Assembly (NCBI RefSeq): GCF_021155765.1
Contig: NC_060112.1
Coordinates: 7,626,001 to 7,690,000, forward strand
Source of the DNA: Diprion similis
Taxonomy: Eukaryota > Arthropoda > Insecta > Hymenoptera > Diprionidae
Direction of reading: 5' to 3'
Length of the DNA: 64,000 bases
Shown here: piece by piece, positions 1-64,000 of the stretch
How the letters are laid out: the number at the start of each line of letters is the position of its first letter
How positions within the stretch are numbered: the first letter of the stretch is position 1
Notes under the pieces: model-generated
The model's database searches: none
What the model was told of the DNA's origin: nothing
The model's input: only the letters and a program-made list of their open reading frames with translations
Position numbers and translations under genes: made by a program

Positions 1-675
1 TTATTCATGTATCATAGTATAACTGCAGAAAACGCCTAATTCTTTCAGCATATGAATTTGAATATACCATATTATAATTACGCGTACCACGTGAATTGCA
101 CCTCACAGGTCATGCCTCTGGGGAAAATGCCGCACCCACTGCGAACTCTAAAGAGAATTTATGGCATGTTGTTTACCTTGACTCACTGCATAAAGCACGA
201 CGTTGTAAGTATTTTAGGACAAAATATTCCAGAACAATTAACTATGAAGGATTAAGGTAACCTGCGCTCAATGACACAGTGCGTAAAATTGCATAATTCG
301 AAAGTGCGCATCCGCCAAAGAAGGACCCAGTGTGTAAAATATAGTATTTCGATTATGCGCATGCGCTAACATGGTTATACCGCTGTGTTCGGAAACGGGG
401 CACTTTACGAAGGTGCTATGAAAAAGGCTGTTTTGACATTTTTTTTTTTTTTCATATTACCTGGCCACGATGCAGTAATCGTGTTACCAAATTACTGTAA
501 AAACTTTAAAGGTCAATACTTGTCGCCAATTGAATGTAGCCGCCGACCAGCACTCGTTTGATTCCGTCGAATTTCAATTTCAGTTTATTTTCCTAGCTAT
601 ACAATTTTCTATGACTTCTTACCTTCGATCGTATGAGAACGTTTTCTGTTGCCTATATGTGCTACTGCATCTAAA

Positions 676-1046
676 AGGCTATTCATTAATTACGTAAGCG
701 ACCCAAGGGGGAGGGGGAGTGGTCTAAAAAATCTATACATGACCTTATCTCGGGGATCTATTTTTTCATTGTTAACATACAATTTCATTTATATATTGTT
801 ATTATAGAAAAATTTATTTCATAGTACGTTTTTAAAATCGTAAATGTGTGAATATATGAAAACTATAGGTAAAATCTTACGTAAGAAGTGGAAGGGTAAG
901 TCCAAGAAATCTTATGTGTTCTTATGTGGGGGTAGAGGGGGGTTAAGAATGGCTGAAATCTTTCTTCTTCTTCTTCCTTAGTGGCTATTCCCCCAGGGGA
1001 GGACGTGCCAATAAAATCGTTCTTACATAATTAATGAATGGCCCCT
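676..1046. mobile_element. MITE-like element with terminal inverted repeats
   Basis: The left end (about 676-699) and the right end (about 1022-1046) are inverted copies sharing the core ATTCATTAATTAYGTAAG, with further imperfect similarity outward (aggct against aggggcc). The interior is non-coding and carries G-rich/C-rich stretches (about 706-720, 929-940 and 991-1000) that also tend to pair. About 370 bp with no ORF fits a non-autonomous DNA transposon. The superfamily cannot be assigned from the sequence alone, and no target-site duplication was confirmed. Confidence 0.55.
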
Positions 1047-1132
1047 AATAAAAACAACCTTCTCACAATCATATGAAATGTTGAGCGTGGAAAGTCTGTG
1101 CGTCATGCATGTGCGGCGGGAGGATAGCGGGC

Positions 1133-1148
1133 GGGGGGGGGGGGGGGG
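1133..1148 (+). repeat. G16 homopolymer
   Basis: Sixteen consecutive G residues inside a GC-rich patch. It is a low-complexity tract that could form a G-quadruplex and is prone to length errors in assembly. Confidence 0.9.
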
Positions 1149-2670
1149 TATGCGAGCAGCGCGCAAGCGCAGAAGAAGAAACGCAAAGCGAGCGAGTAGC
1201 GCGTAAGAAAGTGGGAGGTGAGAGCAATCCGACTCGAGCGCTCATACAGAAAAGTCCGGGCCGATTAGTCGCACACCGATAACGAGCCTAGCGAGAGATA
1301 GAACAAACCCAAAATCCAAAATCTTTTCACCCTTATAATGACGAAGTTGATTTTGTTACGGACAGGTATTAATTAATAAGAGAAATCAATTTCCAAGTAT
1401 GGGCTATACACACGGAAAAATGCAGAGAGTACGAAGTGTGTATGAGAAAAAAAATTAATTATCACATTGATCGAGACAACACCTTGCAAATAATTATTAC
1501 AGACTGCATTGTCCAAGAAATTACATTTACAATTTTCTATTTACGTTGACTCTGTAAGAAGAAGAAGACTGGTGAATATAACTAGTTTTCATTCTAATTG
1601 TATGATAATCTATGATTATCGTATAGATCATAACAGAATTTGACTCGATGCTGAGACGTCCTGATTTGATCTCTTATATGTATATTCTAATTGTAATTCT
1701 AATGTTGGTTCAATTACGAGTAATTTGAGAGGAATAATTAAGCGACTCACAAGCTGCAAGCACGCTGGAATCTTTGAATTGTTCTCTGCTTTTACAACGT
1801 TCAACTGGCCATTTTTCAATCAAAATCGAATTCTATGAAAATTGAATGCAAAACTTAAATTTCAACTTTAACCATTGCGCAATTGAATAATCCGTATAAA
1901 TTATAGTTGGCAGTCTTACTCAAGATTCAAGAAAGTTAACCAAGGTAAAATATATACCCAAGGATAAAATTTTGAAAAAGTAAACTGAACGACCATTTTC
2001 GAGTAGTTCAAGGCATGCGTAGGATGGACTCGTGAAGGATTGAACACTCATCGGGAAATAATAAATCACATGTTAGGGACTCCGAATTATGTGAACAATT
2101 ACGTAGTCAGGCTTTGGCTTTTCCAGCCCAGTTTCAACCTTTCGAACACCGGATTCCACATGCTTCAAAACTCTGCTCGTGAATATAATTCATCGTTCCC
2201 TTTGAGTGAAGACGAGAGAACCTCTATGTATTGTATAAACATTACCCTTGGCTTAATCCTCCTCATCCTGACATGACAAACCACGAAAGGGCTTCGCTAC
2301 AAGTCTATAAACGTACGATACATACACGCTCACCTTTACATACCAACAACAACTGCGCATCATTTTTTCACTGGGCCTTGATCTTCATTTTGAACTAGTA
2401 TCACATCGTTTTTGGTGTTTTAGTAACTGTATATTACAGATTCAAATTAATTTTTCTTCTTTTATATGGTAACTCTTAAAAGTTACTTTCGGGCCTTGTA
2501 ATTCTTTAATTACGTTACAATTCGGTAACCTTTAAGTATAGTCGCCGTACCTCCGACAATCCGAAAAAAGTTTACAATGGAATGTGATGGTTACCTATCA
2601 AATATGTTAAACAAAAATGACATGACATTACTCTCGAATTTTTAGGTGGCGTAGTTTGGAGCTCACTTAC

Positions 2671-4158
2671 GTATGGTGGAGTGCAGTAGATGGCCTTGCA
2701 CCACATCGGCTCGGAATGGTAGCAAACGCACAAGCTGCACACCGCAGGACCTGGTACGTAGAGGAGGCCGTGTCTAACCGTTCCACCCTGGAAGTCGGTG
2801 CAGTTTTCTTCCAGTGCATCTAAAACGATACTGACCCTGCTGTATTATCCAGGTTTCCAGCTCGTTGGCAACGGTGGGTGAAAATACAAGAGACAAACGA
2901 GCTGCGAGGGGTGAGTTTGAAGTGAAAATATTTCCAAGCATGAGTGGAATACGCGTGGCATTTCAACTTGACGGTGAAAACAGTTTGCCGCGAAATTAAT
3001 TAAACCTCAATTTTCGTCTGCATCAACTTTCACGGACTCTGTTACGTCAGACGTGATTACATTTTTTTATTTGATTTTGTCGATTGATGCAAGATGCAAC
3101 TCGAAGACTAAGTCAAGGAAGCGGAACATCGCGTTTTATAGAAAATCAATTGCAATTTAGTTAGTCGTGAACGGTAATTACTTACACCGCGAGTTTATCG
3201 CCATAATCTTATCATCGCCCGCCGCCCAAGTTATAGACTATATTCATTAAAAGTTGCGGTAAATTATTCATGCTTCTAATGTGAACGTATTATCATGAGG
3301 TAAAATACCTATAGTGTCTTATGTTGTCGCTATTATGACAGGGACTTATCCGTTATGAACGAAGTTCATTTATACAACTGAGCAAAAAGTGACGAGGCTT
3401 GTGTGGCTAGAAGTTTTGTACTAATTCGACACGCAACAGTTACGTCATGTTGTAAACAGGTGAGAATCTAGTGAGTTGGATTACCTTTATAAATTGTCAA
3501 TATCGAAAATGTATCCAACTTTTCTATGAAATAATTTTGAGACTTTGAGTCTTACCCATTCGATTTGAAAAAGCTAATTAATTTGCCTGCCCGCGCCTAG
3601 CTGTTGAAAATACTGTATCATACAGCGACATTGAAAATTTAATCGTTACTTTTTTCCCGGCCAGTCGACACGCCAAAACCTCGCATGACAATATGCCCTT
3701 GAAAATAAAGAGCTTTGTTGATATCAAATACACGTGAAGTAGTAAAATGTATAAATGCCTTAACCTTTTGGCTAACTTGTTTTCGGTTCTAAACAAAATA
3801 CGAGTTCAATTCTATACAAATTACGTGAAAATGACCGGCGATGCAGTCGACGCGAAAAAATGGGATGCATTGTCACATAATTCGTATAGAGTCGAAGTCG
3901 CATTTTGTTTCGAACCGAATACAAGTTAGCCGAAAAGTTAAGGCCTTTATGCATTTTAAATGGGTAAATTCGTCGATTTATTCATTATATGTATACAGAC
4001 TGTGGTAGTTGGAAAATAGTTGCGTTATTTATGTATATCAAGTGTCAACGAAATCGCTCACCTGCTTCAGAAACAAGGAATGCAGCGATAGACAAAACAG
4101 CCGCAGCCAGTCCCAATGAAAAGCTGGAGCAGGGGTACCGCGTTATTGAATTCACCAT
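2671..4158 (-). CDS. Secreted/membrane protein with VWC-type cysteine-rich domain, 5' part (partial)
   Basis: Two exons fit together in phase. Exon 1 (4158 down to 4062, 97 bp) encodes [12 protein letters not shown] and then a hydrophobic stretch rich in L, A, V and I ending near SEA, a clear signal peptide; its donor is G|GTGAGC. Exon 2 (2819 down to 2671, 149 bp; acceptor ttttag, donor C|GTAAGT) continues with [10 protein letters not shown] and has the cysteine spacing of a von Willebrand factor C domain start: a glycine-rich turn, [13 protein letters not shown], then WCKAIYC and TPPY. Exon 2 ends in phase 0, so the second half of the domain and the rest of the protein should lie at lower coordinates or outside the window; I could not find them. 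Insect proteins annotated as DGCR2/IDD-like have a similar VWC start, but the resemblance is from memory and the name is not safe. The start codon is the first ATG of exon 1, just before the signal peptide. Confidence 0.65.
3744..3957. mobile_element. Long palindromic (foldback/MITE-like) element in intron 1 of the VWC gene
   Basis: The left arm (about 3744-3832) and the reverse complement of the right arm (about 3869-3957) align nearly end to end at roughly 80% identity: both begin AAAATG, TATAAATGCC or CATAAAGGCC, then CTTAAC. The centre (about 35 bp) is GC-richer. Because the arms match, each strand carries a short ORF of 60 codons with recognisably the same translation; these are by-products of the palindrome, not genes. 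Transcribed in either direction it would fold into a stem of about 90 bp. Confidence 0.75.
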
Positions 4159-5887
4159 GGCGATAATTTTTTTCCTTGACCGTTGACCGTTGGCCTGGCT
4201 AGGGTCACGGAAAAATTTTCGAAGAATACTCCTGACGGCCAGGAAAACTCTTGCGAAAAGTGTAGCCTTCTAACGACGTTACGTCCGGCTACGTCTAGCT
4301 GAAGAACTGATGCGGAAACTCCTTAATCGAACAGCTTCTTGCCCCACACTGATGCCGCAGGAGCATGACTCCTACATTCAAGGCATTAAGACACGTTTGT
4401 CATCGTTACCAGCAGTGTGGGCTTGATTGATGCGCAAATTAGGTAATTGCCAGGAAATCTAACTTCGTTGCAGAAGGCGATAAATTCCCGCATCATCTTT
4501 GTTCTAAATAATTTTTAATACTTTAAGGTGAGCTCGTGTTGAGCAGCCAATCGGACGAAACAATTTCACACGAGCTTTATTGTATTCGGTGATTTTTCAA
4601 AGAGCTTCGCTTGTTTTGATATCAGTATATACGTCTGAATGTGAAAATTCAAATATCCCGCTTCATTGAAGAAAGATTTCAGAAGTATTTTTTTAACGAG
4701 AGTCAAAAGGGCTGTACACAGGTATAAAGCAGCAAACTATAAGTTACTCGATTGAAAGCAACTGATTACTTAAAATTATGAATGTAACATATCATATATA
4801 GATAAGAATGCGAATGATAATTCACCAAATTACACATACAGAGAAAAATGTCAAGTCTGGTAATAATGAAAATCACAACAATGTACTTATGCAGCTTATC
4901 ACTGCAAAATACATAATTTTTCAAAGTTTGGTTCGACTTAGTTTGTCAGGAGTGAAAGAAAAGTGAAGTACGATTTGCATACTTAGTCGGTATTGCAATC
5001 TTGTCAAATTCATAATTGACACTATTTCAAATGATTCGTAAAAAGAAAATGAATCAATATTCTGTACAATGTTTTCCGCAGTTTCTTAATTGCACTTTAT
5101 TTTGAATAGTTCAACAAAACAACTATACCTTCTCGGTGCACCTCCTACATTTCAAACATAAGCTTATAACAAATTAAAGTGCGTTTTAAAGTAGGTATCT
5201 TGTTTGGATAAGTTGAAACATTTTTCTGTGTAACTTCATGTATGTAGCTCCACGTGAACAAAGTCTCCTAACAATTCTTGGAGTTTTTATAGAATTATCA
5301 GAATTGTTGAGTAGTAATCACTCCTCCTCTGACTGAATACGATTATACTGTCAAAGATGACACTTCGCAGAATCTATCCCTTAACTAATTTCAATGAAAA
5401 ATGGTAAGCTGATGTGATAAACCTCTGATACATTTACAAATTCACTCAAAACATCGCCAGTCTTTTACTATTCTCAGACAATCATAGTTGTCATTAGTGG
5501 TGTAACAATCCCACGTGAGATCCTGCACTAACGATAAAATAAATGAGATATGTATCACATACCTACGTGTGGTATACGCGAAAATCATGTGTCATTGATG
5601 TGTCGATCTTGAGTTTCCGTGCCGCAACTTTAACAATTCAGCACTATTACACGCATGCCTTATATACGCATACGTAGAGAAATGATGGAATTGAACAAAG
5701 TAAATGAACCAGATGTTCCCACTCCCAAGCTCAGCAAGCATCCCTTTCTAACAGTAAATCATGACTCCAAAGTAATCACGTCGCGATGCATATACGTTCA
5801 CTTTATTATAAACAAAATAAGAAAATTATCATCAACGTATCGTTGGAATAGCACAGCAGGTGAGCCGGTCACTCGTACGATTCGTAC
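4159..5887. other. 5' flank of the VWC gene and AT-rich intergenic DNA
   Basis: The first 200 bp hold the probable 5' UTR and promoter of the minus-strand VWC gene, including a short direct repeat (ttgaccgttgaccgttgg, about 4177-4194). The rest is AT-rich with no ORF or exon that I can support. Confidence 0.5.
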
Positions 5888-6443
5888 ATGAAATGGTACG
5901 AAGAGCAACTGAATTGGGTTGTCGAAGAAGATGGAGAACAAGACGACGACGACGAAGCCTCCACGGAGCCAGTCGAGGCCGACGGGTCTCGACTGGATCT
6001 GAACCAGTACCTGGTGTGCAAACTGGTGCAAATTTACAACCAGTGTTCACAGTCCGACCACGCGAGGTGCCGGACCAACGAAGCCGACTGTCGCAGTGAG
6101 CGCCGCACGCTGCCTAGTGACCGGGTCGATCGAACGCGACCTGTGCACCCAAAGGCAGAACTCGGAGACCACCCTTATCCCGCACCCCCGCCACCACTTC
6201 CAGCTTCCAACTTCCATCCCTTCCACCTCTGCCACCTTGGCGCAAGCCTTCCAACCCCCAGCTACCAACGACTCAAGAGAGACCAGCCTCCTCACGTATT
6301 TGCCCGGAATCGGGTATACCTACATATACAGTATTAATCTGCTCGTAACCCGTCCACGTGGTGATGATCTTGCGGTATACTTGCGGACATTAGGGGTGGC
6401 GATTGTCAATCAGAATTGGAACCGCGATTTTGCTGCAGAGTGA
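5888..6443 (+). other. GC-rich region with overlapping ORFs; possible coding exon or broken gene, unidentified
   Basis: A plus-strand ORF at 5888-6337 (149 codons) starts MKWYEEQLNWVVEEDGE, has an acidic run (DDDDEAST) and a cysteine-containing part (LVCKLVQIYNQC), then becomes proline-rich. A second frame, 6096-6443, has equally protein-like S/T/P-rich content (TSIPSTSATLAQAFQPPATN). Base composition is clearly richer in G+C than the flanks, and third positions are C/G-rich in both frames. Possible readings are a real exon with a +1 frame break near 6060-6096, two alternative frames, or a non-coding GC island. I recognise no family. There is an acceptor-like site (cacagcag) at about 5854-5861. 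Confidence 0.25.
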
Positions 6444-8178
6444 AAAGACCATTTGGCAAAACACCAATGGGTATAGTTCAGGCGTCTTCGATTCCTTTTT
6501 CTATTTACAGTTTCACCGTTCTTTCGAGCAGGGATTGGTTAAACAGTAAATCTGGTTCAGTGAGGGATGGTCCAACTTAAAATACCAACAGCGTTATGTT
6601 TTTATAACTCTATCCGTAGAGGATATCCTGTTTCTTTACTTTGGAAGGACGTTGGGTTAGTTATATCTGTACTGATGGCAAGTGCCAACTCTCACTGAAA
6701 ACTTACGATGTACTAGATTTTGGAATAAACGGATTGAAAAATTCTCAGAAATAAGAAGGTACGAAAACCGCCTACCCGGTAACAGGTAGTGGTCCCAACT
6801 TAGGAGATAAGGGTGGAGCAAATCTATAATCGAGTCGAAGAGCTGCTAAGACAGAAATATTGTTGAACGAAGGTTTGAAAGTAAAACTGAACGGACTTGA
6901 GGTAATGGTAATCAAATGAATATTCTCTCAATAGAAATATTGCGAAATCATAAAATTCCTTAATTGGTTGATAAGTGATTATCTGTTTAACGACAATTTC
7001 ATATGTTTGATACAATTGAGATCGGAAGTAGAGATTTCAGATTTGCTTTAGAACTTTCTTATAAGAAAGTATTCGTCAAAAAATAGAGCTCGATTTTTTT
7101 TCATATTATTAGGGATCCCTATCTGAGATGTGATTTAATTTGCTGTTTCTCAAGCGCCTATTTTCTGAAATGTAAAAAATTCAGAAACATCTAGTAAAAT
7201 ATGACAAATTTTTTGAGCCATTGTCGAAAATACGGTTTGTTCACAGCAATACACATATAATTTTGATAAACAAGTACATTATTATAAATTGACTATAAAT
7301 ATTCATAAATGGTAAATAATTACATGCAAATATTTAAAGTCAGAATATATTTGTTACTTTGTAATTTTCTAAACGTGTTGTTCGTCCACCCAAATTATTA
7401 AAAACTCTTCTTTTTTGACACCAAAAATTTATGCTAATATTCCTTTAAATTTTCGTCATTTATCAAATTTACATTCCTATTGCTGTAATGAAAATTCACA
7501 GTCTGTTCAATCCTCGATGCAAGCATACCAGATACATTAGATTCCATTTTTTCTTTCTATTTTTCTCTTTCTTTCATCGTGAAAACCTTGGATTCGAAGC
7601 CAAACGAATTTCAGGCAACTGCAGAGATATTCCGCAACCAGATATTGTTCAGGGTTATTGGCAAAGCTTGGAGAACTTTCTTTCTCACATTTTACGTGAA
7701 ATGGTATGGACTGTAGGATTTTTAAAATGACTGGACACACATTTATGTATTATGTGTACATATGGATGTACATATTATTATGTTGGTGAATCTTCTTCTT
7801 AATTAACTACTCCAAGCAAATCGTAGCATCGTCTACCATTGGCAGTCTGGCGCATTGCCATCGTTCCAAGAATGCTTAGCTTGAATAGCTTCGCCCTTTA
7901 TAGGCAACAATTACCAATCGCTAATTGTGTATTTAAACTCTGCATGTACCGAATAACAAGTACAGACGTAAGTAGCAGGTAACGATCGAAACGTGCTATT
8001 CAATATAGGGGTAACTTCCCTGTCGCTGTGGTAACGGAAACAAGTTCATTCCTTCAAAACAATTTTGTTCTCCTTGCACCATCCTTCGCAGCCATAGTCA
8101 AATTGTACACAGTTTTATCAATTTTATTAATCATCATTTACCCGACACCGAGCAACGGAGTGGACGCGATTTTAACTA
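6444..8178. other. AT-rich intergenic DNA upstream of KATNAL2
   Basis: No gene is supportable. ORFs here are short, low-complexity and without splice support. The last few hundred bases before 8179 should include the 5' UTR and promoter of the KATNAL2-type gene, but no clear core promoter motif was recognised. Confidence 0.5.
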
Positions 8179-12431
<4,253 letters not shown>

Positions 12432-13443
12432 TTATAATAATGTTCTAAACTGACCAAACAGAGTACTTTGGGGTCAAGCGTATATTGATCGAAGGTAAAC
12501 ATTCACATGTTCACTTGTTTACTGCGTCGAAAAGTGGAATATGAATACTACAAAGTAGAAAACCAAGTAAACCCACCGCACAGAAGACGAAAATGCACTC
12601 TGATGGAATTGATATTACGCAACTTCGAAATAATTATATTATCATGCATATTCAATAGAATCCGTGTAACATGGAGCCTGAATAAGACGTGACCATTTTA
12701 AAATTGAACTTTAAAAGTAAAAAAAATATATGTACACCTACGCAATTTCTATAAAGTTGACACTTCGTCAAAGTATTATCTATCGATTTGTATGAAAATT
12801 CGGAATTGAACTGCCAGAATACACAGAGGCAGTAATTTGTATGGTTCCATACCAAATTGACATACGTATTGTTAGATTTAGGTGAGCAGAAAATTAAGGG
12901 CCGAAGCTAATCACTAGTCTCTTTCGTGAAATGAAAAAATAGAGACAAGCACTGCACATCTGCCTCTTTTCATTGTTAGCATTTCAAAAGGCGTAGCAGA
13001 AGCAACGAGAATTACGAAAAAATGTCAAACTATCTATTTAAAAAATTCCTTGTTCGTCCGGATGAATATTAAAATAGATATATTATTATCAAATTCATCC
13101 GAGTATAATCGGTCATGACTTTCCTTAAATGAATGAACTTCAGTATTATGCAAATCAATATCAACTGTATTCTAATGTTCATTGCTACCATATTCTCTGC
13201 AGGAGTAACTACAATACTAAAAATAGATGCCGCATAGTCAATTTTATTGCACATAAAAATTTAGTTTTTTGTTCTACATAGAATTCGTTGTTGCCTTTAA
13301 GAAAGCAGCGGAATTGCGAGTGAAAATTAACAACTAGGTCTTGAAAATTTGACTTACTTTTATTATGAATTTCGTATAAATAGATAATTTTTTTTTACAA
13401 AAATCAATCAGTTCAATTTAATAATGAGAAGTTATGAATTGTA
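12432..13443. other. Convergent intergenic region between KATNAL2 and SMN
   Basis: About 1 kb of AT-rich DNA that must contain both 3' UTRs. No ORF with family resemblance or splice support was seen. The SMN poly(A) signal lies at its right end. Confidence 0.6.
13359..13364 (-). terminator. Putative poly(A) signal of SMN
   Basis: AATAAA on the minus strand, about 80 bp past the SMN stop codon. This is a sensible 3' UTR length, but the motif is common in AT-rich DNA. Confidence 0.45.
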
Positions 13444-15229
13444 TCACTTTTTCCGTCTCTCTTGATTCTCCTTGGCTTGTTTTATACCGTGATAATATCC
13501 TGTAATAATCAGTGTTGAATTAAACAAAACCAACATTAGTTACTTAAATAAATACCAACGTATAGATTAATAAAACCAATCATATTACCAGTATGAAATC
13601 CACTGATATACCAAGACATCAACATGCTGGAAAGTGCATCGCCATCGCTCTCAGGTAGCCTGTGCAATATCCAAAATAGAACGATAGCAACAAATATTTC
13701 GATAATTCAAAAAAGACCTATCAAACATTACCTGGTCATTAATTGTGGCGGTAAAGGGGGGGCAGGAGGTACAATACCAGATGGCCAGCCAAGAGATGTT
13801 CCAGTGGTAAAATTCTTCTTCGGTAACTTTTGGTCATCGGTGTCCCACTCCATCTTATCCTCGTTAACCATGTTTATCGTTTCAGGAATATTTACAGAAT
13901 CAGAATCTTCAAAGTCTGTGGTGTGGAGGCTAATTTTTTCTGCATTTGCCTCTTTAGTTTGAGCTATTTGACTATTGAGCCCTAGAGATTCAGTAAGTGA
14001 ACTGATATCGACCTTGGCTGAATTTTCATAACCTGAGAGTAATAATATATAATAAGAGTAGAAATCATGGCACACTAGACTGGACATGGCTGACTAGCAG
14101 TATTTACACATTTACACTTGCAAGACCATTTTTGGACAGACTCGAGTATCTCGATTAAATTCTATATAACTTAGCTCTGTTGCAGCAGTATTATACCAAT
14201 TGCAAGATGTATGATTATAAAAGATTTAAAATTAGCAAGATCTATTCTCCCGTAACAGTATGCAATCAATGAAGATAATCTAGTTCTTTTTTCCACAATT
14301 CCAGGTTTTCAAGGCAAGAATACAATTTTTCTTCCATTATATTTACAAGGCTTTGGAAGAGCTCAAAAAGAAATAACTGTGACCCAACAAATGAATTGAA
14401 AGTGCGGCTAAGCCCTAAAAAACGATTTGGGGAATAGTTTCAATTTTTTGATTGTGTCCCAAATATTGCGGATATATTGCAGTGATATTACAAAGTTGTT
14501 ACTTCACTCGGTGTCTAACTTGAAATTACTTGGAAAACATTACGTTTTAGCAGCAGCAAAATTTTGGAACACATAAGTCCTGACTGATACTTGAGAGCAA
14601 GTGTCTAAAGACTTAGAAACATTGCTTTTGAATACATTCAATTTAGATGCTTTAGTCTATCCATGATCTGTAAGCATAAAGGTAAAAAGGTAAAAAGATA
14701 AAATAGTACCTATAAATTTGATGATGCAAGTGGCGCTACTTTCATAAATTTTCTGTATCACTGCTTCGTAAACTTCTCCATCCTCAGACCATACAGCTCG
14801 ACAAGGAGAGCCGACGACCCATTTCTAAAGAGAAACAAGATTGCTTTGCCAATTTTTCACGTGAATGTTCCTTACTTAGTGAAATTTTGATACCTTATAA
14901 GGCTTGGCTGTGTGTCGATTTGGTTTGTGATTATGTGCTTTGTTCTGTTTGCCATGCGAAGTGGATTGCGCTTCGACACCCATGCGTCTTGCTACTTCAT
15001 CTTTGGCTAAATTTACCGCTTTGTCATAGGCCTTGATGAGAGCAGTGTCATCCCAGTCATCATCGGTAGCGTTAGTTGTAGTAGATCTCTGAGATTAATT
15101 ATTCGAATGACTTAAAAACATAACCTTTCAACGTACCACAACGTACGATCTTACGATTAATAAGGAATCATTCGATCATACCTGTTTAGAGTTTTTTCTC
15201 ACAAACAAAACGTTATCATCATCTGCCAT
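13444..15229 (-). CDS. Smn: Survival motor neuron protein (SMN), 6 exons
   Basis: Core of the SMN complex that loads Sm proteins onto spliceosomal snRNAs. Exons in transcript order: 15229-15182, 15088-14894, 14824-14710, 14032-13732, 13659-13589, 13499-13444; phases match throughout, giving 261 aa. The N-terminus MADDDNVLF is followed by the Gemin2-binding motif DDDWDDTALIKAYDKAV (about 24-40). The Tudor domain begins at KWVVGSPCRAVWSEDG (82-97). By alignment with the human aromatic cage (W102, Y109, Y127, Y130) the positions here are W93, Y100, F118 and Y121, so one tyrosine is phenylalanine. A short proline tract (PPAPPLPP) replaces the longer vertebrate one. The C-terminal YG box is intact: SSMLMSWYISGFHTGYYHG, which drives oligomerisation. 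The last exon ends KQAKENQERRKK. It is convergent with KATNAL2 and codirectional with RpL17. Confidence 0.97.
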
Positions 15230-16188
15230 TTTTTGATTATTTCAACTTCAATAATTCAAAATTTGCGTGCTCTGGGACCAAATTTTATTTTTCTATTAAA
15301 TTCAATTACTTCGCGTCGGCGACATGCCAACAAATAAATAACCTTTAAATCTCGCTTATATTTGTATGCTGCTGAAAATTACGTTTTCAAATGTCGTACG
15401 CGGACTTGCTTATTATCTGAAATTATTTTTACATTTTAAATTTATGTCTACGTCGAAAACTTTGTTTTTAAAGTCAATAATTGTTTTTCAATGTTACTCT
15501 CGAGCTTAGTTCGGTTGGCCATGGTTGACCAATCACGAGAGCTTTAATTTTTCAAGTCAAACGTGACGTTATATTCGCTGATCCAATACAAAGTGTTATA
15601 GAATCATGTGTTGTAATTTTTGAATTTACTTCGTATTAAATACAAACTATTTTTCCGTTAGTATATATATATATATCGTTGACTTCTCAGCTGACTATCG
15701 TGTATGTACAGCATGATTAAAACTGAAACACATACGTTGATTTCGAGGAAATCAGTCGTAGTATTAAAAAGTAATAAAAAGTATATAACAGCAGCTTTTT
15801 TATCTTTGTACATAACAGTGTTTGAATTCAGCAATAAAATATCTAAATTCAGTTTTACGCTAACAACTTTAGCCAACACAGGCATTCCTACGAAAGTTTT
15901 GAAAAATGACCTTTTGTTTTTGAAAGGTTACTTGCACGAATATCGTTATATACGAATAATCTTTACGTTAATATGGGGTTGTTATGTCGACCCTATTGTT
16001 CCTCGAATGTCTCGACCTACAAAAAGGGATTACGATACAAAACAGTAGAATTTGTTGGTTTGCTGTAGATTCTGGAATGAGAAGTATACATCCAAATGTA
16101 ATCAAAAATGAGAACAAAGTAAGATTTTATTGTACCAAAGGTAGTATACATTTGATCTCGTATTGTAAAGTCGATAATGCTATTTTAT
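15230..16188. other. Intergenic region between SMN (5' end) and RpL17 (3' end)
   Basis: It includes the SMN upstream region and the RpL17 3' UTR. There is a short (TA)n tract at about 15660-15676. ORFs on both strands at 15658-16048 are AT-rich and resemble nothing; I treat them as chance. Confidence 0.6.
16126..16131 (-). terminator. Putative poly(A) signal of RpL17
   Basis: AATAAA on the minus strand, about 58 bp downstream of the RpL17 stop codon, which fits the short 3' UTRs of ribosomal protein genes. Confidence 0.55.
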
Positions 16189-18349
16189 TTATTCCCTCAT
16201 CATCTTCTCTTTTTGACGGGCAAGCTTCTTCTTGCTCAGCTTCTTCTTGGATGGTTCCTCCTCGGTGGCTTTTGCAACCACGTCCTCTTTTTCAGTGAGC
16301 ACGACCTCTATGTGGCAAGGAGAGCTCATGTAAGCTGGAAACAACAATTTATTTGTCATGTGTTATGCAGCAAAACTTTGGTGTTCATTCGTCTGGTACA
16401 GTTTTACTCATATTTTATTGACCTAGTATTTTCCTAATTACATGCTGAGTCGATATTTGTGATATTCAAATAGCTCCTGAATATACATTTATTGTATTTA
16501 GGTAAATGCATTTTGTGTTTAAATAAAATACATCCTTAAGAAGTTTTTAGATGGTCATACACTAAAATGAACAGAGCTTGATATTTTGTGAAAGTGGAAT
16601 TCAAGTATATTAAATGGATACTTACGATTGATACGACCATGCGCTCTGTAAGTTCTTCTGCGAAGGCATGGGGCACGATTGACCTGAATGTGTTCGACAA
16701 CCAATCGGTCTACATCAACACCTTTGAAATCAGCGTTACTCTCTGCATTCTTCAGAAGTTGCAGCAAAAATTCTGCTGACTTTTTCGGCCAACGACCTAA
16801 GTAAAGAAGTAAATCATTTATATTCTGCTTTCAATACTATGCATAAACACCCAGCGTTTAAATCCTGTAACATTATCATTGTATGGACACATTTAATAGC
16901 AGTGTATAAAATTGAGCAAACTAGTGTATAAAATGGTAAAGCATAACATTAATTATATTTTGCGAACTCAACTGATTGAATCCTTCTAAAGTTGCAAAAT
17001 AATCATCTTTAAAAAAACATTTCAGCAAAAAAACTGGATAAACACTGATGTTTTTAAATTCTAACTGAAATTTTTGTGATTCAACACAGTGATTTTTATA
17101 TTGTAACGAAAAACTTGCACAGCAAAAAAAGCTTGCACGGCAAATACACAGGCTGTTTTGTTCTATAATGCTATCAATTTTCAAGAATAAATTTGCTGCA
17201 GTTCCTAAACAAATTAATGCTCAATGAATTGCAAACTTCGCATGTTTGATACTGACACAATAAGAGTACGTTACTTTATTGTATCAAATAAAAGTTCTTT
17301 TAAAATTCCGGAAATGATACACAATTCCTAGAACTTCGTAGACGATTTAAATATTACATTTTTTTCGTCAAATTCTTCAACATTGCATACCCTGCTTCTA
17401 TGATTAACTAATTAAAATGGTAATATGACAAAACGAGATTTAAATTAGTAACATTATAACAAAACATTTTTTAAGATTTATCATTTTGCAGCTTTTAACG
17501 AGTTGAAGGAGTTGAATTTGCAATAAACGTATGTATGTTTTACTCTATTGCAGTTTACTGAATTTCAGATAATGCTGTCGTTGCGAACTAACGAGTTTTT
17601 TCGTAAATAGTTTTACAATCCTTTGAAATTAAAAGAAATTTAAAAACATGCATGTTAGCAAAGATACAAACCTTGAGTGGTGCCAAACTGTTTAGCCTGA
17701 GCACACCTTCCTACACCACCGTTAAATCTGCGGAATGGTACACATTCTTTGTGTTCAATGACACTTTTCAGATACCTCTGGGCACGACGCAGAGCCATAC
17801 CCTTTATAGCACGAGCTGTTTCATGAGTGTTCTGAAAGAATTTTAATAACGTCATAAACAAAGCAGATTTTGAGTTAGTAATATGCTTTCATATGTCTAC
17901 AAGGATATAGGCATAAAGAAATTCAACTTCACTAATATTTCATCTACATATCAGACGAGCTTACACGCATGATCAGACACATATAATAGCAGTTTGAAAT
18001 AGTTTAATCTTTCATATTTTTGCAAGTTGGAAGTATGGAAATTTCAATATGTACAAAATACACACTGCAGACAATTTCCATGACAGACACAATACAATTT
18101 CTTGAAAATTACCTAATCGATGAAACGTGCAAAACGATCGAACGCTCAATTGCAGTAAAAATACGATTGTTCGAATTCTGACAAGATTTACACCACGAGC
18201 AGAAGCACCCGCAGATTGTAAATTTCTAGGTTATCCTGATATAAGGAAAGAAGCGTGAAGTTGTTTACCTTGAAGTGCACCCGGAGGTTTGAACCGCGTG
18301 CTTTGCACGACTTGGTCGCATTATCAGGCTCGCGAGAATACCGTCCCAT
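16189..18349 (-). CDS. RpL17: Large ribosomal subunit protein L17 (uL22 family), 4 coding exons
   Basis: A structural protein of the 60S subunit near the peptide exit tunnel. Coding exons in transcript order: 18349-18269, 17831-17672, 16796-16626, 16334-16189; all GT-AG and in phase, giving 185 aa against 184 in human L17. Recognisable segments in order: [101 protein letters not shown] and a lysine-rich tail ending KEKMMRE. The ATG lies six bases into exon 2 (acceptor tttcag at 18356-18357), so exon 1 is non-coding. No residue looks aberrant, so this is the functional gene rather than a processed copy. Its promoter region is shared with, or adjacent to, that of MEK. Confidence 0.97.
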
Positions 18350-18597
18350 TTTGCCCTGAAATAAAACGAATAGAGTTTAAATTATTCCGAAATGTGGAAA
18401 ACATCAGGCGCCGCCATGAAGCTGGCACGTATGTTTTACTGATAAAAATTGTAACTGGAAACACATAATCACAAAACTTTGCCACTCGAATTGTAGATCA
18501 GAGTTTAGCGTACATAATTGATAAATTCAATACTCTATAACTTAAAGTATATTTCAGATGCACACAGATTCGTAAAATAACAAGGCTCGGTCCGTAC

Positions 18598-18626
18598 CTC
18601 TTCTCGGAGCGATATTACAGGAAAAG
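18598..18626 (-). promoter_or_regulatory. Probable non-coding first exon of RpL17 with a 5' TOP-like start
   Basis: On the minus strand a pyrimidine-rich start CTTTTCCTG (from 18626) precedes a short leader ending in GAAGAG|GTACGG, a good donor at 18597-18596. Splicing to the acceptor at 18356-18357 would put six bases before the RpL17 ATG. A start at C followed by pyrimidines is typical of ribosomal protein mRNAs (TOP). A TCTCGCGA motif, known from some housekeeping promoters, lies just upstream at about 18648-18655. The transcription start itself is inferred. Confidence 0.55.
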
Positions 18627-19312
18627 ACGTCACAAAGTTTCAAGCTTCGCGAGATGTCCGCAAGAGGATTCCCGTTGGTGGCGCTGCCTTATCATCTCAT
18701 CTCACAAAAAGGCTCGACCTAGGGGCGTTTGTACTAAACTCGGCTCCCGGCGATTGTAGGATTGTAGCCTACTTAAATATCGTTGGCGATCCCCAGTAAG
18801 AGGAGAACTTGGGACGCGGGAAGTACAGGCGTCCACCGATTCAAAGCCGATTTCCATGTAATAGTGCTCTGCAAGAGGATCCGTATAACCAATATAACCT
18901 TCTTTCACTCCCTTCATACGTTTCATACGAAGGTTTTTTTAACAGTTCTCCGGCTCGCCTCCGAAGCCTTATTCACGTAATTACGGAACTTTTGTTTCCC
19001 CAACCCGATTATACCGCACAACAAGGAAGTTGAAACATATTTGACAGTTCCACGTTTGACAGCTTAGTCTTGTTATCACGTTGAATACACATATGTACAC
19101 ACAGCTATTTGATAGCTTGGAGCTTTTAGTTGTTAAATATTGATGATAATGCGCGGCTAACTGATACTCCGATAAATCAAGATTCTGAGTAGATAATAAA
19201 GTAGAAACCGACTAAAGCGAGATACTCAACGCTGGGTAGTGTTCCTGAGATTCATTCTTACCCATCGACGAAGACTTCTTGGTTTCGGAAGGCTTATAAC
19301 ACACCGTAACAA
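18627..19312. promoter_or_regulatory. Head-to-head promoter interval between RpL17 and MEK
   Basis: About 690 bp separates the inferred RpL17 start from the MEK start codon on the opposite strand, so the interval must hold the RpL17 promoter and probably the MEK promoter and 5' UTR. The RpL17 side is GC-richer. No TATA box was recognised. Short ORFs here have no support. Confidence 0.5.
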
Positions 19313-22300
19313 ATGTCGAAGAACAAATTGAACCTGACTCTACCTCCAGGTTCTATAGAACCTGTGGCAGCAGTCTCACCTTCGCCACCAGTTCCGCCAT
19401 TGCCTGTTTACACAGAACCTGCAGTACCAATTCCGGAGTAAGTTTACTCTTTTATAACAACGTTATTAATGTAATTACTTTTGAAAGAGTTGATCAGTCC
19501 GTAATTAATCGTTCAATCTTTATTGTTTTCATATCATATTTTTTTCTTGATTTGTTATTCTATACACCGTATCTACTCGCACCGCCATGTCTTTGTTTGG
19601 ATGCAATTTACACGCTTGTCATGCTTGCCGCATGATAAATGTTCCACTACGTTTAGCCTCCGTTATATTCTCATTGGATGTATTACGAATTATTGTATTC
19701 TGTTGTCATTCACAACCACCACACTCATATGAGGTAGTAACTGCGCTCCCAGTTATAAAAAACTAATGAACCCATACAAAATTACTTACTAAATACAGTA
19801 GAAAAATTTATTTCATGAGAAAAATTCAGTTTTTTCAATAAGTGGTTCTTCCACTTTATATTCCAATATGAGTAGGCATCAGTCGAAATAATAGTTCCAT
19901 TTCTAAGCAATACAAACAATTTTCTATTTCCGCAATAGTCTGGATGAATTGTGTGTAGTGAACTAATTTGAGAAACGCAAAATTCTAATTCTGGATACTT
20001 TTATTTAACTAGACTACATTCTTTCTGTGAAAACTGTTGGCCTAAATTGATTCTTGAATCCAAAGTTTAAAAGTTTTTTGAATATGCTTTACGGATACGA
20101 TTAATAGATATTAACAGTTTCAGTGAATACTAGATAATTTAGAAAATCTGGTTCAATTTTATATCCCGTTATACAAATGTGTGAAATACTAGTCTTCAAC
20201 ATATCATGTCTAATAACAAGTGTCTTGATTGGTACCTAATCGATTTTGCTAATCACAACTTCTTATAAAACTGCAATTTAAACTGCTGTTGAAGTTCAAA
20301 CGTCACGATAACAAAATACCAACACAAGTTATTCAATCAGTTCACCTATTGACAATTCAGGAGATGGTTGACGAAGGAAAGTCCTATGCAAATAATCAAC
20401 CTTATGTACACTTTTTGATTGCAATCCTGTAAACCTTCAATATTTGTATTTGTTATGTTACTATTACTTGCAAACTTGAACCTGCGAATTGGAGTCACTT
20501 ATGTTTATTCGAATCTCAGTTACAATTGGACAGTTCACAACTTTAGCAACCCAAGCGTTTTCCAAAACTCTTTCACCAACACTGAATTTGAATGATAAAT
20601 GAATGTAATATTTACCCCTCAGTTCATCAAGTTGTGTCCAATGGTTTACGAAGTTTCATTTACTCCTGAAGGATTTATTAGAGTTTATGAGATACGCTTG
20701 ATCAATCGAACTTCTAGACACAATGTTACAAGTTCTGTCCAAAATACTGGTACATATTGATACATATTGTTTATTGAATATATAAATTTTTATTGACAAT
20801 ATTAATTCTGTAGTGAAGTTGATGCATTGAAATTGCATCGCATTTATTCCTGTGAAATAATACCACAGATGTTGTAATTGTTTCAAATTGTTACTGTGTA
20901 ACTAGCAACCTCAATACAGTTCCTGTGAAATCTGGGCATATATTTGCATTCATTAATTTAATAAAATTTTGCAGTGGTGTAATGGGAAAAATGAGCATCG
21001 ATGCCCTTCAAGAGCGATTAGAAGAACTAGAAATGGATGAGGAACAACGCAAAAGATTGGAAAGTTTTCTTGGCCAGAAAGAAAAAGTTGGTGAATTATG
21101 TGATGAGGATTTTGAAAAATTAGGAGAGCTGGGTGCGGGAAATGGTGGCGTTGTTATGAAAGTCAGACACAAAAAGTACGGCCTCATCATGGCTAGAAAG
21201 GTATTTAGGAATTTATCACGGCAGAATGTGAACTAAAAATCAGAATATTAAAATCAACTTGTATTTCTTCTTTTGTAATTTCAGCTAATCCACCTTGAGG
21301 TAAAACCGGCCATCAAAAAACAAATAATAAGGGAACTCAAAGTTCTCCACGAGTGTAATTTCGCACACATTGTAGGCTTCTACGGAGCATTTTACAGGTA
21401 TGATTTCGCTAATCTCGTCAATTTATTTGTTGTGTAAAACTTCAGCTTTTTTTAATGATAATTACTGTCATAGCGATGGTGAAATCAGCATATGTATGGA
21501 ATACATGGACGGCGGATCGCTGGATCTTATTTTAAAAAAAGCTGGCAGAATACCTGAATCGATATTGGGAACCATCACAGCTGCGGTAAGCAATATTTAT
21601 TTAAACTTATTTTCATTCTGCAGGTACATTATTACAGACTTTTTGTCGTTTTTTAAAAATTAATTGCTACTTGAAGGGTACACTCTTCAATTGAAGCCCT
21701 TCTATCTAAATGGCGTCAATATTATTGAAAAGCTGATACTTTTATACACATATACATAGACTTATATTTGTAATTTTCTTGTTTGAAAATGGTTCAGTGC
21801 CTTTGGATGATATCTACAAGTTAATCAACATTATTTAGTTTCATTTATTTAGAAATTTTATTATTAATCGTTTCATTTCTTACGTAGATATCTGGTCACA
21901 ATCATTATTTAAATTTTCAATTGAGAAAAGAATTCTATAATACAAGTGTGTTTTTTTTTAAGACAAATTTATTGATGCCCAGCACTCTGATATTCACATT
22001 TTTTAATAATTCATAGGTTTAAAATACTACTCCCAAAGCTGGGATTCCATTAGTTCTTAGTCTAAAGAAACATTACATGGCTTAAATAGTTCATCTCAAA
22101 TTACACTACAGGTAGTACATCATACTGTAGGAAAATTTTGCTATTAATTGCTCTCTAGAAAGAAAGCTCATGCAATGTTAGTAGTACGTTTCAGTTTCAA
22201 CAAAACCTCCTGGCCACCTACGAATACACAATCTTCGTAATTCGTCATATATCCAAAGCAAAATCGCAAAAGGTAAACATGGCAGAAACCAAATTGGATC

Positions 22301-25300
22301 TAAACTAACTGTCTGGAATATAATCTCTGTCCCGGGCACATATAAGAGTATTGCCGTTAGAGCCATCTCGAAGAAAAATGAAAAGTTTAAAAACCAGTTA
22401 CCCATACCTTGTTGAAAAATTGAATTTCGACGTGTTTTACATATTACTAAGTCTACCATCTGAGTTATTACTATGGAAATAAAATAGCCAGTTCGTGCTG
22501 TGTGTAGTAGCGACATTCTGTCTTGGTAATTCCATTGTTGGCCAAATGAATCTGTCAAATTATTGACAGTCTGAGATTCCCATTTCAATCGCAATCCAAT
22601 TAAATCATGCGGGAAAAATCCGTAAAAACTAAGGATAGTAAAATAAGTGTAAAATCCCGCCAGTGATTGTATCATACCAATTTGACCATAAGTCATAGAA
22701 ATCAAACGCTTGTTTACCAGTTTGTCGCGCTGAGGATTCCTCGGTGCTCGACGCATTATATCAGATTCAGCGTTTTCGTAAGCTAGTGCAATCGCTGGTA
22801 ATAAGTCTGTTCCTACGTCAACGCACAGTACCATTTCAATGACAAATGGGAGTGGTATGTCGAACACTATTGTGCTCAACAGGGGTAGCATTTCAGGAAC
22901 ACTCGATGTCAACGTATAAGCAATAGATTTTTTCAAATTATCAAATATTAATCGGCCTTCTTCAATTCCAATCACAATGGAGGCAAAGTTATCATCCATT
23001 AATATCATGTCAGCAGCATTCTTTGCCACATCCGATCCAGTGATACCCATAGCAATCCCAATATCAGCTTTTCTTAGAGCCGGCGAATCGTTAACTCCAT
23101 CTCCAGTTACAGCAACAATCTCTCCCAAACGTTGACAGCTTTCTACGATAAGTAATTTTTGTTGAGGAGATGTACGGGCAAATACAATTTCCTCATAGTC
23201 CCTTATCAGCAAGTCCAATTGATGCATCTCCATGTTTCTGAGTTCATTACCAGTAACCACGATGGCAACACTTTCAGTGCCCTCAATCTGCGAGATGGAT
23301 ATATTGCGAACCATAGCAGCTTCATACTTCGTTTCATGACCTTCCCCTATGATGCCAACTTTTTTGGCAATAGCCATAGCCGTGACTGGATGATCACCTG
23401 TAACCATTATTACCTTAATTCCAGCACTTCGGCATTTTCTTACAGCTTCTGGAACTGTTGGTCTAGGCGGATCGATCAAGCTTATCAATCCGAGAAATCT
23501 GTAACCATTGTGTGGATAATTTTGTTGCTTTGAATCATTTGTATTGAATACAAAGTCAAGTCCATACTGGCTCTCTGGTAGATGTAAATCACAGTATGCT
23601 AAAACTCGTTCACCTAAATATCCTAGATCAGTGCATGCGTTTCGTATAGTTGACTTAACTGTAGCACTCATTGCACCAGAGCTTCCGCCAATTTCCAATA
23701 TCGTACTACATAATTCTACTATGATCTCTGGAGCTCCCTTCAGTATCATTATGTACCCACCTTTCTCTTCTCTATGTATAGACATTTGGAATTTTCTTGA
23801 CGAGTCGAATGGGATTTCTGCTACTTTGGGGAATTGGGTTCGAAACTTTGTAGTGGGATGAATGTGCTCGCAAAACTTGAGGATGCCTGTCTCTGATGCA
23901 TCACCTATAACTTCCCACTCGTCGATGGGAAGTACAATAGCATCTGGAGTTAATCTCATTTTAAACTCTGCCCGTAGACAAAGAGTAGCAGCCTTAACGA
24001 GCATGTTGAATGCTGGTTTTTCGAGCAGAAGATCTCTTTCTGCCCCTAGATTCGGATTGGCGACAATCTGATGGGTCTCATTTCCAAACCACAAATGGGA
24101 TACGGTCATTTTATTTTGTGTTAAAGTTCCTGTTTTATCCGAGCAAATGGTTGATGTTGATCCCAGAGTTTCCACTGCTTCCAAATTCTTGACCAAACAA
24201 TTTTTTGTTGCCATTTTTTTAGCTGTTAGCGTCAGACTTGTTGTTACTGTTACAAGTAACACTTCTGGTACATTAGCAATGACAATGCCTAACAAGTATG
24301 TAAACGCCTTTACAAGATTGTAGCCCAAAAGTAATGCTAATGTAAAAAATAAGAAACCAGAAATAATAGCTACAACAGTAATTATATGTACAAAATGTCT
24401 GATTTCCTTGGCTATAGGTGTTTCTACCTTCTTGAGGTTCGTTGTAAGGCCAGCCAACCGTCCAATCATTGTACGATCCCCAGTAGCAATAACAATACCT
24501 CTTGCTTCACCAGCGACGGCGAAAGATGAGAAGAATGCTACGTTTTGTGATTCCAGAGGGTTGCGGTCAGTTGGCTTGTCAGATCGTGACTGCGGTTCGC
24601 TTTCTCCTGTTATGCTAGAGTTTTCCACTCTAAGTCCTACGCATTCTATAATTCTAATATCAGCTGGAACTTTATCTCCAAGTTTTATTTTCACCAAATC
24701 ACCTACAACAACTTCTTCTGTAGGTATTTCAAGCATCACTCCTTCTCTGATAATTAGGGCACAAGTTGGAACCATTTTTGAAAAAGAATCCATAATCTTC
24801 GAATTTTTACTCTCTTGATAGTAAGCGAATAAGCCTGAGATAATGCAAATGGCAACAATGATGACTCCGAACCACTGTATGCCATCATCTTTTGTATCAA
24901 GTGCATATAATACAAAACATAGGGCTGCACATGTCCATAATAAAGCAGCAAAGCCCCCACACAAGCATTTTAAAAATTTTATATATTCGGGCGTCATTTT
25001 TGGTGGGGAGATAGCATTAGGACCATCTCTTTCTAACACATTTTGAGCTCTTTCGTTGTTTAAACCAGACTCTATGTTTGTATTGTATTTCTCGCAAAGT
25101 CTTTCTAATTCTATCATGTGATCAACAGTCTCCAGTTCATGGTGCAAGTTCTCAATTTCATATTCCGTTAATCTTTTCTTTTGTATGTGCAAGGAAGACT
25201 TTGTACTCCCGCTTGCTAAATTCGTAATTGAGAAATTATTAGTTCGCCGAGCCATTTTTACAATATGTAAATTAATATTACTACAAACTGAATGTTTTTG

Positions 25301-26828
25301 TATAACAATATTGGTTATGTTTTTACTGAGTGGTATGAAGACTTATTGTTTCATAGCAATCTCAGATCATACTGAGATTTGTTATTTGCGAAGAAAAGTG
25401 TACTTATTTTGTTTTAAATTTAATGCATGTGCGGACAGAATTGATATTGATGTGTCACTGTACTATTTTTTTAATCAATATATTGATTATCAAAATATGC
25501 CTTTATAAAGTTGTATGCGAAATTTAACGGGAAATATAATTGTTCATAATTTAAATTAATATTAACTCTCGGTAAACCTAATACAGCTACGGTGACCTAA
25601 TTTTGTCTTTTATAGGTTCTCAAAGGATTGAGCTACTTGAGAGACAAACATGCTATTATGCATCGTGATGTAAAACCGAGCAACATTTTAGTCAACAGTG
25701 CTGGAGAAATAAAAATTTGTGATTTCGGTGTTTCCGGTCAGCTCATTGACTCAATGGCTAATTCCTTTGTCGGCACCAGAAGTTACATGTCTGTAAGTAT
25801 ATGCGTAAGGAAGTTTCAAATTCATTTATTATAAAAAGATTATCAGTGAGATTCAAACTTTACTAACAACACTAATTCATACTTCAACATCATATGCTTC
25901 ATCATAGCTCGACATCCTGTATTACAGAGACCTATAGACATTTTAGAGTTTACTCAACCAGAAATTTTTCTCACCTAAAGTTAATCGATTTGAGAACGGC
26001 TTTAGAGCAGTACAAGTATGCTCCCCCATAATAAATGTTCTAAACTTTCAGCCAGAAAGACTTCAGGGTACACACTATTCGGTCCAAAGTGACATATGGT
26101 CTCTCGGCTTGTCATTAGTTGAAATGGCGATTGGAATGTATCCAATTCCCTCTCCAGATGCAAGAACTTTAGCTTCAATATTTGGCCCTCAACAAAATCA
26201 ATCACCTGCCGAAAATGCCCCTGCTAATAACGTGTCCACTCCAACATCACAGTCGCCTGCTCATAGTAAGTATTCACTGCATTCATACAAATTTTACGAG
26301 TTTTTCTTTACACGATATATTCTGAACACACTGCAAGGAGTATATATAGACGTTAAGAAAACTAATATTAGTGGACGATATTAATGAATGATTTCCTATT
26401 GAATAAAAGATGCTAGTAGTCCGAGACCAATGGCGATTTTTGAGTTACTGGACTATATTGTGAATGAACCACCTCCAAAGCTTCCACCCGGTATTTTCAG
26501 CAACTCATTTACGGATTTCGTTGACCGTTGTTTGAAAAAAAATCCCGCTGAAAGGGCGGATTTGAAAACGTTAATGGTATGTCTTAATTATTTATTGAAA
26601 TACTTCGAATTTTTATGTTGAAGAGAATCTATATTAAAATTGTCGGTTTGATAATCGTACGTTATTTACTATCAACATACAGCTCATATTAATGTAAAGA
26701 ATAAATTGTAGAACCACGAATGGATAAGAAAAGCAGAATCAGAAAATGTGGATATCGCAGGATGGGTATGTCGCACTATGGATCTTCAACCAACCACTCC
26801 AACGCGCCTAGCGAACGTACAGTCCTGA
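19313..26828 (+). CDS. Dsor1: MAP kinase kinase MEK1/2 (Dsor1), 8 exons
   Basis: A dual-specificity kinase that phosphorylates ERK downstream of Raf. Exons: 19313-19437, 20975-21200, 21285-21397, 21474-21585, 25616-25792, 26052-26265, 26410-26576, 26712-26828; all in phase, 416 aa. The N-terminus [12 protein letters not shown] matches the ERK docking site of fly Dsor1. The kinase domain has the glycine loop GAGNGGVV (95-102), catalytic K117 in [23 protein letters not shown] (208-215), DFG (228-230), and both activation-loop serines S238 and S242 in [11 protein letters not shown] proline/serine-rich insert ([14 protein letters not shown]) sits where MEKs have their proline-rich segment. The C-terminus contains [13 protein letters not shown]. 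Intron 1 (1.5 kb) is empty; intron 4 (4 kb) contains an opposite-strand Na+/K+-ATPase gene. AATAAA overlaps the stop codon at 26828-26833 and occurs again near 27262. Confidence 0.97.
21951..21973 (-). other. AATAAA followed by an A-tract: 3' end, possible poly(A)-tail relic, of the nested ATPase gene
   Basis: Read on the minus strand, about 205 bp after the ATPase stop codon there is AATAAA (21973-21968), eight bases, then nine A (21959-21951). This is where the tail of a retrotransposed mRNA would lie, but nine A in AT-rich DNA can arise by chance. In any case the AATAAA is a reasonable poly(A) signal. Confidence 0.4.
22178..25255 (-). CDS. Na+/K+-transporting ATPase alpha subunit paralog, intronless, nested in MEK intron 4
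   Basis: A P2C-type ATPase, 1025 aa, in one uninterrupted ORF. The first ATG (MARRTNNFS) opens a family-length N-terminus. Visible signatures: TGES (about 216-219, A domain), catalytic D373 in [15 protein letters not shown] in the nucleotide domain, [11 protein letters not shown] and [12 protein letters not shown] in the P domain, and the C-terminal ETYY. Ion-site residues are mostly kept: E331 in M4, the PE of M5, and both aspartates in [12 protein letters not shown] (M6). Departures from the canonical alpha subunit are PEVLLVTVT for PEGLLATVT in M4, TSSVPE for TSNIPE in M5 (S785 where cation-binding N776 is expected), and an M1-M2 loop about five residues shorter ([12 protein letters not shown]). 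No introns, although the family's genes normally have them, and location inside another gene's intron on the opposite strand point to a retrogene. The intact frame over 3 kb shows selection to keep it. Its own promoter must lie within the MEK intron. Confidence 0.95.
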
Positions 26829-29800
26829 ATAAATGTCACTCTTACATACTTGACCACATACATTCGTGTTCAGTACTCTTAAGTAGTTCTGAGTTTCTTT
26901 CATTTTAATCAATTATAAGCAGTGGCATTTTCTCATTTGACGTTTCTCTGTATATGCTCATCCCCACATAAACAATTTTGAGAATAGACAGTAACGTATG
27001 GACATTAGCCACTCACTCAAACTAGGTATCTAATTTAATTGTCTTCATTTTCACATGCTAATAAGTGATTGAAATTGACATTACACCAAATTTATATGAA
27101 ATACACATCATAATTGGTCATGTCGTCATCTGAGTTATGGAATTCCCCATCATTCTAACAGAATTGTATAAGTATATTAGTCACATGGTCGATATTAATA
27201 GCAAAGTGAAGTGTATTTAAAGTGTTAGTTGAACTTGAAGTGAAATTCTTATTAATTGGAAATAAACAGTAAGTGCTTGAGTAAGCTAGAAATTTTAAAA
27301 AGCGTTGTAAAAACAAACAGTATTGATTAAATGTTTATTTACTGTCTATATTTCAAAATTGTCGAGGAAATTTTGGTGAATTAAGCTTCGATATGGAATT
27401 CGGATAAACGGACGTATGCGTATCCAGGATAGTTTAACTCAATTCAAAAATTAGTTGTTACAATCCAGAAATCATACGCCACTGTACTGCAATTAACATT
27501 ATTTTACATGTTTTATTGAGTTCATTTAGTTTTGTCAAAAAAGTATGTAAGATAAAAAAATTGTAGCATAGTTTTAGTGACGTACACTCGCAAATGAAAT
27601 GTATACTCTCTGTATCGAAAATGAGATATCACAAAATGCAAAATCGAACTAAGCAAGTAATTCATCCACAAAGATGAGCTGTATGAACTATAAGTGTGTA
27701 TATATCTGTACTGAAAAGTTACAGAGCACAGCCTGTTATTTGAGACAACATTGCTTTTAGTGATTGATTTTACCATTGCAAATGTAACTGAAAAGTCTTT
27801 TACTCAACATAGAAAAATTCAAATTATCACAGATGTGCTTATAATAATGTCTATGTATGCATGTATTGACTTAGAAATACGCTGCTTTCCTATTTATGCC
27901 CTAATATATTATTACTATTCCACATTTGCAATCGTTAATTAATACACGAATAAGCGAATTTTCGAAACGGGATGGAGCTCTGGTGACTTTTTGGTTTAGA
28001 CCTTCATCGTATATGTCAATAGGCCAGTAATTATTAGATTTGAAGAAAATAAACTGTGATTTTCTTTTGACATTGGTTGAAATTTAGTTTAAAAATAATT
28101 CCTTCTAGAGAACAATCAATTGATATAGCTAGGTTCGGCCACTTCCGGTTTGGCTTAAAACTCACCGGAATTTTCAACCAATACTTTTTTATGCCAGATA
28201 ATGAAGATAAATTTGATTGCCTAATATGTCAGTCAAGTCAAGCCTGATAGTAGATGTGATATCTGTTATGTTTCATTTATAAATTAACAACGATACACTC
28301 TGTGTTATACCAGATAGTTTATAAACAAAACAAAACGGATTTGTCGGTCCTGATACTTGTTAACGATACATGCACATTCCGCAGTACGATATTGTGCATA
28401 AATAATATTGCCACGAAGTGATATAGTATAGCCTAATTATTAAGCTGTGTATTTTATGAAAATTGATAACTTTTATTCAATGTGAAGTTGAGTTCAGACT
28501 CTAGAAATTCTACACTAAGCAAGATCTAATAAAACTCGAAGAATTTTTAAGACAGTTTGCTTAGTCTCGACAGTTCGATGATTACGAAGATATAAACATC
28601 TTTTTTAACAAGTCGAAAGTCTGAAATAAGCAATTCGGCACATATTCATGATTGCAAAATCATTAATAGTTACATCTTTCCGAAATTACTATTAATTATT
28701 ATGCGTTAAAGTATGTTTAATAATCGCAAGTAAAAGCAACCGTAAAAAGCCTACCTTTACGATTGGGATATTATGACTCCAACTCATAGATACATCCAAT
28801 TTTGAAAAATGCATGCGACAGTTTTTGAATCACGATCCGTTCAATAACCTGGATATAAATCATTCTTACGGCCGCGATGGGTTTTATATTTATAATAAAA
28901 AATATTCCCCGTCACCTCGCTTTGCTTAGCTTAAGATTATAAATCGTGTGCAATGTATACGCAACATGTTTAAATGATTATTGTAAACTAATTGTTTATT
29001 CCTTCGTATACATATTGAAAACTATAATACCAGTGGTACTTATAACAAATACAATATTTTGTGTTAACAAAATGCAGTCAACAATTTGTTGTTATGTGTA
29101 AATCAAGTTTTTATCATTAACTCAACTATCAGTAAACTGTTTATATCTAAGAGGTTGTGGTGTGCCTTTCTTGCCACTGACTATATCAGAGCATATTATG
29201 GAATGAAAGCAGTACTGAATCGATGCTAGGATTCAGGAAAATAGGAAGGAAGAGCATGTTTCGAGAATACTGAAAATAGATTGAAATTGATGGGATCTCA
29301 GGCTCTAGCGTGTGATCCAATCCAGTGATGGGGTGTGATTGGTATAACAGTTACACTTGTCTCCGTTTTGCCTAAAATTAGTGTAACTAGTATGATTAGT
29401 TATCAATCCAGACATTCACATGACTTTGGAAATTATTGCACAATTATTAACTATTTGTTGTCAAGTTATTGGAAAACTTTTTTAATAGAAAGTAGAATTA
29501 AGTAGGTTGTAAACACGCTTGCCCAGGTCTTTTCCATCACTTAGTTACCAAAATTTTTCTATCGAAAATTAAAATAATATATGAACGAAACTTGTTATTT
29601 TAATGAAAACTATCCAGTGCGAGATTTACACCATATAAGTTCCTTATACAGGACGATGAAATATTCATCTGTGAGAAATCGTTTTCAGAAATAATGCTGG
29701 AAAACGCAATTTAATATCATTAAATAAGTCATAGATAATCATGAATTCAATAATAGCTTCTCAATGGTCTTCAAAACGGCTGAGAATAGAAACCTAAATT

Positions 29801-32086
29801 TTTCGGAGTATATTAAGATACTAACTGAGATGGCAACCTTCCATTTTGGATCTAATTCAGCAGATGGTGTCACCACAAGTGACTCATTTCTAGATTAATT
29901 AAAAGTTAAATTGGATCAAAAATGGCAAGTTCTTATCTTAGGCTACTATACCCTGAAGATAATCGAGTCTTTCTAACAGACAGTACGACGGACCGACATT
30001 ATGCTAAATCCTATTTTTTTTGTTTGTTTTGGTTTTTGCAAATTATAAATGGCTAAGATATGCCAAAATATGCCAAAATAATAAGTCATTTTTTGGCCAA
30101 AACTAATACTTTTCGTTTCACTTAATTATGAGCGATGATAAGCATTTTTTTAAAGTGCACCTAGGGTGAGGGTAGTTAAGTTCTTGGCACCAAACCAGAC
30201 TTGTCGTGTAGATTCACCTTTGGATTACCTCATCATAATGTCCACAACTACGTAGAAATTGATTAAATTTTGAACAATCGTATGTTGATTATTCGAAAAC
30301 TTACGACAAACACAATAAATATCGTGCATCATATTCTGCTGCCATCAAATGATTCTAAGTAAATATTCGTAACACAGGGATAAGTTCATTCGGGACAATC
30401 CGACGAATTACTATATTGATGACTCGTGAATTTTTTGACAAATAAAAGTCGACCTTCGTGACTTGTAACAAATATACCACACTACATCTTTTATTATGGG
30501 TATATACCCATTAATTTGTACATTCTGATTACCAGTTCAAATCATTCACTCAAAAGCTGCATTGCATCCATAGTATTCTTTCCAAATCTCTTGACCCCAA
30601 TACCTGAGTGTATATTTTTACACTAATTTTATTTTGATATCACTCTTGCTCCAATGGTCCCATTTCTAATGCTTTCTACGTAGTAAACACGTTATTACTA
30701 ACTACATGTGTTAATTGTGAAAAAAGGAATCTGGAACTCACAATTAAATCACCTTGATATTTACCTTAACCATTTCCTGTATCGTCATGATTTTCAAAAC
30801 CAAACTTTTCACTGGCTATTATAATTGCACAGTCGTCTCATGTACGAACGTTAACACACCATATATAAGATTTTTGCAATCTGACTGGGATGACGTTAAA
30901 CTTTTTGTTTTCACCCAGACTTGGTACAGTTACAGCCTTTGATACATAAATCAACTGTCAATTCGGCCCAAAAATCAGTGAAATTTTGCACAATGTACAT
31001 TATTATTCAAGGTTTTGTGAAAAGAAAAGAGGAAGTGAAAATATTTATGAGAAGTTAAAATAAATGTAGTATATTTTTATTGATGTCAGTCGGAGGTAAA
31101 TAAATTATATTAATTTTACGTTCGTGATATCCTGTATGCATTAAATAATAAAAGATATTAAGTGTTACACGCAATTTATACTCATTAATAAACGATATTC
31201 CAAAACATCAATTTTAATGCATTAATAATGCACAAAATAAAATTAGAATATTTATATAATAGCACGTAATTTTCGAAATAAAATAGTCCATATATAGTAT
31301 AGTCATTTCTTTTATTCGTCAATTTTTTTTCTCGTAGTAATAAAAATAAGTCACACTTAGAAATATACATGTTATAAAAATGACAATATCGTTTATCAAA
31401 CTTCTGTTATCACCATCAAGTTTGTGAACTCAAATAAACAACTGCCAGGGTTGAGTATAACACAGACTTAAATTATGGATTAAACTGGCTTTACCTATAA
31501 TATTTCTAGAATGTTGTTGAAGACTATTAAGAAAACTTAAGATTAGAATGTCGCCTTGCATGCTGCATAAGAATGAAAATGAGATGTATAAAATTTCGAA
31601 CAATATTCATTTACGTAATTACAGACAAGTGATAAACAGGTAATGAGACTGAACATACAGTTATAACATTTCATATCAACACTGTTCTAAAAATTCGATT
31701 GAATAAGTATTCCTGTACAGGAATTTCAAGTTTTCAAGTTTGGAATATTGATTGTGTAGACGGTCAGCCAGTACACTTTTTTTTAGTACAATTTACTATG
31801 ATTCTGATTGAAATAATATTATAACTATGTAAGGAAATAATCCATGCAACTTACACACAGTTAAAGACACAATTTCTATTCGCGCTTGTCTGTTTCACTG
31901 TATAGTAGTAAATTTTGCTATAAAAAAGGGTTAACCATAACACTAGCGAAATTAATTAAATAATTTTTCGTAGTGCAGGATGTTCGACTTGTTCAGCTGT
32001 CTACATTTTGGCTCCACACTTTACGTAAATAGAACATGATTAGAAACTTGCAATACTTAACAATTTTAACTAGTTTACTTTCCACC
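26829..32086. other. 5.2-kb AT-rich region without a recognised gene
   Basis: It begins with the MEK 3' UTR (candidate poly(A) signal near 27262) and ends with the 3' UTR of the minus-strand RRM/F-box gene. ORFs in between (27522-27942, 30754-30942, 31185-31370) are short, A/T-biased and unspliced. A non-coding RNA cannot be excluded, but nothing positive points to one. Confidence 0.5.
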
Positions 32087-35000
32087 TCAGGCAACCCAGT
32101 CCTCAAAAAAATCATCGTTCTGATCATCCCAAGCATTTCTATCGTCTGATAAGTCAAAAAAGAAATCGTCTTTGTCGCTATCCTCATCTTCCGAAGGAAA
32201 GAAGCCACCATGATCAAAGTCGGGCCTCATATGAGTATGAGACAGATCAACATTTATGATTTGTAACAATGGAGATATTTCAGTCAACTCATCAAGATTG
32301 GTGCCAGTGCCTCCGACTATAATTTTGAGTATTGAGTTGTTTGTTCGCACCTTAGTAGCTTTAACAGCTACTTCTAAAGTTGAGTTTGTAATGCAATTAC
32401 ATCCCGATAAGTCGAGGAGTTCAAGTTGTGGGCAGACTTGAATCAGAGCTGATGTGCCGAAGTCAGTGAGATGAGGACACCCTTGACATTCAAGATGTTT
32501 CAACTGATGCATGAGAGGTAGGGCATCGTCAGACACATGCCCCATATAGTTTATCAACAAGTCTTCCAACTTTGGTAGGGATGCGATTGCGGCAATACCC
32601 TCATCCGTTACAGGGTTACAGCCTGTGTCAATATAATAATATTTGGTTGCAAAGCTTTTAATTGATGACTAAACAAAACTAAAAGACAATTTTCAACAAA
32701 TTATCTACTCATCTTACCAGATATGTCAATGTGTTTGAGTAACACGCACTGCGCCGCAACAGCTATGAGAAATTTATTTGTTACTACAGGATTCCATGCA
32801 ACGTTCAACCTTTCCAGATTAACCAGGTTAGCCACGTGTGACATTCCATTTGTAGTCAGTAACGGAAAGCTTCCGCACAGTTCGAGTTCCTTTAAGCTGT
32901 CCGCACGACAAGCAATTGCTCGAACTGCATAATCACAAAGGCCTACACATCTGCTGAGCAACAATGAACTCAGGTTGGAGAACTTGGCAATGGCCTGATA
33001 ACAAGAGGAGAAAAATAATTGTATTGTTAAACATATAGTTTATTATACCTATCTGAGATCAAGTTATATTTCATTCAGGGATGAATAAAACTCAATACTG
33101 TTTTCAGAAATGTGTTACTTAAAAGGATGATTACTGAGTATGTGTGGCTGTATAGATTATATTTAATTATCTCCTTAAAATTTGTACTGGAAAAATAATT
33201 CTTACTGTTAAAGGACTTTCAACCGGCCTTTTAAATGCTAAGTAAAAATTAAAAAACTTACATTGGCAAAATTACACGATGAGACAGCATTGCACTGAGA
33301 CAAAGAAATTTCTTCCATTCCATCAGCCGGTAGGTGCACCAAGCATTTGCCGGTGAGTATAGAGTTTTGGACTATTTTAAGACACTTTAATTTTCTATTT
33401 TTAGAAAACAATTTGATCAAATCATTATCGCACGAACTTGTGCATGATCCTAGAACTAGTTTTCTTATATCTCCACAGTTTTGAGTCAACGAGTCGATGC
33501 CTGATGATGAAACATTCAGTGACGTAGTATCTATAGTTTGTAAATTGGGGCAAAGTTTGCCAATGATAGTCAGTGTACTTTGGCGTAGGCTGTGAGATAT
33601 TTGGGACAAATCAATATGATTCAAGAAATGACCACATCGTAATAGCACTTTGCGCAAAGTTGGAGTATCGATGCTTGGATCCTTTTTACCCGGAATATAT
33701 CCCCAAGCAGACAGTGATAAATCTAATCTTTTCACTGCCCGCCAAGATTCTAGACTCACAGCATGCCACCGCTTGCAAACTATAATGAAAAAATCAAAAA
33801 TTAAGAAAGGCAACTCGCTCGTGACACTGAATAGAAGTAATCACTCCGGAGTTAATATGTTATGTAATGTCTAGTGAGGTTCCAAAATGTGCTACATTTT
33901 TGGATTCAAAGAGCTACTGAAACCCATGACCAACCTTTAAATGTCGTATCTCAGAGCAGAATTTTAAATAGTGTGATATTTGAATATTCTTTGATCATCA
34001 TTTGTTTGAAGAATGTATGTACAATATTTCAACAGAAATACAAAGATGGGGTTGTGAGATACAGGAAAGGCAGGAATGATCAGAGAATTTCAACAATCGA
34101 GAAAAGTTTTAATCTTGTTTTATCCCTAAACTTGTATGAATAATGGAGGCTATGATAAGTTTGCAAAATTTTTGCTAATTTATGGCATAATGATTTTCAA
34201 TCTAGTCTGTTATTCAACAGGGTGCGTATGATGATGCCTGTGTATTTGAACTACAAGTTGCAATAGAATGTATAGATAACTTTTACAGTGGGTTTTCGCG
34301 AGTTGCAATTGCTCTGAACATACTGCAGTGAATTTGGGACACACTATATGATAAGACTACATGCTGTCACCGCTATGATACTAAATAGGAATACACCGTA
34401 TTGTTCAAAGTATAAGCCAACCCCCAATTCAGAGGCAGTATTCCAGGATGATTTTATGGTTACAGGATGATTTTTGCGGGTGCGGTCGACGTAAAAAATC
34501 CTTGGCTTATATTAGGAACAATATGTTATATTAAATCAAAAAGTGATGAAAAATGTGAAGAAGTACCTCTTTCAATTCTTACTCTGTCAGTAATTGGCAG
34601 ATAAAGAAACATGTGGATTAGGCAGTCGTCGTTTAATTTATTTATTGGAATATCATCTTCTAATGAACTTTTACTTGGCATGTATGATTGGAGGACACCG
34701 TCATTTGTTTCTGTCTGTTGCTGTGTTTTATTTTTTCTAGCTGCAACTTTTCTTTGGTTTTCCATATTATCTGGCTGATGCCACGAGTCAGCTGGCATGA
34801 CTCTTAGATCTCGATTGTGCAAATGAATTTCTTTCCGACTGCCATCTTGCCTGGCTCTGAAAGGTGCAATAAAAGATTTTCGTAAACATCATGCTGTGTT
34901 CGTGAAATCATGAAGATTAACTTTGCATGGGCAGGGAAAATTGTGAATTTTGTTATATGATATTTGTGTGGATCATTGGCTTATTTGCAGCAATTTCTAA

Positions 35001-35973
35001 AGTAACCAATAATTACCACATTGGCGGTAATCTCAACATTGAAAATTACGGTATCTTATAATGCATGTTAGAATTGACCCACTAAAATGATACTAAAAAT
35101 TTTCTTAAAATTTAGCATAAAAGACTTGAAAAACTCACTTCATGGCATCATCAATACTGCTGAATGTAACAAAAGCATAATTACTTTTTCCATTGTTTCG
35201 TTTGAGGTAGCAGCTGTCAACTTTACCATATTTTGAGAAGACATTCTGCAGATCTTTTACAGTAGTCTGTAAAGTAATGTAACAAAATAAAATATTTTTA
35301 ATGCGACATATTATATTAGGTAAAAAAATTCTATGTGTTCATGATGACTTTTGTGAATTCACTTGACCATGCATGTAGATGCAGTCTCCACACTTATAAT
35401 AATACTATGCGTACTTTCCATCAGATCAATTCTATTATTGGAGAAAGTTGTTATTATCATTAGGGACAAAAAAACCATACAGTTTACCGGACTCTTCCGA
35501 GTATAAGCCTAAGCTGACCCTGCGTATGAAACACAAATGACTTTGGCCGGTGCTATCAACAACAAGAAATCTCTGCTTATATTCGGAACAATACGGTACT
35601 TACCCTACAAGCGACCTTTCGTTTGAATATATGCATGTATACAAATTCGTTACATAGCATGTATGTACATACATACAATGAAGCTATAAATACCACAGCA
35701 TGTACTAACTCTTTGTGCCAAATTGCCGACGAAGAGTTTTCGGATCGGCACCCCGTCCTCCGTCGCCGAAAGGTTGCACTCGTCTTCAGAATCATTCGGT
35801 TCATCTAGAAATGATATAAAATTGTGAGCAAGCTTTGATTGAAAGCTAATGTCGAATCAGAGTAACGTCAAAAATAAATTTTTTGGAAGGTTACGAAACA
35901 TACCTTTATACGAATATACGTAAACCCTTGTCATTGCTTCGCAAACGTGACGCAATATTTCGTCATTGTCCAT
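32087..35973 (-). CDS. RRM + F-box + leucine-rich-repeat protein, 7 exons
   Basis: Exons in transcript order: 35973-35904, 35804-35710, 35266-35139, 34856-34567, 33779-33262, 32994-32718, 32622-32087; all GT-AG and in phase, 637 aa. The N-terminal RRM (about 46-115) has RNP2-like KLFVGNL, KVDSCYLKR, and RNP1-like KSNYAFVTF. A charged, glutamine-rich linker leads to an F-box at about 168-210 (INKLNDDCLIHMFLYLP, then VCKRWHAVSLESW). The rest, to about 585, is LRRs of the cysteine-containing F-box type (for example LLDLSGCNCITNSTLEVAV). The C-terminus is strongly acidic and phenylalanine-rich (DKDDFFFDLSDD, ending FFEDWVA). F-box/LRR proteins are SCF ubiquitin-ligase substrate receptors; an RRM on the same chain suggests an RNA-linked substrate or recruitment, which is inference. 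The C. elegans EEED8.10 group has, as I recall, a comparable arrangement. The start is the first ATG of the 5' exon. Confidence 0.92.
34394..34527. mobile_element. Small inverted-repeat element, copy 1 (intron 4 of the RRM/F-box gene)
   Basis: The left end, CACCGTATTGTTC then AAAGTATAAGCC, and the right end, GGCTTATATTAGGAACAATATG, are imperfect inverted repeats of about 24 bp flanking about 85 bp of non-coding DNA. The element is related along its right half to copy 2 at about 35484-35598. Confidence 0.55.
35484..35598. mobile_element. Small inverted-repeat element, copy 2 (intron 2 of the RRM/F-box gene)
   Basis: The left end TACCGGACTCTTCCGAGTAT (continuing AAGC) pairs with the right end GCTTATATTCGGAACAATAC (continuing GGTA), with a few mismatches. 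The interior shares the GGTGC...AAGAAATC / AAAAAATCC segment with copy 1. Two diverged copies in one gene suggest an old MITE family; a target-site duplication was not confirmed. Confidence 0.55.
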
Positions 35974-36850
35974 AATCACAGTTAATTATTATTAATAATG
36001 CGGATACTAAAAATTCAGCTAATTTTGTGTCACTTCGTCAATACTTATGAGATATCTTCTCGACAGCGGGTAACACCGAAGGATTCAGGCAATACACAAT
36101 TTCCATCTTGAAATATTATTCGTATATGTAGTTGCAAACCTAACGACGATTACTTAAAAGTCAGTGTTCACAAGCCAAATACACATTGATTTAATATTGG
36201 CACCCTTGGCAGGATAGGTGCGCGATTTGTGTACCGAGCTGAAGCCGTAATAAGAGACTGAGAGCAACAGCTCGGTCGGCCCTCTCACTTCAATCGGTAA
36301 CTTAGAGGGGAAAACACATAAGCATAAGGTGCATTTTCGCAGCAGCAAAATATCGCGGCGGCGGGCAGCGCGACGCTACGACTGCACACTGATCCCTACG
36401 AATTTTCCTGACGTAATAAATGCACCCATGGGCACATACAACTACACCTCCCCGCTTATCTAATTGCTTCTTTGTCTAACGACTGCTCACCCCTCCTTCG
36501 ATTGGGCAACAGAAAGGGAAGGCTCAGCTCTATCCTTGGGTTTGGGCCTCAGCAGTCCCGCAAGACCGTGTAGTCTATCTCTATGAGTTTTGGGTAGTAT
36601 ATGCTCTAAGATTGCGGATGAGCCTGAAGCACGGACTCGGCCTGAAGTATGTAATGGGAACCGGTAGGTGATGGGGAAAATTATGGGAAAATTCTTATTC
36701 TGAAAGTAGGTCTCCAGTTTGTACTCTAGCCGCCGTAAGCGCTGACAGGGAGGTGGGGGTAATGTCGAAACAAACTTTTGTAATCTTAGACTATGATAAT
36801 CATGAGGGAAAAAGGCTCCTACGCTGTTCTGTAGATATGTTTTTTGCCGG
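35974..36850. other. 5' flank of the RRM/F-box gene and intergenic DNA
   Basis: A GC-richer patch at about 36340-36420 (gcggcggcgggcagcgcgacg) may be promoter-associated. No ORF or exon is supportable. Part of the remainder (36470-36770) is GC-richer than average but shows no coding or structural-RNA signature that I can recognise. Confidence 0.45.
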
Positions 36851-37106
36851 GAATCCAGTTAGTCTAGAAAGGGTCGGATAGTTCAATCATGCTATGAACA
36901 TTGTTTTAATCTATCATAGCGAAGAAAATAAGATTAACCCCTTTGGATTTTTTCGGAACGTCTCTGATGGATTTTGAAGAACGCCTAAAATCGATTTATT
37001 CAGATTATACCGTCGTAATTTTGCGAAAGATATCCATTACATACAGTCTGATTTACTGAAAATGATCGTGTTGAAATATAAAACGTTATGACCGAAATTC
37101 ACCTTT
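36851..37106 (+). repeat. Solitary, highly diverged copy of the 312-bp satellite monomer
   Basis: Several blocks match the satellite consensus in order and orientation: TCCAGTTAGTCTAGAAAGGG (consensus TCCAATTACTCTAGAAGAGG), AAGATTAACCCCTTTGGATT (consensus AAGGCTAACCCCTTTGGATT), CGTCGTAATTTTGCGAAAG (consensus CGACGTAATTTTGCAAGAG), and GTTATGACCGAAATTCAC (consensus GTTACGGCCGAAAAACTC). The copy stands about 0.85 kb left of the array and is far more decayed than any array monomer. Confidence 0.8.
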
Positions 37107-37960
37107 AATTTATGAGATAATTTATCTTGTGAATTCGGTGAAATATGTTAAAAAATAACATAATAAATTACAAAAGCTCGAAACATCAGATAGCTGGTTA
37201 AGGATCGAGATTCGTATGAAGATAGTTCAGTGTATGACTTTTGATCTAGTATATCTGATGATTCGTGCTGTTGTGATTAATTATTTGATGTTAGTACATA
37301 CATATTGTCCTATTTACACAATGAATCATGTAATAATTTACACGTAAATTTTACTCATTACGTTTCAAAGTTGGATAATTCATCATTTTCAGAAGAGTTG
37401 ATTCGGTGCGAACAACGGAACGGATGTTACGGCCGAGGAGACATGTAAGTTGCCCTGGGTTTTTGAAAAGATGGGGAGGCCGCCGCGACATGACAAATTC
37501 ATAGCTACGAAGTTTCAGTTTCAGTTTAGTTCCAGTTTGGTCAATATCCTGATTTGAGTGAAGGTGTGTGGTAGTGAGTGTGTTGCATGCTTTGACAAGT
37601 TGTCGAATGAAATTGGAGTAGAAAAGACAAAGGAATGCTAAAAACAATTCTGCATAACATCGGAGTTCTGACTATGTACATGAAACACCTATAAGAAATA
37701 TTACGAACAATAGTTCTTGTCGTCGTAGTATGTGGTATTGTTTACGTGAAATCCTGCGGACAGGTGTAATGCAAGAAGGATGATTAATGCACGTCTGCAT
37801 CATGACGAGAATACGATATGTGTGACGCATATGTATGTCAACTACTGGCTGCAGCTTGTATTGTAATAATAATGAATAAATGAAATTTTTTGGACCTTTC
37901 TTCGAGTGATGTTCCTACAGGGTAGTGAATGCTTGTTCTAGATTCGTTGAGAGGGGATGA
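37107..37960. other. Spacer between the solitary monomer and the satellite array
   Basis: AT-rich unique-looking DNA. A minus-strand ORF of 98 codons at 37351-37647 has no family resemblance, no splice context and an ordinary composition for chance; it is not called as a gene. Confidence 0.5.
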
Positions 37961-38235
37961 GTCCAGTAGGGTAATGCAAATCCATTTGAGGTCGGAAAAT
38001 TTTTTCCCCAAAATTGCTGGAAAATTATGTTAACCCGTTTGAGAGTGCTGTTAACGATTCTTTGATGCACCGTTCTGACGAGATTGTACGGAAGAAATCG
38101 GTGGGGCGCAGTCCGAAAACGTTGGGAAAAACGGAAGAAAAGTCACGGCCAAATAACTTGGGATTTTCACCGTCATTTCTCTGCTGTTGGTCCTACGCTT
38201 ATTTTGATGTGTTTTGTGAGTTCCTGGGGGTCGGA
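37961..38235 (+). repeat. Diverged, internally deleted edge monomer of the satellite array
   Basis: The first unit of the array. It matches the consensus from GTCCAGTAGGGTAATGCAAA onward, but lacks about 30 bp after TTAACCC (the stretch that normally reads CTTTGGATTTTTGGCG and on to GACGAT), and carries many substitutions (for example GGGGCGCAGTCCGAAAACG for TAACCGCAGTCCCAATACG). The next unit (from about 38236) is already close to consensus. Confidence 0.8.
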
Positions 38236-41200
38236 TTACTCTAGAGATGGCCATACGAATTGATTTCGAAACGAGGAATTTTCAGCCCCAAAAATGAACA
38301 AAAAAGTAAGGCTAACCCCTTTGGATTTTTGGCGAAAATTTCGACGATTTTGAAAGGTGCTGCAATCAATTCGATGAGGCACCATTGCGACGTAATTTTG
38401 CAAGAGGAATCGATTAACCGCAGTCCCAATACGCTGCGAGCGATACCTGAAAAGTTACGGCCGAAAAACTCATGATTTTCATCGTCATTTCTCTGCTGCT
38501 GGTCCCACACTGTTTTTGATGTGTTTTCTGAGTTCCTGGTGGTCCAATTACTCTAGAAGAGATCATACAAATCGATTCCGAGACGAGAAATTTTCGGCTC
38601 CGAAAATGACCAAAAAAGTAAGGCCAACCCCTTTGGATTTTTGGCGAAAATTTCGACGATTTTGAGAAGTGCTGCAATCAATTCAATGAGGCACTGTTCC
38701 GACGTAATTTTGCAAGAGAAATCGATTAACCGCAGTCCCAATACGCTGCGAGCGATAGCTGAGAAGTTACGGCCGAAAAACTCATGATTTTCATCGTCAT
38801 TTCTCTGCTGCTGGTCCCACATTAGTTTTGATGTGTTTTCTGAGTTCCTGGTGGTCCAATTACTCTAGAAGAGGTCATACAAATTGATTCCGAGACGAGA
38901 AATTTTCGGCTCCGAAAATGACTAAAAAAGTAAGACTAACCCCTTTGGATTTTTGGCGAAAATTTCGACGATTTTAAGAAGTGCTGCAATCAATTCAATG
39001 AGGCACTATTCCGACGTAATTTTGCAAAAGGAATCGATTAACCGCAGTCCCAATACGCTGCGAGCGATAGCTGAGAAGTTACGGCCGAAAAACTCATGAT
39101 TTTCATCGTCATTTCTCTGCTGCTGGTCCCACACTGTTTTTGATGTGTTTTCTGAGTTCCTGGTGGTCCAATTACTCTAGAAGAGGTCATACAAATTGAT
39201 TCCGAGACGAGAAATTTTCGGCTCCGAAAATGACCAAAAAAGTAAGGCTAACCCCTTTGGATTTTTACCGAAAATTTCGACGATTTTGAGAAGAGCTGCA
39301 ATCAATTCAATGAGGCACTATTCCGACGTAATTTTGCGAAAGGAATCGATTAACCGCAGTCCCAATACGCTGCGAGCGATAGCTGAAAAGTTACGGCCAA
39401 ACAACTCATGATTTTCATCGTCATTTCTCTGCTGCTGGTCCCACGCTGTTTCTGTTGTGTTTTCTGAGTTCCTGGTGGTCCAATTACTCTAGAAATGGTC
39501 ATAAAAATCGATTCCGAAAAGAGAATTATTCGGCTCCGAAAATAACCAAAAAAGTAAGGCTAACCCCTTTGGATTTTTGGCGAAAATTTCGACGATTTTG
39601 AGAAGTGCTGCAATCAATTCAATGAGGCACCGTTCCGACGTAATTTTGCAAGAGGAATCGATTAACTGCAGTCCCAATACGCTGCGAGCGATAGCTGAAA
39701 AGTTACGGCCGAAAAACTCATAATTTTCATCGTCATTTCTCTGCTGCTGGTCCCACATTGTTTTTGATGTGTTTTCTGAGTTCCTGGTGGTCCAATTACT
39801 CTAGAAGAGGTCATACAAATTGATTCCGAGACGAGAAATTTTCGGCTCCGAAAATGACCGAAAAGGAAGGCTAACCCCTTTGGATTTTTGGCGAAAATTT
39901 CGACGATTTTAAGAAGTGCTGCAATCAATTCAATGAGGCACCATTGCGACGTAATTTTGCAAGAGGAATCGATTAACCGCAGTCCCAATACGCTGCGAGC
40001 GATACCTGAAAAGTTACGGCCGGAAAACTCATGATTTTCATCGTCATTTCTCTGCTGCTGGTCCCACACTGTTTTTGATGTGTTTTCTGAGTTCCTGGTG
40101 GTCCAATTACTCTAGGAGAGGTCATACAAATTGATTCCGAGACGAGAAATTTTCGGCTCCGAAAATGACCAAAAAAGTAAGGCTAACCCCTTTGGATTTT
40201 TGGCGAAAATTTCGACGATTTTGAGAAGTGCTGCAATCAATTCAATGAGGCACTATTCCGACGTAATTTTGCAAGAGGAATCGATTAACCGCAGTCCCAA
40301 TACGCTGCGAGCGGTAGCTGAAAAGTTACGGCCGAAAAACTCATGATTTTCATCGTCATTTCTCTGCTGCTGGTCCCACACTGTTTTTGATGTGTTTTCT
40401 GAGTTCCTGGTGGTCCAATTACTCTAGAAGAGGTCATACAAATCGATTCCGAGACGAGAAATATTCGGCTCCGAAAATGACCAAAAAAGTAAGGCTAACC
40501 CCTTTGGATTTTTGGCGAAAATTTCGACGATTTTGAGAAGTGCTGCAATCAATTCAATGAGGCACTATTCCGACGTAATTTTGCAAGGGGAATCGATTAA
40601 CCGCAGTCCCAATACGCTGCGAGCGATAGCTGAAAAGGTACGGCCGAAAAACTCATGATTTTCATCGTCATTTCTCTGCTGCTGGTCCCACACTGTTTTT
40701 GATATGTTTTCTGAGTTCCTGGTGGTCCAATTACTCTAGGAGAGGTCATACAAATCGATTCCGAGACGAGAAATTTTCGGCTCCAAAAATGACCAAAAAA
40801 GTAAGGCTAACCCCTTTGGATTTTTGGCGAGAATTTCGACGATTTTGAGAAGTGCTGCAATCAATTCAATGAGGCACTATTCCGACGTAATTTTGCTAGA
40901 GGAATCGATTAACCGCAGTCCCCATACGCTGCGAGCGATAGCTGAAAAGTTACGGCCGAAAAACTGATGATTTTCATCGTCATTTCTCTGCTGCTGGTCC
41001 CACACTGTTTTTGATGTGTTTTCTGAGTTCCTGGTGGTCCAATTACTCTAGAAGAGGTCATACAAATTGATTCCGAGACGAGAAATTTTCGGCTCCGAAA
41101 ATGACCGAAAAGGAAGGCTAACCCCTTTGGATTTTTGGCGAAAATTTCGACGATTTTAAGAAGTGCTGCAATCAATTCAATGAGGCACCATTGCGACGTA

Positions 41201-41344
41201 ATTTTGCAAGAGGAATCGATTAACCGCAGTCCCAATACGCTGCGAGCGATACCTGAAAAGTTACGGCCGAAAAACTCATGATTTTCATCGTCATTTCTCT
41301 GCTGCTGGTCCCACACTGTTTTTGATGTGTTTTCTGAGTTCCTG

Positions 41345-44300
41345 GTGGTCCAATTACTCTAGAAGAGGTCATACAAATTGATTCCGAGACGAGAAATTTT
41401 CGGCTCCGAGAATGACCAAAAAAGTAAGGCTAACCCCTTTGGATTTTTGGCGAAAATTTCGACGATTTTGAGGAGTGCTGCAATCAATTCAATGAGGCAC
41501 TATTCCGACGTAATTTTGCTAGAGGAATCGATTAACCGCAGTCCCAATACGCTGCGAGCGATAGCTGAAAAGTTACGGCCGAAAAACTCATGATTTTCAT
41601 CGTCATTTCTCTGCTGCTGGTCCCACACTGTTTTTGATGTGTTTTCTGAGTTCCTGGTGGTCCAATTACTCTAGAAATGATCATACGAATCGATTCCGAG
41701 ACGAGAAATTTTCAGCTCCGAAAATGACCAAAAAAGTAAGGCTAACCCCTTTGGATTTTTGGCGAAAATTTCGACGATTTTGAGGAGTGCTGCAATCAAT
41801 CTAATGAGGCACTATTCCGACGTAATTTTGCAAGAGGAATCGATTAACCGCAGTCCCAATACGCTGCGAGCGATAGCTGAAAAGTTACGGCCGAAAAACT
41901 CATGATTTTCATCGTCATTTCTCTGCTGCTGGTCCCACACTGTTTTTGATGTGTTTTCTGAGTTCCTGGTGGTCCAATTACTCTAGAAGAGGTCATACAA
42001 ATCGATTCCGAGACGAGAAATTTTCGGCTCCGAAAATGACCAAAAAAGTAAGGCTAACCCCTTTGGATTTTTGGCGAAAATTTCGACGATTTTGAGAAGT
42101 GCTGCAATCAATTCAATGAGGCACTATTCCGACGTAATTTTGCAAGAGGAATCGATTAACCGCAGTCCCAATACGCTGCGAGCGATAGCTGAAAAGTTAC
42201 GGCCGAAAAACTCATGATTTTCATCGTCATTTCTCTGCTGCTGGTCCCACACTGTTTTTGATATGTTTTCTGAGTTCCTGGTGGTCCAATTACTCGAGAA
42301 GAGGTCACACAAATTGATTCCGAGACGAGAATATTTCGGCTCCGAAAATGACCAAAAAAGTAAGGCTAACCCCTTTGGATTTTTGGCGAAAATTTCGACG
42401 ATTTTGAGAAGTGCTGCAATCAATTCAATGAGGCACTATTCCGACGTAATTTTGCAAGAGGAATCGATTAACCGCAGTCCCAATACGCTGCGAGCGATAG
42501 CTGAAAAGTTACGGCCGAAAAACTCATGATTTTCATCGTCATTTCTCTGCTGCTGGTCCCACACTGTTTTTGATATGTTTTCTGAGTTCCTGGTGGTCCA
42601 ATTACTCGAGAAGAGGTCATACAAATTGATTCCGAGACGAGAAATTTTCGGCTCCGAAAATGACCAAAAAAGTAAGGCTAACCCCTTTGGATTTTCGGCG
42701 AAAATTTCGACGATTTTGAGAAGTGCTGCAATCAATTCAATAAGGCACTGTCCCGACGTAATTTTGCTAGAGGAATCGATTAACCGCAGTCCCAATACGC
42801 TGCGAGCGATAGCTGAAAAGTTACGGCCGAAAAACTCATGATTTTCATCGTCATTTCTCTGCTGCTGGTCCCACACTGTTTTTGATGTGTTCTCTGAGTT
42901 CCTGGTGGTCCAATTACTCTGGAAGAGGTCATACAAATCGATTCCGAGACGAGAAATTCTCGGCTCTGAAAATGACCAAAAAAGTAAGGCTAACCCCTTT
43001 GGATTTTTGGCGAAAATTTTGACGATTTTGAGAAGTGCTGCAATCAATTCGATGAGGCACTATTCCGACGTAATTTTGCAAGAGGAATCGATTAACCACA
43101 GTCCCAATACGCTGCGAGCGATAGCTGAAAAGTGACGGCCAAAAAACTCATGATTTTCATCGTCATTTCTCTGCTGCTGGTCCCACACTGTTTTTGATGT
43201 GTTTTCTGAGTTCCTGGTGGTCCAATTACTCTAGAAATGATCATACAAATCGATTGCGAGACGAGAAATTTTCAGCTCCGAAAATGACCAAGAAAGTAAG
43301 GCTAACCCCTTTGAATTTTTGGCGAAAATTTCGACGTTTTTGAGAAGTGCTGCAATCAATCTAATGAGGCACTATTCCGACGTAATTTTGCAAAAGGAAT
43401 CGATTAACCGCAGTCCCAATACGCTGCGAGCGATAGCTGAAAAGTTACGGCCGGAAAACTCATGATTTTCATCGTCATTTCTCTGCTGCTGGTCCCACAC
43501 TGTTTTTGATGTGTTTTCTGAGTTCCTGGTGGTCGAATCACTCTAGAAATGATCATACGAATCGATTCTGAGACGAGAAATTTTAGGCTCCGAAAATGAC
43601 CAAAAAAGTAAGGTTAACCCCTTTGGATTTTTGGCGTCAATTTCGACGATTTTGAGAAGTGCTGCAATCAATCCAATGAGGCACTATTCCGACGTAATTT
43701 TGCAAGAGGAATCGATTAACCGCAGTCCCAATACGCTGCGAGCGATAGCTGAAAAGTTACGGCCGAAAAACTCATGATTTTCATCGTCATTTCTCTGCTG
43801 CTGGTCCCACATTGTTTTTGAAGTGTTTTCTGAGTTCCTGGTGGTCCAATTACTCTAGAAGAGGTCATACAAATTGATTCCGAGACGAGAAATTTTCGGC
43901 TCCGAAAATGACCAAAAAAGTAAGGCTAACCCCTTTGGATTTTTGGCGAAAATTTCGACGATTTTGAGAAGTGCTGCAATCAATTCAATGAGGCACTATT
44001 CCGACGTAATTTTGCTAGAGGAATCGATTAACCGCAGTCCCAATACGCTGCGAGCGATAGCTGAAAAGTTACGGCCGAAAAACTCATGATTTTCATCGTC
44101 ATTTCTCTGCTGCTGGTCCCACACTGTTTTTGATGTGTTTTCTGAGTTCCTGGTGGTCCAATTACTCTAGAAGAGGTCATACAAATCGATTCCGAGACGA
44201 GAAATTTTCAGCTCCGAAAATGACCAAAAAAGTAAGGCTAACCCCTTTGGATTTTTGGCGAAAATTTCGACGATTTTGAGAAGTGCTGCAATCAATTCAA

Positions 44301-47300
44301 TGAGGCACTATTCCGACGTAATTTTGCAAGAGGAATCGATTAACCGCAGTCCCAATACGCTGCGAGCGGTAGCTGAAAAGTTACGGCCGAAAAACTCATG
44401 ATTTTCATCGTCATTTCTCTGCTGCTGGTCCCACACTGTTTTTGATGTGTTTTCTGAGTTCCTGGTGGTCCAATTACTCTAGAAGAGGTCATACAAATCG
44501 ATTCCGAGACGAGAAATATTCGGCTCCGAAAATGACCAAAAAAGTAAGGCTAACCCCTTTGGATTTTTGGCGAAAATTTCGACGATTTTGAGAAGTGCTG
44601 CAATCAATTCAATGAGGCACTATTCCGACGTAATTTTGCAAGAGGAATCGATTAACCGCAGTCCCAATACGCTGCGAGCGATAGCTGAAAAGGTACGGCC
44701 GAAAAACTCATGATTTTCATCGTCATTTCTCTGCTGCTGGTCCCACATTGTTTTTGAAGTGTTTTCTGAGTTCCTGGTGGTCCAATTACTCTAGAAGAGG
44801 TCATACAAATTGATTCCGAGACGAGAAATTTTCGGCTCCGAGAATGACCAAAAAAGTAAGGCTAACCCCTTTGGATTTTTGGCGAAAATTTCGACGATTT
44901 TGAGGAGTGCTGCAATCAATTCAATGAGGCACTATTCCGACGTAATTTTGCTAGAGGAATCGATTAACCGCAGTCCCAATACGCTGCGAGCGATAGCTGA
45001 AAAGTTACGGCCGAAAAACTCATGATTTTCATCGTCATTTCTCTGCTGCTGGTCCCACACTGTTTTTGATGTGTTTTCTGAGTTCCTGGTGGTCCAATTA
45101 CTCTAGAAATGATCATACGAATCGATTCCGAGACGAGAAATTTTCAGCTCCGAAAATGACCAAAAAAGTAAGGCTAACCCCTTTGGATTTTTGGCGAAAA
45201 TTTCGACGATTTTGAGGAGTGCTGCAATCAATCTAATGAGGCACTATTCCGACGTAATTTTGCAAGAGGAATCGATTAACCGCAGTCCCAATACGCTGCG
45301 AGCGATAGCTGAAAAGTTACGGCCGAAAAACTCATGATTTTCATCGTCATTTCTCTGCTGCTGGTCCCACACTGTTTTTGATGTGTTTTCTGAGTTCCTG
45401 GTGGTCCAATTACTCTAGAAGAGGTCATACAAATCGATTCCGAGACGAGAAATTTTCGGCTCCGAAAATGACCAAAAAAGTAAGGCTAACCCCTTTGGAT
45501 TTTTGGCGAAAATTTCGACGATTTTGAGAAGTGCTGCAATCAATTCAATGAGGCACTATTCCGACGTAATTTTGCAAGAGGAATCGATTAACCGCAGTCC
45601 CAATACGCTGCGAGCGATAGCTGAAAAGTTACGGCCGAAAAACTCATGATTTTCATCGTCATTTCTCTGCTGCTGGTCCCACACTGTTTTTGATATGTTT
45701 TCTGAGTTCCTGGTGGTCCAATTACTCGAGAAGAGGTCATACAAATTGATTCCGAGACGAGAATATTTCGGCTCCGAAAATGACCAAAAAAGTAAGGCTA
45801 ACCCCTTTGGATTTTTGGCGAAAATTTCGACGATTTTGAGAAGTGCTGCAATCAATTCAATAAGGCACTATTCCGACGTAATTTTGCAAGAGGAATCGAT
45901 TAACCGCAGTCCCAATACGCTGCGAGCGATAGCTGAAAAGTTACGGCCGAAAAACTCATGATTTTCATCGTCATTTCTCTGCTGCTGGTCCCACATTGTT
46001 TTTGAAGTGTTTTCTGAGTTCCTGGTGGTCCAATTACTCTAGAAGAGGTCATACAAATTGATTCCGAGACGAGAAATTTTCGGCTCCGAGAATGACCAAA
46101 AAAGTAAGGCTAACCCCTTTGGATTTTTGGCGAAAATTTCGACGATTTTGAGGAGTGCTGCAATCAATTCAATGAGGCACTATTCCGACGTAATTTTGCT
46201 AGAGGAATCGATTAACCGCAGTCCCAATACGCTGCGAGCGATAGCTGAAAAGTTACGGCCGAAAAACTCATGATTTTCATCGTCATTTCTCTGCTGCTGG
46301 TCCCACACTGTTTTTGATGTGTTTTCTGAGTTCCTGGTGGTCCAATTACTCTAGAAATGATCATACGAATCGATTCCGAGACGAGAAATTTTCAGCTCCG
46401 AAAATGACCAAAAAAGTAAGGCTAACCCCTTTGGATTTTTGGCGAAAATTTCGACGATTTTGAGGAGTGCTGCAATCAATCTAATGAGGCACTATTCCGA
46501 CGTAATTTTGCAAGAGGAATCGATTAACCGCAGTCCCAATACGCTGCGAGCGATAGCTGAAAAGTTACGGCCGAAAAACTCATGATTTTCATCGTCATTT
46601 CTCTGCTGCTGGTCCCACACTGTTTTTGATGTGTTTTCTGAGTTCCTGGTGGTCCAATTACTCTAGAAGAGGTCATACAAATCGATTCCGAGACGAGAAA
46701 TTTTCGGCTCCGAAAATGACCAAAAAAGTAAGGCTAACCCCTTTGGATTTTTGGCGAAAATTTCGACGATTTTGAGAAGTGCTGCAATCAATTCAATGAG
46801 GCACTATTCCGACGTAATTTTGCAAGAGGAATCGATTAACCGCAGTCCCAATACGCTGCGAGCGATAGCTGAAAAGTTACGGCCGAAAAACTCATGATTT
46901 TCATCGTCATTTCTCTGCTGCTGGTCCCACACTGTTTTTGATATGTTTTCTGAGTTCCTGGTGGTCCAATTACTCGAGAAGAGGTCACACAAATTGATTC
47001 CGAGACGAGAATATTTCGGCTCCGAAAATGACCAAAAAAGTAAGGCTAACCCCTTTGGATTTTTGGCGAAAATTTCGACGATTTTGAGAAGTGCTGCAAT
47101 CAATTCAATGAGGCACTATTCCGACGTAATTTTGCAAGAGGAATCGATTAACCGCAGTCCCAATACGCTGCGAGCGATAGCTGAAAAGTTACGGCCGAAA
47201 AACTCATGATTTTCATCGTCATTTCTCTGCTGCTGGTCCCACACTGTTTTTGATATGTTTTCTGAGTTCCTGGTGGTCCAATTACTCGAGAAGAGGTCAT

Positions 47301-48620
47301 ACAAATTGATTCCGAGACGAGAAATTTTCGGCTCCGAAAATGACCAAAAAAGTAAGGCTAACCCCTTTGGATTTTCGGCGAAAATTTCGACGATTTTGAG
47401 AAGTGCTGCAATCAATTCAATAAGGCACTGTCCCGACGTAATTTTGCTAGAGGAATCGATTAACCGCAGTCCCAATACGCTGCGAGCGATAGCTGAAAAG
47501 TTACGGCCGAAAAACTCATGATTTTCATCGTCATTTCTCTGCTGCTGGTCCCACACTGTTTTTGATGTGTTCTCTGAGTTCCTGGTGGTCCAATTACTCT
47601 GGAAGAGGTCATACAAATCGATTCCGAGACGAGAAATTCTCGGCTCTGAAAATGACCAAAAAAGTAAGGCTAACCCCTTTGGATTTTTGGCGAAAATTTT
47701 GACGATTTTGAGAAGTGCTGCAATCAATTCGATGAGGCACTATTCCGACGTAATTTTGCAAGAGGAATCGATTAACCACAGTCCCAATACGCTGCGAGCG
47801 ATAGCTGAAAAGTGACGGCCAAAAAACTCATGATTTTCATCGTCATTTCTCTGCTGCTGGTCCCACACTGTTTTTGATGTGTTTTCTGAGTTCCTGGTGG
47901 TCCAATTACTCTAGAAATGATCATACAAATCGATTGCGAGACGAGAAATTTTCAGCTCCGAAAATGACCAAGAAAGTAAGGCTAACCCCTTTGAATTTTT
48001 GGCGAAAATTTCGACGTTTTTGAGAAGTGCTGCAATCAATCTAATGAGGCACTATTCCGACGTAATTTTGCAAAAGGAATCGATTAACCGCAGTCCCAAT
48101 ACGCTGCGAGCGATAGCTGAAAAGTTACGGCCGGAAAACTCATGATTTTCATCGTCATTTCTCTGCTGCTGGTCCCACACTGTTTTTGATGTGTTTTCTG
48201 AGTTCCTGGTGGTCGAATCACTCTAGAAATGATCATACGAATCGATTCTGAGACGAGAAATTTTAGGCTCCGAAAATGACCAAAAAAGTAAGGTTAACCC
48301 CTTTGGATTTTTGGCGTCAATTTCGACGATTTTGAGAAGTGCTGCAATCAATCCAATGAGGCACTATTCCGACGTAATTTTGCAAGAGGAATCGATTAAC
48401 CGCAGTCCCAATACGCTGCGAGCGATAGCTGAAAAGTTACGGCCGAAAAACTCATGATTTTCATCGTCATTTCTCTGCTGCTGGTCCCACATTGTTTTTG
48501 AAGTGTTTTCTGAGTTCCTGGTGGTCCAATTACTCTAGAAGAGGTCATACAAATTGATTCCGAGACGAGAAATTTTCGGCTCCGAAAATGACCAAAAAAG
48601 TAAGGCTAACCCCTTTGGAT
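41345..48620 (+). repeat. Nested multi-monomer duplications in the array (15-, 11- and 4-monomer offsets)
   Basis: About 41.35-43.94 kb is repeated at about 46.03-48.62 kb, offset 4680 bp (15 monomers), with shared private variants: CACACAAATTGATTCC at 42305/46985, GGCGTCAATTTCG at 43633/48313 and the ATTCTCGGCTCTGAAAATG unit. The part 41.38-42.53 kb also recurs at 44.81-45.96 kb (offset 3432, 11 monomers), which in turn is 1248 bp (4 monomers) from the copy at 46.06 kb. After about 48.62 kb the sequence switches to match 39.2-40.3 kb instead (offset 9358 bp, which is 30 monomers minus the two 1-bp deletions between). Confidence 0.85.
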
Positions 48621-49730
48621 TTTTACCGAAAATTTCGACGATTTTGAGAAGAGCTGCAATCAATTCAATGAGGCACTATTCCGACGTAATTTTGCTAGAG
48701 GAATCGATTAACCGCAGTCCCAATACGCTGCGAGCCATAGCTGAAAAGTTACGGCCAAACAACTCATGATTTTCATCGTCATTTCTCTGCTGCTGGTCCC
48801 ACGCTGTTTCTGTTGTGTTTTCTGAGTTCCTGGTGGTCCAATTACTCTAGAAATGGTCATAAAAATCGATCCCGAAAAGAGAATTATTCGGCTCCGAAAA
48901 TAACCAAAAAAGTAAGGCTAACCCCTTTGGATTTTTGGCGAAAATTTCGACGATTTTGAGAAGTGCTGCAATCAATTCAATGAGGCACCGTTCCGACGTA
49001 ATTTTGCAAGAGGAATCGATTAACTGCAGTCCCAATACGCTGCGAGCGATAGCTGAAAAGTTACGGCCGAAAAACTCATAATTTTCATCGTCATTTCTCT
49101 GCTGCTGATCCCAGATTGTTTTTGATGTGTTTTCTGAGTTCCTGGTGGTCCAATTACTCTAGAAGAGGTCATACAAATTGATTCCGAAACGAGAAATTTT
49201 CGGCTCCGAAAATGACCGAAAAGGAAGGCTAACCCCTTTGGATTTTTGGCGAAAATTTCGACGATTTTAAGAAGTGCTGCAATCAATCCAATGAGGCACC
49301 ATTGCGACGTAATTTTGCAAGAGGAATCGATTAACCGCAGTCCCAATACGCTGCTAGCGATACCTGAAAAGTTACGGCCGAAAAACTCATGATTTTCATC
49401 GTCATTTCTCTGCTGCTGGTCCCACACTGTTTTTGATGTGTTTTCTAAGTTCCTGGTGGTCCAATTACTCTAGAAGAGGTCATACAAATTGATTCCGAGA
49501 CGAGAAATTTTCGGCTCCGAAAATGACCAAAAAAGTAAGGCTAACCCCTTTGGATTTTTGGCGAAAATTTCGACGATTTTGAGAAGTGCTGCAATCAATT
49601 CAATGAGGCACTATTCCGACGTAATTTTGCAAGAGGAATCGATTAACCGGAGTCCCAATACGCTGCGAGCGATAGCTGAAAAGTTACGGCCGAAAAACTC
49701 ATGATTTTCATCGTCATTTCTCTGCTGCTG

Positions 49731-52700
49731 GTCCCACTCTGTTTTTGATGTGTTTTCTGAGTTCCTGGTGGTCCAATTACTCTAGGAGAGGTCATACAAA
49801 TCGATTCCGAGACGAGAAATTTTCGGCTCCAAAAATGACCAAAAAAGTAAGGCTAACCCCTTTGGATTTTTGGCGAAAATTTCGACGATTTTGAGAAGTG
49901 CTGCAATCAATTCAATGGGGCACTATTCCGACGTAATTTTGCTAGAGGAATCGATTAACCGCAGTCCCAATACGCTGCGAGCGATAGCTGAAAAGTTACG
50001 GCCGAAAAACTCATGATTTTCATCGTCATTTCTCTGCTGCTGGTCCCACACTGTTTTTGATGTGTTTTCTGAGTTCCTGGTGGTCCAATTACTCTAGAAG
50101 AGGTCATACAAATCGATTCCGAGACGAGAAATTTTCAGCTCCGAAAATGACCAAAAAAGTAAGGCTAACCCCTTTGGATTTTTGGCGAAAATTTCGACGA
50201 TTTTGAGAAGTGCTGCAATCAATTCAATGAGGCACTATTCCGACGTAATTTTGCTAGAGGAATCGATTAACCGCAGTCCCAATACGCTGCGAGCGATAGC
50301 TGAAAAGTTACGGCCGAAAAACTCATGATTTTCATCGTCATTTCTCTGCTGCTGGTCCCACACTGTTTTTGATGTGTTTTCTGAATTCCTGGTGGTCCAA
50401 TTACTCTAGAAATGATCATACGAATCGATTCCGAGACGAGAAATTTTCAGCTCCGAAAATGACCAAAAAAGTAAGGCTAACCCCTTTGGATTTTTGGCGA
50501 AAATTTCGACGATTTTGAGAAGTGCTGCAATCAATCTAATGAGGCACTATTCCGACGTAATTTTGCAAGAGGAATCGATTAACCGCAGTCCCAATACGCT
50601 GCGAGCGATAGCTGAAAAGTTACGGCCGAAAAACTCATGATTTTCATCGTCATTTCTCTGCTGCTGGTCCCACACTGTTTTTGATGTGTTTTCTGAGTTC
50701 CTGGTGGTCCAATTACTCTAGAAGAGGTCATACAGATCGATTCCGAGACGAGAAATTTTCGGCTCCGAAAATGACCAAAAAAGTAAGGCTAACCCCTTTG
50801 GATTTTTGGCGAAAATTTCGACGATTTTGAGAAGTGCTGCAATCAATTCAATGAGGCACTATTCCGACGTAATTTTGCAAGAGGAATCGATTAACCGCAG
50901 TCCCAATACGCTGCGAGCGATAGCTGAAAAGTTACGGCCGAAAAACTCATGATTTTCATCGTCATTTCTCTGCTGCTGGTCCCACTCTGTTTTTGATGTG
51001 TTTTCTGAGTTCCTGGTGGTCCAATTACTCTAGGAGAGGTCATACAAATCGATTCCGAGACGAGAAATTTTCGGCTCCAAAAATGACCAAAAAAGTAAGG
51101 CTAACCCCTTTGGATTTTTGGCGAAAATTTCGACGATTTTGAGAAGTGCTGCAATCAATTCAATGAGGCACTATTCCGACGTAATTTTGCTAGAGGAATC
51201 GATTAACCGCAGTCCCAATACGCTGCGAGCGATAGCTGAAAAGTTACGGCCGAAAAACTCATGATTTTCATCGTCATTTCTCTGCTGCTGGTCCCACACT
51301 GTTTTTGATATGTTTTCTGAGTTCCTGGTGGTCCAATTACTCGAGAAGAGGTCATACAAATTGATTCCGAGACGAGAAATTTTCGGCTCCGAAAATGACC
51401 AAAAAAGTAAGGCTAACCCCTTTGGATTTTTGGCGAAAATTTCGACGATTTTGAGAAGTGCTGCAATCAATTCAATGAGGCACTATTCCGACGTAATTTT
51501 GCAAGAGGAATCGATTAACCGCAGTCCCAATACGCTGCGAGCGATAGCTGAAAAGTTACGGCCGAAAAACTCAGATTTTCATCGTCATTTCTCTGCTGCT
51601 GGTCCCACATTGTTTTTGAAGTGTTTTCTGAGTTCCTGGTGGTCCAATTACTCTAGAAGAGGTCATACAAATTGATTCCGAGACGAGAAATTTTCGGCTC
51701 CGAAAATGACCAAAAAAGTAAGGCTAACCCCTTTGGATTTTTGGCGAAAATTTCGACGATTTTGAGAAGTGCTGCAATCAATTCAATGAGGCACTATTCC
51801 GACGTAATTTTGCAAGAGGAATCGATTAACCGCAGTCCCAATACGCTGCGAGCGATAGCTAAAAAGTTACGGCCGAAAAACTCATGATTTTCATCGTCAT
51901 TTCTCTGCTGCTGGTCCCACACTGTTTTTGATATGTTTTCTGAGTTCCTGGTGGTCCAATTACTCGAGAAGAGGTCATACAAATTGATTCCGAGACGAGA
52001 AATTTTCGGCTCCGAAAATGACCGAAAAAGTAAGGCTAACCCCTTTGGATTTTTGGCGAAAATTTCGACGATTTTGAGAAGTGCTGCAATCAATTCAATG
52101 AGGCACTATTCCGACGTAATTTTGCAAGAGGAATCGATTAACCGCAGTCCCAATACGCTGCGAGCGATAGCTGAAAAGTTACGGCCGAAAAACTCATGAT
52201 TTTCATCGTCATTTCTCTGCTGCTGGTCCCACACTGTTTTTGATATGTTTTCTGAGTTCCTGGTGGTCCAATTACTCGAGAAGAGGTCATACAAATTGAT
52301 TCCGAGACGAGAAATTTTCGGCTCCGAAAATGACCAAAAAAGTAAGGCTAACCCCTTCGGATTTTTGGCGAAAATTTCGACGATTTTGAGAAGTGCTGCA
52401 ATCAATTCAATGAGGCACTATTCCGACGTAATTTTGCAAGAGGAATCGATTAACCGCAGTCCCAATACGCTGCGAGCGATAGCTGAAAAGTTACGGCCGA
52501 AAAACTCATGATTTTCATCGTCATTTCTCTGCTGCTGGTCCCACACTGTTTTTGATATGTTTTCTGAGTTCCTGGTGGTCCAATTACTCGAGAAGAGGTC
52601 ACACAAATTGATTCCGAGACGAGAATATTTCGGCTCCGAAAATGACCAAAAAAGTAAGGCTAACCCCTTTGGATTTTTGGCGAAAATTTCGACGATTTTG

Positions 52701-55700
52701 AGAAGTGCTGCAATCAATTCAATGAGGCACTATTCCGACGTAATTTTGCAAGAGGAATCGATTAACCGCAGTCCCAATACGCTGCGAGCGATAGCTGAAA
52801 AGTTACGGCCGAAAAACTCATGATTTTCATCGTCATTTCTCTGCTGCTGGTCCCACACTGTTTTTGATATGTTTTCTGAGTTCCTGGTGGTCCAATTACT
52901 CGAGAAGAGGTCATACAAATTGATTCCGAGACGAGAAATTTTCGGCTCCGAAAATGACCAAAAAAGTAAGGCTAACCCCTTTGGATTTTTGGCGAAAATT
53001 TCGACGATTTTGAGAAGTGCTGCAATCAATTCAATGAGGCACTATTCCGACGTAATTTTGCAAGAGGAATCGATTAACCGCAGTCCCAATACGCTGCGAG
53101 CGATAGCTGAAAAGTTACGGCCGAAAAACTCATGATTTTCATCGTCATTTCTCTGCTGCTGGTCCCACTCTGTTTTTGATGTGTTTTCTGAGTTCCTGGT
53201 GGTCCAATTACTCTAGGAGAGGTCATACAAATCGATTCCGAGACGAGAAATTTTCGGCTCCAAAAATGACCAAAAAAGTAAGGCTAACCCCTTTGGATTT
53301 TTGGCGAAAATTTCGACGATTTTGAGAAGTGCTGCAATCAATTCAATGGGGCACTATTCCGACGTAATTTTGCTAGAGGAATCGATTAACCGCAGTCCCA
53401 ATACGCTGCGAGCGATAGCTGAAAAGTTACGGCCGAAAAACTCATGATTTTCATCGTCATTTCTCTGCTGCTGGTCCCACACTGTTTTTGATGTGTTTTC
53501 TGAGTTCCTGGTGGTCCAATTACTCTAGAAGAGGTCATACAAATCGATTCCGAGACGAGAAATTTTCAGCTCCGAAAATGACCAAAAAAGTAAGGCTAAC
53601 CCCTTTGGATTTTTGGCGAAAATTTCGACGATTTTGAGAAGTGCTGCAATCAATTCAATGAGGCACTATTCCGACGTAATTTTGCTAGAGGAATCGATTA
53701 ACCGCAGTCCCAATACGCTGCGAGCGATAGCTGAAAAGTTACGGCCGAAAAACTCATGATTTTCATCGTCATTTCTCTGCTGCTGGTCCCACACTGTTTT
53801 TGATGTGTTTTCTGAATTCCTGGTGGTCCAATTACTCTAGAAATGATCATACGAATCGATTCCGAGACGAGAAATTTTCAGCTCCGAAAATGACCAAAAA
53901 AGTAAGGCTAACCCCTTTGGATTTTTGGCGAAAATTTCGACGATTTTGAGAAGTGCTGCAATCAATCTAATGAGGCACTATTCCGACGTAATTTTGCAAG
54001 AGGAATCGATTAACCGCAGTCCCAATACGCTGCGAGCGATAGCTGAAAAGTTACGGCCGAAAAACTCATGATTTTCATCGTCATTTCTCTGCTGCTGGTC
54101 CCACACTGTTTTTGATGTGTTTTCTGAGTTCCTGGTGGTCCAATTACTCTAGAAGAGGTCATACAGATCGATTCCGAGACGAGAAATTTTCGGCTCCGAA
54201 AATGACCAAAAAAGTAAGGCTAACCCCTTTGGATTTTTGGCGAAAATTTCGACGATTTTGAGAAGTGCTGCAATCAATTCAATGAGGCACTATTCCGACG
54301 TAATTTTGCAAGAGGAATCGATTAACCGCAGTCCCAATACGCTGCGAGCGATAGCTGAAAAGTTACGGCCGAAAAACTCATGATTTTCATCGTCATTTCT
54401 CTGCTGCTGGTCCCACTCTGTTTTTGATGTGTTTTCTGAGTTCCTGGTGGTCCAATTACTCTAGGAGAGGTCATACAAATCGATTCCGAGACGAGAAATT
54501 TTCGGCTCCAAAAATGACCAAAAAAGTAAGGCTAACCCCTTTGGATTTTTGGCGAAAATTTCGACGATTTTGAGAAGTGCTGCAATCAATTCAATGAGGC
54601 ACTATTCCGACGTAATTTTGCTAGAGGAATCGATTAACCGCAGTCCCAATACGCTGCGAGCGATAGCTGAAAAGTTACGGCCGAAAAACTCATGATTTTC
54701 ATCGTCATTTCTCTGCTGCTGGTCCCACACTGTTTTTGATATGTTTTCTGAGTTCCTGGTGGTCCAATTACTCGAGAAGAGGTCATACAAATTGATTCCG
54801 AGACGAGAAATTTTCGGCTCCGAAAATGACCAAAAAAGTAAGGCTAACCCCTTTGGATTTTTGGCGAAAATTTCGACGATTTTGAGAAGTGCTGCAATCA
54901 ATTCAATGAGGCACTATTCCGACGTAATTTTGCAAGAGGAATCGATTAACCGCAGTCCCAATACGCTGCGAGCGATAGCTGAAAAGTTACGGCCGAAAAA
55001 CTCAGATTTTCATCGTCATTTCTCTGCTGCTGGTCCCACATTGTTTTTGAAGTGTTTTCTGAGTTCCTGGTGGTCCAATTACTCTAGAAGAGGTCATACA
55101 AATTGATTCCGAGACGAGAAATTTTCGGCTCCGAAAATGACCAAAAAAGTAAGGCTAACCCCTTTGGATTTTTGGCGAAAATTTCGACGATTTTGAGAAG
55201 TGCTGCAATCAATTCAATGAGGCACTATTCCGACGTAATTTTGCAAGAGGAATCGATTAACCGCAGTCCCAATACGCTGCGAGCGATAGCTAAAAAGTTA
55301 CGGCCGAAAAACTCATGATTTTCATCGTCATTTCTCTGCTGCTGGTCCCACACTGTTTTTGATATGTTTTCTGAGTTCCTGGTGGTCCAATTACTCGAGA
55401 AGAGGTCATACAAATTGATTCCGAGACGAGAAATTTTCGGCTCCGAAAATGACCGAAAAAGTAAGGCTAACCCCTTTGGATTTTTGGCGAAAATTTCGAC
55501 GATTTTGAGAAGTGCTGCAATCAATTCAATGAGGCACTATTCCGACGTAATTTTGCAAGAGGAATCGATTAACCGCAGTCCCAATACGCTGCGAGCGATA
55601 GCTGAAAAGTTACGGCCGAAAAACTCATGATTTTCATCGTCATTTCTCTGCTGCTGGTCCCACACTGTTTTTGATATGTTTTCTGAGTTCCTGGTGGTCC

Positions 55701-55930
55701 AATTACTCGAGAAGAGGTCATACAAATTGATTCCGAGACGAGAAATTTTCGGCTCCGAAAATGACCAAAAAAGTAAGGCTAACCCCTTCGGATTTTTGGC
55801 GAAAATTTCGACGATTTTGAGAAGTGCTGCAATCAATTCAATGAGGCACTATTCCGACGTAATTTTGCAAGAGGAATCGATTAACCGCAGTCCCAATACG
55901 CTGCGAGCGATAGCTGAAAAGTTACGGCCG
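49731..55930 (+). repeat. Tandem higher-order duplication, 11 monomers (3431 bp)
   Basis: 49731-53161 is followed directly by a second copy, 53162 to about 55930. Private markers recur at exactly 3431 bp: GTCCCACTCTG (49731/53162), TTCAATGGGG (49911/53342), CTGAATTCCTGG (50381/53812), CATACAGATCG (about 50729/54160) and a 1-bp deletion giving AACTCAGATTTTC (about 51568/54999). The 3431-bp period is 11 x 312 minus that single base. The second copy breaks off near 55.93 kb, where the next monomer carries GTTTTTGGAGTG. Confidence 0.9.
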
Positions 55931-58900
55931 AAAAACTCATGATTTTCATCGTCATTTCTCTGCTGCTGGTCCCACATTGTTTTTGGAGTGTTTTCTGAGT
56001 TCCTGGTGGTCCAATTACTCTAGAAGAGGTCATACAAATTGATTCCGAGACGAGAAATTTTCGGCTCCGAAAATGACCAAAAAAGTAAGGCTAACCCCTT
56101 TGGATTTTTGGCGAAAATTTCGACGATTTTGAGAAGTGCTGCAATCAATTCAATGAGGCACTGTTCCGACGTAATTTTGCTAGGGGAATCGATTAACCGC
56201 AGTCCCAATACGCTGCGAGCGATAGCTGAAAAGTTACGGCCGAAAAACTCATGATTTTCATCGTCATTTCTCTGCTGCTGGTCCCACACTGTTTTTGATG
56301 TGTTTTCTGAGTTCCTGGTGGTCCAATTACTCTAGAAGAGGTCATACAAATTGATTCCGAGACGAGAAATTTTCGGCTTCGAAAATGACCAAAAAAGTAA
56401 GGCTAACCCCTTTGGATTTTTGGTGAAAATTTCGACGATTTTGAGAAGTGCTGCAATCAATTCGATGAGGCACCATTCCGACGTAATTTTGCAAAAGAAA
56501 TCGATTAACCGCAGTCCCAATACGCTGCGAGCGATAGCTGAGAAGTTACGGCCGAAAAACTCATGATTTTCATCGTCATTCCTCTGCTGCTGGTCCCACA
56601 CTGTTTTTGATGTGTTTTCTGAGTTCCTGGTGGTCCAATTACTCTAGAAATGATCATACAAATCGATTGCGAGACGAGAAATTTTCAGCTCCGAAAATGA
56701 CCAAGAAAGTAAGGCTAACCCCTTTGGATTTTTGGCGAAAATTTCGACGTTTTTGAGAAGTGCTGCAATCAATCTAATGAGGCACTATTCCGACGTAATT
56801 TTGCAAAAGGAATCGATTAACCGCAGTCCCAATACGCTGCGAGCGATAGCTGAAAAGTTACGGCCGGAAAACTCATGATTTTCATCGTCATTTCTCTGCT
56901 GCTGATCCCACACTGTTTTTGATGTGTTTTCTGAGTTCCTGGTGGTCCAATTACTCTAGAAATGATCATACGAATCGATTCCGAGACGAGAAATTTTCGG
57001 CTCCGAAAATGACCAAAAAAGTAAGGTTAACCCCTTTGGATTTTTGGCGAAAATTTCGACGATTTTGAGAAGTGCTGCAATCAATCTAATGAGGCACTAT
57101 TCCGACGTAATTTTGCAAGAGGAATCGATTAACCGCAGTCCCAATACGCTGCGAGCGATAGCTGAAAAGATACGGCCGAAAAACTCATGATTTCCATCGT
57201 CATTCCTCTGCTGCTGGTCCCACATTGTTTTTGAAGTGTTTTCTGAGTTCCTGGTGGTCCAATTACTCTAGAAGAGGTCATACAAATTGATTCCGAGACG
57301 AGAAATTTTCGGCTCCGAAAATGACCAAAAAAGTAAGGCTAACCCCTTTGGACTTTTGGCGAAGATTTCGACGATTTTGAGAAGTGCTGCAATCAATTCA
57401 ATGAGGCACTATTCCGACGTAATTTTGCAAGAGGAATCGATTAACCGCAGTCCCAATACGCTGCGAGCGATAGCTGAAAAGTTACGGCCGAAAAACTCAT
57501 GATTTTCATCGTCATTTCTCTGCTGCTGGTCCCACACTGTTTTTGATGTGTTTTCTGAGTACCTGGTGGTCCAATTACTCTAGAAGAGGTCATACAAATC
57601 GATTCCGAGACGAGAAATTCTCGTCTCCGAAAATGACCAAAAAAGTAAGGCTAACCCCTTTGGATTTTTGGCGAAAATTTCGACGATTTTGAGAAGTGCT
57701 GCAATCAATTCAATGAGGCACTATTCCGACGTAATTTTGCAAGAGGAATCGATTAACCGCAGTCCTAATACGCTGCGAGCGATAGCTGAAAAGTTACGGC
57801 CGAAAAACTCATGATTTTCATCGTCATTTCTCTGCTGCTGGTCCCACACTGTTTTTGATGTGTTTTCTGAGTTCCTGGTGGTCCAATTACTCTAGAAGAG
57901 GTCATACAAATCGATTCCGAGACGAGAAATTCTCGGCTCCGAAAATGACCAAAAAAGTAAGGCTAACCCCTTTGGATTTTTGGCGGAAATTTCGACGATT
58001 TTGAGAAGTGCTGCAATCAATTCAATGAGGCACTATTCCGACGTAATTTTGCAAGAGGAATCAATTAACCGCAGTCCCAATACGCTGCGAGCGATAGCTG
58101 AAAAGTTACGGCCGAAAAACTCATGATTTTCATCGTCATTTCTCTGCTGCTGGTCCCACACTGTTTTTGATGTGTTTTCTGAGTTCCTGGTGGTCCAATT
58201 ACTCGAGAAGAGGTCATACAAATTGATTCCGAGACGAGAAATTTTCGGCTCCGAAAATGACCACAAAAGTAAGGCTAACCCCTTTGGATTTTTGGCGAAA
58301 ATTTCGACGATTTTGAGAAGTGCTGCAATCAATTCAATGAGGCACTATTCCGACGTAATTTTGCAAGAGGAATCGATTAACCGCAGCCCCAATACGCTGC
58401 GAGCGATAGCTGAAAAGTTACGGCCGGAAAACTCATGATTTTCATCGTCATTTCTCTGCTGCTGGTCCCACACTGTTTTTGATGTGTTTTCTGAGTTCCT
58501 GGTGGTCCAATTACTCTAGAAGAGGTCATACAAATCGATTCCGAGACGAGGAATTTTCGGCTCCGAAAATGACCAAAAAAGTAAGGCTAACCCCTTTGGA
58601 TTTTTGGCGAAAATTTCGACGATTTTGAGAAGTGCTGCAATCAATTCAATGAGGCACTATTCCGACGTAATTTTGCAAGAGGAATCGATTAACCGCAGTC
58701 CCAATACGCTGCGAGCGATAGCTGAAAAGTTACGGCCGAAAAACTCATGATTTTCATCGTCATTTCTCTGCTGCTGGTCCCACACTGTTTTCGATGTGTT
58801 TTCTGAGTTCCTGGTGGTCCAATGACTTTAGAAATGATCATACAAATCGATTGCGAGACGAGAAATTTTCAGCTCCGAAAATGACTAAAAAAGTAAGGCT

Positions 58901-60039
58901 AACCCCTTTGGATTTTTGGCGAAAATTTCGACGATTTTGAGAAGTGCTGCAATCAATCTAATAAGGCACTATTCCGACGTAATTTTGCAAAAGGAATCGA
59001 TTAACCGCAGTCCCAATACGCTGCGAGCGATAGCTGAAAAGTTACGGCCGAAAAACTCATGATTTTCATCGTCATTTCTCTGCTGCTGGTCCCACACTGT
59101 TTTTGATGTGTTTTCTGAGTTCCTGGTGGTCCAATTACTCTAGTAGAGGTCATACAAATCGATTCCGAGACGAGAAATTTTCAACTCCGAAAATGACCAA
59201 AAAAGTAAGGCTAACCCCTTTGGATTTTTGGCGAAAATTTCGACGATTTTGAGGAGTGCTGCAATCAATTCAATGAGGCACTATTCCGACGTAATTTTGC
59301 AAGAGGAATCGATTAACCGCAGTCCTAATACGCTGCGAGCGATAGCTGAAAAGTTACGGCCGAAAAACTCATGATTTTCATCGTCATTTCTCTGCTGCTG
59401 GTCCCACACTGTTTTTGATGTGTTTTCTGAGTTCCTGGTGGTCCAATTACTCTGGAAGAGGTCATACAAATCGATTCCGAGACGAGAAATTCTCGGCTCT
59501 GAAAATGACCAAAAAAGTAAGGCTAACCCCTTTGGATTTTTGGCGAAAATTTCGACGATTTTGAGAAGTGCTGCAATCAATTCAATGAGGCACTATTCCG
59601 ACGTAATTTTGCAAGAGGAATCGATTGACCGCAGTCCCAATACGCTGCGAGCGATAGCTGAAAAGTTACGGCCGAAAAACTCATGGTTTTCATCGTCATT
59701 TCTCTGCTGCTGGTCCCACACTGTTTTTGATGTGTTTTCTGAGTTCCTGGTGGTCCAATTACTCTAGAAATGATCATACGAATCGATTCCGAGACGAGAA
59801 ATTTTCAGCTCCGAAAATGACCAAAAAAGTAAGGCTAACCCCTTTGGATTTTTGGCGAAAATTTCGACGATTTTGAGAAGTGCTGCAATCAATTCAATGA
59901 GGCACTATTTCGACGTAATTTTGCAAGAGGAATCGATTAACCGCAGTCCCAATACGCTGCGAGCGATAGCTGAAAAGTTACGGCCGAAAAACTCATGATT
60001 TTCATCGTCATTTCTCTGCTGCTGGTCCCACACTGTTTT

Positions 60040-63000
60040 TGATGTGTTTTCTGAGTTCCTGGTGGTCCAATTACTCTAGAAATGATCATACAAATCGATT
60101 GCGAGACGAGAAATTTTCAGCTCCGAAAATGACCAAAAAAGTAAGGCTAACCCCTTTGGATTTTTGGCGAAAATTTCGACGATTTTGAGAAGTGCTGCAA
60201 TCAATCTAATAAGGCACTATTCCGACGTAATTTTGCAAAAGGAATCGATTAACCGCAGTCCCAATACGCTGCGAGCGATAGCTGAAAAGTTACGGCCGAA
60301 AAACTCATGATTTTCATCGTCATTTCTCTGCTGCTGGTCCCACACTGTTTTTGATGTGTTTTCTGAGTTCCTGGTGGTCCAATTACTCTAGAAGAGGTCA
60401 TACAAATCGATTCCGAGACGAGAAATTTTCGGCTCCGAAAATGACCAAAAAAGTAAGGCTAACCCCTTTGGATTTTTGGCGAAAATTTCGACGATTTTGA
60501 GAAGTGCTGCAATCAATTCAATGAGGCACTATTCCGACGTAATTTTGCAAGAGGAATCGATTAACCGCAGTCCCAATACGCTGCGAGCGATAGCTGAAAA
60601 GTTACGGCCGAAAAACTCATGAATTTCATCGTCATTTCTCTGCTGCTGGTCCCACACTGTTTTTGATGTGTTTTCTGAGTTCCTGGTGGTCCAATTACTC
60701 TAGAAGAGGTCATACAAATCGATTCCGAGACGAGAAATTTTCAGCTCCAAAAATGACCAAAAAAGTAAGGCTAACCCCTTTGGATTTTTGGCGAAAATTT
60801 CGACGATTTTGAGAAGTGCAACAATCAATTCAATGAGGCACTATTCCGACGTAATTTTGCAAGAGGAATCGATTAACCGCAGTCCCAATACGCTGCAAGC
60901 GGTAGCTGAAAAGTTACGGCCGAAAAACTCATGATTTTCATCGTCATTTCTCTGCTGCTGGTCCCACATTGTTTTTGAAGTGTTTTCTGAGTTCCTGGTG
61001 GTCCAATTACTCTAGAAGAGGTCATACAAATTGATTATGAGACGAGAAATTTTCGGCTCCGAAAATGACCAAAAAAGTAAGGCTAACCCCTTTGGATTTT
61101 TGGCGAAAATTTCGACGATTTTGAGGAGTGCTGCAATCAATTCAATGAGGCACTATTCCGACGTAATTTTGCAAGAGGAATCGATTAACCGCAGTCCCAA
61201 TACGCTGCGAGCGATAGCTGAAAAGTTACGGCCGAAAAACTCATGATTTTCATCGTCATTTCTCTGCTGCTGTTCCCACATTGTTTTTGAAGTGTTTTCT
61301 GAGTTCCTGGAGGTCCAATTACTCTAGAAGAGGTCATACAAATTGATTCCGAGACGAGAAATTTTCGGCTCCGAAAATGACCAAAAAAGTAAGGCTAACC
61401 CCTTTGGATTTTTGGCGAAAATTTCGACGATTTTAAGGAGTGCTGCAATCAATTCAATGAGGCACTATTCCGACGTAATTTTGCTAGAGGAATCGATTAA
61501 CCGCAGTCCCAATACGCTGGGAGCGATAGCTGAAAAGTTACGGCCGAAAAACTCATGATTTTCATCGTCATTTCTCTGCTGCTGGTCCCACACTGTTTTT
61601 GATGTGTTTTCTGAGTTCCTGGTGGTCCAATCACTCTAGAAATGATCATACGAATCGATTCCGAGACGAGAAATTTTCAGCTCCGAAAATGACCAAAAAA
61701 GTAAGGCTAACCCCTTTGGATTTTTGGCGAAAATTTCGACAATTTTGAGAAGTGCTGCAATCAATCTAATGAGGCACTATTCCGACGTAATTTTGCAAGA
61801 GGAATCGATTAACCGCAGTCCCAATACGCTGCGAGCGATAGCTGAAAAGTTACGGCCGAAAAACATATGATTTTCATCGTCATTTCTCTGCTGCTGGTCC
61901 CACACTGTTTTTGATGTGTTTTCTGAGTTCCTGGTGGTCCAATTACTCTAGAGGAGGTCATCCAAATCGATTCCGAGACGAGAAATTTTCGGCTCCGAAA
62001 ATGACCAAAAAAGTAAGGCTAACCCCTTTGGATTTTTGGCGAAAATTTCGACGATTTTGAGAAGTGCTGCAATCAATTCAATGAGGCACTATTCCGACAT
62101 AATTTTGCAAGAGGAATCGATTAACCGCAGTCCCAATACGCTGCGAGCGATAGCTGAAAAGTTACGGCCGAAAAACTCATGATTTTCATCGTCATTTCTC
62201 TGCTGCTGGTCCCACACTGTTTTTGATGTGTTTTCTGAGTTCCTGGTGGTCCAATTACTCTAGAAATGATCATACAAATCGATTGCGAGACGAGAAATTT
62301 TCAGCTCCGAAAATGACCAAAAAAGTAAGGCTAACCCCTTTGGATTTTTGGCGAAAATTTCGACGATTTTGAGAAGTGCTGCAATCAATCTAATAAGGCA
62401 CTATTCCGACGTAATTTTGCAAAAGGAATCGATTAACCGCAGTCCCAATACGCTGCGAGCGATAGCTGAAAAGTTACGGCCGAAAAACTCATGATTTTCA
62501 TCGTCATTTCTCTGCTGCTGGTCCCACACTGTTTTTGATGTGTTTTCTGAGTTCCTGGTGGTCCAATTACTCTAGAAGAGGTCATACAAATCGATTCCGA
62601 GACGAGAAATTTTCGGCTCCGAAAATGACCAAAAAAGTAAGGCTAACCCCTTTGGATTTTTGGCGAAAATTTCGACGATTTTGAGAAGTGCTGCAATCAA
62701 TTCAATGAGGCACTATTCCGACGTAATTTTGCAAGAGGAATCAATTAACCGCAGTCCCAATACGCTGCGAGCGATAGCTGAAAAGTTACGGCCGAAAAAC
62801 TCATGAATTTCATCGTCATTTCTCTGCTGCTGGTCCCACACTGTTTTTGATGTGTTTTCTGAGTTCCTGGTGGTCCAATTACTCTAGAAGAGGTCATACA
62901 AATCGATTCCGAGACGAGAAATTTTCAGCTCCAAAAATGACCAAAAAAGTAAGGCTAACCCCTTTGGATTTTTGGCGAAAATTTCGACGATTTTGAGAAG

Positions 63001-64000
63001 TGCAACAATCAATTCAATGAGGCACTATTCCGACGTAATTTTGCAAGAGGAATCGATTAACCGCAGTCCCAATACGCTGCAAGCGGTAGCTGAAAAGTTA
63101 CGGCCGAAAAACTCATGATTTTCATCGTCATTTCTCTGCTGCTGGTCCCACATTGTTTTTGAAGTGTTTTCTGAGTTCCTGGTGGTCCAATTACTCTAGA
63201 AGAGGTCATACAAATTGATTATGAGACGAGAAATTTTCGGCTCCGAAAATGACCAAAAAAGTAAGGCTAACCCCTTTGGATTTTTGGCGAAAATTTCGAC
63301 GATTTTGAGGAGTGCTGCAATCAATTCAATGAGGCACTATTCCGACGTAATTTTGCAAGAGGAATCGATTAACCGCAGTCCCAATACGCTGCGAGCGATA
63401 GCTGAAAAGTTACGGCCGAAAAACTCATGATTTTCATCGTCATTTCTCTGCTGCTGTTCCCACATTGTTTTTGAAGTGTTTTCTGAGTTCCTGGAGGTCC
63501 AATTACTCTAGAAGAGGTCATACAAATTGATTCCGAGACGAGAAATTTTCGGCTCCGAAAATGACCAAAAAAGTAAGGCTAACCCCTTTGGATTTTTGGC
63601 GAAAATTTCGACGATTTTCAGAAGTGCTGCAATCAATTCAATGAGGCACTATTCCGACGTAATTTTGCTAGAGGAATCGATTAACCGCAGTCCCAATACG
63701 CTGGGAGCGATAGCTGAAAAGTTACGGCCGAAAAACTCATGATTTTCATCGTCATTTCTCTGCTGCTGGTCCCACACTGTTTTTGATGTGTTTTCTGAGT
63801 TCCTGGTGGTCCAATCACTCTAGAAATGATCATACGAATCGATTCCGAGACGAGAAATTTTCAGCTCCGAAAATGACCAAAAAAGTAAGGCTAACCCCTT
63901 TGGATTTTTGGCGAAAATTTCGACGATTTTGAGAAGTGCTGCAATCAATCTAATGAGGCACTATTCCGACGTAATTTTGCAAGAGGAATCGATTAACCGC
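60040..64000 (+). repeat. Tandem higher-order duplication, 7 monomers (2184 bp), truncated by the window end
   Basis: Private variants recur 2184 bp apart: CATGAATTTCATCG (60619/62803), GTGCAACAATCAATTC (60816/63000), GATTATGAGACG (61033/63217), CTGTTCCCAC (61270/63454), and CGCTGGGAGCG (61513/63697). The left boundary is near 59.95-60.05 kb; the second copy continues past the edge. The copies are almost identical, indicating a recent event. Confidence 0.88.

Follow-up and report, generated by a model that had tools for sequence, protein, structure and literature searches.

In Diprion pini, satellite DNA falling into four subfamilies was reportedly described by Rouleux-Bonnin et al. in 1996 (said to be in Eur J Biochem 238:752-759). 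This 1996 work is cited in a passage of PMC13192020, and in an excerpt of PMC2220036 the D. pini satellites are cited as being transcribed from both strands. According to passages of PMC10048060 and PMC5844308, there is ample documentation of satellites in the euchromatin of insects. In this study, a window of 64,000 nucleotides from Diprion similis (C8:7626001-7690000; assembly of 269,008,206 bases in 60 contigs) holding a 312-bp tandem repeat was analyzed. Among the papers listed in literature searches on satellites of sawflies, Hymenoptera, Neodiprion, and D. pini, none described this repeat. The 312-bp family and the D. pini subfamilies are alike in being satellite DNA of the same genus, and the family could be the same as one of those reported in 1996.

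TRF and monomer comparison identified one clean array on the forward strand of the window at 38137-64000, with a period of 312, 82.9 copies, 96% matches, and 0% indels, in agreement with the long head-to-tail array of the preliminary description. The start given there, 37961, was approximately 80-180 bases too early: a diverged partial monomer (38038-38136, forward strand) forms the left edge, as indicated by a BLAST match of the monomer to 38038-38449 (82% identity), and the clean repeats follow from 38137. The array runs past the window end, being clean to about C8:7717473 and decayed by about C8:7718150. It ends about 28 kb outside the window; its total length is 53-54 kb, approximately twice the part inside, and about 171 monomers make it up. 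Monomer length was nearly constant, as had been proposed, with 312 bp in 162 and 311 bp in 8 of the 170 monomers of the whole array (window and continuation). A 15-base anchor had 77 exact copies on the forward strand of the window and none on the reverse.

The mean pairwise identity of monomers in the window array was 0.963, and 115 of the 170 monomers were distinct. Six block duplications of 9-17 monomers, with identities of 0.997-0.999, were found in this array; after shuffling of the monomer order, the longest duplicated run was 6 (100 shuffles). No regular higher-order repeat was detected among 81 window monomers, as no lag from 1 to 44 was prominent (means 0.963-0.970). The first and last full monomers were 0.888 and 0.901 identical to the consensus, runs of ten along the array averaged 0.967-0.988, and both edges graded into other sequence. 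Long satellite arrays are hard to assemble, and assembly could in principle have inflated or invented this one. That explanation has an almost negligible probability, being opposed by the number of distinct monomers, by the graded edges, and by the presence of similar arrays elsewhere in the genome.

The array is a real, well-formed satellite, ordinary in kind. This identity, already suggested by the preliminary description, was borne out by a long near-identical tandem array that is non-coding, present in high copy number, and mostly more alike within than between arrays. The unit length of exactly 104 codons, to which attention had been drawn, is a coincidence: every one of the six reading frames of the consensus contains stops, and coding by such a unit was ruled out. 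The proposed length of about two nucleosomes is a matter of arithmetic. A dimer of a shorter unit was rejected because no internal direct repeat of at least 10 bases was present, just matches of 8-10 bases. An RNA-gene origin was also rejected: the single Rfam match in window positions 36601-39100 was at chance level (E 1.5; 19.9 bits vs a cut-off of 96), none there was at gathering score, and no match was found in locus L055 (C2:10116001-10119500). In the consensuses of 11 arrays, with some monomers counted twice (overlap among L001, L002, and L006 and between L007 and L008), the longest invariant run was 17 bases, inside the range of the shuffles (95th percentile, 18); therefore, nothing is claimed for this 17-mer as a conserved protein-binding box.

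A 17-base monomer piece occurred 21,328 times in the genome (10,893 forward and 10,435 reverse). For a 34-base piece the count was 6,975, of which 3,535 were on the forward and 3,440 on the reverse strand; reversed-pattern controls for both pieces gave zero. At 312 bp each, 21,328 copies correspond to 6.7 Mb, about 2.5% of the 269-Mb genome. Since the 17-mer was changed in at most 7 of 83 window monomers, a similar rate in the other arrays would bring the family to about 7.3 Mb. Among the sites listed, at least 106 places on 10 of the 14 chromosomes were recognized (61 forward and 45 reverse), grouped by eye at kilobase positions and including some single sites that may be lone copies. The sites behind these places included 100 of 6,975, 100 of 449, 100 of 443, 100 of 283, and 100 of 110; two site lists were complete (29/29 and 41/41). 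No site lay on C5, C7, C13, or C14 among the sites listed, the two complete lists included. Minus-strand sites near C1:118150 appeared among the 34-base and not among the 17-base sites listed, so that absence there is uninformative. Array extents among the sites listed were between about 10 and about 57 kb. In some arrays of C2, C3, C4, and C10 the site spacing fitted multiples of about 341-342, and L055 has one monomer of 342 bp.

For 20 of the 60 contigs the start was inspected; of these, C1-C14 measured 10.9-28.0 Mb and the other six 2.5-250 kb. In a Pfam scan of nine reading frames flanking the window array, four scored above the cut-off, one (protein kinase) fell just below it, and four had no match. 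Those above the cut-off were a P-type cation ATPase, an AAA lid domain, and a leucine-rich repeat to the left and otopetrin to the right, the otopetrin reading frame lying within about 6 kb past the right end of the array. With genes on both sides, the array ending after 53-54 kb, and the same family at 106 listed places, the array is not the edge of pericentromeric heterochromatin; of the two settings that had been offered for it, the other, a euchromatic satellite block, is the one that fits. Nor was the family confined to one pericentromeric region per chromosome, as up to 18 listed places were found on C4. Window positions 22178-25342 on the reverse strand hold an uninterrupted reading frame of 1,054 residues with the P-type cation ATPase domains, so this is an intronless gene or a retrocopy, beside genes that look split.

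Other repeats occupied the chromosome ends. Telomeric TTAGG repeats stand at the beginning of C1, C2, C3, and C13 and at the end of C1, C2, C3, C5, C6, C9, C10, and C12; the start of C4 reads N, as do 7,500 of the 10,000 bases at the end of C7. Different satellites, of 279 and 148 bp, were present at several ends. The former was found in L014 (C6:1-2000), L016 (C8:1-2000), L036 (end of C8), L020 (C12:1-2000), L023 (C15), and L025 (C17), and its occurrence at chromosome ends and in small contigs makes it a candidate centromeric or end-linked satellite. The 148-bp satellite was found in L022 (C14:1-2000), L039 (end of C11), L041 (end of C13), and L024 (C16); C11, C13, and C14 carry it at one end and TTAGG repeats at the other sampled end. 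Repeats of 123 bp and about 138 bp formed subtelomeric blocks between TTAGG stretches at the chromosome ends L029, L031, L033, L034, L037, and L038. An 11-bp unit, AACCTGACCTA or GGTCAGGTTTA, which resembles a TTAGG variant, formed arrays near chromosome ends (L015, 698-1601; L032, 7278-8755; L040, 7346-7520; L042, 7150-7768).

Monomers of different arrays were compared with overlapping loci counted once and L059 included; L057 gave no full monomer, several arrays were represented by 1-4 monomers, and L001-L008 had been chosen as best matches to the window monomer, a bias towards similar arrays. Identity within arrays was 0.964 for C8 (166 monomers), 0.963 for C10:6.95 (23), 0.964 for C2:9.6 (26), and 0.974 for C6:7.9 (20), and in small samples 0.966 for C1:0.97 (4) and 0.958 for C4:14.68 (2). 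Identity between arrays was 0.813-0.913 over all 55 pairs, compared with 0.963-0.974 within five sampled arrays. There were two exceptions: C1:0.12-0.16 (17 monomers) was 0.879 within, about equal to its 0.880 vs C4:14.68, and C2:10.12 (three monomers) was 0.836 within, below its identity to several other arrays. The arrays C1:0.12-0.16, C1:2.92, and C4:14.68 had higher identity among themselves (0.871-0.901) than with the remaining arrays, indicating that similarity does not track chromosomes. The higher identity within than between arrays, together with the block duplications at 99.7-99.9%, points to local amplification by unequal exchange.

Nine array edges were examined, and six of them decay (both edges of the window array, L050, L051, L052, and L055). 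The other three, L049, L054, and L056, are sharp, and such edges without decay, like the many places and the two orientations, might be expected if ready-made arrays had been carried to new places as circular DNA or in segmental duplications instead of growing in place. In the five sampled arrays, monomers resemble those of their own array much more than those of the others; any spread of this kind must then have been followed by long local homogenization, and we consider it distinctly unlikely.

Both edges of the window array are flanked by an older, non-satellite module, A, of about 400-460 bp. The left copy (37440-37900, forward strand) was 61% identical to the right copy (C8:7718150-7718545) over 212 aligned positions. 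Further left of the array, an old diverged monomer identified by sequence match (36817-37051, forward strand) is separated from module A by a palindromic, MITE-like dispersed element (37054-37395; self-inverted match of 64%). Matches to this palindromic element, at 64-80% identity, occurred at many other places in the genome, and a single place was often matched on both strands. When the right copy of module A served as a DNA query, 37 candidates gave 43 matched stretches, including the query itself and two with E >0.1, showing that A is dispersed. Three matches (C2:9644648, C4:21465705, and C6:7915578) have the same orientation as listed satellite sites and lie 3-18 kb downstream of them.

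Eight copies of A were read in seven stretches, a non-random sample in which L057 and L058 were taken from the better matches and L059 for a nearby monomer site. The monomer (M) was found upstream of A in 8/8 copies and downstream in 7/8, one of the latter being just a 61-base match. Between the upstream monomer and A lay the palindromic element in one copy and another module, B, in two. The M, B, and A pieces shared orientation when both strands were searched, and B of L059 was 61% identical to B of L055 over 404 positions. As a control, 56 kb of other sequence was searched, and no match to A or M was found. L055, with two A modules, two tandem B copies of ~170 bp, and monomers of 312, 313, and 342 bp, is the stretch in which the old composite repeat is seen most completely. 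M and A thus form such a repeat, and, as M precedes A in 8/8 copies, the arrays probably grew from an old composite repeat that was already dispersed.

The M-(B)-A composite might itself be a mobile element of the non-autonomous kind, in which case the arrays would be expansions of tandem repeats inside it. Module A is dispersed, the M-A order recurs at separate loci, and short tandem arrays inside transposable elements may seed satellites, according to an excerpt of PMC10048060. Against this, comparison of flanks, with A loci read over short stretches, revealed neither common element ends nor target-site duplications; nothing but M and A was common to the array flanks, and the array edges fall at differing monomer phases. 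We regard the mobile element as doubtful.

In our judgment, it is highly probable that the 312-bp family is a non-coding satellite of the chromosome arms, in which a composite repeat was dispersed and M was then amplified and homogenized in place. An old composite repeat, consisting of M and in places of modules B and A, would have been scattered over the chromosomes. Many of these sites would later have seen a run of M amplified and homogenized locally, with unequal exchange accompanied by gene conversion as the most likely process. Most sampled arrays hold their own variants, and old monomers with module A persist beside some of them. We infer unequal exchange as the mechanism and dispersal as the earlier event, and the arrays would be explicable without any cellular function. 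A more specific version is a real if minor possibility: an undescribed old M-B-A element may have seeded at least about a hundred places in the arms, its 312-bp segment growing into arrays of tens of kilobases at many of them. If this is true, satellites would have been born many times in parallel from one seed within a single genome.

Although the kind of sequence is already well known, the 312-bp arrays are an unusually clear example of it. Most long satellite arrays are buried in heterochromatin that assembles poorly, whereas many 312-bp arrays stand in assembled chromosome arms. Some have both edges and older related copies alongside, so that growth, edge decay, and homogenization can be compared across sites in one genome.

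The repeat-based holocentromere of Rhynchospora has many satellite arrays along each chromosome. The same is described for Luzula in a passage of PMC11538461, and the layout of the 312-bp arrays along the chromosomes resembles that of such plant holocentromeres. The arrays might accordingly have a chromosome-wide job, as scattered centromere units or as piRNA or heterochromatin sources near genes, for which the transcription from both strands said of D. pini satellites (excerpt of PMC2220036) could also speak. We consider any such job very unlikely. An acrocentric chromosome is described in two diprionids in part of PMC11354594, implying a localized centromere; four chromosomes are without a site in two complete lists, and the longest invariant monomer run does not exceed the shuffles. 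Plant holocentromere arrays bind centromeric histone, which the 312-bp arrays are not known to do, and a localized centromere is likely in diprionids. The 312-bp family is comparable to TCAST of Tribolium castaneum, likewise an insect satellite dispersed in euchromatin near genes (passages of PMC5844308 and PMC10048060). The euchromatic repeats of TCAST are preferentially single, according to the same passage of PMC5844308, whereas some of the sampled 312-bp places hold arrays tens of kilobases long. The 1.688 satellite of Drosophila melanogaster likewise has euchromatic copies near genes and weaker homogenization between distant arrays; its euchromatic arrays are mostly of up to six repeats (excerpt of PMC10048060), in contrast to about 171 in the window array.
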